Below are positions 1 through 55,153 of a DNA stretch of 55,153 nucleotides, piece after piece; the stretch's first letter is position 1; each line of letters starts with the position of its first letter. The stretch is from the NCBI RefSeq assembly GCF_030548465.1, contig NZ_JAUOSF010000014.1, positions 1 to 55,153 on the forward strand, in the 5' to 3' direction. Origin of the DNA: Tamlana sp. 2_MG-2023. GTDB taxonomy: Bacteria; Bacteroidota; Bacteroidia; Flavobacteriales; Flavobacteriaceae. A program made the translations under genes and the position numbers. The notes below the pieces were generated by a model. That model ran no database searches, was not told the origin of the DNA, and was given only the letters and a program-made list of their open reading frames with translations.

Positions 1-83
1 TTACAGAATTTCCGAAACTTCTTAGCTACTGAAGATTTCAGTTTAAATGTTACAAACCTCTCTTTTTCAAACCCCTCGTCCAT
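1..83 (-). CDS. N-terminus of a BfmA/BtgA-like mobilisation protein (cut by window edge)
   Basis: An ATG at 83-81 on the minus strand opens a frame that is still open at base 1, giving 27 residues and a partial codon (AA?) that must encode Lys or Asn. The peptide begins MDEGFEKERFVTFKL and ends in KKFRKFC. This pattern, an acidic start, a V-T-F-K-L strand and a basic helix ending in F-C-(K), resembles the start of small ribbon-helix-helix-like mobilisation proteins of the BfmA/BtgA type found on Bacteroidota mobile elements. The resemblance is from memory of the family and rests on very few residues. Upstream lie several inverted repeats, as expected for a mobilisation gene next to its oriT. 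It could instead be another small DNA-binding protein. Confidence 0.5.
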   Translation of the reverse strand, partial: MDEGFEKERFVTFKLKSSVAKKFRKFC

Positions 84-151
84 TTTTTAGTAAAAAATTT
101 GTTGATTTTACTGGGCTGAACTGATTTTTTACTAAAAAACCAAGTTCAGCC
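83..151. repeat. Interleaved inverted repeats upstream of the mobilisation-like gene
   Basis: Two inverted-repeat pairs interleave in the order A-B-A'-B'. A is tttttt-agt-aaaaaa (83-97) and A' is its exact reverse complement (125-139); each is also a palindrome with one central base. B (ggctgaact, 114-122) pairs perfectly with B' (agttcagcc, 143-151), and the B hairpin loop holds A'. A overlaps the start codon of the minus-strand gene. This suits an autoregulatory operator or part of an origin of transfer; the function is inferred. Confidence 0.6.
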
Positions 152-197
152 ACAAACATCACACGCCCCAAACCCCTCATAAACAAAGGGGTTATAG

Positions 198-265
198 CGA
201 AATCGAACCACGTAACACCGCAACGCGTGTTACCCTCTTGCTATTCGATTTCGTCCCGCAGGGAC
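198..265. repeat. Nested hairpins, possible oriT part or terminator
   Basis: An outer 10-bp inverted repeat (cgaaatcgaa at 198-207, ttcgatttcg at 244-253) encloses an inner 7-bp hairpin (gtaacac at 212-218, gtgttac at 227-233, 8-nt loop). It is followed by a short hairpin gtccc-gca-gggac (253-265). All arms match exactly. Together with the repeats at 83-151 this makes a gene-free, heavily structured stretch beside the mobilisation-like gene, as is common for an oriT. The function is not proven. Confidence 0.55.
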
Positions 266-518
266 AAAATTTTTCATACCACCTTACAGCTCTACAGTAT
301 TGTTATTTACCAGCTTAATCTTTCACTCAAGATATCGCATTATGTAGAAAACTAAAAACCTGAATTAGTCTCAATTGTATTGATTTAAGTACAATTTTAA
401 TGATTTTCAAAACCTTCACTTTCTAAAAAGCTAATTGAGCCTATATTATAACAAGAATGCAAAAAAAAGACTTCAAGTAGTTCCAGAAGCCTTAGTTATT
501 TAATAATTAAATTTTCGT
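266..518. other. Gene-free spacer
   Basis: A+T-rich sequence between the hairpin cluster and the 3' end of the radC-like gene. I see no credible reading frame, tRNA or further strong inverted repeat here. Confidence 0.5.
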
Positions 519-962
519 TTATAGGATACCGCTATCAGCGAAACTATAATAACCACCATTAGGAACAATGATTAAGTGATCCAATACTTTAATATCAAGC
601 AACAAAGCACCTTGTTTAATTTTAGTAGTTATTTGTTTATCGGCTTCACTAGGTATTAATTTTCCGCTCGGATGATTATGAGCCAAAATAACACCTGTAC
701 TAAGAGATTTTAAAACAATCCCAAAAAGTATCCGCACATCTACAAAAGTTCCTGTTAAACCTCCTGTTGAAAGTTCATAGACCCCTTTAACCATATTTGA
801 ATTATTTAAAAGTAGAATTTTGAAAGATTCACATAACCCTATAGTATCCTTATTCCAATTATCATATAATATGCGGCATGCATCTTGAGAACAACCTATA
901 GACAAAGAAGCTTTTAAATTCTCTTTATAACCTATTTGAATTTCATTAACTTTACTTTTCAT
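519..962 (-). CDS. RadC-family JAB/MPN domain protein (short, mobile-element type)
   Basis: A 147-residue protein consisting almost only of the RadC JAB/MPN domain. The JAMM metal-site signature is complete: H95-x-H97-P-S-G followed by P104-S105-x2-D108. The helix-hairpin-helix half of chromosomal RadC (about 225 residues) is absent, which is typical of the short RadC copies on Bacteroidota mobile elements and phages. The molecular role of RadC is unsettled despite its old name as a repair protein; zinc-dependent hydrolase activity is suggested by the fold only. It lies 75 bp downstream of the SSB gene on the same strand, with a terminator-like hairpin between, so it may depend on read-through or its own promoter. 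Confidence 0.88.
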   Translation of the reverse strand: MKSKVNEIQIGYKENLKASLSIGCSQDACRILYDNWNKDTIGLCESFKILLLNNSNMVKGVYELSTGGLTGTFVDVRILFGIVLKSLSTGVILAHNHPSGKLIPSEADKQITTKIKQGALLLDIKVLDHLIIVPNGGYYSFADSGIL

Positions 963-994
963 GTGTTACGATTTAAAGTTTTAAACATTAGTTT

Positions 995-1030
995 AAAAAG
1001 AGAGCTCCAAACAAATGAAGCTCTCTTTTA
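995..1030 (-). terminator. Hairpin terminator after the SSB gene
   Basis: An 11-bp perfect stem (aaaagagagct at 996-1006, agctctctttt at 1019-1029) with a 12-nt loop lies just past the SSB stop codon. Read on the minus strand it ends in a T run, so it should terminate SSB transcription. The mirrored A/T runs make it potentially bidirectional. Confidence 0.75.
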
Positions 1031-1037
1031 TTTTAAA

Positions 1038-1370
1038 TTAGGCTCCTAATAATAGAATTTCACTAACTGTAATTTCAGTAACATAGCGTTTTACACCGTC
1101 TTTAGCTTCGTAACTTCTAGAAGATAACTTACCTTCAACGGCTACTTCTTTTCCTGTGGTCACATACTTTTCAATAATATCAGCTTTCTTACCCCAAGCT
1201 ATCAATGTGTGCCAGCTTGTATTGGTTTGCTTCTCACCTTTTTTATTATTGTAATGTTCATTCGTTGCCAATGATACACGGGCTAACTTTTTTCCGTCTT
1301 CTAAAGTGGTAATACTTGGTTCTTGACCTACGTTACCAATTAACTGCACTCTGTTTTTAATTGTACTCAT
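1038..1370 (-). CDS. ssb: Single-stranded DNA-binding protein (short, mobile-element copy)
   Basis: A 110-residue OB-fold protein opening MSTIKNRVQLIGNVGQEP, with the family's S-W-H-T-L-I-A-W-G-K strand and the V-A-V-E-G-K-L-S-S-R-S-Y segment, so it should bind single-stranded DNA as an oligomer. It ends at E-I-L-L-L-G-A, right after the OB fold. The flexible linker and acidic tip (DDDIPF type) by which cellular SSB recruits partners are missing. Such short SSBs are common on conjugative or mobilisable elements, where they protect transferred or replicating single strands. Its neighbours, RadC and the mobilisation-like gene, fit that context. It is unlikely to be the cell's main SSB. Confidence 0.92.
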   Translation of the reverse strand: MSTIKNRVQLIGNVGQEPSITTLEDGKKLARVSLATNEHYNNKKGEKQTNTSWHTLIAWGKKADIIEKYVTTGKEVAVEGKLSSRSYEAKDGVKRYVTEITVSEILLLGA

Positions 1371-1429
1371 GATTAAAGGTTTTAAAGATTAATAATTACC
1401 CCTTTGGTTTTTGATTTTTAATATGATTT

Positions 1430-1830
1430 AAATTTTAAGGGGTGCTTGTATACTTCTCTCTAAAAGAGAACAATATTTGAGGTGGGTTTTGTCAAGACTT
1501 TTAGCAAAAGTTCAGGAGTGTCTGCGACGTAGTAAAATCCTTGGATTTTCAAGGCTGTAGAAACCTTAAGTTTTGATAAAACTTGCATGGTCTTGACAAT
1601 TTCCATTATAGCCTTAGCCCTTCTTTTGAAATCTTAAATAACGCCTGTATACGGAAAGTTAAGCAAGTGATTATTTAGGGGTTCAAATTAGAAGTGGCTT
1701 AGGCTATGCCTGGTTTTTGCTGTACCAAAAACCAATAAAGGCCTCAAATATTATCAACCCCTTAAAATGCTTGACAAAACCTTAATTTTACGAGGGAGCG
1801 TGGAAAGCCAAGAGAAGGCTTTCCCGATAC
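1430..1830. repeat. Dense cluster of inverted repeats in gene-free DNA
   Basis: Within 400 bp there are three long-range complementary pairs: ttttaaggggt (1433-1443) with 1757-1767, aatatttgagg (1472-1482) with 1742-1752, and ggttttgtcaag (1485-1496) with 1770-1781. gtcaagac (1491-1498) also pairs with 1590-1597. There are five compact hairpins: 1497-1511, 1534-1549, 1568-1584, 1711-1734 and 1802-1824 (8-bp stem, 7-nt loop). All listed arms match exactly. No coding frame is present. The stretch could be a structured RNA or a replication/transfer origin of the element; its identity is unknown to me. Confidence 0.6.
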
Positions 1831-2464
1831 AGCGGTTAAAAAAATTATGGGATTGGCTTTCGTTATAGAGCTTAAAAATTTCAGACACTTCACTTTACAA
1901 TCCATAAAGAAATGAACTATTAGAAGGTTTAAGATAGATCATAAGCATCTGATCTCATTAACGCGGGAATGCAGGGGTTAAACAAATAGCTACCAACTGC
2001 GAAAGATACTCTCAATAGACTTAGGTGAATAATACAGAAACTAGTGAGCACAAAACGGATTTGCACTATTTTATTCGACATGACTCAAAGGTTGTTGACA
2101 AAAAAATGAAAAATCACAAACAGAAATATTTAATCTTAAGATTTTAAAACTCTTTCAAAGCTCCCAAACTTAAGAACAAAACACACTATACCAATTCAAA
2201 TTTGTAGAACGAAAATCAATCAACTTAGAGCTGTCAAATTAGTTGAGAACGATTCAATGATCCTTTTCACTCGAAACTGTTTAATTATGCCAACGATTGT
2301 TATTGGAATAGATTATTATAGGAAATTCAAAATAAAATACCCAATAACATTAAAAACCATCTTTTCAAACAAACCACTGCCCATATCAAAAATGGAGCAC
2401 CTATGATTCAACTGAATAGTAGAGAATTATAAAAAGAATAAAGTATTATGGTTTAATATAAAAG
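1831..2464. other. Gene-free stretch downstream of the STAND nuclease gene
   Basis: About 630 bp of A+T-rich DNA without a frame longer than a few dozen codons that resembles a protein, and without a clear RNA gene. It may be a decayed gene, but I see no recognisable remnant. Confidence 0.45.
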
Positions 2465-5400
2465 TTAAGTAATTAAATGCAACGCTTCATTTAAGTTGCT
2501 TCTCAAGTGATTATGTTTTAACATATCGTCAAAAATATCAAGAGCCTTTTTTATGAATTTCCTGTTTTTTTCTAGATCCATATTTAGTTTAGAATATATT
2601 GCCAAAATCAATTGAACAGGCTCTTTATCATAATATCCTCTTCTTTGTATGTTTGGAGTTTTATGATAGTTTAGGTTTTGAATCAAATGAAGACATTTTA
2701 CTGGATGCTCATTGACACAGGTTAAAAGTAATTGCAGAAAATAGCTAGGTTGAGCCATACATAGCTTACTCTTTGAGTACTTCAATAAAAACTCATAAGA
2801 TTCTTCGAAGTTATGTTTTTTGAATTTTCTTAAAATGATTCCTGAATAGGCTGTCGCAAAATCCTCATTATTTTTATTTAAAAATTCAAGCAAGATTTTA
2901 AATGCTCGTTTTGAGGTTGTCTCATTTTCATTATAAAGATTTGCTTCAGCAATATTCAATGCACATAGTTTTGCCTCACTACTTGATTTTATAAACTTTT
3001 TATAAAGTCTTTTATCAGACATTTTTTCATTTAGCCAACTCAAAACTATAACGTGTCCATCCTTATGTAATTTTTTATTCTGAATAATTTTTTCAAAATA
3101 GGGATACATTTCTTTATGAAATTTAACATTGAAATATTGAGATGTTCTAAAAGAGTTTTTTAATAATTCAATATCATCAGTTTCAGTTAGAAGTTTAAAA
3201 ATTTTAAAACTTCTTGCTAAATCTAAATGGTTCAGATAACCTAACTCTTGCAAAACTGCAACTCTTACGGATGTTTGAAGGTCAAAAGCCGCCTTTTCCG
3301 CAATCTGAAAAATAGTTTCCTCAAATTGTTTTTGTTCATAGCATTGCATTATTCTATGAATAGCAGAACCTCTAACACTATTTAAGCTATCTGATGAAGC
3401 ATCATTTATTGGTTTTTCAGGGTGGGGATGATTTAATGCATTTGTGCTTAAAAAGGTTAAAATTTCATCATCAACTAATTTGTTATCTATCAGGTAATCA
3501 CATTGACGAATGGCATATAAAGTATTTACTAGGTCTAAATTTAATTTGATAAATTTCTTGTATATTATTTTAACTTTTTCCGGTTCACATTTCGCTTGAA
3601 TTAATCCATCAACCCCTGATGATATATAGTCATTAGAAACATTCTCATTTTCAAATAAACTTAGGATAAAGTGATAGAACTTATTAGAGTTACTTCTCAC
3701 ACTATCTACAAATGCTCTAGAATGTTCGAGTTTTCCTCCTTTCGGACCACGCTCTCCACGATAATCATCATTAAACTTTGACATACTATTTTGCCAATTT
3801 TCTAAATCCATTTCTTTATAAGCTTTTTGGGGTAGGGGTGCACCTACTCCATAACTTCTACTAGAAGAAACGTTCAAGGCTTTATTACTATCAACATCAC
3901 CAAACTTTCTATAATATTCTTGATAGGCTTTTTTTAAAGTAGGAATTTGCCATATTTCAACTTTTGGAAGTTGCTTAATAAACAAAAACTTTTTTTTACT
4001 AATACCGTAGAAGTTTACTTTTTCTCGTCCTTCATCATTTTCGTACTTATAATATTTGAAATCGTAAGGACTCTTTACAGAAAGAAGTATTTCCGCTACT
4101 TTTTCTTTTTGCTCTGAGGAAAAGTGGGAAAAATACTGGCCAATTACCTGCCTGAAATACAATTGAAATTTATCGTCGTAACCGTTAAATCCATTTTTAG
4201 CACATACAATACCAATAAACTCATATACACTATCAATATATCTGACTTTTTCATTTTTAAAAGTCAGAAGAATTAAGCGTATAATATCAATAGAGTTTGA
4301 ATTTTTGTGCTCAACAAAAAATTGTAATATGTAATTACTATTTTGAAATTCTGATTTTAGATGCTTTACAAGTAAGTCTTCAACTACAATATGGGCATCC
4401 TCTTTAGAACTGAAACCATCAATAAACTTGGAACATTTATATAGTGGACTTTTAATTTCCTCCAGATGCGATTCATCTTTGTTTTCATCTATTACTGTCT
4501 TATAGAGGTCCAAAATAAAACTGAAACCCACTTCAGGGCTTTTGGCAATTATAGCCTTTAATAATTCTTCTTGTTCACGAAGAAATTTGTTACTATGCCA
4601 GGTATCTCCAGAGCTAAAAACATCAATTAAAATAGGCTTTAACAAATTAATTACGTACAACTCATGATGTTCAAATATCTTTTTTAAAATTTCATAATAC
4701 CAAAAGTTATCTCTGCCCTTGGACTCCTCGTTAAACGTTATATATTTTTCAAAAAATAGAAGTAAATTTTCATGCTCCCATTCGTTAAGCCCCGAAAGAA
4801 CCCTTTCATTAAAATTTGGTTTATCATCAAAATCTTCTAATTCATCTAAATATTTCATTATTGAGAGAGGGACAATATTAATATTATTCCTAAAGAATCG
4901 CCAAACCAGATTTCTTTGATAGTCAACTTTATTTCCTGAATCAAACTTTTCTAAAAAATCAATGCGAAATACTGACTGCTTTTTATAAATTTCATGAATC
5001 TTATTAGCCAACGTTTCCTGATTAAAAAGAAACTTATTCAATGCTTTTTGATGTATTAAATATTCAACCCATCCTTGAGAAACAATAGAATGGACAAATA
5101 CGTCTTCAAAGAGATAATTTTTCGATATGTATCTATGATATATTTCCTTTTCTTGATTTGACGGATTTGTTACAATACCAAGATTACTTATTACTAAGGA
5201 CTTTATATGAAAACGGTACTTAGAAGATTTAAGAATAGAATTTATACTTAAAACATACCTGCTATGGTCATATTCACGTAAGTATTCAAAAACCATCTTT
5301 ATTATAGACCTAACCTCTAAGTTCTGTTCATTCTCATTGAGATAGTGGAATATATCATTCCCTTTTTCTACGAATTGTCTTGAAAAAGTGTAATCATAAA

Positions 5401-6922
5401 AAGTTTGATGAAAGAATTGAATCTCAGATTCTTCTTTGATAATTAATTGATTACTGAGTAGGTATTGAATCTCCGAATAATATCTATCAGAAAACTTATC
5501 ATTGACAACTATCTGCTGTCTATCATACATCTCAATAGCGATACTATAAAATAATTCACTTAATTTTAAGTCCACCATCGGTATTATGAGACTTTTCCAT
5601 AAAGCATCATATAAATCCTTTAAGGATGATAAAGTATCAAGATTAATTTTATTCTTATTAGGAAGCTTACAAAACACTTCCAATTGGTTCGGGGTTCTTA
5701 AAAGTTCTAAAACTTTTTTTTGCGAGCAATTTATCCCAAAGTTTTGAAGCGTATTTATAACTTCCTTCTCCTCTAATAGAGAAGTTTTTATATTATGATA
5801 TTCATTTGATTTGTAAACACTTAGTTCTGCATCATATTTTAGGTCAAAGCTTCTTGATGAAATAATAATTCTAATATTCTTCTCCCCAAGCAATTCGCTA
5901 ACTATTCTATTATAAGTCTGAATATATTCTCTATTTGATGATAGTGTTTGAGACAAAGCATCTAACTGGTCAATAATGATGACAAGTTCCCGTTTGTATG
6001 TGTTTAACGCCCCTATAGTTTTTGAAAAAGTAATATTATCATCTACGAATATTTTGTTTTCGAGTTCCCTTGGGGAATTGGCATAATACTTATCTGCTTT
6101 TATACCTAATACTGTGAAATTTTGCCTTTTTAGTTCTTCATAGACATCCTTCAAGATTACGGACTTCCCCATCCCTTTATCACCTTCCAACACGAGAAGG
6201 TTCTTTTTACCATCTTTTAAATCAGTAACTACCCAATCAATTATTTTCTTCGTCTCTTTTCTATCAATGTGGCTAGATTGTTTTTTATAAAAGTAATTCT
6301 TCACTCTTGATAAAAAGAAGGATGCTTTGTCAAAAGAGCGCTCTATTTGATTAAAATCCATTGATGTAATTACGCTGGTATAAACCTCTTCTCCACAAAA
6401 GGCTTTACACCATTCAGCACCAAAAAAGTCATATACAATTTTTGGATGTGTTTTTAAGATTCTATTTATTGAAGAATAATCCCACTTATCTATCTGTTTT
6501 CCCTTTTTTAAATACTCTTTTTTTAATTCTTCATATCGCTTTTGTACATGTACATCGCTAAAACTAGCAGTAGTACAAATGAAGAATTTTTCCGTTTTAC
6601 TGAACCATTCACCTACTTCAAAATCAGATAAAATTTTGTTTAAGTCTGAAGTAGAAATTGATTCGTATTTTTTGCATTGAAACGTATAGTATTGCCCATT
6701 TTCCCTTAGTCCGTAAATATCTACACCTGACTGTTTTTGTCCTTGTCTTCCGAATATTTCGCAATCGGATATACTAAAACCTTCAACATATTCAACCATT
6801 CTTAACGAAAGCTTTTCAAAGTCTTCCCAGAGCATTCCATTTATAGGCAATAGCATTTGATTACTATCAATAGGTAAATCATATTTTGAAGAAGGAAGAC
6901 TTTTTAAATATTCAAGATTCAT
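2465..6922 (-). CDS. Avs-like STAND NTPase with N-terminal Mrr-type nuclease
   Basis: A 1,485-residue protein in three parts. Residues about 25-120 form a PD-(D/E)xK nuclease of the Mrr type: acidic residues at 34-36, G-V-D68-I, then F-Q82-C-K84-K and a hydrophobic F-F-I-C-T-T strand. Residues about 220-500 form a P-loop NTPase of the STAND class: Walker A G247-DKGMG-K253-S, Walker B L-V-I-I-I-D318-Q-L-D321, and I-I-S-S-R at 354-357. The remaining ~900 residues are leucine- and charge-rich helical repeats without other motifs. This layout is that of antiviral STAND (Avs) proteins, in which the repeats sense a phage protein, the NTPase oligomerises and the nuclease cuts DNA. Which Avs type it is, and its trigger, cannot be told here. 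The truncated HTH gene lies 22 bp upstream on the same strand. Confidence 0.8.
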   Translation of the reverse strand: MNLEYLKSLPSSKYDLPIDSNQMLLPINGMLWEDFEKLSLRMVEYVEGFSISDCEIFGRQGQKQSGVDIYGLRENGQYYTFQCKKYESISTSDLNKILSDFEVGEWFSKTEKFFICTTASFSDVHVQKRYEELKKEYLKKGKQIDKWDYSSINRILKTHPKIVYDFFGAEWCKAFCGEEVYTSVITSMDFNQIERSFDKASFFLSRVKNYFYKKQSSHIDRKETKKIIDWVVTDLKDGKKNLLVLEGDKGMGKSVILKDVYEELKRQNFTVLGIKADKYYANSPRELENKIFVDDNITFSKTIGALNTYKRELVIIIDQLDALSQTLSSNREYIQTYNRIVSELLGEKNIRIIISSRSFDLKYDAELSVYKSNEYHNIKTSLLEEKEVINTLQNFGINCSQKKVLELLRTPNQLEVFCKLPNKNKINLDTLSSLKDLYDALWKSLIIPMVDLKLSELFYSIAIEMYDRQQIVVNDKFSDRYYSEIQYLLSNQLIIKEESEIQFFHQTFYDYTFSRQFVEKGNDIFHYLNENEQNLEVRSIIKMVFEYLREYDHSRYVLSINSILKSSKYRFHIKSLVISNLGIVTNPSNQEKEIYHRYISKNYLFEDVFVHSIVSQGWVEYLIHQKALNKFLFNQETLANKIHEIYKKQSVFRIDFLEKFDSGNKVDYQRNLVWRFFRNNINIVPLSIMKYLDELEDFDDKPNFNERVLSGLNEWEHENLLLFFEKYITFNEESKGRDNFWYYEILKKIFEHHELYVINLLKPILIDVFSSGDTWHSNKFLREQEELLKAIIAKSPEVGFSFILDLYKTVIDENKDESHLEEIKSPLYKCSKFIDGFSSKEDAHIVVEDLLVKHLKSEFQNSNYILQFFVEHKNSNSIDIIRLILLTFKNEKVRYIDSVYEFIGIVCAKNGFNGYDDKFQLYFRQVIGQYFSHFSSEQKEKVAEILLSVKSPYDFKYYKYENDEGREKVNFYGISKKKFLFIKQLPKVEIWQIPTLKKAYQEYYRKFGDVDSNKALNVSSSRSYGVGAPLPQKAYKEMDLENWQNSMSKFNDDYRGERGPKGGKLEHSRAFVDSVRSNSNKFYHFILSLFENENVSNDYISSGVDGLIQAKCEPEKVKIIYKKFIKLNLDLVNTLYAIRQCDYLIDNKLVDDEILTFLSTNALNHPHPEKPINDASSDSLNSVRGSAIHRIMQCYEQKQFEETIFQIAEKAAFDLQTSVRVAVLQELGYLNHLDLARSFKIFKLLTETDDIELLKNSFRTSQYFNVKFHKEMYPYFEKIIQNKKLHKDGHVIVLSWLNEKMSDKRLYKKFIKSSSEAKLCALNIAEANLYNENETTSKRAFKILLEFLNKNNEDFATAYSGIILRKFKKHNFEESYEFLLKYSKSKLCMAQPSYFLQLLLTCVNEHPVKCLHLIQNLNYHKTPNIQRRGYYDKEPVQLILAIYSKLNMDLEKNRKFIKKALDIFDDMLKHNHLRSNLNEALHLIT

Positions 6923-6944
6923 ACTAATACTCTTACTATTTATT

Positions 6945-7163
6945 TTATAATGACCTAGAATGTTTTACTTTTTTCTTTATCTCTTTTAGGATGTCATCAA
7001 TATGTTTTTCGTTTTTTATTTCTTCATAAACCTTTTGTGCATACCATAAAGTCGAAAGAGTCTTAAAATCAATTTCTAAAGCTTTCGATAATTTCTTCAA
7101 TTGCTCCTTAGTAGGTCGTCTATCATTATTTTCAATTTTACAAATTTGCAAGTTACCCCCCAA
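6945..7163 (-). pseudogene. 5'-truncated XRE-family helix-turn-helix regulator
   Basis: The frame encodes I-C-K-I-E-N-N-D-R-R-P-T-K-E-Q-L followed by K-A-L-E-I-D and a charged C-terminal helix. This is the second half of a Cro/C1-type HTH domain plus tail. The only possible start is a TTG that directly follows an in-frame TAG, and the first helices of the domain (about 30 residues) are missing. None of the upstream frames I read restores them. The gene appears to have lost its 5' end at about 7157, at the edge of the insertion-sequence remnant. Intact relatives would be repressors of the nuclease gene just downstream. If the stub is still made, it should not bind DNA normally. Confidence 0.65.
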
Positions 7164-7325
7164 CTATTATATACGTACGAACTCTCAATAACAAACCTAT
7201 TAACTGTCGTTACGATTTTTTATAAGCTAGATAACCTTTTCATTTGTCAAAACTTGACTAATTTAATAATATAGTTGGTGAGTCTAAGACATTACATAGC
7301 ATTTTTTACTACCACTAAAAGATGA

Positions 7326-8021
7326 ATTAGTTTCTTATACAATTTATTCAAAAAAAAAATTAGAGAATGTGATGATCAAATAGCCAGTAAACTTGATGAA
7401 ATTATTGGTAAAGACCCTGAAAAAGGTGAGCATTACATTCATAAGAAACCTTACAAAAGACTCAATAAGAACACCCCAAAAAACATAGATATCAATTTAA
7501 AATCTTACAAAATGTTTAAAGGTGTAGATTTATTGGCAATAGAAGGTATGAGCTACAATACTGTTCTTGCTGTAATGAGTGAAGTTGGTTATGATGGGAT
7601 TAAAAAATTTAAAACAGCAAAGCACTTTACTTCTTGGCTTAGACTTGCTCCCAATAACAAAGTAAGTGGTGGAAAAGTATTCTCTAGCAAAATAGGAAAA
7701 GGCAGTAGTAGGTTAAAAATAGCGCTTAGAAATGCTGCTAATTCTATTGGAAACTTAAAGGATAGCACAAGCACACCGCTTAGAGACTTTTTGATAAAAT
7801 CAATTTTAGGAAAGGTAGAGTCTCTGATATTACAGCAACTGCAAGGAAATTAGCCGTAATTATTTGGAACTTGATTGTTAAGGGCATTGCATACAATAAT
7901 CCAGAAGGTTATCTTTACCTTGACCAAAAAAAGAAAACTAGGACTCGTAAAAAGAATGCGTAAGCAAATTGATAAATATGGACTCACAAATGATGATTTG
8001 CAACTTGGCAAAAATCAGTAA
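7326..8021 (+). pseudogene. IS110-family transposase remnant (5'-deleted, two frameshifts)
   Basis: The frame 7326-7853 encodes a coiled segment (K-I-R-E-C-D-D-Q-I), then the IS110 C-terminal domain: L-L-A-I-E-G-M-S, S-W-L-R-L-A-P, and G-S-S-R-L-K-I-A-L-R-N-A-A. A T run at 7788-7792 appears one base short: the next frame continues the family pattern (R-K-L-A-V-I-I-W-N-L). A second shift in the A run at 7926-7932 restores K-L-G-L-V-K-R-M-R-K-Q-I-D-K-Y-G-L up to TAA at 8019-8021. The N-terminal RuvC-like DEDD catalytic domain is gone. The remnant cannot be an active recombinase. It separates the two defence modules and probably marks an old rearrangement. Confidence 0.82.
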
Positions 8022-8174
8022 TTTGATTTTACGTTAGTAAGAAGCTGAAAAGCCAACGCACAGTCAAGCACATTTCATTTTTTTCGTGCCTCAAAAAACA
8101 AAAAGAGCTTGCCTTTTCCACCGTATCCGACTGAATTAAACATCCCGAAAATCTAAATAATCATCCTATTTTTA

Positions 8175-8182
8175 TATATTTG
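8175..8182 (+). promoter_or_regulatory. Candidate -7 promoter element (TAnnTTTG) for the five-gene operon
   Basis: TATATTTG at 8175-8182 matches the Bacteroidota -7 consensus TAnnTTTG and lies 19 bp before the first start codon of the operon. No convincing -33 element was seen. Intergenic gaps inside the operon are 4 bp or less, so this is probably its only promoter. Confidence 0.5.
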
Positions 8183-8201
8183 TGTCAAACATTTCTAAAC
8201 A

Positions 8202-8420
8202 ATGACAGAAATAGGAAAGCTTTTGGATAAAAAATCAGTTAATAAAGCTGAAATATCAAGAAGAACAGGTATCAGTACTTCTCGACTAAGTGAATTGAGT
8301 TTAAAAAGTTCAACTCGTCTAACCGCCGAAGAACTTTATTTAATTGCATTGGCAATTGATACTGAACCAGCTGAAGTTTTGGAAGAAGTTTGTAAACATC
8401 TAAAATTAGAAATACAATAA
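8202..8420 (+). CDS. Small Cro/C1-type helix-turn-helix regulator
   Basis: A 72-residue protein that is nearly all HTH: residues about 14-35 (V-N-K-A-E-I-S-R-R-T-G-I-S-T-S-R-L-S-E-L) form the two core helices, followed by L-T-A-E-E-L-Y-L-I-A-L-A-I, the third structural part of the fold. It should bind DNA as a dimer. It is the first gene of a tight operon, with its stop 3 bp before the ATPase/kinase gene. Such position and size are typical of regulators that hold a toxic restriction or defence operon in check. Direct autorepression at the promoter just upstream is inferred. Unlike the HTH gene at 6945-7163 it is complete. Confidence 0.85.
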   Translation: MTEIGKLLDKKSVNKAEISRRTGISTSRLSELSLKSSTRLTAEELYLIALAIDTEPAEVLEEVCKHLKLEIQ

Positions 8421-8423
8421 TTA

Positions 8424-10856
8424 ATGGCTAAAATCGCTTTCAAAGTTTCCGCAAGAGCAGGTAAATTATTGGGTAGAGAGAATTTCTCTAATCCTGAAGG
8501 GGCCATTATGGAATTGGTGAAAAATTCTTATGATGCAGATGCTAAGAACTGTCTAGTCTTATTCGATATTCCTACCAAAAAGATAAAAGATAGTGATGGT
8601 AAAGAAATTGAAATTCCAATAAAAGAACAAAGTATATTATACATTATTGACAATGGAGAAGGAATGACCAAAAAAGTCATTGAAGACCATTGGATGCAAA
8701 TTGGAACAGGCAATAAAGAAAAGGATTACATCTCTGATGATGAAAGAACAAAAACAGGAGCAAAAGGTATAGGACGATTTGCATTGGACAGACTTGGATT
8801 CGAAACAGAAATGTGGACACTTTCAAAAACAGCTGAAAATAATATTGGTTCCTTCTGGAAAATGGATTGGAATCAGTTTGATGAATCTGAAAAGGCAATT
8901 TCTCAGATTGAAGCAGAACTTGTCTCTGAAAAAATAAAATTAACTGAAATAATAAAGTCAATTACCGAAAATAATCAAGTCATAGCAAAAGCAATTGAAA
9001 AAATAAATTTTGACAAGGGTACAATTATTAAAATATCAAACTTAAAGGATGATTGGTTTGATGATGAAACTTCTTCAGTTTTTAAAAGTCTTGAAGCGTT
9101 AATTCCTCCAAAAGAACTAAATATTCCTTTTGAAGTTTACTTTAAACATTTCCAACAACTAAAAGAGTTTGGTAAAGTTGAAACGGCTTTTTTTAATGAT
9201 TATGACTATAAGTTAAAAGCAACATATAACGCTGAAACTTTAAATATAGATTTTGAAATAACAAGAAATGAAATTGATATCAAATTATTAAAAAAGAACT
9301 TTCCAGATGTCTACAAATCAAAAAAACATCCTTATGATTTGGAAACAATTGAAAATAAAACTTTTAAATACTCAAAATCCATTGATAAAGTATTGAAGTG
9401 GAAACTTAACGATTCTAATAAAACATTACTAAAAGACGTGGGTAGTTTTGATTTAACATTTTATTACCTAAAATTTTCAAATTCTTTAAAGGAGGGATAT
9501 CCTTTTAAATCAGTTATAGCTAGTGAAAGAAAATCAACGCTAGAGAGATTTGGAGGAGTTAAAATTTATAGAGATTCATTTAGAGTTAGACCCTATGGAG
9601 ACCCAACAAATGATTGGCTTAGATTAGGAGCTCGAGTTGCTCAAAGTCCAGCTGGGGCTGGACAAAGAATTGGAGATTGGAGAGTTAGACCTGAACAAAC
9701 GGCAGGTATTATTACTATTTCTAGAATGAATAACCCGCTTCTCATTGATAAATCTGATAGAGGCTCTCTTCAGGAAAATGATTCCTTTGAGACTTTTAAA
9801 AAAATAATTGTTGGTGTAATTCACGAATTTGAGTTTGATAGAACAAAAATTTTAAATCCAATATTCCTATACAATAGAAAAGTAAAAGAAAAGTTAAGGG
9901 AAAAAGAACTACAAAAAAGAGCTCAAGCACTTGCTGAAAAAATAGTTGCCCGAAGAAAAAAAGTTGAGGAATCAATTTATGGCAAAAGAAGCAAAATAGA
10001 TTTATTTCAAGAGAAGAAAGAAGAGGAAGAGAAAAAAACATATGAAAAAGCTTTTAAAGACACCTTTAAAGCTATTGATGATGAAAAGGCTGAGCAAGAA
10101 AATCAAGAAATTGTTCAAGTAAGGTCTTTGGCAAGTTTGGGTCTTGTCGTCTCATCTTTTGCCCACGAACTAAAAGATATAAGAGATGATTCTATCGAAA
10201 TAAAAAGACTTGAAGATATATTCAACAAAATTACACCAGAAGAAATAAAAAAACAAATTGAATACGACGATGGTAAAGATATTCTAGAACTACTAAATGA
10301 AAACTCAGATAGAATAATTCATTGGGTCGATTACGCTTTAACAGCTATAAAGAAAGATAAGAGAACAAGAGGTAGTTTCAAATTTTCGGGATTCTTTAAA
10401 TCTTTAAAAACATCTTGGAGTAAAATTTTCAAAAAGAAAGATATTACACTAAATATCTATGACAATATAAAAGATTCATCTTATGATTTTAGAGCTTTTG
10501 AAATGGATATGTCAACTATTTTCACCAATCTCATAAATAATTCTATTGATTCTTTCAATAATTTAAATGAGATTCAAGTAAGAATAATAGAAATAATTGT
10601 AGAATTCAAGAATGAACAAATTGAGATATTGTATTCTGACAACGGAGTTGGTTTAGATGATGTTTTCGAAGATAAAGAGGAAATATTTTTACCATTTAAG
10701 ACAGCTAAAAGAGATAGAAAAGGAAAAGAAATAGGAACAGGTTTAGGAATGTATTTGGTGAAATCTGTAATTGACGATAATAACGGTACTATTGACGTTC
10801 TTGAACCTAAAAAAGGCTTCTCCGTTTTAATCTCATTCCCTACTAGAAAAAAATAA
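8424..10856 (+). CDS. Dual Bergerat-fold protein: MORC/MutL-like ATPase fused to a histidine-kinase-like module
   Basis: An 810-residue soluble protein with two complete GHKL ATP sites. N-terminal site: E30-L-V-K-N34-S-Y-D37-A, D76-N-G-E-G-M, and T-G112-A-K-G115-I-G117-R, the MORC/MutL/Hsp90 pattern, followed by an S5-like region to about 475. Residues about 480-560 are a charged coiled coil. Then comes a possible DHp helix with H581 in F-A-H-E-L-K, and a kinase-type ATPase: N box N702-L-I-N-N706, G1 D739-N-G-V-G, G2 G771-T-G-L-G. No transmembrane or periplasmic sensor region is present, so it acts in the cytoplasm. The next gene encodes a receiver domain, so phosphotransfer from H581 is plausible but not shown. 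It may sense DNA or phage products through the MORC-like half (inference). Confidence 0.85.
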   Translation: MAKIAFKVSARAGKLLGRENFSNPEGAIMELVKNSYDADAKNCLVLFDIPTKKIKDSDGKEIEIPIKEQSILYIIDNGEGMTKKVIEDHWMQIGTGNKEKDYISDDERTKTGAKGIGRFALDRLGFETEMWTLSKTAENNIGSFWKMDWNQFDESEKAISQIEAELVSEKIKLTEIIKSITENNQVIAKAIEKINFDKGTIIKISNLKDDWFDDETSSVFKSLEALIPPKELNIPFEVYFKHFQQLKEFGKVETAFFNDYDYKLKATYNAETLNIDFEITRNEIDIKLLKKNFPDVYKSKKHPYDLETIENKTFKYSKSIDKVLKWKLNDSNKTLLKDVGSFDLTFYYLKFSNSLKEGYPFKSVIASERKSTLERFGGVKIYRDSFRVRPYGDPTNDWLRLGARVAQSPAGAGQRIGDWRVRPEQTAGIITISRMNNPLLIDKSDRGSLQENDSFETFKKIIVGVIHEFEFDRTKILNPIFLYNRKVKEKLREKELQKRAQALAEKIVARRKKVEESIYGKRSKIDLFQEKKEEEEKKTYEKAFKDTFKAIDDEKAEQENQEIVQVRSLASLGLVVSSFAHELKDIRDDSIEIKRLEDIFNKITPEEIKKQIEYDDGKDILELLNENSDRIIHWVDYALTAIKKDKRTRGSFKFSGFFKSLKTSWSKIFKKKDITLNIYDNIKDSSYDFRAFEMDMSTIFTNLINNSIDSFNNLNEIQVRIIEIIVEFKNEQIEILYSDNGVGLDDVFEDKEEIFLPFKTAKRDRKGKEIGTGLGMYLVKSVIDDNNGTIDVLEPKKGFSVLISFPTRKK

Positions 10857-10859
10857 ATT

Positions 10860-11531
10860 ATGGCAACAAAATATAAAATTGGATACATTGACGAAGATGT
10901 AAAACAAGTAAAAAAGTATCAAAGAAGGTTTAGAGATTTTGAAATAGAAATTATTGGTTATGACTTTAATAAAGGTATGAGTTTAAATGAGCTTATGGTT
11001 CAAGTATACTCATCTCCTATTGATTTATTAATGATTGATTATAAGCTAAGAGAAACAAATTTAGTTGCATTTAATGGAGAGGCTGTAGAAAGTGAGTTTT
11101 ATGATAAAAGACCACTATTTCCTTATATTATTTTCACAAATAAAGTAGACCAAGCTGAGCCTTTTGTTGAAGATTGGAGCAAAATTTTCGATAAGGATGA
11201 GATTTTTAGCGAGGAAGAAGAGGACAAAGAAAAAGTTCAACATTTTATAACAACGCTAACCAAAAAAATAGAACAATATAGAAGCCATATAGAAAAGAAA
11301 AAAAATACTATTTCTGAATTATTGTTAAAAGGTCAAGCGGAAGGTTTAAGTTCTTCTGAAGAAGATAAATTACTTTCTTTGCAACGAGAACTTAGGGATT
11401 TAGACAAAACGAAGGTAAAAGAAGTACCTGAAAAACTAATTTCTTATGATAAGTTAGAAGATTTATCCAAAACACGTAAAGAAGCCGAAGCATTCCTACA
11501 ATCATTAATTGAAAAAAGTAAAGGGAAATGA
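10860..11531 (+). CDS. Receiver-domain (response-regulator-like) protein with helical tail and no output domain
   Basis: A 223-residue protein. Residues about 5-120 look like a divergent CheY-type receiver: acidic pocket D11-E12-D13 after the first strand, likely phosphoacceptor D60 in D-L-L-M-I-D-Y-K-L, T93 in I-I-F-T-N-K, and a Lys near 112 (D-K-D-E-I-F). Residues about 120-223 are highly charged and predicted helical or coiled coil, with no DNA-binding motif. It starts 3 bp after the kinase-like gene and overlaps the HNH gene by 4 bp (ATGA), so the three are probably co-translated. The likely role is a phospho-switch between the kinase-like protein and the nuclease or methyltransferase. 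The match to the receiver family is remote and judged by motif only. Confidence 0.68.
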   Translation: MATKYKIGYIDEDVKQVKKYQRRFRDFEIEIIGYDFNKGMSLNELMVQVYSSPIDLLMIDYKLRETNLVAFNGEAVESEFYDKRPLFPYIIFTNKVDQAEPFVEDWSKIFDKDEIFSEEEEDKEKVQHFITTLTKKIEQYRSHIEKKKNTISELLLKGQAEGLSSSEEDKLLSLQRELRDLDKTKVKEVPEKLISYDKLEDLSKTRKEAEAFLQSLIEKSKGK

Positions 11532-12157
11532 ATGTAAGAGAGTTGCTACCTACTAGACGTAAAGTTCCAACAAAATTTCCAAAAGAAGGTAAATGGACAG
11601 AACACAAACCCGATTTACAAGAAGATTTTAATTTTCATTGTGGATATTGTGGCTCATATGATGGATATAGACATACTTGGTTTGAAGTTGACCATTTCAT
11701 TCCAAAATCATTGTTTATTCCTCTTGGAAATATATCAACTGTAGAATATACCAACTTGGTTTATTCTTGTAAATTCTGTAACAATAATAAATTATCAAAA
11801 TGGCCATCAAATGATGTGAATATTCATAATCAAAATAATCAAGGGTTTGTAGACCCTTGTGATAAGGATTTTGATAATCATTTACTTCGTACAAGTGATG
11901 GAGGTATTATGTGGAAAACCGCCTTAGGTCATTGGATGTGGAAGTATGCTTTTAAATTTGACGAAAGAGATTATTCAATAAAATTATTATGGGAACTAAA
12001 CCAGAGAAGAAAATTGATTGACGCTTTTATTATTGAACTGAATAAAAGAGATGAAAATTCAAAAGAATATAAAGAAATTTTGAAAGAAGCTGAAAAAATA
12101 AGTTTTGAATATTACAGATACGATAAAGAATTGATGAAATATTATAACAGTTTATAG
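11528..12157 (+). CDS. HNH endonuclease
   Basis: A 209-residue protein with an HNH (beta-beta-alpha-metal) nuclease core: zinc pair C38-G-Y-C41, E53-V-D55-H56 with the catalytic His, N76 in Y-T-N-L-V-Y-S, a second zinc pair C81-K-F-C84, and N-N-N-K88. Residues 100-209 are helical and could contact DNA or a partner. All metal and catalytic positions of the family that I can judge are present, so it should cut nucleic acid. Its start overlaps the receiver gene by 4 bp and its stop is 4 bp before the methyltransferase gene. It may be the restriction partner of that methyltransferase, or the effector of the kinase/receiver pair. The two are not exclusive. Confidence 0.87.
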   Translation: MNVRELLPTRRKVPTKFPKEGKWTEHKPDLQEDFNFHCGYCGSYDGYRHTWFEVDHFIPKSLFIPLGNISTVEYTNLVYSCKFCNNNKLSKWPSNDVNIHNQNNQGFVDPCDKDFDNHLLRTSDGGIMWKTALGHWMWKYAFKFDERDYSIKLLWELNQRRKLIDAFIIELNKRDENSKEYKEILKEAEKISFEYYRYDKELMKYYNSL

Positions 12158-12161
12158 CTAA

Positions 12162-13733
12162 ATGAATAAAAAAGATACTGGTTCATATTACACGCCATCA
12201 TATTTGGCTGAATTTATTTCTAAAAGAGTATTGTCTCATTTTGGAAACAGAACTCGTATGTCAATATTAGAACCAAGTGTTGGAGATGGAGCATTTATTT
12301 CAGAGTTAGAAAAAGAGAAAAACATAAACATCAACTTAACGGCTTTAGACATTAATAAAGTTGAATTAAAAACGGCTTCAGTTAAGTGGAGCAGAAAAAC
12401 GGCTTCATTTATAGAAACGGACTTCTTAGAATTTTCAACTACTAAACAATATTCCGCTATAGTTGGTAATCCACCATATATCAAAAAAAACATTCTTAGT
12501 TCAAAACAAATCGAATTATGCAAAAAAATACATTCTAACGAAGAACTAACAGAAGCATCAGTTAAAAATATTTGGACAACATTTTTGGTAAAAGCAAATA
12601 CGTTTTTGGCTAAAAATGGAGTTTTAGCTTTTGTCTTACCATCAGAATTATTACAAGTTAAATTTGCCGAAGAGATTAGAGAATATTTAAAAGCCCAATT
12701 TGAAAGAATTGAAATATTTACTTTCAATGATTTAATGTTTGAGTGCAAAGGTCAAGATACAATCGTTCTTTTCGCCTATAAGAAATCTGATAATAAAGGC
12801 GAGTTTTTTGCTAACACTACTTCTAAAGAAGATTTAATAAACGATAGCTTCGTTTTAAAAAATAATGAATTACTTGTTTCCTCAAAGGTAAAATGGACTC
12901 ATCATTTTTTAACCTCTGATGAATTAACATTTATAGATAACCTAAAGAAAGTACTTAAAAATGTAAATTATTATACAGATTCAAAACCTGGTATTGTAAC
13001 TGCTGCAAATAAGTTTTTCATTATTGATAAAGAAACTGAAAAACAATACAATTTATCAAAGCACACGAAACCAATAATTCAGAAAGGCCAATTTGTAAAT
13101 GGAAGTGTCGTATTTAATAACGAAGACTTTCAAAATCTTGAGGATAATAAACGTCCTACTAAGCTTCTTCAGTTAAATGATAATGATAAGATTTCAAAAA
13201 ATCTAAGAGAGTATTTAAAATTAGGAGAATTAGAAGAAATACCTAATAGATACAAATGTAAAATCAGAAACAATTGGTATGTTATTCCTAACATATCCGA
13301 GAAACCTGATGCATTCTTCTTTAAGCGAAGCCATTTATATCCTAAGCTTCTAAAGAACAATTCTAATGCCTTTGTAACCGATTCTGCGTATAAAGTTGCA
13401 ATGAGAAACGATTATGATTTAAATAGCTTTATATACTCGTTTTACAATACTTTAACCCTGCTTCTATCTGAATTGGATGGCAGATATTACGGTGGTGGTG
13501 TTTTAGAGCTTATTCCGAGTGAATTTAAAAAATTACCTATTCCGTTCATTAAGATTAATGAAAATCAATTTAAAGACTTCACCACTAGTTTCGAAAAGAA
13601 ATCAAATATTGAGCAAATATTAATACAGAACGATTATAACATCCTTAACCCCACTCTAGGAATTAATAATGAGGATTTACTAAAGTTGACTGGAATCAGG
13701 AATAAATTAAAAAAGAAAAGATTGCGTGAATAA
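12162..13733 (+). CDS. N6-adenine DNA methyltransferase (Eco57I/gamma-class type)
   Basis: A 523-residue class I SAM-dependent methyltransferase. Motif X-like T-G-S-Y-Y-T-P (6-12) comes first, then motif I E37-P-S-V-G-D-G-A-F for SAM binding, an acidic motif II at D63, and motif IV N103-P-P-Y106, the catalytic signature for exocyclic amino groups, here adenine N6. Residues about 260-480 probably form the target-recognition domain (G-R-Y-Y-G-G-G-V-L-E near 445). No fused nuclease or helicase is visible, so this is a separate modification subunit with the HNH protein as a likely partner. It is the last gene of the operon, facing the integrase gene 49 bp away. The recognition sequence is unknown. 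Confidence 0.88.
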   Translation: MNKKDTGSYYTPSYLAEFISKRVLSHFGNRTRMSILEPSVGDGAFISELEKEKNININLTALDINKVELKTASVKWSRKTASFIETDFLEFSTTKQYSAIVGNPPYIKKNILSSKQIELCKKIHSNEELTEASVKNIWTTFLVKANTFLAKNGVLAFVLPSELLQVKFAEEIREYLKAQFERIEIFTFNDLMFECKGQDTIVLFAYKKSDNKGEFFANTTSKEDLINDSFVLKNNELLVSSKVKWTHHFLTSDELTFIDNLKKVLKNVNYYTDSKPGIVTAANKFFIIDKETEKQYNLSKHTKPIIQKGQFVNGSVVFNNEDFQNLEDNKRPTKLLQLNDNDKISKNLREYLKLGELEEIPNRYKCKIRNNWYVIPNISEKPDAFFFKRSHLYPKLLKNNSNAFVTDSAYKVAMRNDYDLNSFIYSFYNTLTLLLSELDGRYYGGGVLELIPSEFKKLPIPFIKINENQFKDFTTSFEKKSNIEQILIQNDYNILNPTLGINNEDLLKLTGIRNKLKKKRLRE

Positions 13734-13782
13734 GCCAACACTGGAAGCCATACACATTTACAGTCTGATCATCTTTATTTAT

Positions 13783-15018
13783 TTAATTTTCACTCTCAAA
13801 CTTTAGCTTCTTTTTCAAAGAAAGCATATCTGTGCTAACCTTTCTCTCAATAACTTTAGCATAAATTTGAGTAGTTGCGACTCTAGTATGCCCAAGCAAT
13901 TTTGATACAGTTTCAATAGGAACTCCATTAGTTAAAGTAATCGTTGTAGCAAAAGTATGCCTTGCAATATGAAAGGTCAGATTCTTCTTTATACCACAGG
14001 CATCTGCTATTTCCTTTAAATATAAATTCAATTTTGCATTTGAAATGACAGGAAATAAGGTTTCAGATACTATTGTCATTGGGTGATTGCTATATTTAGC
14101 AATAAGTTCTTGAGCTTTATCCAAAATAGGCACTTTCACAGGGGTTTTTGTTTTTTGTCGTTTAGTGATAATCCAATTAAATCCATCAATACCCATTACA
14201 ATATTTGATTCAGTTAAAACTATGATATCGGCATAACTAATCCCTGTATAACAACTAAATATAAACAGATCCCTTACTCTGTCTAATCGTTCAATTGGAA
14301 AATTATATGTTTCTATGTTTGAAAGTTCATTAGCCGATAGAAACTCCCTTTCTCTTTTTTCAAAAGTCGGTTTCCAACGAATGAAAGGGTCTTTATCTAT
14401 CCACTCTAAATGAAATGCCAAAGTTACCATTTTACGGAAACGTTGAATATGTTTCATTACAGTATTATGACTCATGCCATTAGGGTGTCCCTTAGGCCAA
14501 TAAGTATGTAAAAAGTGTTCAAAATCACAAATAAACTTATAGTCTAGTTGGTTTAGATAAATATCAGTGGTTTTAAAAACTCTTTTCAAATACCTTTTAA
14601 TATATTTTTCAGTGACTAAAAAGTTTCGAATAGTCCCAGAAGCGAGAGTACTTTCTGATTTTTTAGCATGATAATCTATAATATTTTGAAGTGTCTTTGC
14701 ATTTTCGCCCTCTCCTACATAATTAGACTTTATCAATTTGGCAGTAACCAATTTCTTTTTGAAGATCAAGTCTTGATAACATTGAAAAATTTGTGAGTGA
14801 ACTTGGTCTAAATACAAATTAACTTGGCTTGCCTCGGATGAATTTCCTGTTGCTTTTTTCTTTTTAGTATCCCAAATTTCAAGATGTACTTTCCTTTTAG
14901 TACTAATATTTACCCTTTTACCATTTACACTAACCCTTGCATAAATTAAAGCATAATTGAAGATTGCCTTCTTTTGGTCTACCCAAAAAAGGATGGAAAA
15001 TGTGTTTGTTGTACGCAT
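13783..15018 (-). CDS. Tyrosine recombinase / integrase (IntDOT-like)
   Basis: A site-specific integrase of the Bacteroidota type. Numbering below is from the upstream in-frame ATG at 15045 (420 residues). I prefer the tenth-codon ATG at 15018 (411 residues, MRTTNTFSILFWVDQ), which matches how relatives begin. There is an N-terminal arm-binding domain, a SAM-like core-binding domain (~115-215) and a catalytic domain with a Lys in T-K-R-Q-K (near 295), H359-I-A-R362-H, H386 in L-L-G-H-T-R and nucleophile Y395. The usual first Arg is S270 (Y-T-G-I-S-Y-A-D), as in IntDOT. The gene lies 229 bp from the 3' end of tRNA-Arg, its presumed attachment site, and should drive integration and excision of the element. 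Confidence 0.93.
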   Translation of the reverse strand: MRTTNTFSILFWVDQKKAIFNYALIYARVSVNGKRVNISTKRKVHLEIWDTKKKKATGNSSEASQVNLYLDQVHSQIFQCYQDLIFKKKLVTAKLIKSNYVGEGENAKTLQNIIDYHAKKSESTLASGTIRNFLVTEKYIKRYLKRVFKTTDIYLNQLDYKFICDFEHFLHTYWPKGHPNGMSHNTVMKHIQRFRKMVTLAFHLEWIDKDPFIRWKPTFEKREREFLSANELSNIETYNFPIERLDRVRDLFIFSCYTGISYADIIVLTESNIVMGIDGFNWIITKRQKTKTPVKVPILDKAQELIAKYSNHPMTIVSETLFPVISNAKLNLYLKEIADACGIKKNLTFHIARHTFATTITLTNGVPIETVSKLLGHTRVATTQIYAKVIERKVSTDMLSLKKKLKFESEN

Positions 15019-15087
15019 AGTTGTCGTCTTTAAATTATTAAACATTTATAGACGAAAGTCAAATCAACTATTCGAGTTCTTTAGAAT

Positions 15088-15122
15088 TTTTCAAAGTGTC
15101 AGTTGAACTGACACTTTGAAAA
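15088..15122. repeat. 35-bp near-perfect palindrome between integrase and tRNA-Arg
   Basis: Two 17-nt arms (15088-15104 and 15106-15122, core caaagtgtcagtt / aactgacactttg) are exact reverse complements around one central base. The site lies 69 bp before the preferred integrase start codon, between the gene and the presumed attachment site. Candidates are an operator of the integrase gene, an integrase or excisionase arm site, or a terminator protecting the tRNA side. None can be chosen from sequence alone. Confidence 0.75.
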
Positions 15123-15246
15123 TTAACTGACGGATAGCTACCATATTAATTAAATTACTATCAAATCAATTGTACTCTTAAAAACCTAAAAACCAATTAA
15201 TTCATAAGAATTACATGGCTTTGCAACTAAATAATTTTAGTTTCAG

Positions 15247-15320
15247 TGACCGCGAAGGGATTCGAACCCCCAACCCTCAGAGCCGAAATCTGATATTCTA
15301 TCCAGTTGAACTACGCAGCC
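15247..15320 (-). tRNA. tRNA-Arg (anticodon UCG)
   Basis: A complete cloverleaf on the minus strand: 7-bp acceptor stem (GGCTGCG with CGCGGTC, two G-U pairs), D arm GTTC/GAAT, anticodon stem TCAGA/TCTGA with loop TTTCGGC giving UCG, T arm GGGGG/CCCTT with loop TTCGAAT, discriminator A. CCA is not encoded, as usual in this phylum. Its 3' end points to the integrase gene, so it is the likely integration target of the element to the left. The 3' end remains intact, as expected when the element restores it. Confidence 0.95.
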
Positions 15321-15363
15321 AAAATACCGCGTGATACACGGCATATCTTTTATATATTTTAAT

Positions 15364-15813
15364 TTAAGACAATCTAGCCTTAACAACGTTTGAAATGGTT
15401 TTCCCGTCTGCTTTACCTGCCAATTCTTTATTTACCACACCCATAACTTTACCCATATCTCTCATGCCTACAGCACCTAATTTTGAAATGGTTTCATCAA
15501 CGACTTTAGTAATTTCTTCTTCAGATAAAGCCTCTGGTAAAAATTGTGCTATCACATCGGCTTCAGCTAATTCTGGAGCTGCCAAATCCTCACGATCTTG
15601 CTCTAAATAAATAGCTGCACTATCACGACGTTGTTTCACTTGTTTTTGAAGTATTTTTAGCTCTTGCTCTTCGGTTAACTCTTCTTTGGCTCCAGTTTCT
15701 GTTTGTGCTAACAAAATCGCAGATTTTACAGCACGTAAAGCCGTTAAAGCTGTTTGATTTTTAGATTTCATCGCTTCTTTCAAAGCCGTCATAATTTCTG
15801 CTTGTAAACTCAT
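15364..15813 (-). CDS. GatB/YqeY domain-containing protein
   Basis: A 149-residue protein (from the ATG at 15813, MSLQAEIMTALKEAM; an upstream in-frame ATG at 15855 adds 14 unlikely residues). It matches the YqeY family, a helical domain shared with the tail of GatB, the amidotransferase subunit that acts on mischarged Glu/Asp-tRNA. Typical segments are A-L-R-A-V-K-S-A-I, the helical K-Q-V-K-Q-R-R-D-S-A stretch and G-M-R-D-M-G-K-V-M-G-V-V-N. The stand-alone protein probably interacts with tRNA; its exact role is not established. It follows ftsZ on the same strand, past a strong terminator, and is the last core gene before the tRNA and the accessory region. Confidence 0.9.
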   Translation of the reverse strand: MSLQAEIMTALKEAMKSKNQTALTALRAVKSAILLAQTETGAKEELTEEQELKILQKQVKQRRDSAAIYLEQDREDLAAPELAEADVIAQFLPEALSEEEITKVVDETISKLGAVGMRDMGKVMGVVNKELAGKADGKTISNVVKARLS

Positions 15814-15890
15814 TTTCTTAACATATTTATACGCGAAGATACTAAGAAAAAACATGCGCTCATATCTATCATAATGTAAATTTACGCCAC

Positions 15891-15928
15891 AAAAAACCCG
15901 AAAAGCTACTTTTAGACTCTTCGGGTTT
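15891..15928 (-). terminator. Intrinsic terminator closing the dcw cluster
   Basis: A 9-bp perfect stem (aaacccgaa at 15894-15902, ttcgggttt at 15920-15928) with a 17-nt loop. Read on the minus strand it runs into a T tract, 24 bp after the ftsZ stop. It should separate ftsZ from the YqeY-domain gene. Confidence 0.85.
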
Positions 15929-15951
15929 CAGGCTCAGTTAGTCAACTCAAA

Positions 15952-17949
15952 TTAATCTACGTTATCGTGTAAAAAAGAATTATTGCTTCTTAATTGAATA
16001 TCATCATTATCATCAAAACCAATACTTGTTCTTGATCTATCTGTTTCAGACGAATGTTTAGCAGCGTTTAGATTTACACCTTGGCGCTTATATGCTGGCA
16101 CTTTTTCAATATCGTCTATTTTAGAACTATTGAATTTATAATTGAAGTCCTTCATTTTACGTCTACGTTCTTCAGCACGATCTTTTAGCAACTCCGAAAT
16201 TGGTGTATTCATAGGATCTACCTCATCATTTTCTTCCTCTAGGGGCGCTGGTTTTTCAACCACTTTTCTTTCAAAAACGATATCTTCATCTTCTTGCTCT
16301 AGAACTTCGCTTGATTTTTGCTGTTCTTTAACTTTCGAAGATTCGGTATCGTCATAATCATCTAAAGCATAACGAATATCACCTCTTTCATTAGTTTCTG
16401 TTACCGAAATAACTTCTACATAATCATTTACAGAGATATCTTTAACATCATCACTCATTAAATCATGAGAAATAACTTCCTCTACTTCGTCTTCAACCTC
16501 CTCTGGAGTTTCTTGCTTAGATGAAATTGGCATATCGAAGGTTAATGTGATTTGCTTTTCATCTTCAACAAAATCTGAAACTACTTCAATCTCCTTTTCT
16601 TCTGAAACTTCAGGAGCATTACGAGATACTGGGCTAAAGATAAAATCATCTTCATCGACATCATCAACCTTATCTGTTACCTCCTCATAAGTTACTCCAA
16701 TGTTTCTAATTAACTCTGAAGTTGGAATCAAATCAATATTTTTTTTTGATGCTTCTGGTTTTGGTGGCTGTGTTATTCTTTTTGGTGCTTCTTCTTCCAG
16801 GTCTAAGGTATGACGCACCACTCTAGGCGCTTCCCTTTTAACTTGCATTTCTACAGTTGGAGCGATAACAACAGGCTCTTTTTCCTGAGTTTCTGTTTCT
16901 TTATCTTCACCAAGAACATGCTTTACTTTTTTTGTTTCCGTATTAGAAATTTCATCTTGCTGTTCAATATTAAACCCCGTAGCAATAATAGTTACAGCAA
17001 TTGATTCTTCTAAAGCTTCATCTTCACCAACACCCATAATAATTTCAGCACTATGTCCTGCCTCACTTTGGATATGGTCATTAATTTCACCTATTTCATC
17101 AATAGTAATTTCTTGTGAACCTGAAACGATTAGCAGCAATACTTTTTTAGCTCCAGTGATTTTATTATCATTTAATAACGGCGAATCAAGTGCTTTTCTA
17201 ATAGCATCTTGCGCACGGTTTTGTCCAGACGCTAAAGCAGATCCCATAATAGCCGTTCCGCTATTACTTAATACTGTTTTTGCATCACGTAAATCGATGT
17301 TTTGCGTGTAGTGGTGTGTAATAACTTCGGCAATACCACGAGCAGCGGTAGCTAAAACTTCATCTGCTTTCGAGAATCCTGCTTTAAAACCTAAGTTTCC
17401 ATAAACTTCACGAAGTTTATTATTGTTAATTACAATTAACGAATCGACAACACCTCTTAAGTTTTCGATACCTTTTTGAGATTGTTCCAAACGCATTTTA
17501 CCTTCAAACTGAAAAGGCATGGTTACAATTCCCACCGTTAAAATGTCTTTATCTTTTGCCATTTTTGCGATAATTGGAGCTGCACCAGTTCCGGTACCTC
17601 CACCCATTCCAGCAGTGATAAACACCATTTTTGTGTTTGAATCTAACATTTGAGAAATGTCTTCAACACTTTCTACTGCAGATTGCTCTCCAATTTCTGG
17701 ATTAGCACCTGCACCTAACCCTTCGGTTAAATGTACTCCTAATTGTATTTTATTCGGGACTCCACTGTTTTCAAGGGCTTGAGAGTCTGTATTACATACG
17801 TAAAAATCTACGCCTTTAATACCTTGTTGGAACATGTGGTTAATGGCATTACTACCGCCGCCACCAACGCCAATTACCTTAATAACATTTGATCTATTTT
17901 TGGGTAAATCAAATGAAATGTTTGTTTCGAATTTTTCATTGCTGCTCAT
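15952..17949 (-). CDS. ftsZ: Cell division protein FtsZ
   Basis: The tubulin-like GTPase that forms the division ring. Start chosen at the ATG at 17949 (665 residues, MSSNEKFETNI); an in-frame ATG at 18000 would add 17 non-conserved residues. The GTPase domain (~20-330) has G-V-G-G-G-G-S-N, the tubulin signature G-G-G-T-G-T-G (~116-122) and the N-N-N-K-L-R region. Then follows an acidic linker of about 300 residues, far longer than in E. coli FtsZ (383 in total) but usual in flavobacteria. The end holds two conserved blocks, A-Y-K-R-Q-G-V-N-L and the tip S-F-L-H-D-N-V-D, the probable docking sites for FtsA and other partners. It is the last gene of the dcw cluster. Confidence 0.98.
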   Translation of the reverse strand: MSSNEKFETNISFDLPKNRSNVIKVIGVGGGGSNAINHMFQQGIKGVDFYVCNTDSQALENSGVPNKIQLGVHLTEGLGAGANPEIGEQSAVESVEDISQMLDSNTKMVFITAGMGGGTGTGAAPIIAKMAKDKDILTVGIVTMPFQFEGKMRLEQSQKGIENLRGVVDSLIVINNNKLREVYGNLGFKAGFSKADEVLATAARGIAEVITHHYTQNIDLRDAKTVLSNSGTAIMGSALASGQNRAQDAIRKALDSPLLNDNKITGAKKVLLLIVSGSQEITIDEIGEINDHIQSEAGHSAEIIMGVGEDEALEESIAVTIIATGFNIEQQDEISNTETKKVKHVLGEDKETETQEKEPVVIAPTVEMQVKREAPRVVRHTLDLEEEAPKRITQPPKPEASKKNIDLIPTSELIRNIGVTYEEVTDKVDDVDEDDFIFSPVSRNAPEVSEEKEIEVVSDFVEDEKQITLTFDMPISSKQETPEEVEDEVEEVISHDLMSDDVKDISVNDYVEVISVTETNERGDIRYALDDYDDTESSKVKEQQKSSEVLEQEDEDIVFERKVVEKPAPLEEENDEVDPMNTPISELLKDRAEERRRKMKDFNYKFNSSKIDDIEKVPAYKRQGVNLNAAKHSSETDRSRTSIGFDDNDDIQLRSNNSFLHDNVD

Positions 17950-18064
17950 AAATTCTGTTTTACTAGGGTTTGTACTTAATATTTTTATTCTTTGGATCAA
18001 TATGTGCCTTGCGACAACATTATCAAAATTGCTGACTAGACAATTTTGCTACTACTTCATTTTA

Positions 18065-19396
18065 TTATTCAGCGTCGTCTAAAAAATCTTTAAGACGATC
18101 AGTTAATTTATCTAGGAATGTACGCCTAGGTTTTGGAGGTTTAGTCTCTACTGGTTCTTCAACCTCAGTAGTTGTTTCTTCTACAACCTCTTCTTCAAGA
18201 ATAATTTCTTCTTCTTGTTGCTCTATTTTCCTTCTTTCCTGACGTTTTAAACCATCTAATACTAAACCAACTGCTGTAGCGTATAGCGGACTTGTAATAT
18301 CCTCATCACTATCACCAGCCAAATGTTCGTTTGGATAACCTATTCTGGTATCCATTCCTGTTATATACTCTACCAATTGCTTTAAGTGTTTTAACTGGCT
18401 TCCTCCACCGGTTAATACAATACCTCCAATTAGTTTTTTCTTTTGTTCTTCGTGTCCGTAATTTTTAATTTCGGCATACACTTGCTCTATAATCTCAACA
18501 ACTCGTGCATGAATAATTTTAGACAAATTTTTAAGTGTAATCTCTTTTGGCTCTCTTCCTCTTAAACCAGGAATTGATACAATTTCATTGTCTTTATTTT
18601 CCCCTGGCCAAGCTGAACCAAATTTAATTTTTAATAATTCGGCTTGCTTCTCTATAATTGAACACCCTTCTTTGATGTCTTCGGTAATCACATTTCCACC
18701 GAAAGGGATCACTGCCGTATGACGAATAATACCATCTCTAAAAATAGCTAAATCGGTAGTACCACCTCCTATATCAATTAGCGCAACACCTGCTTCTTTC
18801 TCTTCCTGACTTAACACAGCATTTGAAGAAGCTAAAGGCTCTAGAGTAATACCTTCAAGATTTAATCCGGCGCTCTTGATACAACGTCCCACATTTCTGA
18901 TTGAGGATACTTGACCAACCACAACGTGAAAATTAGCTTCCAAGCGTCCACCATACATACCAATAGGCTCCTTTATTTCGGCTTGCCCGTCAACTTTATA
19001 TTCTTGAGGTAAAACATGAATAATTTCCTCCCCAGGAAGCATTACCAACTTATGAACCTGATTGATGAGTAAATCTATATCTTCATCATCAATAACAGTT
19101 TCTGAATTGGCTCTTGTGATATAATCACTATGTTGTAAACTACGAATATGCTGCCCGGCAATACCTACAGTAACATCTTCTATTTTTATATCCGATGCAG
19201 CTTCTGCTTCTTGAACAGCCTGTTGTATTGACTGAATTGTTTGTGTAATATTGTTGACAACTCCACGGTGAACCCCTAAGCTCTTAGATTTACCAATACC
19301 TAAAATTTCTAACTTTCCGTAGTCGTTTTTACGACCAATCATGGCCACAATTTTTGTGGTTCCTATGTCTAATCCTACTGCTAAATTATGCTCCAT
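18065..19396 (-). CDS. ftsA: Cell division protein FtsA
   Basis: A 443-residue actin-like ATPase that tethers FtsZ to the membrane. It has the phosphate-1 loop G-L-D-I-G-T-T-K near residue 8, the phosphate-2 motif A-L-I-D-I-G-G-G-T-T-D near 205, and the adenosine motif I-V-L-T-G-G-G-S near 335. The tail after an acidic linker (~395-425) is F-L-D-K-L-T-D-R-L-K-D-F-L, a short amphipathic helix that is the probable membrane anchor. It starts 3 bp after ftsQ ends and precedes ftsZ by 115 bp (to the preferred ftsZ start), the standard order. Confidence 0.97.
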   Translation of the reverse strand: MEHNLAVGLDIGTTKIVAMIGRKNDYGKLEILGIGKSKSLGVHRGVVNNITQTIQSIQQAVQEAEAASDIKIEDVTVGIAGQHIRSLQHSDYITRANSETVIDDEDIDLLINQVHKLVMLPGEEIIHVLPQEYKVDGQAEIKEPIGMYGGRLEANFHVVVGQVSSIRNVGRCIKSAGLNLEGITLEPLASSNAVLSQEEKEAGVALIDIGGGTTDLAIFRDGIIRHTAVIPFGGNVITEDIKEGCSIIEKQAELLKIKFGSAWPGENKDNEIVSIPGLRGREPKEITLKNLSKIIHARVVEIIEQVYAEIKNYGHEEQKKKLIGGIVLTGGGSQLKHLKQLVEYITGMDTRIGYPNEHLAGDSDEDITSPLYATAVGLVLDGLKRQERRKIEQQEEEIILEEEVVEETTTEVEEPVETKPPKPRRTFLDKLTDRLKDFLDDAE

Positions 19397-19399
19397 AGT

Positions 19400-20119
19400 C
19401 TAAATTTTGGTACAAATTACTTGGTTATCAAACTGTAAATTCACTTTACTATAGTTCTTTAATGTATTGTCTTTAAGTGCTTTTTTATAAAAAGCCTTTA
19501 GGTTATTTATTTTTTTATCTAATGCGCTCACATCACCAATTTGCACTAAAAAGTCACATTTTCTTAGTTTTAAAAAAAAGTGTTTTTGTCTTTCTTGATG
19601 AATTTCGAAAACATGTTTTTTTAAAAAATCGTCATTATCTATTTTTCGGGCGATTTGGTAAACGCTATTCAAATTATTTTTTTCAACATAACCTGTAACC
19701 AAGGGTACTCTCGCAGAATAATTATCTGATAATGGCATGAATAAACCATCAGCATCGATATAATAAGACGCATTAGTGCTAACTCTTGCAATAGGTGTTT
19801 TTTGCTCTATCTCGGCGTTAAGTGTCCCGTTTATAGAAACATACACTTCTGCAGCCTTTATCATGGGATTAGATTTTAGGGCATTCTCTAATTCATTCAA
19901 AGCTAAAGTTTCTTTCGCCACGTTTTTAACACCACCATAATTTTGTATTAACAATTTACTAACAGCCTTGCTTGTAATGAAAAGGTTATTTTCACCAACA
20001 AACTTAACGTTTGGTTCCGAAATCATTCTTACTTCATTTCTACCCGAGGCAAAAGCGAAAAGAAAGATGACCAAGCCAAACAAAGCAATCATTTTTATGT
20101 AATTCCAATTAATTCGCAA
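19400..20119 (-). CDS. ftsQ: Cell division protein FtsQ/DivIB
   Basis: A 239-residue bitopic membrane protein: a short cytoplasmic start, one transmembrane helix (~8-26, K-M-I-A-L-F-G-L-V-I-F-L-F) and an extracytoplasmic part with a POTRA-like domain (~35-105). The sequence is weakly conserved, as always for FtsQ, and the call leans on position between murC and ftsA. It links FtsL-type proteins and the septal synthase in the divisome. Its start overlaps the end of murC by 11 bp, suggesting translational coupling. Confidence 0.9.
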   Translation of the reverse strand: MRINWNYIKMIALFGLVIFLFAFASGRNEVRMISEPNVKFVGENNLFITSKAVSKLLIQNYGGVKNVAKETLALNELENALKSNPMIKAAEVYVSINGTLNAEIEQKTPIARVSTNASYYIDADGLFMPLSDNYSARVPLVTGYVEKNNLNSVYQIARKIDNDDFLKKHVFEIHQERQKHFFLKLRKCDFLVQIGDVSALDKKINNLKAFYKKALKDNTLKNYSKVNLQFDNQVICTKI

Positions 20120-21461
20120 CGCTAAATTCTTTTTTAATTCGTTTTACTTCTGCTCCAATATCTCCTGCTCCAATAGTTAAAACCACCTGAGCATTACTAT
20201 CGTGAATCGCCTTTAGCAAGTTTTCTTTACTTACTAATTGCTTGTTTTCATTATCAATTTTACTTAACAACCAACTTGAGGTAACACCTTCAATTGGCAC
20301 CTCTCTAGCAGGGTAAATATCTAACAATAATAATTCGTCAAATTTCGATAAACTTTCGGCAAAATCATCAATAAAATCACGAGTTCTACTAAATAAATGT
20401 GGCTGAAATATGGCCAACACTTTTTTGCCAGGATACATTTCTCTAACCGCCTGGTGCACTGCACTTATCTCTTGAGGGTGGTGTGCATAATCATCAATAA
20501 AAACAAATTCGTCGGTTTTTATTTGATACGTAAATCGGCGCTGCACCCCTTTGTAGGAAGCTAAACCTTTGGCGAGCTGCTGGTAGGAGCAACCATATTC
20601 CACAGCCATCGCCAAGGCTATTAATGCATTAGACAAATTATGTCTACCTGGTAGGTTAAATTCTAAATTTTCAATAATGTCTTTAGGTGTTTTTACATCA
20701 AAGACATAAGCTCCATTTTCTATTTTTATATTTTGAATGGTATAATCTGAATCATCTTCAATACCATAAGTTATCCCTTCTAATCCCAATCCGTTTTTCA
20801 CAAAAAGTTTACCATTTGGTTTTAATCTTTCTGAAAAAGCTATAAATGATTTTTTTAATTCTGCTGCATCACCATAAATATCCAAATGATCGGCATCCAT
20901 TGAGGTAATACAAGCAAAATCTGGTGACAGCGTTAAAAACGAACGATCAAACTCATCCGCCTCTACCACTGAAACTTCTGTACCGTTTAAAATTAAATTC
21001 GAATTATAATTTTCACTAATTCCACCTAAAAAAGCCGTTAATGGCACATGACATGAATTCAGTAAATGACCTAAAATACTCGTTGTAGTAGTTTTTCCAT
21101 GCGTACCCGCTACAGCCAAACAAAAGGTATGTTCGGTAATTAAACCTAAAATTTGAGATCTTTTTACAACATGAAACCCGTTGTCCTTAAAATAATTTAA
21201 CTCCGTATGATCTTTAGGAACGGCCGGCGTATAAACAACCAAAGTTTTTTCAGCATTTAAAAATACATCACTAATATTTTCTACCGAGTCATTAAAATGA
21301 ATAGCAATCCCTAGATCTACTAAGCCATTAGTAATCTCGGTTTGGGTTTTATCATAACCAGCGACCATCTTATTATTGGCATGAAAATAGCGTGCAATAG
21401 CACTCATGCCGATACCGCCAATACCAATAAAATATACGTTATGTATGGTGTTTAAATTCAT
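20109..21461 (-). CDS. murC: UDP-N-acetylmuramate--L-alanine ligase
   Basis: A 450-residue Mur ligase that adds L-alanine to UDP-MurNAc, the first amino acid of the peptidoglycan stem. The N-terminal Rossmann motif is F-I-G-I-G-G-I-G-M-S (11-20). The ATP loop is G119-T-H-G-K-T-T-T126. The central-domain motif is E-A-D-E-F-D-R-S and the C-terminal one D-D-Y-A-H-H-P. Length is close to the family norm. It overlaps ftsQ and starts immediately after the murG stop codon. Confidence 0.98.
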   Translation of the reverse strand: MNLNTIHNVYFIGIGGIGMSAIARYFHANNKMVAGYDKTQTEITNGLVDLGIAIHFNDSVENISDVFLNAEKTLVVYTPAVPKDHTELNYFKDNGFHVVKRSQILGLITEHTFCLAVAGTHGKTTTTSILGHLLNSCHVPLTAFLGGISENYNSNLILNGTEVSVVEADEFDRSFLTLSPDFACITSMDADHLDIYGDAAELKKSFIAFSERLKPNGKLFVKNGLGLEGITYGIEDDSDYTIQNIKIENGAYVFDVKTPKDIIENLEFNLPGRHNLSNALIALAMAVEYGCSYQQLAKGLASYKGVQRRFTYQIKTDEFVFIDDYAHHPQEISAVHQAVREMYPGKKVLAIFQPHLFSRTRDFIDDFAESLSKFDELLLLDIYPAREVPIEGVTSSWLLSKIDNENKQLVSKENLLKAIHDSNAQVVLTIGAGDIGAEVKRIKKEFSVAN

Positions 21462-22556
21462 TTATTTACTTAGAAGCTTTTCTACTTCATTAACTATTTC
21501 TTTCGTTGCATCGACCAATGCAAGTTTTTTTATGTTATCTCCAAGCTCATTTTTTCTTTCAGGTGAAGCAATGAGTTGAGAAAATTTATTTTCAAAATCG
21601 GCGTCTAAATCTTCTTCCTTAATAATCATGGCGGCATCTTTATCTACGATGGCCATCGCGTTTTTGGTTTGATGATCTTCAGCAACATTTGGCGAAGGAA
21701 TAAAAATAACAGGCTTCCCAACGATACAAAGCTCGGAAACCGAACCTGCTCCTGCTCTTGAAATCACCACATCTGCAGCACCATAAGCAAAATCCATATT
21801 GTTCAAAAACTCATGAACCTGAACATTTTTAGTATTATCGTAAAGTTTGTACTTATCATAATAAAGCTTCCCGCATTGCCAAATGATTTGCACATTCTGC
21901 GTGTCGAAAAAATCCAATTTCTTTTCAATTAACTGATTTATTCTTCGAGAACCCAAACTTCCTCCTATTACTAAAAGCGTTGTTTTCCCTTCTTTTAAAT
22001 CGAAAAACTTCTTAGCCTCATCACTATTATTTTCAATATGCAGCAAGCCCTTACGTACAGGGTTTCCTGTTTTTACAATTTTATCCTTCGGAAAAAAACG
22101 TTCTAAACCATCGTAGGCTACACATATTTTATTTGCTTTTTTAGCCAATAGCTTATTAGTAATCCCCGGAAATGAATTCTGTTCCTGAATTAAAACCGGA
22201 ATATTGGCCATTTCGGCCATTTTCAATAAAGGGCCACTAGCAAAACCACCAGTTCCAATAACAATATCAGGTTTAAACGATTTTATTATTTTTCGAGCCC
22301 CCCACAAACTACTAATCACTTTAAATGGAAAACTTAAATTCTTCAAAGTAAAGCTTCGCTGAATTCCTGTAATCCACAATCCTTTGATATCATAGCCACA
22401 CTGTGGCACCTTCTCCATCTCCATTCTATCTTTGGCACCAACAAACAAAAACTCAGTATCAGGATATCTCGATTTTATCTCGTTTGCAATAGCAATTGCA
22501 GGGTAAATATGTCCTCCCGTGCCTCCGCCTGATAATATTACTTTATACTTCCCCAT
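21462..22556 (-). CDS. murG: Lipid I GlcNAc transferase MurG
   Basis: A 364-residue GT28 glycosyltransferase at the inner face of the membrane. It transfers GlcNAc from UDP-GlcNAc to lipid I, producing lipid II. The N-terminal glycine-rich loop is [10 protein letters not shown] (10-19); the C-terminal half has [10 protein letters not shown], the [12 protein letters not shown] donor-site motif and a conserved E-D-H-Q-T-K-N-A. It abuts ftsW and murC without gaps, so it is firmly inside the operon. Confidence 0.98.
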
Positions 22557-23750
22557 CTATATTGCTTCTGATAAAATATCTAAAGGATTATCCTCATCAA
22601 TTTCTTTTCCTTTTATTTCTTCTCTTTTTGCACTTACGCTCAAAATAATTCCAATAGCCAAACAAGTCATCCAAATCGAAGTTCCTCCACTACTCAACAA
22701 TGGTAATGTTTGTCCTGTAACCGGAAACAATTCAACTGCAACCGCCATGTTAATTATTGCCTGGAAAACGATAGGCAAACCGACACCTATAACCACTAAT
22801 TTCCCAAAAACAGATTCTGATTTTTGAGCCACGATTACAATTCTAAACAAGAGCCATAAATACAAGAACATCACAAAAAAACCACCTATTAAACCATATT
22901 CTTCAATAATAATTGCGAATATAAAATCTGAAGATGATTGCGGCAAAAAGTTCTTTTGAGAGCTTTTACCTGGACCAACACCCCAAATTTCTCCTGAGGC
23001 AATGGCTATTTTTGCTTTTTCTATTTGATAATCTGCTTCGGTATCTTCAGGGTTTGAGAAACTCTCAATACGCCCCATCCAAGTATCAATTCTATTAGGC
23101 ATAGCATCTGGAAACGCTTTAGCAATTAGAATAAACATAGTTAAAACTAATACCCCAGAACCTATAATCACAGCTAAATAACGTAATGGATATCCTCCTA
23201 AAAACACCAACATCACCACCATAGTAAACATAATTGCCGTAGTAGAAAAGTTTGCTGGTAAAATAAGAATCAACACCAAAAACACAGGAGCCCACAAAGG
23301 CAAAATAGATTCTTTAAATGTTATTTTCTTACCGTATATTTTAGACAAATAGCGCGCTACATAAGTCATTAAAACCACACCTGCCAAGGTTGACGTTTGA
23401 AAAGACACCCCAACAAACGGAATCTGAATCCACCGACTCGCATTCGCGCCATCAATGGTTGTTCCTTGCAACATCGTAAGCAACAGAAGCCCTAAAACCA
23501 CTGGAATCATGACCATCGATAAGTTTTTAAAATAATTATATGGAATTTTATGAATCACATATATCACCACAAAACCTAAGGCTAGATGCACAAAATGTTT
23601 AATAAAAAAAGAAAACGTATTAGTTCCCGCACCTTTATAAGCCAAATTACTGGCAGCACTATATACAGGTAAAAAGGACGCAATTGCAAGCAACGCTACA
23701 ATAGCCCAAATTAACCGGTCTCCTTTTATGTTATTAAATACAGATTGCAA
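22557..23750 (-). CDS. ftsW: Septal peptidoglycan polymerase FtsW (SEDS family)
   Basis: A 397-residue membrane protein with about ten hydrophobic segments, of the SEDS (RodA/FtsW/SpoVE) family. These polymerise lipid II into glycan strands together with a class B PBP, here the FtsI of the same cluster. Recognisable are R-I-D-T-W-M-G-R in the large outer loop, the K-S-S-Q-K-N-F-L-P block, D-F-I-F-A-I-I-I-E-E, and L-P-L-L-S-S-G-G-T near the end. Position between murD and murG favours FtsW over RodA. Confidence 0.96.
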   Translation of the reverse strand: MQSVFNNIKGDRLIWAIVALLAIASFLPVYSAASNLAYKGAGTNTFSFFIKHFVHLALGFVVIYVIHKIPYNYFKNLSMVMIPVVLGLLLLTMLQGTTIDGANASRWIQIPFVGVSFQTSTLAGVVLMTYVARYLSKIYGKKITFKESILPLWAPVFLVLILILPANFSTTAIMFTMVVMLVFLGGYPLRYLAVIIGSGVLVLTMFILIAKAFPDAMPNRIDTWMGRIESFSNPEDTEADYQIEKAKIAIASGEIWGVGPGKSSQKNFLPQSSSDFIFAIIIEEYGLIGGFFVMFLYLWLLFRIVIVAQKSESVFGKLVVIGVGLPIVFQAIINMAVAVELFPVTGQTLPLLSSGGTSIWMTCLAIGIILSVSAKREEIKGKEIDEDNPLDILSEAI

Positions 23751-23761
23751 ATTCTATGTTT

Positions 23762-25099
23762 TTATAAATTTCTTACTGCGTCTTTAAATTGACGACCACG
23801 ATCTTCGTAGTTTTCAAACAAATCAAAACTTGCACAAGCTGGCGATAACAAAACATTATCTCCAGTTTCTGCCAATTTATAAGCGATTTTCACTGCTTCA
23901 CTCATAAATTGAGTTTCAACAATAACATCTACCATATTTCCAAAAGTGCTTAATAACTTTTCATTATCGACACCCAAACAAATAATAGCTTTTACTTTTT
24001 CATTAACGAATGAAAACAACTCTTGGTAATTATTTCCCTTGTCCACACCTCCAACAATCCAAACCGTTGGTGCTCCCATACTTTCTAAAGCATAGTAAGT
24101 AGCATTTACATTTGTTGCTTTTGAATCGTTAATATATTGTACTTTATTTATTTTAAGGACTTGTTCCAAACGGTGTTCAACACCTTGAAAGCTTTCTAAA
24201 CTCTCACGAATTGTTTGTTTTCTTATCTTTAATAAATGTGCCACAGTAGAAGCTGCCATAGCATTTTTAACGTTGTGCTTCCCTTCTAATGTAAGATTTG
24301 ATGTAGGCATAATTATCTGATTATTATTTATTGTTATTTTAATATTTTCTTTGTCTAAATACGCACCGTTTTCAATGGTTTTTTCTAATGAAAACGGCAA
24401 TAAAATCGATTGAACTGGGTTATTTTTCAGATGATTTACAATCACTTCATCATCGGCATCATAAATCAAATAATCGACTTTTGTTTGATTCATGGCTATT
24501 CTAAACTTAGATTCTATATAATTTTCAAACTTGTAATCATAGCGATCTAAATGATCTGGTGTAATATTCGTTAATACCGCAATATGTGGTTTAAAATCAA
24601 TGATATCGTCTAATTGAAAACTACTTATTTCTAAAACGTAATTTTCAAAATCATCCTCCAAAACTTGTTTCGCAAAACTGTCACCAATATTCCCAGCTAA
24701 CCCAACATTCAATTCATCCTTCAACAAATAATGTGTTAAAGTTGCCGTGGTCGTTTTACCGTTACTCCCAGTGATTCCAACAATTGTAGCGTCGGTATAT
24801 TTTGAAGCAAACTCAATTTCAGAAACTACTGTAATTCCAGCCTTTCGAATTTGTTTAACCAAATCTACTTTATCAGGAATCCCAGGGCTCTTCATGACAA
24901 CATCTGCATTCAGAATTTTAGAAACTGTATGATTTTCATCTTCCCAGTCAATCTCATTATTTATAAGAACAGCTTTGTACTTTTCTTTTATTTTTCCCTT
25001 ATCGGAAACAAAAACATCATAGCCTTTCGCCTTTCCTAAAAGCGCTGTACCAACACCACTCTCTCCGCCTCCTAATACGACTAATCTACTTTTTGTCAT
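23762..25099 (-). CDS. murD: UDP-MurNAc-L-alanine--D-glutamate ligase
   Basis: A 445-residue Mur ligase that adds D-glutamate to UDP-MurNAc-L-Ala in the cytoplasm. It has the N-terminal loop L-G-G-G-E-S-G-V-G-T, the ATP loop G108-I-T-G-S-N-G-K-T-T, the central N-I-T-P-D-H-L-D-R and the C-terminal D-S-K-A-T-N. The final segment L-L-S-P-A-C-A-S-F-D is a MurD signature that separates it from the other ligases. Gaps to ftsW (11 bp) and mraY (59 bp) are small. Confidence 0.98.
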   Translation of the reverse strand: MTKSRLVVLGGGESGVGTALLGKAKGYDVFVSDKGKIKEKYKAVLINNEIDWEDENHTVSKILNADVVMKSPGIPDKVDLVKQIRKAGITVVSEIEFASKYTDATIVGITGSNGKTTTATLTHYLLKDELNVGLAGNIGDSFAKQVLEDDFENYVLEISSFQLDDIIDFKPHIAVLTNITPDHLDRYDYKFENYIESKFRIAMNQTKVDYLIYDADDEVIVNHLKNNPVQSILLPFSLEKTIENGAYLDKENIKITINNNQIIMPTSNLTLEGKHNVKNAMAASTVAHLLKIRKQTIRESLESFQGVEHRLEQVLKINKVQYINDSKATNVNATYYALESMGAPTVWIVGGVDKGNNYQELFSFVNEKVKAIICLGVDNEKLLSTFGNMVDVIVETQFMSEAVKIAYKLAETGDNVLLSPACASFDLFENYEDRGRQFKDAVRNL

Positions 25100-25158
25100 G
25101 ATACTCTTTTGATACTTTAATTCCTTTTGAATTACGCTTTCGCGGAAACAAAAACTGT

Positions 25159-26400
25159 TTATCTAATTTTCAAGGTTACAATCGAAACAATGGCCAGCAA
25201 TATGCCAATGATCCAAAAACGTGTGACAATTTTACTTTCGTGATAGCCATTTTTTTGATAATGATGATGCAACGGCGACATTTTTAGAATACGACGTCCT
25301 TCGCCATATTTCTTCTTCGTGTATTTAAACCACCCCACTTGCATTACTACAGATAAATTTTCAGCTAAAAATATACCACACAACACAGGAATTAACCATT
25401 CTTTACGCACCGCAATAGCTATTACAGCTATTATTCCTCCAATCGTTAAACTTCCCGTATCTCCCATGAATACTTGTGCAGGATAAGTATTATACCATAA
25501 GAACCCAATAAGTGCTCCTACAAATGCAGCGATATAAATGGTTATTTCTTCAACCCGCGGGATATACATAATATTGAGGTAATCGGCGAAAACGATATTA
25601 CTAGATACCCAAGCAAAAATCCCTAAAGTGAGCACAATTATGGCCGATGTTCCCGCTGCCAACCCATCGATACCATCTGTAAGGTTTGCACCGTTAGACA
25701 CCGCAGTTATAATAAAAATGACAACTAAAATAAAAACCACCCATGCATACTTTGCTAATGCCGGATCTATCCATGTGATTACTTGAGCATAATCAAATTC
25801 GTTGTTTTTTATAAATGGAATCGTTGTTTTAGCCGAATGCTCTTCTTCCTGAAATAATTTTGAAGGTGCTATATTCGGGTTGGCCGCTAAAAGCTCCTGA
25901 CGCGTTTCAGCAGGAATTTGCTCTTTCATTGTTACATCCTGATGAAAATACAAGGTTGCTCCAACAATAATCCCTAAGCCAACTTGCCCTAAAACTTTAA
26001 ACTTTCCTTTTAAACCTTCTTTATCGTTTTTAAACTTCTTTTTGTAATCGTCTAAAAACCCAATTACCCCCATCCAAACCGTGGTAACAATTAAAAGAAT
26101 AATGTAAATATTCCCTAATTTACACAGTAGAAGCACTGGAATTAACGTCGCTAAAATGATGATAATCCCTCCCATTGTAGGAGTTCCCGCCTTTTCTTGC
26201 TGCCCCTCTAATCCTAAATCTCTAATAGTTTCCCCAACTTGTTGTTTTAACAACAAACCAATGATGCGCTTACCATAAATTGTAGAAATTAACAGTGACA
26301 AAATCACAGCCAAAGCCGCTCTAAAGGTTATAAAACCAAAAAGTGAGGCTCCAGGAAACTGAAACTGTTTTTCTAAATATTCAAATAAATAGTATAACAT
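25159..26400 (-). CDS. mraY: Phospho-MurNAc-pentapeptide transferase MraY
   Basis: A 413-residue polytopic membrane enzyme that transfers phospho-MurNAc-pentapeptide to undecaprenyl phosphate, making lipid I. Catalytic-site landmarks are D117-D118-Y-K-K, N239-L-T-D-G-I-D-G-L-A and the late P-L-H-H-H-Y-Q. It is longer than E. coli MraY (360) because of an extra loop at about 155-215, an insertion usual in Bacteroidota. It lies between murE and murD. Confidence 0.97.
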
Positions 26401-26444
26401 CTTTTTTCTTTATTGAGGTTCTTTTATTTGGCCGTAAACGCCTT

Positions 26445-27908
26445 TTATTTTTCTAATTGTTTTAATAATTCCTGCACGGTTTCTAAATCATCAAAATGAG
26501 AGCGCACCCCATTTACCTCTTGATAAGTTTCGTGCCCCTTACCCGCTATTAAAATGATATCATTAGAATTTGCCATTTGACATGCGGTCTTAATAGCCTG
26601 TTGTCTATCTTCAATCGTGAGCGTTTTTTTGAAATTTTGAGGAGCAACCCCTGCTTCTATTTCTGTCAAGATATCTGCAGGTTTTTCACTTCTCGGATTA
26701 TCACTTGTAAAAATGACTTTATCACTTAAAACTGACGCGATCTGCCCCATTTCAGGCCTTTTTGTTCTATCTCGATCACCTCCACAGCCAACAACCGTAA
26801 TAAGCGCTTCATTTTTAGTACGAATACCATTTATAGTTTCTAATACATTCTTCAAGGCATCAGGGGTATGTGCATAGTCTACAATAGCCGTTATCTTTTC
26901 ATTTGAAACGATGTACTGAAAACGACCACTAACACTTTTCAAATCACTTATCAATCTAAGAATCTCAACTTTTTCAAGCCCTAACAATTCCGCAGTAGCG
27001 TAAATCGCCAAAACATTGTATGCATTAAATTCTCCAATAAGACGCGTCCAAATTTCACTATCATTAACCTTTAACAACAAGCCACTAAATTGATTTTCCA
27101 AAATTTGACACTTAAAATCAGCGTATTGTTTTAAAGCGTAGGTATATTTTTTTGCTTTTGTATTTTGAAGCATGAACAAACCATTTTTGTCATCTACATT
27201 CACAACAGCAAAAGATTTTTTTGAAAGTCCGTCGAAAAACTTCTTTTTTACATCTCTGTATTCCGCAAAGGTTTTATGATAATCTAAATGATCGTGTGTT
27301 ATATTGGTAAATATTCCGCCTTCAAAATGCAAACCTTCCGTTCTATGCTGATGAATACCATGAGAGCTCACTTCCATGAAACAAAACTCAACCCCTTCAT
27401 CATTCATCATTTTTAAATACGAATTAATAGTTAGGGAATCTGGAGTGGTATGCGTTGCTTTATATTCCGTATTATCTACCATAATTTTCACGGTAGACAA
27501 TAACCCCACTTTATAACCTGCATTTTTAAACAACTGATAAAGTAAACTAGCTACAGTTGTTTTTCCGTTCGTTCCGGTAACACCAACCAATCTCAAGTTT
27601 TCCGATGGGTTCTCATAAAAATTAGAAGCGATTACCGCCAGTGCCTTATGCGTGTTATCCACCTCAATATAGGTAATACCCTCCTTCAATTTCTCTGGCA
27701 ACACTTCACATACGATACTGTTAGCGCCATTTTTAATAGCCACATCGATGAACTTGTGCCCATCAACTAAAAGTCCGTTTATAGCAACAAATAAATCGTT
27801 CGCTTTCACCGCGCGAGAATCGAAGGTTACCGCATTCACGTTTAAATTCGTTACACCGGTTACCGCATTTATAGTTACCTTATATAATATGTCTTTTAAT
27901 GCGATCAT
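26445..27908 (-). CDS. murE: UDP-MurNAc-tripeptide ligase (meso-diaminopimelate adding)
   Basis: A 487-residue Mur ligase that adds the third amino acid of the stem peptide. The ATP loop is G112-T-N-G-K-T-T, the central motif F-T-N-I-T-H-D-H-L-D-Y-H and the C-terminal D-Y-A-H-T-P-D. The substrate pocket carries D403-N-P-R, the marker for meso-diaminopimelate rather than lysine, which suits a Gram-negative cell wall. Its start overlaps the stop of ftsI by 4 bp. Confidence 0.97.
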   Translation of the reverse strand: MIALKDILYKVTINAVTGVTNLNVNAVTFDSRAVKANDLFVAINGLLVDGHKFIDVAIKNGANSIVCEVLPEKLKEGITYIEVDNTHKALAVIASNFYENPSENLRLVGVTGTNGKTTVASLLYQLFKNAGYKVGLLSTVKIMVDNTEYKATHTTPDSLTINSYLKMMNDEGVEFCFMEVSSHGIHQHRTEGLHFEGGIFTNITHDHLDYHKTFAEYRDVKKKFFDGLSKKSFAVVNVDDKNGLFMLQNTKAKKYTYALKQYADFKCQILENQFSGLLLKVNDSEIWTRLIGEFNAYNVLAIYATAELLGLEKVEILRLISDLKSVSGRFQYIVSNEKITAIVDYAHTPDALKNVLETINGIRTKNEALITVVGCGGDRDRTKRPEMGQIASVLSDKVIFTSDNPRSEKPADILTEIEAGVAPQNFKKTLTIEDRQQAIKTACQMANSNDIILIAGKGHETYQEVNGVRSHFDDLETVQELLKQLEK

Positions 27909-29923
27909 GATGCTTTTAAAATTACCGTTTGATTATTCTTTAATTTCGTATTCTTAGCAATAGATTGCCCACTAACCACACCGTTACCATCTAACTGCAC
28001 CTTGACATCAATCTGCATATTTTCCAGAAGGACAATAGCATCCATAGCCGGCATCCCTACTAAATTTGGCATGATCGTTTTATACGTTTGAGCGGTTTCA
28101 TAAAAACCTTCATAATCCTTTTCAACTGCAATAGATTGCACCCCTAAAGATTCGACCTCATCTGTAATTGGTGTAGCCGTAAATATTTTCTGAGCGACTT
28201 TTTTAAATACAGGCCCGGAAACATCTGCTCCATAATAACCCACACTCTTATCTGGCTCATGAACTACCACGATGCATGAATACTTAGGGTTATCTGCTGG
28301 AAAATAACCTGCGAACGACGAGATGTAAGCTAGTTTTGATTTATCGGAATAATTTTTCTGACAAGTTCCTGTCTTTCCCGCCATAGAAAAATTATCTGAG
28401 TACAGCTTATGACCAGTACCATGCTCTTTATCTACTACATTTTTTAATAAAGCTTGTAACTTGCCAACAGTTTCTTCCGAACATATTTTCTCATTTATAA
28501 CCTCGCTTTCAAAAGACTCTATCACCTTATCAAATTCTTTTACTTCCTTTAAAAAACGTGGCTTTACCATTACACCATTATTAGCAACAGCATTATAAAA
28601 AGTAAGTGTTTGCAAAGGCGTAAAAGAAACCCCGTAACCATAAGCCATCCACTGAAGCGCAATACCACTCCATCTGTTATTTTTAACTCTAGGATCTGGA
28701 ATCACTGGATCTGGCTCGCCAATAATTGGTAAATCCAATTTTTTATTCAGACTCATGCCATACATTCGATCCACAAATTTCTCTGGATTCTTACTATACG
28801 CTTTATCTATTACCTTAACAATACCAGTGTTTGAAGACACCTCAAAAGCTCTTGAAACCGTAATTTTTCCGTAACCACCATGTTTGGAGTCACGCACCTT
28901 TTTTCTATAAAAAGTAAGTACTCCGTTTTCAGTATCAACCACATCACTGGTATCTACCACTTTATCTTCAAAAGCCGCAGCCAAAGCCATTAATTTAAAT
29001 GTAGAACCTGACTCATGACTTTCACCTACAGCGTAATTCAAGCGCTCATAGTATTTACCATTTCTATTTCTTCCTAAGTTAGAAATGGCACGAATTTCAC
29101 CCGTCTTGGTCTCCATTACCACAACACAGCCGTGATCAGCCTTATATTTTTCTAGTTGTTCCAAAAGCGCATGGTGTGCAATATCTTGAATATTGACATC
29201 TATAGTAGTATATACATCATACCCATCTTGAGGCTCTATTTCATTGGCATCAGTTAATGGTTTCCATTGTCCTTTTCCAATTTTTTGCTTTTTACGCTGA
29301 CCATCAACACCTCTAAGATATTTTATTCCAAAAGCGCCATCAATTCCTGGGCGCGTTACATTTCCTTTATCATCTATGCGCTCGTAACCAATAGTACGTT
29401 CAGCAATACCACCCATTGGATGTTCACGCTTTGTTGTTTGCTCTACAATCAAACCACCTCCAAAAGCCCCAAACTCTAACAACGGAAACTTTCTTAATCG
29501 CACATAATCACCATAACCAATATTCCTTGCTAGCAAATAGTATCTGTTTTTATTGGCACGAGCTCTTCTAAGTTTTTTCTCTAATTGTGCAGAAGTTGTA
29601 TTTCCTTTGTATTTTGAAAGCGAATCACATAATGGTTTTATGTATTTCTCGAAAGTTTTAGCTGAAGGCGTTAAGGCATCAAATCGAATATCGTATTTAG
29701 GCACTGAAGTCGCCAAAAGATTACCATTAACAGAATACACATTGCCACGATTAGCAGGAATAACCACATTTTTTACAACACGTTTTGTAGCTAAGGCTTT
29801 ATATTTTTCACCTTGCACAAATTGAATCGTCAATAACTTAAACACGACAGCTACAGCGAAGATGAACATACATCCTGCTATAAAATATAAACGGTTTAAT
29901 ATGTTTTTATCGTTTACTGCCAC
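27905..29923 (-). CDS. ftsI: Septal penicillin-binding protein FtsI (PBP3-like) with PASTA domain
   Basis: A 672-residue class B PBP, the transpeptidase that cross-links septal peptidoglycan. It has one N-terminal membrane helix (~11-33), a dimerisation domain and a transpeptidase domain with S307-T-F-K310 (nucleophile and lysine), S363-S-N365 and K517-T-G519. A single PASTA domain follows at about 608-672 (T-I-M-P-N-L-V-G-M start). PASTA is absent from E. coli FtsI but common on Bacteroidota and Gram-positive counterparts. The gene is 9 bp after ftsL and overlaps murE. Confidence 0.97.
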   Translation of the reverse strand: MAVNDKNILNRLYFIAGCMFIFAVAVVFKLLTIQFVQGEKYKALATKRVVKNVVIPANRGNVYSVNGNLLATSVPKYDIRFDALTPSAKTFEKYIKPLCDSLSKYKGNTTSAQLEKKLRRARANKNRYYLLARNIGYGDYVRLRKFPLLEFGAFGGGLIVEQTTKREHPMGGIAERTIGYERIDDKGNVTRPGIDGAFGIKYLRGVDGQRKKQKIGKGQWKPLTDANEIEPQDGYDVYTTIDVNIQDIAHHALLEQLEKYKADHGCVVVMETKTGEIRAISNLGRNRNGKYYERLNYAVGESHESGSTFKLMALAAAFEDKVVDTSDVVDTENGVLTFYRKKVRDSKHGGYGKITVSRAFEVSSNTGIVKVIDKAYSKNPEKFVDRMYGMSLNKKLDLPIIGEPDPVIPDPRVKNNRWSGIALQWMAYGYGVSFTPLQTLTFYNAVANNGVMVKPRFLKEVKEFDKVIESFESEVINEKICSEETVGKLQALLKNVVDKEHGTGHKLYSDNFSMAGKTGTCQKNYSDKSKLAYISSFAGYFPADNPKYSCIVVVHEPDKSVGYYGADVSGPVFKKVAQKIFTATPITDEVESLGVQSIAVEKDYEGFYETAQTYKTIMPNLVGMPAMDAIVLLENMQIDVKVQLDGNGVVSGQSIAKNTKLKNNQTVILKAS

Positions 29924-29932
29924 TTTGTTTTT

Positions 29933-30256
29933 TTAATCTTTTTCTTTTGTTAATACTTTTATTTTTTGCGGGGGCGTCTCTGAAGACGACAACCCTTTTT
30001 CATTCATTACACTAACGACATGAGATTCCATTTTAAGCCTCATTAATCTGGAACGACCATCTACAAATTGTGACCGTATTTCTTTTACTTCATTTTTCAA
30101 CCGCGCAATTTCATATACTTTTTTATCAGCATTATGTGAACTTGCAATCATTACTATAGCCAGACCAGAGATAAATAGAATGACACGCCAATTTTTAAAC
30201 GAATCATCACTTACTAAAAAAGTACCTCTTAATATGTTATAAATACTTTTCTTCAT
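29933..30256 (-). CDS. ftsL: FtsL-like cell division protein
   Basis: A 107-residue bitopic protein: an N-terminal cytoplasmic part, one membrane helix (~26-42, V-I-L-F-I-S-G-L-A-I-V-M-I) and a coiled-coil segment (~46-90) ending near M-N-E-K-G-L. This is the FtsL layout. The length and place between rsmH and ftsI support the call even though the sequence itself is weakly conserved. It would pair with a DivIC/FtsB-like partner encoded elsewhere. Its start codon overlaps the rsmH stop by one base. Confidence 0.85.
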   Translation of the reverse strand: MKKSIYNILRGTFLVSDDSFKNWRVILFISGLAIVMIASSHNADKKVYEIARLKNEVKEIRSQFVDGRSRLMRLKMESHVVSVMNEKGLSSSETPPQKIKVLTKEKD

Positions 30257-31155
30257 TATTTCTTCTCTGCCAATCTTAACTTCGCGCTTCTGGCACGGTT
30301 ATTAACCTTTACCTCTTCTTTTGAAGGCACAATCAATCCGTTTACTTTTTTAAGCGGAACTTCAAAATTCCCAAACATATCACGTTCAGGCTCACCTTCA
30401 AACATCCCGTTTCTAATAAAACGCTTCACCAAACGATCCTCTAGTGAGTGATAGGATATAAAACTCAATCTTCCATTATCATTCAATAACTCTGGCGTTT
30501 GCATTAAAAACTCTTTAAGCACCTCAATTTCTTGATTCACTTCTATTCTAATCGCCTGATATATTTGAGCCAACACTTTATTAGCATGACGCGGCGGTAA
30601 AAATTTACCAAGTACTTTTTTTAACTGCTCGCTTGTTACAATTGGCTCAACGGTTTCGCGATACTCTACAACCAACCTTGCCATTGCAGGAGCTGCACGC
30701 AGCTCACCATATTGAAAAAGCACATTTTTTAACTGCTCTTCTTCATACTCATTAATCACATTAAAAGCAGAAAGCGTATTGTTTTGATTCATACGCATAT
30801 CCAAATCCGCTTCAAAGCGCGTTGAAAATCCGCGTTCTGCAACATCAAATTGATGCGAGGAAACTCCGAAATCAGCTAAAATACCATCAACTTTTTTCAC
30901 ACCGTGAAATCTCAAAAAACGCTTAATGAACCTGAAATTTTCATGAATCAAAGTAAAACGACTATCATCCAAAGCATTCTCTAAAGCATCAACATCTTGA
31001 TCGAAAGCAAGGAGTTTTCCATTTTCATTCAGCCTACTTAAAATCTCCTTACTATGACCGCCACCTCCAAAAGTGACATCCACATAAACGCCGTCTGGTT
31101 TTATATTCAAACCATCAACAGATTCCTTTAACAGTACCGGATTATGATATTCCAT
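30256..31155 (-). CDS. rsmH: 16S rRNA (cytosine(1402)-N(4))-methyltransferase RsmH
   Basis: A SAM-dependent enzyme that methylates N4 of C1402 in 16S rRNA, in the decoding centre. The SAM motif is V-D-V-T-F-G-G-G-G-H-S near residue 26; later come G-I-L-A-D-F-G-V-S-S-H-Q-F-D and S-F-I-S-Y-H-S-L-E-D-R, both diagnostic. I prefer the ATG at 31155 (299 residues, MEYHNPVLLKESV); an ATG three codons earlier is possible. The start overlaps the mraZ stop by 14 bp, the classic mraZ-rsmH pairing. Confidence 0.96.
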   Translation of the reverse strand: MEYHNPVLLKESVDGLNIKPDGVYVDVTFGGGGHSKEILSRLNENGKLLAFDQDVDALENALDDSRFTLIHENFRFIKRFLRFHGVKKVDGILADFGVSSHQFDVAERGFSTRFEADLDMRMNQNNTLSAFNVINEYEEEQLKNVLFQYGELRAAPAMARLVVEYRETVEPIVTSEQLKKVLGKFLPPRHANKVLAQIYQAIRIEVNQEIEVLKEFLMQTPELLNDNGRLSFISYHSLEDRLVKRFIRNGMFEGEPERDMFGNFEVPLKKVNGLIVPSKEEVKVNNRARSAKLRLAEKK

Positions 31156-31612
31156 AGTCTTCATCGTCTTGACCCATTACTTCTTCAGCTAAATCTGCAA
31201 AATCAATTGCCGCATCATCAATAGCCTGCTCATATAAATCTTTATCCCATATTTCAATAATATTGATTGCAGATGCTACAACAATGTTTTTTGAAATATT
31301 TGCAAAAACAGTTAAATCTTTCGGAATCAACAAACGCCCATTCACATCAACCTCCACCATTTTTGCTCCAGCTGTAAACCTTCTAATGAAATCGTTATTC
31401 TTCTTTTTAAACTTATTTAGCTTATTCATTTTTTGCATCAAAGCCTGCCATTCAGCCATTGGATACAACTCCAAACACTGTTGAAAAACAGAACGACGTA
31501 ATACAAATCCTTCTTCTATAACTTTAGAAAGCTGCTTTTTGATCGAAGCCGGCATCATTAATCGCCCCTTCGCATCAACTTTACAATCGTATGTCCCTGT
31601 AATTAAGTCCAA
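31142..31612 (-). CDS. mraZ: Transcriptional regulator MraZ
   Basis: A DNA-binding protein with two SpoVT/AbrB-like halves: G-T-Y-D-C-K-V-D-A-K-G-R-L near the start and V-E-V-D-V-N-G-R-L-L-I-P in the middle. It regulates its own dcw operon. The longest frame begins with a GTG at 31669, but that GTG is part of the repeated GTGGTA boxes and lies upstream of the TATATTTG promoter element (31653-31646). I therefore prefer the TTG at 31612 (157 residues, start then D-L-I-T-G-T-Y), which fits the usual family length. No ATG is available in this frame before the first conserved block. The tail is acidic (G-Q-D-D-E-D). Confidence 0.9.
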   Translation of the reverse strand: MDLITGTYDCKVDAKGRLMMPASIKKQLSKVIEEGFVLRRSVFQQCLELYPMAEWQALMQKMNKLNKFKKKNNDFIRRFTAGAKMVEVDVNGRLLIPKDLTVFANISKNIVVASAINIIEIWDKDLYEQAIDDAAIDFADLAEEVMGQDDEDYGIS

Positions 31613-31645
31613 AGCAGTTTTTAAAGAATCTAAACGTTTCAAAGT

Positions 31646-31653
31646 CAAATATA
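31646..31653 (-). promoter_or_regulatory. Candidate -7 element (TAnnTTTG) of the dcw operon promoter
   Basis: On the minus strand TATATTTG (31653 to 31646) matches the Bacteroidota -7 consensus. Transcription would begin near 31638, between this element and the preferred mraZ start at 31612. The three GTGGTA boxes lie directly upstream, in the region where a -33 element and a repressor would meet. Confidence 0.6.
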
Positions 31654-31663
31654 TTGAAAAATA

Positions 31664-31689
31664 TACCACTAATTACCACATTATACCAC
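31664..31689 (-). promoter_or_regulatory. Three 10-bp-spaced GTGGTA boxes, probable MraZ-binding site
   Basis: GTGGTA (TACCAC on the plus strand) occurs at 31664-31669, 31674-31679 and 31684-31689, each with a 4-bp spacer and exactly one helical turn apart. MraZ of E. coli and Mycoplasma is known to bind three or more short G-T-G-containing direct repeats with the same 10-bp period in front of mraZ. The repeats are seen directly; the binding is inferred. Confidence 0.75.
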
Positions 31690-31903
31690 ATTGTTAATAA
31701 ATTCTGAACCAAAACTGCTCAAAAAACCATCATAAAAAACATAAAACCCCCACAACCGCTATATTTCAGCTTGTTAAGGCTTGTAATTTTCTATTTCGCA
31801 TATTGTTAACATCTTAATTTCTTGTAATCCTTTTTAATTCAATTTCTTAGCTCATTCATTTTCGTGAAAGCAATTATTTTAGTGGATATATCAATGAAAT
31901 ACC

Positions 31904-31911
31904 TATATTTG
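31904..31911 (+). promoter_or_regulatory. Candidate -7 element for the alpha/beta hydrolase gene
   Basis: TATATTTG at 31904-31911 matches TAnnTTTG and lies 22 bp before the start codon at 31934. It serves the plus strand, divergent from the mraZ promoter about 250 bp away. Confidence 0.5.
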
Positions 31912-31933
31912 TTTTTAATGATAGACTATTAGA

Positions 31934-32701
31934 TTGATGACGCATCATTTAAAAAAAGAAGATAAATTCAATTATATTGAAGCCGGTGAAGGCACTCCAA
32001 TCATCCTACTACACGGATTAATGGGTGGCTTAAGTAACTTTGAAGCTGTGATTGAATTTTTCAGTAATAAAGGTTATAAAGTTCTTATTCCAGAACTTCC
32101 ACTATACTCATTATCTTTACTTAAAACGAACGTAAAAACCTTTGCAAATTACTTGCACGATTTTATTATTTTTAAAGGTTACGATGACGTCATACTACTG
32201 GGGAATTCACTTGGTGGGCACATTGGATTATACCACACAAAAATGTACCCAGAAAAAGTCAAAGCCCTAATAATTACCGGAAGTTCAGGTCTTTACGAAA
32301 GCGCCATGGGTAGCGGATACACAAAACGTAGTGATTACGAAGTGATTAAAAAGAAGGCTCAAGACGTGTTTTACGACCCAGAGGTTGCTACAAAAGAAAT
32401 TGTTGATGAAGTTTTCGAAACCGTAAACGACCGGAACAAACTTATAAAAACTTTGGCCATTGCTAAAAGCGCCATTAGACACAACATGTCTAAGGATCTG
32501 CCTAACATGCAAACCCCGACGTGTATCATTTGGGGTAAAAATGATCAAGTCACTCCTCCTGAAGTTGGTGAGGAATTTAATGAACTTTTACCGAACTCTG
32601 ATTTGTTTTGGATTGACAAATGTGGGCATGCTGCCATGATGGAGCACCCAGAAACATTTAACCAAATAATGAATGACTGGCTGGAACAAAAAGGTTTTTA
32701 A
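31934..32701 (+). CDS. Alpha/beta-fold hydrolase
   Basis: A 255-residue cytoplasmic serine hydrolase of the alpha/beta fold. It has the oxyanion region L-L-H-G-L-M-G-G (25-32), nucleophile elbow G90-N-S92-L-G-G, acidic residue D204 (W-G-K-N-D-Q-V) and H232 (K-C-G-H-A-A-M-M). The triad is complete. A lid-like helical region covers about 120-190. The substrate cannot be told; esterase, lipase-like or C-C hydrolase activities all occur in the family. It stands alone, 70 bp before engB on the same strand. A second ATG one codon in is an equally good start. Confidence 0.88.
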   Translation: MMTHHLKKEDKFNYIEAGEGTPIILLHGLMGGLSNFEAVIEFFSNKGYKVLIPELPLYSLSLLKTNVKTFANYLHDFIIFKGYDDVILLGNSLGGHIGLYHTKMYPEKVKALIITGSSGLYESAMGSGYTKRSDYEVIKKKAQDVFYDPEVATKEIVDEVFETVNDRNKLIKTLAIAKSAIRHNMSKDLPNMQTPTCIIWGKNDQVTPPEVGEEFNELLPNSDLFWIDKCGHAAMMEHPETFNQIMNDWLEQKGF

Positions 32702-32771
32702 GCTTAAAATACGACTACTCCTAGAATATTAATTAAGATTCCTTTACAGGAAAAACTAAAATAAGCACGTT

Positions 32772-33383
32772 TTGAAAATTAAGTCTGCCGAATTTGTAAT
32801 GAGTAATTCTGATGTCGAGAAATGCCCAAAAAGCAGGCTTCCAGAATATGCTTTCATAGGTCGAAGTAATGTGGGTAAGTCTTCACTTATCAATATGCTT
32901 ACCAGCAGAAAGAGTTTAGCTAAAACTTCCGGGAGACCAGGAAAAACACAGCTTATCAACCATTTTTTAATTAACAAAAATTGGCACCTTGTCGATTTAC
33001 CTGGATACGGCTATGCACGTGTTTCTAAGAGTTCAAAAAAGGTGTTTCAAAAGTTTATCACGCAATATTTCGGACTAAGAGAACAGCTCGTTACAGCCTT
33101 TGTTTTAGTGGATATTCGTCACACGCCACAACCTATTGACTTAGAATTTATGCAGTGGCTTGGTGAAAACGGTATTCCTTTTTCTATCATATTTACAAAA
33201 GCGGATAAACTAAAACCAAAAGCGATTGAAAACCACGTTGAAGATTATAAAAAAATATTACTAGAAACTTGGGAAGACATGCCCAACTATTTTATAACCT
33301 CATCAAGCAACGAAACTGGAAAAGATGAAGTTTTAGAATATATTGACAGCCTGAACAACAATATGGAGCTAGATAGTTTCTAA
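32772..33383 (+). CDS. engB: Ribosome biogenesis GTPase YihA/YsxC (EngB)
   Basis: A 203-residue TRAFAC-class GTPase needed for maturation of the large ribosomal subunit. GTPase motifs are G1 G-R-S-N-V-G-K-S (~30-37), G3 D-L-P-G-Y-G, G4 T-K-A-D-K and a late S-S-S-N-E. The start is a TTG at 32772: it gives M-K-I-K-S-A-E-F-V, which matches the way the family begins, and the next in-frame ATG would remove the first strand. The TTG start may lower expression. Confidence 0.95.
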   Translation: MKIKSAEFVMSNSDVEKCPKSRLPEYAFIGRSNVGKSSLINMLTSRKSLAKTSGRPGKTQLINHFLINKNWHLVDLPGYGYARVSKSSKKVFQKFITQYFGLREQLVTAFVLVDIRHTPQPIDLEFMQWLGENGIPFSIIFTKADKLKPKAIENHVEDYKKILLETWEDMPNYFITSSSNETGKDEVLEYIDSLNNNMELDSF

Positions 33384-33422
33384 ACCTACTCTATTTTACC
33401 ATTTTTACTACACTAAAACTTA

Positions 33423-34517
33423 CTAGCCTTTTACATCAAGAGCATCTCTTAAAGCATTTCCAATAAGCATAAATGCCATAACTAAGCTCATAATACACAG
33501 TCCTGGAATAATAGCTAAATAAGGTTTTCCTAAAATGATATAATTATAATGGTCTTTGATCATTGCTCCCCAACTTGCCATTGGTGATTGCGCCCCAATA
33601 CCCAGAAAACTAAGTCCGCTTTCAATTAGGATTGCAGCAGCAAAATTAGCAGCAGATATCACTATAACTGGCGCCATAATATTAGGTAAAATATGCTTAG
33701 TAATAATCCTGAAATCATTATAACCCAAAGCTCTTGCCGCTGTAACATACTGCATTTCCTTGACACTAATTATTTGTCCGCGTACCACCCTAGCCACTTC
33801 TACCCACATGGTTAAGCCTACCGCAATAAAAACTTGCCAAAAACCTTTACCAAGAGCTAAAGTTATAGCTATAACTAATAATAGTGTTGGTATTGACCAT
33901 GTCACGTTAATCACCCACATAATTACAGCATCCACTTTACCGCCAAAATACCCAGCTAGGCTTCCCATAAGAATACCAATAACCAATGAAATAAACACAG
34001 CTACAAAACCAATAAAAAAGGATATACGCGCTCCAACTAATACTCTACTCAACAAATCGCGACCATACTTATCTGTACCAAACAAAAAAGTTTTTTCTTT
34101 AATAAAAGCACCTAAAGATTCATTAGGGAATGCACTTAATTTTATAGATTTCTCTGCGCCTTCAATACCATCGGAGGCATATTCTTTATAAACCAAGTGC
34201 TCTTTTTTTATTTCAAATCCAGAAATTGGAATTTCAGTGTCTGTATTTTTCCTTCCGAAGAAAACCTTATCAAAAACATTTTGTTCTACCTTGATTTGAG
34301 AAGGTATAGTAAGCATAGTAACCTGAAACCCTGGCTTTTTAGAATGAATAGCTAAATGCATTTGATTAGCATGCTGAGAATTATCTGGAGCAACCACATA
34401 CGCAAATACTGAAATCAACCCCACTAGAGCAATAAAGCATAAACTAAATACGCCCCAAAAGTTCTTTTTAAACTTTTGGAGCGCTAATTGTTTTAGTGAT
34501 TTTGATTTATGACTCAT
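33423..34517 (-). CDS. ABC transporter permease, Opp/Dpp type (DppC-like)
   Basis: A 364-residue inner-membrane permease. Residues 1-45 hold the OppC-type N-terminal helix (~20-42), then a periplasmic insert of about 100 residues. The block F-G-T-D-K-Y-G-R-D-L-L-S-R follows at 146-158, and then the binding-protein-dependent permease domain (~160-360) with five or so helices and the EAA loop (A-A-R-A-L-G-Y near 260, H-I-L-P-N near 276) that contacts the ATPase. The likely substrates are peptides. No ATPase, solute-binding protein or second permease is adjacent, so partners must be elsewhere. The insert is longer than in classic DppC, as in many flavobacterial copies. Confidence 0.92.
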   Translation of the reverse strand: MSHKSKSLKQLALQKFKKNFWGVFSLCFIALVGLISVFAYVVAPDNSQHANQMHLAIHSKKPGFQVTMLTIPSQIKVEQNVFDKVFFGRKNTDTEIPISGFEIKKEHLVYKEYASDGIEGAEKSIKLSAFPNESLGAFIKEKTFLFGTDKYGRDLLSRVLVGARISFFIGFVAVFISLVIGILMGSLAGYFGGKVDAVIMWVINVTWSIPTLLLVIAITLALGKGFWQVFIAVGLTMWVEVARVVRGQIISVKEMQYVTAARALGYNDFRIITKHILPNIMAPVIVISAANFAAAILIESGLSFLGIGAQSPMASWGAMIKDHYNYIILGKPYLAIIPGLCIMSLVMAFMLIGNALRDALDVKG

Positions 34518-34526
34518 AAAGCAACA

Positions 34527-36692
34527 CTACTTTTTTTCTGATGCTCTATTTGTTGCTGCCACTTTTTTTGGAGGATAGGTTGATTGTAAATCTTCTAATA
34601 CATTTAAAGCCTCTTCAACATAGACATCCTGACTTAAATTCTCGTGCCAGCGTTCTCTCTTTTCTTTAAGATCGGTCGTATCTTTTGTGAATAATGATTT
34701 CTCATAAGATGTTGAACTAAACGTTAGGTTTGTTTGGTAATCCGATATGGCATCAAAACGCGCAGCTTCACTTTCATTACGTTTATTCTCTGCATTGTAA
34801 GCTTCATAATTCAGCGAATAAACGCTCTCGTCAATTTTAGTTTTAACCCATTTGGCGTTTTCACCAATTAACCTCAATTGCTCATTACGCGCCATACGCT
34901 CTTTACTTCTTCTTACAGTCTCGTCATAATCATAATAGCTTTTCCATGGTGTAAATGATGCTGCATCAATTTCATCCCAAGGTAAAGGGTTCTCTTTGTC
35001 CTTCTCACCTACATCAATATAACTAAAACGACCAGGTACTTCAACATCACTTTTAACACCTTCTAATTGTACCGATCCGCCAGTAACTCTATAATATTTC
35101 TGTGTGGTAACAGCTAAGGCTCCTAAATCACCACTAGTGTTATTCCTTAACATGTTATTCAAATTAATCACATTTTGAACAGTACCTTTACCATAAGTTT
35201 GTTTACCACCTATAATAATGGCACGTTTATAATCTTGCATGGCTGCAGACATAATCTCGGAAGCTGAAGCTGAAATTTCATTGACTAAAATAACCATAGG
35301 CCCGTCCCATGTAATTGATTTATCTTTATCTTTTAAAATCTCCTTTGTTTCACCCGAAGATCGCACCTGCACTATTGGTCCGTCTTTAATAAAAAGACCC
35401 GCCATCTCTACAACAGTTGGTAAAGATCCACCACCATTATTACGTAAGTCTAAAACTAGACCTTCCATACCATCTTCTTTAAGGCGCTCTAATTCTTCCT
35501 TAACATCTTTAGCGGCATTTACATTTTTGTAATCTTTAAAATCTACGTAGAACGCAGGAAGGTTAATAACACCAAACTTTTTGCCATCCTTCTCAACGAC
35601 TGATGATTTTGCATAGGTTTCCACCAACTCTACAACATCTCTTACGATCACGACATCTTTAATTGTACCATCTACTTTCTTAATGGTTAAAGTCACTTTT
35701 GTTCCTTTTGGCCCTTTGATATACTTAATAGCATCACCGATTCTCATACCAACAATACTAACCGCATGCTCTTCATATTCTTGTTTCACCTTCAGAATAA
35801 CATCCTCAACGTCTAGTTTTTTACTTCTCCAAGCAGGCCCTCCTGAAATTAACTCAACAATTTTGATATAATCCATACGTTTTTGCAATCTCGCTCCAAT
35901 TCCTTCAAGTTTACCTGACATACGCTGATCGAAATCTTCTTTGCTTTTAGGTGCTAAATAGTAGGTATGTGGGTCGTATTCTTCAACTATTGAATTCACA
36001 TAAACAGCAAAATAATCTTCACGTTTCAAATCATCAATATTATCATGATAATGAATATCAATAGATCTTAATGTTGACTCTCGCGCTTCTTTTTCTAATT
36101 CTTCGTTTGATTTCATCACATAAGAAGGATCCTTTTCCTTAGCTAATTCTTCTTGCTTCATTAAATCATCATAATTAGAAATGGTTGAAAATTTCAACAG
36201 TTGTCTCCAACGTTCACGCATTTGCTTTTTATAGCGTACAAATGTCGTTTTGTCATAATCGGTTTCGTAACTTTCAGCTATCCTATAATCAAAAGGTTTT
36301 GAAAGCACATCTTTATACATGGCTTCACCTTCTGCAATACGTTCTAATAAACGCTCATGAACGACATCAAAAAAAGTGATTTCATTATTTTTAATCTGTT
36401 CATCTAGCAAAAACTTATACTTTTCAAAATCCTCAATATCCGAGGCGTAGAAATAACGTTTTACAGGATCTACTGCTTGAATGTAATGATTAAATAATTT
36501 TTCAGAAAATGCATCGTCTATATTTATAGGGTCAACATGCCCTTGCTCTAGTACAAAAGTTATAATTTGTATGAGTAATTTATCTTTATCTGGATTACTG
36601 AATTTTTTCGTCGTAAAACTACATGACGCAAATGCTAATAAGAACAAAAGCAAAAGCACCTTGTAATTCCTTTTCATAATTTTCTTCATCAT
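34527..36692 (-). CDS. Tail-specific carboxy-terminal protease (Prc/CtpA, S41 family)
   Basis: A 721-residue periplasmic protease. A lipoprotein signal ends in A-F-A-S-C24. A helical N-terminal domain follows, then a PDZ domain (~245-335: G-I-G-A-R-L-Q, V-V-S-I-V-G-M-R-I-G-D-A) and the S41 peptidase core with L-D-L-R-N-N-G-G-G and the catalytic blocks S-A-S-A-S-E and T-Y-G-K-G-T-V-Q (Ser/Lys dyad). The C-terminal ~170 residues resemble the helical tail domain of Prc. It degrades or trims proteins from the C-terminus in the envelope. The gene is 9 bp upstream of the permease gene on the same strand. Confidence 0.95.
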   Translation of the reverse strand: MMKKIMKRNYKVLLLLFLLAFASCSFTTKKFSNPDKDKLLIQIITFVLEQGHVDPINIDDAFSEKLFNHYIQAVDPVKRYFYASDIEDFEKYKFLLDEQIKNNEITFFDVVHERLLERIAEGEAMYKDVLSKPFDYRIAESYETDYDKTTFVRYKKQMRERWRQLLKFSTISNYDDLMKQEELAKEKDPSYVMKSNEELEKEARESTLRSIDIHYHDNIDDLKREDYFAVYVNSIVEEYDPHTYYLAPKSKEDFDQRMSGKLEGIGARLQKRMDYIKIVELISGGPAWRSKKLDVEDVILKVKQEYEEHAVSIVGMRIGDAIKYIKGPKGTKVTLTIKKVDGTIKDVVIVRDVVELVETYAKSSVVEKDGKKFGVINLPAFYVDFKDYKNVNAAKDVKEELERLKEDGMEGLVLDLRNNGGGSLPTVVEMAGLFIKDGPIVQVRSSGETKEILKDKDKSITWDGPMVILVNEISASASEIMSAAMQDYKRAIIIGGKQTYGKGTVQNVINLNNMLRNNTSGDLGALAVTTQKYYRVTGGSVQLEGVKSDVEVPGRFSYIDVGEKDKENPLPWDEIDAASFTPWKSYYDYDETVRRSKERMARNEQLRLIGENAKWVKTKIDESVYSLNYEAYNAENKRNESEAARFDAISDYQTNLTFSSTSYEKSLFTKDTTDLKEKRERWHENLSQDVYVEEALNVLEDLQSTYPPKKVAATNRASEKK

Positions 36693-36843
36693 TAAAATAT
36701 TTAGTTCAATAGAGGGAATAGCTTATTTTTTCACTAAAATAAAGAAAAAACCATGCCAAGCAACTAATTTTTTGTTAAACCAAAGAAATTAAGGCTAAAC
36801 AGTCGAAATTACGTATTTTAGCCCCGCTATTTAAAAGGTAAAA

Positions 36844-37620
36844 ATGACAAAAAAACCACTTATTTTAATCACCAACGACGATGGTATTAGTGCTCCGGGA
36901 ATTAGAACTTTAATTTCCGTCATGAACACCATTGGAGATGTAGTAGTTGTGGCTCCGGATAGTGCTCAAAGCGGTATGGGACATGCGATTACGTTAAATT
37001 CAACGCTTTATGCGGAAGAAGTTTTCATCAACGATGGTCCACAGAAAGAATATAGCTGTTCAGGTACACCGGCAGACTGTGTAAAAATTGCCATTCGTGA
37101 AATTTTAGACCGCAAGCCAGACCTTTGTGTTTCAGGCATTAATCACGGCTCTAACTCCTCAATAAATGTGATTTATTCAGGAACCATGAGTGCAGCCATT
37201 GAAGCCGGAGTTGAAGGCATTCCTGCCATAGGCTTTTCTCTTTTAGACTACAGCTGGAATGCTAATTTTGAAGCCTGCGAAACCTACGTAAAAACCATTA
37301 CAGAAAATGTTTTAAAGCATGGTATTCCTAACGGGGTTGTTCTTAATGTCAACCTGCCTAATATCCCTAAAAAGGACATTAAAGGCATTAAAATTTGTAG
37401 ACAAGCAAAAGCAAATTGGGTGGAAAAATTTGACAAACGCCAAACACCTCAAGGCAAAGATTATTATTGGCTTACCGGTAAATTTGTTAATTTAGATGGC
37501 GGAGAAGATACCGATGAGTGGGCTCTTGAGAACGGATATGTTTCTATTGTTCCTACACAATTTGATTTAACAGCTCATCATTTTATTAAAGACTTAAACA
37601 CATGGAATTTAAATGATTAA
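36844..37620 (+). CDS. surE: 5'/3'-nucleotidase SurE
   Basis: A 258-residue metal-dependent phosphatase acting on nucleoside monophosphates. The N-terminal metal site is I-T-N-D12-D13-G-I-S-A-P-G, with the S-G-M-G-H-A-I-T loop and the S-G-I-N-H-G-S-N metal and phosphate motif at about 98-105. The length is normal. The 3' end overlaps the next gene by 8 bp, suggesting co-expression with it and with lpxB downstream. Confidence 0.97.
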   Translation: MTKKPLILITNDDGISAPGIRTLISVMNTIGDVVVVAPDSAQSGMGHAITLNSTLYAEEVFINDGPQKEYSCSGTPADCVKIAIREILDRKPDLCVSGINHGSNSSINVIYSGTMSAAIEAGVEGIPAIGFSLLDYSWNANFEACETYVKTITENVLKHGIPNGVVLNVNLPNIPKKDIKGIKICRQAKANWVEKFDKRQTPQGKDYYWLTGKFVNLDGGEDTDEWALENGYVSIVPTQFDLTAHHFIKDLNTWNLND

Positions 37621-37897
37621 AAAAGATGTTTTTATCGGAATGCTAATTGGCCTTATTGCTAATAGCATTGGGTTATATTTGACAGCAACATTATTAGGGC
37701 AAGGTGACGACTTTATAACCGTAATTAAAGCAGCTGCTGAAGAAGGTTTTCTTGGAAAACTTATTAGTTTAGGGGCCATTTTAAACCTTATTGCCTTTTT
37801 TGTTTTTATAAGAAAACGACAAGATTACAAGGCTAGAGGTGTTTTATTAATAACGGTTTTTATAGCTGTTTTCACGTTTATCTTTAAACTGTTTTAA
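37613..37897 (+). CDS. Small three-helix membrane protein between surE and lpxB
   Basis: A 94-residue protein with three hydrophobic segments (about 6-26, 48-66 and 77-94), a positively charged turn R-K-R-Q-D-Y-K-A-R before the last one, and no known catalytic motif. I do not recognise a characterised family. The 8-bp overlap with surE and its place before lpxB suggest an envelope-related role, which is guesswork. Confidence 0.75.
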   Translation: MIKKDVFIGMLIGLIANSIGLYLTATLLGQGDDFITVIKAAAEEGFLGKLISLGAILNLIAFFVFIRKRQDYKARGVLLITVFIAVFTFIFKLF

Positions 37898-37942
37898 ACG
37901 AATAATCTCGATCTGTTTTTTGACTAAAACCATGTTAATATT

Positions 37943-39055
37943 ATGAAATATTATATCATAGCTGGAGAAGCGTCGGGCGACTTACACGGATCTAACCTTA
38001 TTAAGGCGTTACATCACACAGATGTACACGCCGACATAAGATGTTGGGGCGGAGATCTTATGCAAGAAGCTGGAGGAGATTTAGTAAAACACTACAAGGA
38101 ACGTGCTTTCATGGGGTTTTCTGAGGTTATTATGAACCTTAACAAAATCTTCAAATTAATTTCCTTTTGTAAAAGCGACATTGAAACTTTCAAACCAGAT
38201 GTTATTGTTTTTATTGATAATTCAGGGTTTAATTTACGTATAGCCAAATGGGCTAAAGAAAATGGTTTTAGAACAAATTACTATATTTCTCCACAAGTTT
38301 GGGCTTCAAGAGCAAGCAGAGTTCCCGCTATAAAACGTGATATTGATAAGATGTTCGTTATTCTACCTTTTGTAAAAAGTTTTTACAAAAAGTACGATTA
38401 TGATGTGGACTTTGTTGGACATCCGCTAATTGATGCTATAGCCAACAGAGATCAAATAAATGAATTTGATTTTAGAAAAACACACAGCCTTAGCGACAAA
38501 CCTATTATTGCCCTGTTACCAGGAAGTAGAAAGCAAGAAATCACAAAAATGCTTGATGTCATGTTGAGTCTCGTTGATAATTATTCTGATTATCAATTTG
38601 TAATTGCCGGCGCACCTAGTCAAGAACATGAATTTTACAAAACATTTATAAAGTCGGAGAACGTTAAGTTCATAGCAAACAAAACCTATGATTTATTAAG
38701 CATTTCCTATGCAGCACTCGTTACTTCGGGTACAGCAACATTGGAAACCGCATTATTTAAAGTACCGCAAGTTGTGTGCTATAGAGCGAGCAACATTTCT
38801 TACCAAATTGCTAAACGTATTATCACTTTAAAATTTATTTCTTTAGTGAATCTGATCATGGATCGCGAAGTGGTAACCGAGTTGATTCAAAATGATTTCA
38901 ATAAAAAAAGGCTTAGTGAAGAACTTAATAAAATTTTAGATGACAATTTTCGTGAGAAGCAATTTTTAGATTATTATGAATTAGAACGCGCTTTAGGCGG
39001 AAAAGGAGCAAGCCAAAAAACAGCACAATTAATTTACGACGGTATTAAAGCCTAA
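37943..39055 (+). CDS. lpxB: Lipid-A-disaccharide synthase LpxB
   Basis: A 370-residue GT19 glycosyltransferase that joins UDP-diacylglucosamine and lipid X into the lipid A disaccharide at the inner membrane. Signatures: I-A-G-E-A-S-G-D-L-H-G at the start, F-M-G-F-S-E-V near 56, S-P-Q-V-W-A-S-R, and L-L-P-G-S-R-K-Q-E-I. The late V-T-S-G-T-A-T-L-E-T-A is the nucleotide-sugar site. Its presence confirms a Gram-negative outer membrane. Confidence 0.97.
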   Translation: MKYYIIAGEASGDLHGSNLIKALHHTDVHADIRCWGGDLMQEAGGDLVKHYKERAFMGFSEVIMNLNKIFKLISFCKSDIETFKPDVIVFIDNSGFNLRIAKWAKENGFRTNYYISPQVWASRASRVPAIKRDIDKMFVILPFVKSFYKKYDYDVDFVGHPLIDAIANRDQINEFDFRKTHSLSDKPIIALLPGSRKQEITKMLDVMLSLVDNYSDYQFVIAGAPSQEHEFYKTFIKSENVKFIANKTYDLLSISYAALVTSGTATLETALFKVPQVVCYRASNISYQIAKRIITLKFISLVNLIMDREVVTELIQNDFNKKRLSEELNKILDDNFREKQFLDYYELERALGGKGASQKTAQLIYDGIKA

Positions 39056-39062
39056 TTTTTAT

Positions 39063-39635
39063 ATGAAAAAAAATCTCATCCTTATTCTTTGTATTATTTG
39101 TTTTAGCAATTGTAAATCATCAAAACGAGCTAAAAAAAACAATACTGTTACAGCACAACATACTAACATAAAAGATCACCCTAACGTCCCTGCTGATTAC
39201 GAAATTATACCCAGAGAAGAGAAATCTTCGAGAAAAAAAGAATCTTCAAAATCGCAAGCAGATTACATTATTGATTATGCTTTAGAGTTTGAAGGAACGC
39301 GTTACAAATGGGGAGGCACCACAAAATCTGGAATGGATTGCTCAGGTTTAGTATTTGAATCTTTTAGAAACCATGACATCTTATTACCTAGAATATCTAG
39401 GGACATGGCAAAAAAAGGCACGAAAATTTCATTAAAAAAAGTAAACACGGGTGATTTGTTGTTCTTTAAAACGGGTGGCCGAAGAAATTCTATAAACCAT
39501 GTAGGTCTTATTACAGCCATAAGAAATAATGATATTGAGTTTATACACGCCACAAGTAGTAAAGGCGTTATTGTTTCTCATTTAAACGAAAAATACTGGT
39601 TAAACGCTTTCGAAGAAGCTAGACGTGTTTTGTAG
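39063..39635 (+). CDS. NlpC/P60-family cell-wall peptidase lipoprotein
   Basis: A 190-residue protein. A lipoprotein signal ends in F-S-N-C17, then a polar linker (~20-65), then the C40 peptidase domain with nucleophile C93 (G-M-D-C-S-G-L-V), H146 (S-I-N-H-V-G-L) and a third polar residue H162. It should cut peptidoglycan stem peptides (gamma-D-glutamyl bonds) from the periplasmic side of the membrane it is anchored in. The domain is complete. The gene starts 7 bp after lpxB. Confidence 0.93.
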   Translation: MKKNLILILCIICFSNCKSSKRAKKNNTVTAQHTNIKDHPNVPADYEIIPREEKSSRKKESSKSQADYIIDYALEFEGTRYKWGGTTKSGMDCSGLVFESFRNHDILLPRISRDMAKKGTKISLKKVNTGDLLFFKTGGRRNSINHVGLITAIRNNDIEFIHATSSKGVIVSHLNEKYWLNAFEEARRVL

Positions 39636-39658
39636 GATATTTTGTATATTTCGTAGCA

Positions 39659-41698
39659 ATGAAGCTACTTAATTTTACGATTATTAAATTAACCGTTTGC
39701 CTAGTTTTTGGCATCCTCATTGGTTACTATTATCCAACATCTGTTTTATTCATATTAGGTTTTACACTAGTTTCACTTTTCCTAGTTTTTATTTCCTATC
39801 TGTTTGCGAGACATCAGTTTCAAAAAAACATATGGTTTGGACTTTCAGCCTCTATTACAATGATTAGTATTGGGGCTTTAACAGTACAATTTCATAATCA
39901 GAAAAATTTCCAGAATCATTATTCATATCAAGTTTCCACAAACAGCGATACTTTAAAAACCATTACTTTCAGAATAAAAGAAGTACTAAAACCTGGAACT
40001 TACCATGATAAATATATCATTGATATCCTTGCCATTAACAACATTAAAGTTAGCGGAAAATCATTACTAAATATAGAAAAAGACAGTGTAGCCTCCACTC
40101 TACTGATTGATGAAACATTTATAACTAGAACCTTGTTTAAAGATTTAAACAAATCCCTAAACCCACATCAATTTAATTACAAAAACTACTTAGAAAAGCA
40201 ATACATCTATCATCAGCTACAACTTAATTCTAGAGAACTCTTAAGGATTAATTCTGAAGAACATACCATTTTTGGACTTGCAGACAACATTAGAAGACAT
40301 ATAAACAATAGCCTCAAATCATATCATTTTAACCAGAACCAAGGCGCTATTATCAACGCACTTTTATTGGGGCAGCGTCAAGATATTAGCAAAGAAATTT
40401 ATAGTGATTACACGAATGCAGGAGCTATTCATATTCTAGCTATTTCGGGTTTGCATATAGGAATTCTTTTAATGCTTTTAAATTTTGTTTTAATACCACT
40501 AGAACGTTTTAAATACGGTAAAATCATAAAAACAATATTGCTAGTTTGTCTTTTATGGAGCTTTGCTGTGATAGCAGGATTATCGGCTTCGGTGACTCGA
40601 GCAGTAACTATGTTTAGTATTATTACGATAGCTTTAAACCTTAAACGTCCCACAAACATATTCAACACTTTAGCAATAAGCATGTTTGTCATATTACTTT
40701 TTAAACCGCTATTTATATTTGATGTTGGTTTTCAGTTGAGTTATCTCGCCGTTTTTTCCATTGTAACCATCGATCCTCATTTGTATAAACTATGGCAACC
40801 AAAAAATTACATTCTAAATCTTTACTGGCACACCTTTACAGTAACCGTAGCCGCTCAAATAGGAATAATCCCTTTAAGCTTATACTATTTTCATCAATTC
40901 CCTGGGTTGTTCTTTATTTCAAACTTGATAATCATTCCATTTTTAGGCGTTATTTTAGGCTTCGGAATTATAGTCATTCTTTTAGCCTCCCTTAACTTGC
41001 TCCCTGTTTTTATTGCCGATATATTCGGAAACATAATCAGCTTAATGAATACTTTAATGCATTGGATTTCGAATCAGGAAGCTTTCATTTTTAAAGAAAT
41101 CTCATTCAGTTTAATCTATGTTTTCCTTACATATTTGACAATCATAGCATGCTTCAGATTTTCTCTTAAAAGAAACAAGAAATATTTAGTGTTCCTTCTG
41201 GCAACCGTTTTACTCCTTCAATCTTCATGGATTTACAACAAACTACAGCTTCCTTCCCATGAATTTATCATCTTTCATAAAAGCAGGCACAGTTTGTTAG
41301 GAAATTCATCAAACAACAAAGCGTACTTTGCACATGATTTAGATAGCATTACAGCATTGAAGGATCATATTATTAGCAATTACATGATAGGTAGCGGGAT
41401 AAAGTCTATTGGCAAGGATAGCTTTAGAAATGCTTATCAACTCAAAAATAAAACCTTATTTATCATTGATAGCTTAGGTCTTTACAATGTAAAAACATTA
41501 CATCCCGATTATATATTACTTAGACAATCGCCACGAATTAATTTAGATAGATTAATTGATTCTTTAAAACCTAAACACATTATCGCTGATGGGAGTAATT
41601 ATAAATCTTATGTGAATCGCTGGGAACGTATTTGTAAAAAAAGAAAGCTCCCTTTTCACCAAACTGCTAAAAAGGGAGCTTTTATAATAAAATATTAA
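39659..41698 (+). CDS. ComEC/Rec2-family competence protein (short form)
   Basis: A 679-residue polytopic membrane protein. It has N-terminal helices and an OB-like DUF4131 region (~1-190), then the Competence domain (~225-490) with A-I-S-G-L-H-I-G, F-A-V-I-A-G-L-S-A-S-V-T-R and F-Q-L-S-Y-L-A-V-F-S. ComEC is the channel that moves single-stranded DNA across the inner membrane during natural transformation. The C-terminal metallo-beta-lactamase-like nuclease domain of the full-length form is missing or reduced to about 150 residues without the H-x-H-x-D-H motif, as in other flavobacterial copies. A terminator hairpin lies inside the last codons. Confidence 0.93.
   Translation: MKLLNFTIIKLTVCLVFGILIGYYYPTSVLFILGFTLVSLFLVFISYLFARHQFQKNIWFGLSASITMISIGALTVQFHNQKNFQNHYSYQVSTNSDTLKTITFRIKEVLKPGTYHDKYIIDILAINNIKVSGKSLLNIEKDSVASTLLIDETFITRTLFKDLNKSLNPHQFNYKNYLEKQYIYHQLQLNSRELLRINSEEHTIFGLADNIRRHINNSLKSYHFNQNQGAIINALLLGQRQDISKEIYSDYTNAGAIHILAISGLHIGILLMLLNFVLIPLERFKYGKIIKTILLVCLLWSFAVIAGLSASVTRAVTMFSIITIALNLKRPTNIFNTLAISMFVILLFKPLFIFDVGFQLSYLAVFSIVTIDPHLYKLWQPKNYILNLYWHTFTVTVAAQIGIIPLSLYYFHQFPGLFFISNLIIIPFLGVILGFGIIVILLASLNLLPVFIADIFGNIISLMNTLMHWISNQEAFIFKEISFSLIYVFLTYLTIIACFRFSLKRNKKYLVFLLATVLLLQSSWIYNKLQLPSHEFIIFHKSRHSLLGNSSNNKAYFAHDLDSITALKDHIISNYMIGSGIKSIGKDSFRNAYQLKNKTLFIIDSLGLYNVKTLHPDYILLRQSPRINLDRLIDSLKPKHIIADGSNYKSYVNRWERICKKRKLPFHQTAKKGAFIIKY
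41644..41682 (+). terminator. Terminator hairpin embedded in the 3' end of the comEC gene
   Basis: Arms aaagctccctttt (41644-41656) and aaaagggagcttt (41670-41682) are exact complements over 13 bp, followed by TTATAAT. The hairpin ends 14 bp before the end of the coding sequence, so the last codons of comEC double as its terminator. It lies between convergent genes and may act on both. Confidence 0.75.
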
Positions 41699-41708
41699 AT
41701 CTTCTTAG

Positions 41709-42257
41709 TTAACTTTTAAATTCTGATTTAAAGGTTTTATAGTACTCCGCAAACTGTTCTTGCGTGGTAATGTTTTTGTGATCGTCTTTGTAAAACATTT
41801 TTAAATACAACTCCAATTGTTCTGGTGTCTGGTAACCACGTATAGGGGCAATCACATCTGATTTTTCATCAAAAAACACCACAGTTGGGTAAGCGCTAAC
41901 TTGTAAATAACGGGTTAATTCATGAGCTGAATTCCTTCTACTCGCCAATTTCGGATCATACTTTGGGTTAGAAAAAGTCTTCCCTTTATAATCTACTTTC
42001 GCATTCCCTTCCGCATTAAATTTTACAGCATAATAATTTTCATTAACATAGGCCGCCACATCACTATTTTGAAAGGTGTTTTTATCTAACATCTTACAAG
42101 GTCCACACCAGTTGGTATAAACGTCCATCATAATTTTTTTTGGTGTCTTTTTTTGAAGCTCTAGTGCTTCACTAAGACTTATCCAATTGACTTCTTGAGC
42201 AACAGCCTTAAAACTAATTAAACCAATAACTAAAGTAAATAATACAATCTTTTTCAT
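41709..42257 (-). CDS. Secreted thioredoxin-fold protein
   Basis: Start chosen at the ATG at 42257 (182 residues), which begins a good signal peptide (M-K-K-I-V-L-F-T-L-V... A-V-A-Q); an in-frame ATG at 42317 adds 20 unlikely residues. The mature part has a thioredoxin fold with active site N-W-C-G-P-C-K and the cis-proline strand A-Y-P-T-V-V-F-F. It likely reduces or isomerises disulfides, or supplies reducing power in the periplasm. It lies convergent to comEC and 88 bp downstream of the POT transporter genes, beyond a terminator. Confidence 0.9.
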   Translation of the reverse strand: MKKIVLFTLVIGLISFKAVAQEVNWISLSEALELQKKTPKKIMMDVYTNWCGPCKMLDKNTFQNSDVAAYVNENYYAVKFNAEGNAKVDYKGKTFSNPKYDPKLASRRNSAHELTRYLQVSAYPTVVFFDEKSDVIAPIRGYQTPEQLELYLKMFYKDDHKNITTQEQFAEYYKTFKSEFKS

Positions 42258-42291
42258 AATCTTATTTGTTGTAAAACGAGTTCCGAACTTA

Positions 42292-42317
42292 CAAAAAATG
42301 CTCCTATTTTGGAGCAT
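42292..42317 (-). terminator. Intrinsic terminator after the POT transporter pair
   Basis: A 7-bp stem (atgctcc at 42298-42304, ggagcat at 42311-42317) with a 6-nt loop; on the minus strand it is followed by a TTTTTT run. It ends the transport operon before the thioredoxin-like gene. Confidence 0.8.
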
Positions 42318-42345
42318 CCTTTATAAAATTTATGTTTTACGGTGC

Positions 42346-43923
42346 TTATTTTACACCATGCATTAATTTTTTCATCACTGGTGTTAGTCCCATTACAATT
42401 AATCCCGCCACAACAGGAACAATAGTAAAAATCAGGAAAAACGTTGTTAAATCGTATTGAGCGGTAATTTTATCAATCATACCTCCCATAGTTCCGGCTG
42501 CCTTATTTCCAAGTCCAATGGCAATATACCAAAGACCAAACATCATACCTATTTTTGCTGCTGGCACCAATTTACTCACATAAGATAAGCCTACCGGAGA
42601 CAATGAAAGTTCTCCTAGAGTATGTAATAAATAGGCCAAAATCAACCATATAATACTTACTGAAGCGGTTTGCGCCCCTTGCGGAATCCCTGCAGAACCA
42701 TAAGCTAAAATACCAAAACCTAATCCGAGTAATACTAAACCTATACCGAATTTAACCGTTGCTGGTGGATTGTATTTACTTTCCCAAATTTTTGAGATTA
42801 GCGGTGCAAAAGCGATAATATAAAATGAATTTAAAATAGAGAACCAAGACGCTGGTACTTCAGTTTCAACTTCTGAAAATTGATTTTTAAGCATCCAAAT
42901 TACAATGCCCCAAATAATTACAAAACTAGTTCCTAAGAAAATATTTGATAACGCATATTTACTGAAAGTAATTCTAAATAATTGCCACAACACATAGGTA
43001 ATTATTAAAAGCGGCACCACAGTAAGCAGTGTGTTCGCCACTCTAAAAATATTGGCGGCATTACCTTCTAAAACACGATCGGTGTAATCTGCCGCAAAAA
43101 TGGTCATGGAGCCACCAGCTTGTTCAAAGGCTGCCCAAAAGAAAATAGTAAAAAAGGCCAAAACTCCAACCACAATATAACGATCACGTTGTACATTGGC
43201 AGGTACTACTTCTTCCTCTATAACCGGATCTTCGCTTTTTGTTTCGATGGCATCATCATATTCTAATGAATCTGATGGCGACAATCCAATTCGACCAAAA
43301 ATCTTTTGAGAAAACCAAAATTGTAGCATACCAAAAAACATAAAGATTCCTGCTAAACCAAATCCGTAATGCCATCCCACCATTTCACCTATATAACCGC
43401 AAAGTAAAATACCTAAGAAAGCTCCGGCATTTACACCCATATAAAATATGGTAAAAGCACCATCCTTTTTATCCTGTGCATTTTTATAAACCCCATTAAT
43501 AATAGAAGTAATATTCGGTTTAAATAATCCGTTACCTGCTACTAATAATCCTATTCCTAAATATAAACTCCATGGTGTATCTAAGGCCATGGCTGCATGA
43601 CCTGAAGTCATAATAAATGCGCCTATAGCAACAGCTTTTCTATATCCTAGAAACTTATCGGCTAAAAAACCTCCTAAAATTGGAGAAAAATAAACCAACA
43701 TGGTATAAGTTCCATAAAGCCCTAGAGCTTCTTCCCTAGACCAAGCCCAACCACCATCAATAATAGAAGATGTTAAAAATAGCACTAAAATAGCACGCAT
43801 ACCGTAATAAGAAAAGCGCTCCCACATTTCGGTAAAAAATAAAACAAATAAACCAGATGGGTGCCCCATTAAAAGTTTACGGTTCATGTCGGAACCTTCA
43901 AATCTTACTTTAGTCATTTCCAT
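42346..43923 (-). CDS. POT-family proton-coupled oligopeptide transporter
   Basis: A 525-residue member of the POT/PTR2 family of the major facilitator superfamily, which imports di- and tripeptides with protons. The proton-coupling motif E-M-W-E-R-F-S-Y-Y lies on helix 1 (~32-40), followed by G-M-R-A-I-L-V-L-F and later the PTR2 signature region N-G-L-F-K-P-N. More than twelve hydrophobic segments are visible. It is a tandem paralogue of the next gene (12 bp apart), but sequence divergence is high enough that different substrates are likely. A DPP-IV-like peptidase gene precedes the pair. Confidence 0.95.
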   Translation of the reverse strand: MEMTKVRFEGSDMNRKLLMGHPSGLFVLFFTEMWERFSYYGMRAILVLFLTSSIIDGGWAWSREEALGLYGTYTMLVYFSPILGGFLADKFLGYRKAVAIGAFIMTSGHAAMALDTPWSLYLGIGLLVAGNGLFKPNITSIINGVYKNAQDKKDGAFTIFYMGVNAGAFLGILLCGYIGEMVGWHYGFGLAGIFMFFGMLQFWFSQKIFGRIGLSPSDSLEYDDAIETKSEDPVIEEEVVPANVQRDRYIVVGVLAFFTIFFWAAFEQAGGSMTIFAADYTDRVLEGNAANIFRVANTLLTVVPLLIITYVLWQLFRITFSKYALSNIFLGTSFVIIWGIVIWMLKNQFSEVETEVPASWFSILNSFYIIAFAPLISKIWESKYNPPATVKFGIGLVLLGLGFGILAYGSAGIPQGAQTASVSIIWLILAYLLHTLGELSLSPVGLSYVSKLVPAAKIGMMFGLWYIAIGLGNKAAGTMGGMIDKITAQYDLTTFFLIFTIVPVVAGLIVMGLTPVMKKLMHGVK

Positions 43924-43935
43924 TAAATATGTGTT

Positions 43936-45483
43936 TTAGTTTTCTGCGATTTCGATTTCTTCTGCTTCAATTACATGTTCATTATCTTCAGCACCATGAG
44001 TTAATCTTTTTAATGGTTTCAGTATTAAAATAAATAGACCACCTATGATGACTGTAAATATAAAGATGCCTGAAAAGATGGCAAATTCACCAAAATCTGA
44101 AGCTGATTCTCCTAGAATTCCAGCGACTTTATTTCCTAAACCTGAAGACGCGAAATAAACCCCCATCATTAAGGATGCATATTTTGCAGGGGCTAATTTT
44201 GTTATAAAGGATAATGCCACTGGCGATAAACATAATTCACCAATGGTATGAAAAAGATATGCAAGAACTAACCAAAGCATGCTTGAAGATCCCGATTTTT
44301 CAAATTCCATCACCGCAAATACCATAAATAGAAATCCGAAGCCCATGATGATGATACCCGTAGCCATTTTAAATAAAGAAGAGGCCTCTTTGCCTTTTAA
44401 CTTTCGTTTTGCCCAAAGGCTTGCTACTAAAGTTGCAAAAATGATTATGAAGCCTGCATTTAAACTTTGAAACATAATGGTTGGCACTTGCCACCCGAAT
44501 AACATGCGATCTGTTTTCGTATCTGTGTAAATGTTCATTAATCCTCCAGCCTGTTCAAAAGCACCCCAGAAGATAATTACCATAATAAATGAAAGTAATA
44601 ATACAATAAAGCGATCTTTAAAAACTTGTGTTTCTAGCTCTCTATAAATCATCATTAAAAGTGCAGCAATAGCCGCTAAGAATAGGAATAATAAACCATA
44701 ACCCCAATCCATAAAATACCAACCAACAAATGAAGCTGTTACTAAGATTGCTGTAATAAATAGTTGTTTTGGAGATTGTAATAATTTGCCATATAACTTA
44801 CCGTAAGACACTTCATCATCTGCATTGGTCGCTTCAGTGTGATTACCTACTTGTGCTAAGTATTTTTGACCACCGATATAGTTAATTAGGCCTAAAACCA
44901 TAACTACTCCAGCCAATCCAAATCCGGCGTGCCAACCATAATTAGCAACTACAAAACCAACAATTAAGGTCGCTAAAAGTGAACCTAAATTTATACCGAT
45001 ATAGAAAATACTAAAGCCTTTATCGCGACGAATATCGCCCTGTTGGTATAAACCTCCAACCATAGTCGAAATGTTTGGTTTCAACAATCCAACACCAACA
45101 ATGACCAAACCTAAACCTGTATAAAAAGCCCAAATATCGGTAAGCACTAGAACACCGTGCCCTAAACAGAGGATAATAGCGCCGTAGAGTACGGCTTTTT
45201 TCTGACCGATTAACTTATCGGCAATCATACCTCCAGGGATTGCAATAATATAAACTAACATCGTGTACCAGCCATATAAAGCTAGCGCTTCTTTACTGGT
45301 CCAACCTAAACCAACTCCTCTAGTATCATCCCCTAAAGTCGAAGCTGTCATGTATAAAACCAAAATGGCCCGCATTCCATAATACGAAAAACGTTCCCAC
45401 ATTTCGGTTAAAAATAAAATATACAAGCCAATAGGTTGGCCAAACAATTCTTTTTGATGTGGTTTTACTACCGTATCTGCCAT
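43936..45483 (-). CDS. POT-family proton-coupled oligopeptide transporter
   Basis: A 515-residue POT/PTR2 transporter with E-M-W-E-R-F-S-Y-Y (~27-35), G-L-L-K-P-N-I-S in the PTR2 signature and the E-Q-A-G-G-L motif shared with its neighbour. It should import small peptides across the inner membrane. Together with the paralogue downstream and the dipeptidyl peptidase upstream, all on one strand with short gaps, it forms a plausible peptide-uptake unit: cleavage outside, uptake inside. The two POT genes probably arose by duplication. Confidence 0.95.
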   Translation of the reverse strand: MADTVVKPHQKELFGQPIGLYILFLTEMWERFSYYGMRAILVLYMTASTLGDDTRGVGLGWTSKEALALYGWYTMLVYIIAIPGGMIADKLIGQKKAVLYGAIILCLGHGVLVLTDIWAFYTGLGLVIVGVGLLKPNISTMVGGLYQQGDIRRDKGFSIFYIGINLGSLLATLIVGFVVANYGWHAGFGLAGVVMVLGLINYIGGQKYLAQVGNHTEATNADDEVSYGKLYGKLLQSPKQLFITAILVTASFVGWYFMDWGYGLLFLFLAAIAALLMMIYRELETQVFKDRFIVLLLSFIMVIIFWGAFEQAGGLMNIYTDTKTDRMLFGWQVPTIMFQSLNAGFIIIFATLVASLWAKRKLKGKEASSLFKMATGIIIMGFGFLFMVFAVMEFEKSGSSSMLWLVLAYLFHTIGELCLSPVALSFITKLAPAKYASLMMGVYFASSGLGNKVAGILGESASDFGEFAIFSGIFIFTVIIGGLFILILKPLKRLTHGAEDNEHVIEAEEIEIAEN

Positions 45484-45530
45484 AATGAATTTTTGAGTTG
45501 GTTATTATTTTTAGTGGTTATTTATTAAAG

Positions 45531-47714
45531 TTACTCTATTAATTTTTCAAATACAAAATCCGACATTTTTTTAAATAAGTGTAATCTTGTATTTCCGCCA
45601 TAAATTCCATGGTTTTTATCTGGATAAATAGCCCAATCAAACTGCTTATCGGCTTGAATTAATGCTTCTACCAAGCGCATAGTGTTTTGAACATGTACAT
45701 TATCATCGGCCGAACCATGGATTAAAAGAAAATCTCCTTTTAATTTATCTACATGATTAATTGGTGAATTTTCATCGTAGCCACTAGCATTTTCCTGAGG
45801 TGTTGTCATGTAACGTTCGGTATAAATCGAATCATAAAAACGCCAACTTGTAACAGGAGCAACTGCCACAGCCATTGTAAACACATCATTACCTTTAAAC
45901 AAACAGTTGCTACTCATAAAGCCACCAAAGCTCCATCCCCAAATACCAATTCTAGTCTCATCAATATACGACAATTCAGCTAATGTTTTTGCTGCTTGTA
46001 TTTGATCTTCTACTTCGTATTTCCCTAATTCCTTTTGGGTTACCTTCTTGAATTCAGCACCTTTAAAACCCGTTCCACGGCCATCTACACAGACCACAAC
46101 AATACCTTTTTGTGCTAAGTATTGATACCAATAATCATTTGCAGAATGCCATGAATTAGCAACTTCCTGAGATCCTGGCCCCGAATATTGCGTCATAAAT
46201 AATGGATATTTCTTGCTTGCGTCGAAATTGGCTGGTTTGATCATCCACATGTTCAAATCGTTACCATTTACTGCCAGCGTACTAAACTCTTTTTCTGAAA
46301 GGTTATAAGCCGAAATACTTTGAGATAAAGCCGCATTATCCTTAATGTTTTTAATAACCTCACCAGATTTTGAATTGTTTAATGTAAATTCTGGAGGTGT
46401 TGAAGCGTTTGAGAACGTATTAATGAAGTATGAAAAATCAGCACTAAAAGCGGCTTCATTAGTACCTTCTTTTGATGATAAACGCTTTTTACTTCGTCCG
46501 TTAAGTTTGATAGCATAAACATCTCGATTAATCGAACCATTTTCAACAGATTGGTAATAAATCACATCTTTGTCTTCGTTGTATCCATAGTAATCGGTCA
46601 CTTCCCAGTTGCCCTTAGTGACTTGATTAATGAGTTCACCTTTTCTATCGTAATGATAAATGTGATTGAAACCGTCCTTTTCACTAGTCCAAATAAAACT
46701 ATTGTCTTCTAAGAATGTTAAGTTATCGGTAACATCTACATAGGCTTTATCAGTTTCAGCTAAAATTAAATCTGCTGAATTCTTTTTCGTATTAATCGCC
46801 CATAAATCCAACTCATTTTGATGTCTATTTAAGAACTGAGCACTTAATACATCCGCATCATTTGTCCATTTTATTCTTGGAATATAAAAATCTTCATATT
46901 TTTTAGTTACTGGTAAGTCTGAAAGTTTTCCGGCTTGCAAATCATATAAATGCAGTGACACTTTTGAATTTGCCTCCCCTGCTTTTGGATATTTAAAAAC
47001 CTGCTGTGTTTGGTAAAGATCTGTTCCGTAAACGTCCATTGAAAATTCAGGAACTTCAGATTCATTAAACCTAATAAAAGCGATTTTATTACTAGCAGCA
47101 TTCCAGTCGAAAGCTCGAACAAAAGCAAATTCTTCTTCGTAAACCCAATCGGTAATACCGTTTATAATTTTATTTTTTTCACCATCAAAGGTTATTTGCC
47201 TCGTTTCATCTGAAACCAAATCCTTCACATATAAATTGTTGTTCTTTGCAAAGGCTACTTTTTGACCATCTGGCGAAAAGGTTGGTTCTTGAATACCATC
47301 TTCTGAAATAAGAGATAAGGTTTCAGATTGAATATCATACACATAATAATGCCCAACAGACGAGCGTCTATAAATAGGCTGTTCATTACTAGCCAAAAGC
47401 ACTTTTTGCTCATCAGCGCTAAAGGTATAATTTGTGAAATAAGCCAATTCCTCTAAATCTGAAGAACTCACTAAGGTTTTTACCTTTTCTAAAGTTTTAT
47501 AATCGTAAATATCTACAGAAGTACTTCGTGTAGCGCGATCGAAATTTAATACAGAATATTGCTGTCCGTTTGACATAGAATGCAAAACATCCATGTATTC
47601 AGTTCTAAAACTGCCGTTTTTCCAAATGTCTTCAAGAGTAATGTCTTTGTTTTGTGCTGAAAGAAAAGAAGTTATAAATAAACAAACACAAAGTGATAAT
47701 TTCAGGTAATTCAT
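45531..47714 (-). CDS. S9-family prolyl/dipeptidyl peptidase (DPP-IV-like)
   Basis: A 727-residue exported serine peptidase: signal peptide (to F-L-S-A-Q, residue ~21), a beta-propeller DPP-IV N-terminal domain (~60-470) and an alpha/beta hydrolase domain with nucleophile S595 in W-G-W-S-F-G-G, acid in G-S-A-D-D-N and His in K-N-H-G-I-Y. A double-Glu motif typical of DPP-IV is visible in D-W-V-Y-E-E-E-F. It releases dipeptides, usually X-Pro or X-Ala, from the N-terminus of peptides in the periplasm. The gene is 47 bp upstream of the POT pair. Confidence 0.95.
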   Translation of the reverse strand: MNYLKLSLCVCLFITSFLSAQNKDITLEDIWKNGSFRTEYMDVLHSMSNGQQYSVLNFDRATRSTSVDIYDYKTLEKVKTLVSSSDLEELAYFTNYTFSADEQKVLLASNEQPIYRRSSVGHYYVYDIQSETLSLISEDGIQEPTFSPDGQKVAFAKNNNLYVKDLVSDETRQITFDGEKNKIINGITDWVYEEEFAFVRAFDWNAASNKIAFIRFNESEVPEFSMDVYGTDLYQTQQVFKYPKAGEANSKVSLHLYDLQAGKLSDLPVTKKYEDFYIPRIKWTNDADVLSAQFLNRHQNELDLWAINTKKNSADLILAETDKAYVDVTDNLTFLEDNSFIWTSEKDGFNHIYHYDRKGELINQVTKGNWEVTDYYGYNEDKDVIYYQSVENGSINRDVYAIKLNGRSKKRLSSKEGTNEAAFSADFSYFINTFSNASTPPEFTLNNSKSGEVIKNIKDNAALSQSISAYNLSEKEFSTLAVNGNDLNMWMIKPANFDASKKYPLFMTQYSGPGSQEVANSWHSANDYWYQYLAQKGIVVVCVDGRGTGFKGAEFKKVTQKELGKYEVEDQIQAAKTLAELSYIDETRIGIWGWSFGGFMSSNCLFKGNDVFTMAVAVAPVTSWRFYDSIYTERYMTTPQENASGYDENSPINHVDKLKGDFLLIHGSADDNVHVQNTMRLVEALIQADKQFDWAIYPDKNHGIYGGNTRLHLFKKMSDFVFEKLIE

Positions 47715-48052
47715 GTAGTATTTTCAATTGATTTTAAGAAGCACATGAAACGTCTAAAAAGCCATAATTTGTAAGATAAAAATTAGTCGATTGTAGGCAT
47801 TTCAATAAAAAAATATTTTTTCTTCAAAATGAACTCAAGATTACTAAAAATTATAGAAAAAACAATCATTATTAACACTTAAATAACACGATTGAAACAA
47901 GATTACCCATATTTGGTTATAATTTGTCACCTTCCTCCTTTAATCTATATTGTTAAAAGTATATTCACGGTGCGCCAAACTGGTTTTAATCAAAAGGCTT
48001 TTACACATAATCTTATCAAGAATACTATCTTTGCACAGCAAATAAAACGGTT
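47715..48052. other. Divergent intergenic region (338 bp)
   Basis: Holds the promoters of the peptidase gene (minus) and the HMG-CoA reductase gene (plus). Apart from the plus-strand promoter element at 48026-48033 I see no gene, RNA or strong repeat; no clear minus-strand TAnnTTTG element was found. Confidence 0.5.
48026..48033 (+). promoter_or_regulatory. Candidate -7 element for the HMG-CoA reductase operon
   Basis: TATCTTTG matches TAnnTTTG and ends 19 bp before the ATG at 48053. The GHMP kinase gene downstream, 3 bp after the reductase, should share this promoter. Confidence 0.55.
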
Positions 48053-49369
48053 ATGAGTAAAACGATTTCTGGCTTTTCTAAACTTTCTAAATCAAAAAAA
48101 ATTGATTGGATTGTTGACACTTATTTTTCAAATGCTGAAGATGCCAAAACCATATTAAAACAATATTGGAACACGAACGATAAACTACAACAACTTCATG
48201 ATGAGTTTATAGAAAATACCATAACCAATTATTATTTACCACTTGGCGTCGCTCCAAATTTCTTAATAAACGACACCTTATACACCATCCCGATGGCTAT
48301 TGAGGAAAGCTCGGTAGTCGCTGCAGCCAGTAAAGCTGCTAAATTTTGGTTGGATCGTGGAGGATTTAAAACCACAGTGATTTCTACAACAAAAATAGGT
48401 CAAGTACACTTTATGTACAAAGGTGAATTTGAAAAACTAAAATCATTTTTCACTTTAATAAAGCCCAAACTTATTCAAGATTCTGAAGCAATTACGAAAA
48501 ACATGACCAAACGTGGTGGTGGCATTTTAGATATTGAATTGCGCGATAAAACGGCTGAAATGGAAAATTATTTTCAGCTTCACGTCTCTTTTGAAACGCT
48601 AGACGCCATGGGTGCTAACTTTATAAATTCGTGTTTAGAGCAATTTGCAAAAACCTTTAAATCTGAAGCATTAAATTTTAATTTATTTTCTGAAGAAGAA
48701 AAGCAAATTGAAATCGTTATGAGTATTTTATCTAACTACGTACCAGATTGTTTAGTACGTGCGGAGGTTAATTGTCCTGTTGAAAATTTAAGCGAAGATC
48801 CTAATATTTCAGGTGAAGCCTTTGCGCGTAAATTTATGCAGGCTGTTCATATTGCTGAAATAGAACCCTACCGTGCTGTAACCCATAACAAAGGCGTTAT
48901 GAATGGAATCGATGCTGTTGTTTTGGCCACAGGAAACGATTTTAGAGCAGTTGAAGCTGGCGTACACGCCTATGCCTCTAGAAATGGTCGTTATAGTAGT
49001 CTATCGCATGCTGAAATAGAAAATGGTATTTTTAAATTTTGGATGGAAATTCCTTTGGCATTAGGCACCGTTGGCGGTTTAACCGGATTGCATCCTTTAG
49101 TAAAATTATCCTTAGAAATGCTGCATAAACCTTCCGCAAAAGAATTGATGCAAATTGTTGCCGTAGCAGGATTGGCTCAAAATTTTGCCGCATTACGTTC
49201 ATTGACAACAACCGGAATTCAACAAGGCCATATGAAAATGCATTTAATGAATATTTTAAATCAATTTGAAGCCAATGCTTCTGAAAAAACAGCGATAACA
49301 AAACATTTTGAAACCAATGCCGTGACTCATAACGCCGTCATTGAAGCATTAAAAGCACTAAGAGACTAA
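48053..49369 (+). CDS. Hydroxymethylglutaryl-CoA reductase, class II
   Basis: A 438-residue class II HMG-CoA reductase. Landmarks are the substrate-binding E84-E85-S-S-V-V-A-A-A segment, cofactor motif D184-A-M-G-A-N, catalytic K280 in H-N-K-G-V-M-N-G-I-D, and G-N-D-F-R-A-V. A catalytic His is probable in the C-terminal part (G-H-M-K-M-H). Class II enzymes were named for mevalonate breakdown, but in Bacteroidota with a GHMP kinase next door they more likely make mevalonate for isoprenoids. That direction is inferred from context. It is co-transcribed with the kinase. Confidence 0.95.
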   Translation: MSKTISGFSKLSKSKKIDWIVDTYFSNAEDAKTILKQYWNTNDKLQQLHDEFIENTITNYYLPLGVAPNFLINDTLYTIPMAIEESSVVAAASKAAKFWLDRGGFKTTVISTTKIGQVHFMYKGEFEKLKSFFTLIKPKLIQDSEAITKNMTKRGGGILDIELRDKTAEMENYFQLHVSFETLDAMGANFINSCLEQFAKTFKSEALNFNLFSEEEKQIEIVMSILSNYVPDCLVRAEVNCPVENLSEDPNISGEAFARKFMQAVHIAEIEPYRAVTHNKGVMNGIDAVVLATGNDFRAVEAGVHAYASRNGRYSSLSHAEIENGIFKFWMEIPLALGTVGGLTGLHPLVKLSLEMLHKPSAKELMQIVAVAGLAQNFAALRSLTTTGIQQGHMKMHLMNILNQFEANASEKTAITKHFETNAVTHNAVIEALKALRD

Positions 49370-49372
49370 ACC

Positions 49373-50278
49373 GTGAAAAGCAAAACCTTTTACAGCAACG
49401 GAAAACTACTTATATCTGGTGAATATGTCGTTCTCGATGGCGCCATTTCACTTGCTGTACCTACCAAGTACGGACAATCATTAACAGTAACACCTATTGC
49501 TCAATCTGAAATTATTTGGATCAGTTATGATCATGAAGACCAGATTTGGTTTGAAGGTACTTTCAATTTAGAAAATTTTTCTTCGGAAGAACAAAACGAT
49601 ATCTCGCAACGTATTGTTCAAATACTAGAAGCTACAAAAACGTTAAATCCTCAGTTTTTAAGTACTTCGGAAGGCTTTAAAATAGAAACAAGATTAGATT
49701 TCCCAAGAAATTGGGGACTGGGAACATCTTCCTCACTTATCAATAATATTGCGAATTGGGCCCATGTCGATCCTTATCAACTTTTAGAAAAAACATTTGG
49801 TGGCAGTGGTTATGATATCGCTTGCGCGGAAAATGACACACCCATAACCTATCAACGAAACAACAAAATACCAACAATCAAACCCGCTGGCTTTAACCCT
49901 TCTTTTAAAGATGAACTCTATTTTGTTCATTTGAATAAAAAGCAAAACAGTCGAGAAGGCATAAAACATTACAAAGAAGCTAAATCAACTTATCAGTTTT
50001 CAGTAGAAACGATTAATGACATCACTTCAAAAATGCTCAGCGCAACACAACTTGAAGAATTTCAAGAATTGATGAGACTTCATGAAAATTACATTTCAGA
50101 AATAACGAAACAGGCTACTGTCAAAGCTATATATTTTGAGGACTTTGAAGGTGCTATAAAAAGCTTAGGTGCTTGGGGTGGCGATTTTGTGTTAGTGGCT
50201 TCTAAAAACAATCCAACAAATTATTTTAAGGCCAGAGGATTTCATACGGTTATTCCTTATGAAAACATGGTACTTTAG
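49373..50278 (+). CDS. GYDIA-type GHMP kinase
   Basis: A 301-residue GHMP-superfamily kinase related to mevalonate and phosphomevalonate kinases. It has K-L-L-I-S-G-E-Y-V-V near residue 11, the ATP loop G115-L-G-T-S-S-S, G143-G-S-G-Y-D-I-A150 (which gives this subgroup its name) and a C-terminal G-A-W-G-G-D-F. The start is a GTG 3 bp after the reductase stop. The pairing with HMG-CoA reductase points to the mevalonate route; the exact substrate is not certain. It overlaps the convergent transporter gene by 4 bp at its 3' end. Confidence 0.9.
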   Translation: MKSKTFYSNGKLLISGEYVVLDGAISLAVPTKYGQSLTVTPIAQSEIIWISYDHEDQIWFEGTFNLENFSSEEQNDISQRIVQILEATKTLNPQFLSTSEGFKIETRLDFPRNWGLGTSSSLINNIANWAHVDPYQLLEKTFGGSGYDIACAENDTPITYQRNNKIPTIKPAGFNPSFKDELYFVHLNKKQNSREGIKHYKEAKSTYQFSVETINDITSKMLSATQLEEFQELMRLHENYISEITKQATVKAIYFEDFEGAIKSLGAWGGDFVLVASKNNPTNYFKARGFHTVIPYENMVL

Positions 50279-51390
50279 CGCTTTTCAGTTTCTGAAATAG
50301 TATTTCCAGCATCATCAGTAGGTCTTTTGTGCCAATATGAGGCTAAAATAGACCCCGAAATATTCATTAATGGGCCGAAAACCGCAGGCGCCAATCCCAT
50401 GGTTGCAATTTTACCAAGAGAATTTGCAATTCCTGAAGCCAAACCGCCATTTTGCATACCAACCTCTAAAGCAATCGTTCTAGCATCCTGATCGTTAAGC
50501 TTTAGTAACTTAGCATACCAGTAACCTAAGAAATAACCAAAAAGATTATGGATTAAGACCAAAACCATTAATAGGGCGCCCATTTCTAATAAATTATCAC
50601 GACCAGCAGCTGTAATAACTAGAATGATAGCCCAAATTCCAAACATAGAAATAAAAGGTAGTATCTTTCTAAAGCTATCCATTTTTTCCTTTAATAAGTG
50701 ATTCACAAGCAAACCAGCCCCGATTGGTAAAAGAATCATCTTAACGATACTCCACATCATAGTTAAAACATCAATTTCAATAAATTCGCCAGCAAAAACT
50801 TTCATTAAAAGCGGTGTTACAAATGGTGCTATCAAAGTGGCTATAGAAGTAATCGTTATTGAGAGTGCTAAATTAGCTTTAGCTAAATACGCCATCACAT
50901 TGGAAGCGACCCCACTAGGAGAACATCCTATTAGTACAATTCCTGCAGCTATTTCAGGAGGAAAACCACTGAATTTAGCAAGGATAAATCCCATTATAGG
51001 CATGATACCAAGCTGTGCGGAAACACCAACAAAAACCCCTTTTGGCGATTTTATAACCGCTCCAAAATCTTTGACACTCATCGAAGTTCCCATACCAAAC
51101 ATAATAAGTTGGATTAAAGGCGTGATGAGGATAGTCAATTTAACATCTCCGATACTCACAAAATATTGCGGATAATAAAGTGCTAAAACTACACCTGCGA
51201 AAATGATTGCTGTAAAAACAAATCCATTTAACGATTCATAACCTTTAAAGCCAAAGGCTAACAAACAGAAAAAAGCGATCAATAGCGGCCCTGAATCTGC
51301 GATATTTCCAGTAAAAACAAGACCTAAACTAATAATTAAAAGTAACAAGGCCAGTACAAGGGCAGCAGCATAAATATTAAGTTTACTCAT
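50275..51390 (-). CDS. Bile acid:sodium symporter (BASS)-family transporter
   Basis: A 371-residue inner-membrane protein with about ten hydrophobic segments, of the BASS family. Typical stretches are M-F-G-M-G-T-S-M-S-V, I-G-C-S-P-S-G-V-A-S-N-V (the broken-helix sodium site) and E-V-G-M-Q-N-G-G-L-A. Members import organic anions such as pantoate, pyruvate or bile acids with sodium; the substrate here is unknown. It is convergent with the GHMP kinase and overlaps it by 4 bp. Confidence 0.93.
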   Translation of the reverse strand: MSKLNIYAAALVLALLLLIISLGLVFTGNIADSGPLLIAFFCLLAFGFKGYESLNGFVFTAIIFAGVVLALYYPQYFVSIGDVKLTILITPLIQLIMFGMGTSMSVKDFGAVIKSPKGVFVGVSAQLGIMPIMGFILAKFSGFPPEIAAGIVLIGCSPSGVASNVMAYLAKANLALSITITSIATLIAPFVTPLLMKVFAGEFIEIDVLTMMWSIVKMILLPIGAGLLVNHLLKEKMDSFRKILPFISMFGIWAIILVITAAGRDNLLEMGALLMVLVLIHNLFGYFLGYWYAKLLKLNDQDARTIALEVGMQNGGLASGIANSLGKIATMGLAPAVFGPLMNISGSILASYWHKRPTDDAGNTISETEKR

Positions 51391-51556
51391 ATCTTTTTTA
51401 CAGTATAAAAATCTTAGGATAAGCCTATAAGCTTAATCAATAAAATGAAATATCAAATTTGGTTTAGCATCGATGAATATAAGAAAAAAAGCACTTTTAA
51501 TGAAGTACAAGTTATTTTAAAAAGGCATATTTTTTTATTCTTTATCCTATCGGATA

Positions 51557-51592
51557 AAAAAAATCTCAGATTAATTACTAACCTGAGATTTT
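51557..51592 (-). terminator. Intrinsic terminator downstream of the DsbD_N-like gene
   Basis: Arms aaaatctcag (51560-51569) and ctgagatttt (51583-51592) form a 10-bp stem with a 13-nt loop; on the minus strand a long T run follows. A second small palindrome (tttatcc-tatc-ggataaa, 51541-51558) adjoins it. Confidence 0.8.
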
Positions 51593-51618
51593 ATAACATA
51601 AATTTTATTTTGATGTTT

Positions 51619-52065
51619 TTATTTTATCTTAAAAACAAGATCTATTTCTGTTGGAGCTAAACACTGTGTGTCGTTACAAACCATGAATTCTACAACAGCT
51701 TTTATATTAAACGTTTCTTTGTTTTTAAGCTTCACACGTTGTTTAAATTGTGCTTCCTTATCAAAAAACTTAATAACCATTTCGAAAACTGGATCGTTTA
51801 CTTTATGTCCATCACCCTCTTTTGTATTCCCTTTTTTTAAATAATTTGAGTTGCCTTCAAAAGTAAAGCTAGTAGGAATTGGACCATTTTCAGGAACCGA
51901 TTGCGAATATAAATGCCAGCCCGCTTCTATTTTTGCAGTGGCTATTAATAAAGCCTCAGTATCTGAAATCTTCTTAACAGCTGTATTCCATTTCACAGGA
52001 TTATGAATCTGAGAAAAAGCCATTGTACTAAGTAGTAAGGCTAAAATTAAAACAAATCTTTTCAT
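51619..52065 (-). CDS. Exported DsbD N-terminal-domain-like protein
   Basis: A 148-residue protein: signal peptide (M-K-R-F-V-L-I-L-A-L-L... F-S-Q, ~19 residues) and one immunoglobulin-like domain of the DsbD N-terminal (DsbDalpha-like) type, with W-H-L-Y-S-Q and the cysteine pair V-C-N-D-T-Q-C-L-A-P. In full-length DsbD this domain passes electrons from the membrane part to periplasmic partners. Here it stands alone without membrane or thioredoxin domains, so it must work with partners encoded elsewhere. It lies 9 bp downstream of the M16 peptidase gene. Confidence 0.88.
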   Translation of the reverse strand: MKRFVLILALLLSTMAFSQIHNPVKWNTAVKKISDTEALLIATAKIEAGWHLYSQSVPENGPIPTSFTFEGNSNYLKKGNTKEGDGHKVNDPVFEMVIKFFDKEAQFKQRVKLKNKETFNIKAVVEFMVCNDTQCLAPTEIDLVFKIK

Positions 52066-52074
52066 ACACTAAAT

Positions 52075-54879
52075 CTAGTTTTTAGGTTTAATGACAACTT
52101 CATAAGTTTTCGCTTTTTTAAGCACACGTTTTACAAATGATTTTATATCCTTTACCGTAATTTCATTTATAATCTCCTCGAAGTTTTCAGGACTATTCAT
52201 ATTATAACCTTCTCTATAAAAATTTGTTAGCAAGGTCATATCGTAACTGTTATAATCTTGTTGTTGTTTTCTCTCCTTTAAGTAATTCGTAGTTGTTTTA
52301 TCTAAGTCTACCTGATTAATATCACCTTTGGCCATTTTATTTAATTCAGCATGTACGATACTTATTAGCTGTTCAACTTTATCCGGATTACAGTCGAAAT
52401 TAACACTAATAAATGCTTGCTCTAAAGGACGCTTTACAACACTAGCTAAGGCACTCGCTCCATAGGTACCCCCTTCTTCTTCTCTTAAAGTTTCGGTAAA
52501 TCTTAATTGTAAAATATCACCAACAGTGGTTCCTATCAATTCATTTTTTAAACTATAATCCATATCATTCTTATAAGCTATACGTACAGAACTTTTTGGA
52601 TCCTCCATTTTAAGGTATACGTCCTTATCGATTATATTACTAACCCAGTTTACGGAATTATCTTTCCAAGTTTCCTCTTCATCAGTAGTAGGTATACTTG
52701 CAATATATTTCTCTAATAACGGTTTTAAAGTTTCTTGATCGATATCTCCAACAATGAAAAATTCAAAATCAGCAATATTTTTAAAGCGATCTAAATAAAT
52801 TGATTTCATTTTATCGAATGTCACTTTATTGGCATACGCTTTTGTAAACAAGGCACGTTTTGGATTATTTTTTCCATAAACAGCAACCGTGACACTATCA
52901 CTAATTTTTTGATTTACATCATTACTTCTTCTAATAATGTAATTATCTACGTTACCCATAAGAACTTTATAAGCATCGTCATCAAACCTTGGTTTAACAA
53001 AACGTAAGTAAATCATTTGCAATAAAGTTTCAACATCCTTCGTTACAGCCGATCCGGTAATGCTTTCTGTTAATCCATTGACAGCTATTTGAGTTTTTGC
53101 TGTTTTACCTGCTAAAACTTTTGCTAAATCGCTTGCTGAATAACTACCTAGACCAGAACTAGCAATGAAATTTCCTAACAGATCTGCGGATGGTAAATCT
53201 TCATCATTTAATAATGAAGTGCCACCGTAACTTATAGCTCTTAATTGCACATCATTTTTATTTTTATCAGCATATTTATAATGAACGGTAACGCCATTGC
53301 TCAGCTTATAGGTCGTTGCTTCAATGGCTTTATTATCTCTTTCAGTTCTAATCTCACCAGGAATAATTTCGATACCAGACATTAAATCTTTACCTCCGAA
53401 ATCATCAGAATACGCCAATAAATCCTCATCATTTTCAACTGTACTGATAATATCTAGTGCCTCAGATTCTGTCAGATTATTATTTCCATTTACACCAGTG
53501 ACAATAAGCGATCTATTCTTTTGAGTATATAACTCCTTTAAGCGATTGTGTATATCATCTGCGGTTAATTTATCAAAAATGATTTTTACTAATTCATAAT
53601 CCTTAGTAACATCTGAAAGTGCTGAATGCTCCAAATAATTCTTTTGAATCTCCGAAGCGATCCTTTTGTGAGATTTATCATCTACCTTAGTTATTTGTGT
53701 TTCATACAAGTTTTTAATTTTAATTTCTGTACGCTCAATTTCACCTTTAGTAAAACCAAATTTAACCGCTCTGTTTAATTCCTCTAATCCGGCTTTAAAA
53801 GCTTTATGTTGCTCATTTGGTTTTGGGTAAATCCTTAAACTTAAACTGTTAGTTGTTCTGGTAAAATCGCCATAGCTAATTCCAGCTCCTAAGAAAGGTG
53901 CGTCAGGTTTCTCTGAAATTTCACTAATTCTAGATGATAACATAGATGTTATCATACTATTAATTAATGATTGTCTTAAATCTGCAACAGTTTCATTTGC
54001 TAATGATTTTGGATGACGAATACTAAAACTAATCTGGGACGTGGTCACTTCCTCGTCCATAGCCAGACTATACAACATCTGATTATTATCTGGAATATTT
54101 ACTAAGAATCGCTCTTTAGGATTTTCTACTGCTGGAATTGGTGAAAACAACTTTTTGATTTTATTTTCTACAATATTCACATCGACATCTCCAATAACGG
54201 CAATGGCTTGCAAATCGGTTCTGTACCAATCGTGATAAAAATCACGAAGCGCTTTATATTCAAAATTTTCTACAACAGACATGGTACCAATAGGCATACG
54301 TTTAGAATAAATAGTATTATTAAACATAGCTGGAAGTGATTGTTTCAAAACACGCATCCTACCACTCTGTCTTGTTCTCCATTCTTCCTTTATAACACCA
54401 CGTTCAGCGTCAATCTCTTCATCTGTTAATAATAAATCATTCGACCAATCGTGTAAAATAAGCAGACAGGTATCAATTAATTCTGGGGTAGCTGGAATAT
54501 CATTCATATTATATACCGTTTCATCGAAACTTGTATAGGCATTGATATCCTTTCCAAATACAGCACCATGCTTTTGAAGCGTGTTTAAAATGCCTTTGCC
54601 TTCAAAATTTTTAGTGCCATTAAACGCCATGTGTTCTAAAAAATGTGCCAACCCTTGTTGGTCATCATTCTCTAAAACAGAACCTACATTTTGAATAATA
54701 TAGTAGCTAGCAGCCTCTTTGGTAACATCTGTACTATAGATATAATACGTTAAACCATTCGGCAATACCCCTTTTTTAATTTTTGAGTTTGTAGATAAGG
54801 GTTGACTGAGATCTAACGATTGTGCAGTTGTATTTAAACAGACTACAAAAGCAACTAAGAGTAATAAAATACGCTTCAT
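52075..54879 (-). CDS. M16-family (insulinase-like) zinc peptidase
   Basis: A 934-residue periplasmic metallopeptidase with a signal peptide (to T-T-A-Q, residue 20) and two M16 halves. The first carries the inverted zinc motif H79-F-L-E82-H83 with a downstream E-R-G-V-I-K-E-E-W helix supplying the third ligand. The second half, as usual, lacks the zinc motif and helps enclose the substrate chamber. It should degrade peptides of moderate size. It probably forms an operon with the DsbD_N-like gene. No promoter element was recognised in the ~240 bp upstream. Confidence 0.95.
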   Translation of the reverse strand: MKRILLLLVAFVVCLNTTAQSLDLSQPLSTNSKIKKGVLPNGLTYYIYSTDVTKEAASYYIIQNVGSVLENDDQQGLAHFLEHMAFNGTKNFEGKGILNTLQKHGAVFGKDINAYTSFDETVYNMNDIPATPELIDTCLLILHDWSNDLLLTDEEIDAERGVIKEEWRTRQSGRMRVLKQSLPAMFNNTIYSKRMPIGTMSVVENFEYKALRDFYHDWYRTDLQAIAVIGDVDVNIVENKIKKLFSPIPAVENPKERFLVNIPDNNQMLYSLAMDEEVTTSQISFSIRHPKSLANETVADLRQSLINSMITSMLSSRISEISEKPDAPFLGAGISYGDFTRTTNSLSLRIYPKPNEQHKAFKAGLEELNRAVKFGFTKGEIERTEIKIKNLYETQITKVDDKSHKRIASEIQKNYLEHSALSDVTKDYELVKIIFDKLTADDIHNRLKELYTQKNRSLIVTGVNGNNNLTESEALDIISTVENDEDLLAYSDDFGGKDLMSGIEIIPGEIRTERDNKAIEATTYKLSNGVTVHYKYADKNKNDVQLRAISYGGTSLLNDEDLPSADLLGNFIASSGLGSYSASDLAKVLAGKTAKTQIAVNGLTESITGSAVTKDVETLLQMIYLRFVKPRFDDDAYKVLMGNVDNYIIRRSNDVNQKISDSVTVAVYGKNNPKRALFTKAYANKVTFDKMKSIYLDRFKNIADFEFFIVGDIDQETLKPLLEKYIASIPTTDEEETWKDNSVNWVSNIIDKDVYLKMEDPKSSVRIAYKNDMDYSLKNELIGTTVGDILQLRFTETLREEEGGTYGASALASVVKRPLEQAFISVNFDCNPDKVEQLISIVHAELNKMAKGDINQVDLDKTTTNYLKERKQQQDYNSYDMTLLTNFYREGYNMNSPENFEEIINEITVKDIKSFVKRVLKKAKTYEVVIKPKN

Positions 54880-55078
54880 TAATTATGATTTTGATTAATT
54901 ATATTTATTTGTGAATAAAACAAGATATTAGAACCTTAACCTATAATAATTTTGTGAAGTTATGAGCTATAAATTAAATTATAGAATATATAACAAGGAC
55001 TGAATAGGTTCAAGGGATAAATTTAAGGAAATGAAAGCAATATTTGGTCATATATGTAATTCCAAATTGATTCCATAA

Positions 55079-55110
55079 AAAAAGCCTGCAACTTGTGTTA
55101 CAGGCTTTTT
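55079..55110 (-). terminator. Terminator after the right-edge tRNA
   Basis: A 10-bp stem (aaaaagcctg at 55079-55088, caggcttttt at 55101-55110) with a 12-nt loop; on the minus strand it follows the tRNA 3' end by about 10 bp and ends in T's. Confidence 0.85.
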
Positions 55111-55119
55111 AGTATAATG

Positions 55120-55153
55120 TGACCGGGCTGGGGCTCGAACCCAGGACCCTCTC
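55120..55153 (-). tRNA. 3' part of a tRNA, cut by the window edge
   Basis: On the minus strand the sequence reads variable loop, T arm CTGGG/CCCAG with loop TTCGAGC, acceptor 3' strand CCCGGTC and discriminator A. The anticodon lies outside the window, so the amino acid cannot be stated. CCA is not encoded. It is followed by a terminator. Confidence 0.9.

Follow-up and report, generated by a model that had tools for sequence, protein, structure and literature searches.

The window considered here is a stretch of 55,153 nucleotides from Tamlana sp. 2_MG-2023, a member of the Flavobacteriaceae. Between positions 8202 and 13733 it contains, all on the + strand, five open reading frames separated by 3, 3, -4, and 4 bp (Table 1). 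The list of open reading frames agrees with the initial annotation as to positions and spacing. Pfam, the relatives of the proteins, and structural models likewise agree with the residues it singled out and with its choice of domains: a helix-turn-helix (HTH) protein, a kinase with two GHKL domains (HK), a receiver (RR), an HNH nuclease, and an N6-type DNA methyltransferase (MTase). None of the five matches an NCBIfam family at its curated cut-off among the matches listed (for the kinase, the best 25 of 39). Just before the first gene, TATATTTG fits TAnnTTTG, the consensus of the Bacteroidota -7 promoter, and it is possible that this putative element serves the whole operon as its single promoter. 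Scans for sigma-70 promoter-like sites (39, vs 28.2 in shuffled sequences, sd 5.3) and terminator-like sites (2 vs 2.1) were not used in considering the operon.

Table 1. Features of the operon and its surroundings, with positions numbered from the first nucleotide of the window
Feature	Position	Strand	Basis or remark
TATATTTG, -7 type box, possible single promoter	8175..8182	+	direct reading; ends 19 bp before first start codon
Optional Xre/Cro-type HTH protein, 72 aa	8202..8420	+	Pfam HTH_26 1.3e-8
HK, MORC-like GHKL ATPase + histidine kinase, 810 aa	8424..10856	+	Pfam, alignment, profile, model
N-terminal MORC-type GHKL domain of HK, residues 24-167	8493..8924	+	N34, D76-x-G-x-G-M, G112-x-K-G-x-G motifs intact
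H581, predicted phosphorylated His, H-box SFAHELK	10164..10166	+	108/108; aligns with HK853 H-box NISHEL
C-terminal kinase ATPase domain of HK, residues 695-808	10506..10847	+	N, G1, G2 boxes; Pfam
RR, receiver + long helical C-terminus, 223 aa	10860..11531	+	homologues, PDB profile search, model
D60, predicted phospho-acceptor of RR	11037..11039	+	104/104
HNH nuclease, 209 aa	11528..12157	+	Pfam HNH 7.8e-7; nearest PADLOC models PtuB
H56, HNH catalytic His	11693..11695	+	103/103
MTase, M.Eco57I-like N6-adenine-type, 523 aa	12162..13733	+	Pfam, PADLOC
NPPY catalytic motif of MTase	12468..12479	+	NPP 92/92
Island tyrosine recombinase	13783..15045	-	Pfam Phage_int_SAM_5, Phage_integrase
tRNA-Arg(tcg), probable integration site	15246..15320	-	no att repeat found

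The operon is flanked on one side by a 113-aa IS110-type transposase ORF and on the other by the tyrosine recombinase and the tRNA-Arg gene it adjoins, which bears out the mobile-element setting that had been claimed for it. The G+C content is 0.29-0.31 at positions 2001-14000 vs 0.32-0.37 past 16 kb. A search of positions 1-20000 for direct repeats that involve the tRNA gene, as an att site would, found none. Since the contig begins at base 1 of the window, the island may lack its left end here. Nearby on the - strand (2465-6922) is a gene encoding a 1485-aa protein with a weak match to an Mrr-type nuclease (0.0059), matches to AAA/STAND-type NTPases, and a match to the PADLOC candidate PDC-M54A (2.4e-10). 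It is preceded by a small ORF (6945-7163, - strand) whose match to HTH_3 falls slightly below the Pfam cut-off. This is probably a separate, NLR-like defence gene.

In the kinase, Pfam finds HATPase_c_3 at residues 24-167 (4.3e-18) and HATPase_c at residues 695-808 (7e-18), and it finds them in 51 and 52, respectively, of 52 kinases of the family. When a profile of the family is compared with PDB sequences, it matches HK853 (profile positions 563-784), with SFAHELK aligned onto the H-box NISHEL, and ZraS (544-795); it matches MORC3 more weakly (positions 27-130, 4.6e-4). Foldseek, given the model of the protein (mean pLDDT 81.5), ranks MORC2 first (E 1.3e-11, rmsd 20, TM-score 0.30 relative to the query) and ZraS second; HK853, in a crystal structure with its receiver RR468, comes eighth. 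The predicted phosphorylated histidine, H581, lies within a helix spanning residues 527-586; the helix blocks are modelled at pLDDT about 50-70. The profile match and the TM-score are such that the likeness of the N-terminal half to MORC proteins may be called moderate. In the alignment of 108 kinases, near copies included, H581 is invariant, as are N702, N706, G741, G771, G773, and G775. The N-terminal motifs are kept nearly as well: E30 and N34 in 106, D76 in 107, and G112, K114, G115, and G117 in all. The protein therefore has both a MORC-like fold with intact GHKL ATP motifs, by which MORC and paraMORC ATPases are recognized, and the kinase histidine and N and G boxes of a two-component kinase. 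The initial annotation had proposed PADLOC as a check; none of the families in version 2.0.0 matches the kinase at E<=0.1.

The receiver in the window, taken alone, gives no receiver match in Pfam. Its identity is upheld when a profile is searched against PDB sequences, and 54 of 87 homologues match Response_reg (PF00072) at E<=0.1, more than match any other family. The model (mean pLDDT 88.6) has a receiver fold followed by long helices, and its Foldseek matches are mostly response regulators, PorX coming first (E 6.8e-6). No DNA-binding domain was seen in the Pfam matches of the relatives or in the model. Across 104 receivers, D60 is invariant, position 11 is D in 96 and E in 8, position 12 is E in 72 and D in 32, T93 is kept in 103, and K112 in 93. 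These are the acidic pair, aspartate, threonine, and lysine that, with the fold, mark a receiver of two-component systems.

One might suppose that the MORC half acts alone, looping or clamping DNA, and that the kinase half survives only as a structural relic and transfers no phosphate. Published models of MORC-type ATPases in restriction-modification operons do invoke looping (PMC2292703, in the part of its text available). A relic would hardly be expected to retain H581 and D60 without exception, T93 in 103 of 104 cases, and every one of the six N- and G-box residues in 108 kinases, and I consider this idea very improbable. It is quite likely, judging from residues and gene pairing, that phosphate passes from the histidine of the kinase to the aspartate of the receiver.

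The HNH protein has PtuB as its best PADLOC match (2.2e-14). PtuB is an effector nuclease gated by its ATPase partner PtuA. Residues D33, C38, H56, N76, C81, N85, and K88 are kept in all 103 proteins aligned, and the zinc-type cysteines C41 and C84 in 85 each; in two of the proteins (L037 and L038), one cysteine in each zinc-type pair is replaced. The MTase matches Eco57I (1e-14) and M_Eco57I_C (2.5e-42) in Pfam and the type II model MTase_II in PADLOC (1.8e-143), and so belongs to a restriction-modification family. Four catalytic centres are thus invariant in the alignments, near copies included: the kinase histidine, the receiver aspartate, the HNH histidine, and the NPP of the MTase. The first three (H581 in 108 of 108, D60 in 104 of 104, and H56 in 103 of 103) had been picked out from the sequence of the window alone.

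If these genes work together, then they should be found together elsewhere, and loci were collected from several sources. A tblastn search of plasmids with the kinase gave 86 records, in four of which a single place matches 80% or more of the query. Two of the four, from Bacteroides finegoldii and Salipiger profundus, have gene annotation at the place of the match. In both of these, and in Deinococcus gobiensis, whose match is partial, a kinase, a 'hypothetical protein', an HNH protein, and a DNA methylase adjoin. Two rhizobial plasmid records are without annotation at the kinase match. A search with the receiver of 395 genomes of relatives gave seven matches: the window's own, a false one (L039, from genome G162), which was dropped before any counts were made, and five others, in each of which all four genes are present. 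A profile made from 10 kinases was used to scan genome contigs, from which were taken the best 80 of at least 537 relatives among at least 589 stretches, and to scan viral contigs, which provided 20 loci.

The collection thus comes to 112 loci: the window, 6 from plasmids, 5 from other genomes, 80 from genome contigs, and 20 from viral contigs. Apart from the five found with the receiver, all were picked by the similarity of the kinase, not by context. Set aside were the results of the first search with the kinase (L001-L020: L001 is the window, and most of the rest are ordinary histidine kinases or different GHKL proteins) and a set of short copies (L027-L033), which were refetched at full length except for the window and the false match. 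Profile searches of the 112 loci found the receiver in 107, the HNH protein in 105, and the MTase in 94. In four of them (L022, L025, L094, and L099), the reading of the kinase is split into two or three pieces. A piece of the kinase of at least 650 aa is present in 108, or 105 after the removal of copies more than 90% identical, and 95 of these 105 have both RR and HNH under length filters. Among the ten that do not, L056, L078, and L118 had all four matches before the length filters, and L049 and L071 have HK and RR and end close to the edge of a contig. The remaining five, L135-L139, represent a further variant, in which a related kinase with two GHKL domains is followed by a protein of 414-480 aa, with no HNH match; the partner proteins of L136, L137, and L139 have no match in Pfam, and an N6_N4-type MTase lies upstream in L137 and L139.

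In 94 of the 95 non-redundant loci, HK, RR, and HNH are adjacent, in that order, and on one strand, with median gaps of 1 bp between HK and RR and -4 bp between RR and HNH (start codons being chosen mechanically). The exception, L104, is a contig of 5550 bp from a Lachnospiraceae bin. Its ends overlap by 22 bp, so if it is a circle, the order of the genes is unchanged. This contig carries little beyond the four genes and may be a small circle or an artefact of assembly. An N6-type MTase is near the core in 92 of the 95, as judged by profile, with Pfam run on a few of these MTases. In 87 loci the match to the MTase profile is full length, and the gene is 3' of the core in 67 of them and 5' in 20. 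L120 has a shorter match, and in four loci an N6_Mtase-family gene was missed by the profile, immediately 5' of HK in L129, L130, and L133 and downstream of HNH in L112, where a small ORF intervenes. In the three loci without an MTase (L042, L113, and L121), the contig ends within 143 bp past the HNH gene. The neighbourhood of the 810-residue protein, which the initial annotation had taken as decisive, is therefore conserved so far as HK, RR, HNH, and MTase are concerned. These four genes occur together in unrelated phyla beyond chance, and the existence of a four-gene unit is as good as certain.

The recurrence in unrelated hosts that had been foreseen does not extend to the HTH gene. A protein of the family found in the window lies immediately 5' of HK in only 7 of the 112 loci, the window counted, and the HTH protein is rejected as a core component. 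What was described as a five-part set is a unit of four genes with an optional fifth. A second family of small, Xre-like proteins (by eye) replaces the window's HTH type no more than 35 bp upstream of HK in L037, L043, L044, L051, L052, L069, L073, L080, L082, and L084.

By the titles of their records, the 95 loci come from Bacteroidota (39), Bacillota (14), Pseudomonadota (10), Melainabacteria (3), Thermodesulfobacteriota (1), and an 'archaeon' bin (1) whose binning is unsure; 27 have no phylum in the table, including the Deinococcus plasmid. Among the carriers are plasmids, an integrase island, and contigs with a viral classification. Among 395 evenly drawn Bacteroidota genomes, at least 5, the window's included, have a match to the receiver better than 1e-50, one of them with an internal stop; the figure is a lower bound, up to 7 candidates having been scored per genome. 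The next match, at 5.2e-12, belongs to the background of ordinary receivers. At the level of DNA, no match was found in plasmids, and positions 8424-12400 have none in E. coli genomes. Phage records gave two partial matches at the level of protein. No fused proteins linking the parts were found. Genes flanking 65 of the loci were also considered: at 1e-10, PADLOC gives 74 families for 126 flanking proteins and 35 for 117 control proteins from 20 Bacteroidota stretches, counting families, not proteins. The commonest family accounts for 3 flanking and 4 control proteins, and the control is drawn from one phylum; no enrichment is claimed from these counts. L129-L133, on viral contigs, and L025, on a plasmid of Klebsiella variicola, form a divergent branch whose MTase, about 420-437 aa long, is encoded upstream; Pfam identifies it as N6_Mtase in L129, L130, and L133, and in L025 it is annotated as an N-6 DNA methylase. 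Their HNH protein is divergent, that of L129 having no Pfam match, and the kinase of L025 is in pieces.

Do the four proteins evolve as one? Over the 87 loci, the Spearman correlations of pairwise identities are 0.73 for HK-RR, 0.58 for HK-HNH, and 0.54 for RR-HNH, vs 0.27 for HK-MTase, 0.19 for RR-MTase, and 0.11 for HNH-MTase. When the MTases are clustered at 30% identity and 70% coverage, two main families account for 51 and 38 of the 92, and of 119 pairs of loci whose kinases are at least 55% identical, 42 have MTases from different clusters. Across the same 119 pairs, the lowest identities are 0.34 for RR, 0.32 for HNH, and 0.15 for MTase. When the two main families are mapped onto a quick LG+G4 tree of 87 kinases, they switch at least 14 times, a count that leaves out rows with other MTases and has no shuffle control for the label. 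It is likely, then, that HK, RR, and HNH constitute one machine, as their shared divergence suggests, and that the MTase is a replaceable part.

This result bears on what the nuclease recognizes. The conventional view of such an operon would be that of a type II restriction-modification system, in which the HNH protein is sequence-specific and matched to the MTase, while HK and RR do no more than adjust its activity or timing, for example after the element enters a new cell. An M.Eco57I-type MTase does share an operon with the HNH protein, and some loci have an HTH gene at the position of a C protein. Against this view, the HNH protein keeps its lineage with HK and RR while families of MTases are exchanged, and no DNA-binding domain is seen in the receiver. 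I regard the conventional view as quite unlikely. Since HK, RR, and HNH diverge together and the MTase is swapped, recognition of the MTase's site probably does not fall to the nuclease itself, and the choice of target probably resides in the MTase or in the clamp rather than in the HNH protein. The decoupled divergence of the sequences disfavours, indirectly, recognition of the same site by nuclease and MTase. A small nuclease could shift its specificity by a few substitutions, so the swapping of MTases is no proof that the HNH protein lacks specificity.

Another view would dispense with specificity altogether. The kinase would sense some event of phage infection, and the phosphorylated receiver would unleash a non-specific HNH nuclease that destroys host and phage DNA alike and kills the cell, with the MTase as part of the sensor or as a safety mark. 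Such abortive infection would suit a PtuB-like nuclease that does not track the divergence of the MTase, that is small, and that has no target-recognition domain among its Pfam matches. What it would not account for is the N6-type MTase present in all of the loci with uncut flanks (92 of 95), beyond what a pure suicide effector would require. I think abortive infection unlikely. The logic might also be the inverse: the unphosphorylated receiver would restrain the nuclease, or phosphorylation would silence it, and infection would break the flow of phosphate, making the receiver an antitoxin. The genes for RR and HNH overlap (the median gap of -4) and diverge together, with a correlation that rises from 0.54 over all pairs to 0.80 among the 307 pairs whose kinases are more than 45% identical. 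The same data would suit either sign of control, and I judge this arrangement improbable.

How does the four-gene unit compare with known systems? In Detocs, a kinase and a receiver serve in phage defence, and the receiver is fused to a PNP-type effector. The unit shares with Detocs the logic of kinase and receiver. Unlike Detocs, it has no PNP-type effector and no fusion of receiver to effector, as judged by Pfam for the five proteins and by the model of RR, and instead has the MORC half, the HNH protein, and the MTase. With Septu and the PtuAB proteins of retrons it shares a PtuB-like HNH protein. PtuA, the partner in those systems, is an ABC-type ATPase. There is no PtuA-like partner here, since the kinase has no match in PADLOC, and the kinase and receiver occupy its place.

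The closest precedent is that of the HEF_HK kinases, which have an N-terminal HATPase_c_3 and a C-terminal HATPase_c and are paired with Response_reg_2 proteins beside type II restriction-modification genes, where C5 MTases predominate and HNH variants are found among the nucleases (Bellieny-Rabelo et al. 2021, PMC8011034, from the part of the article available). The unit has in common with them a kinase in which HATPase_c_3, a DHp-like centre, and HATPase_c follow one another, an adjacent receiver-like protein, and a type II setting that may include HNH. The profile of HK aligns with a HEF_HK protein over 700 columns (hhalign probability 99.9). Nonetheless, HEF_HK (PF19191) is found at E<=0.01 in none of 52 kinases, vs 6.8e-21 in the control, the kinase of a HEF_HK locus (L142). 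Response_reg_2 (PF19192) is not found at E<=0.1 in the receiver of the window, is found in at most 1 of 87 receivers (among the best 25 of 84 families), and has no match in the window's genome, vs 1.5e-18 in L142. The profile of RR matches a Response_reg_2 protein with a probability of 0.9 percent. In L142 the partner protein has 550 aa and the MTase beside it, judged by eye, resembles the C5 type, whereas receivers of the window's type are about 220 aa, HNH follows directly after RR, and the MTase is N6-type. Because both Pfam families recognize L142 and neither matches here, the unit is better considered a sister system than a member of HEF_HK.

The claim that such a system had not been described fails, therefore, at the level of the class: a MORC-like kinase and a receiver beside restriction-modification genes were already published (PMC8011034, in the available part). 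MORC and paraMORC ATPases in restriction-modification operons, with HNH neighbours in the case of paraMORC1, are described by Iyer et al. (2008, PMC2292703), so far as the available text of that article goes. They share with the window's protein a MORC-like GHKL half, a restriction-modification setting, and HNH neighbours, and they differ in that the window's ATPase is fused to a histidine-kinase core; in the same text, 'receiver' does not occur and 'histidine kinase' occurs only within the name GHKL. The legend to Fig. 6F of the DefensePredictor article (PMC13092281, in the part available) names HATPase and REC domains in a panel of predicted, unvalidated defence systems, and going by those names, this may or may not be the four-gene system. 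The set was not seen in the available portions of PMC12137116, PMC12839542, PMC7159879, PMC3710099, and PMC9523054. No name for it was found in the libraries searched or in the open-licence literature of PMC, which takes in no bioRxiv and few subscription journals. The general idea, then, was published in 2021 for another family of receivers, and the set with HNH and N6-MTase, for which no name was found, would appear from its sequences to be a variant.

I propose that the four genes encode a restriction system gated by a phosphorelay. The MTase, to judge by its family, would methylate host DNA at its own sites. The kinase, through its N-terminal GHKL clamp, would sense invading DNA or its unmethylated state, perhaps by way of the MTase. 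The cycle of ATP in the clamp would shift the central helices, and the C-terminal domain, whose catalytic residues are in place, would autophosphorylate H581. Phosphate would then move to D60 of the receiver encoded next door, and the phosphorylated receiver would license the HNH protein by direct contact to cut foreign DNA. A role in restricting foreign DNA is likely; the mechanism in full, with every step as given, I would consider evenly balanced between right and wrong. The earlier model, in which the receiver frees the nuclease to cut unmethylated DNA, fits the findings, but the swapping of MTases speaks for a nuclease that has no sequence match of its own to the MTase.

The set spans Bacteroidota, Bacillota, Pseudomonadota, Melainabacteria, Thermodesulfobacteriota, and a Deinococcus plasmid, yet the window's kinase has no counterpart in PADLOC 2.0.0. 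Its logic may be new, a suggestion I make tentatively and at somewhat less than an even chance: recognition, decision, and cutting would be entrusted to separate proteins joined by a His-Asp phosphorelay, with a swappable MTase as the code for self and non-self, a MORC clamp as the sensor of the kinase, and a phosphorylated receiver that activates a nuclease of no matching specificity. If this is true, then a phosphorelay controls the restriction of DNA, and the part that confers specificity is modular and swappable. A MORC-type ATPase would then be seen to drive a signalling output directly, and there would be a bacterial system in which sensing by such an ATPase becomes testable through the readout of phosphate.
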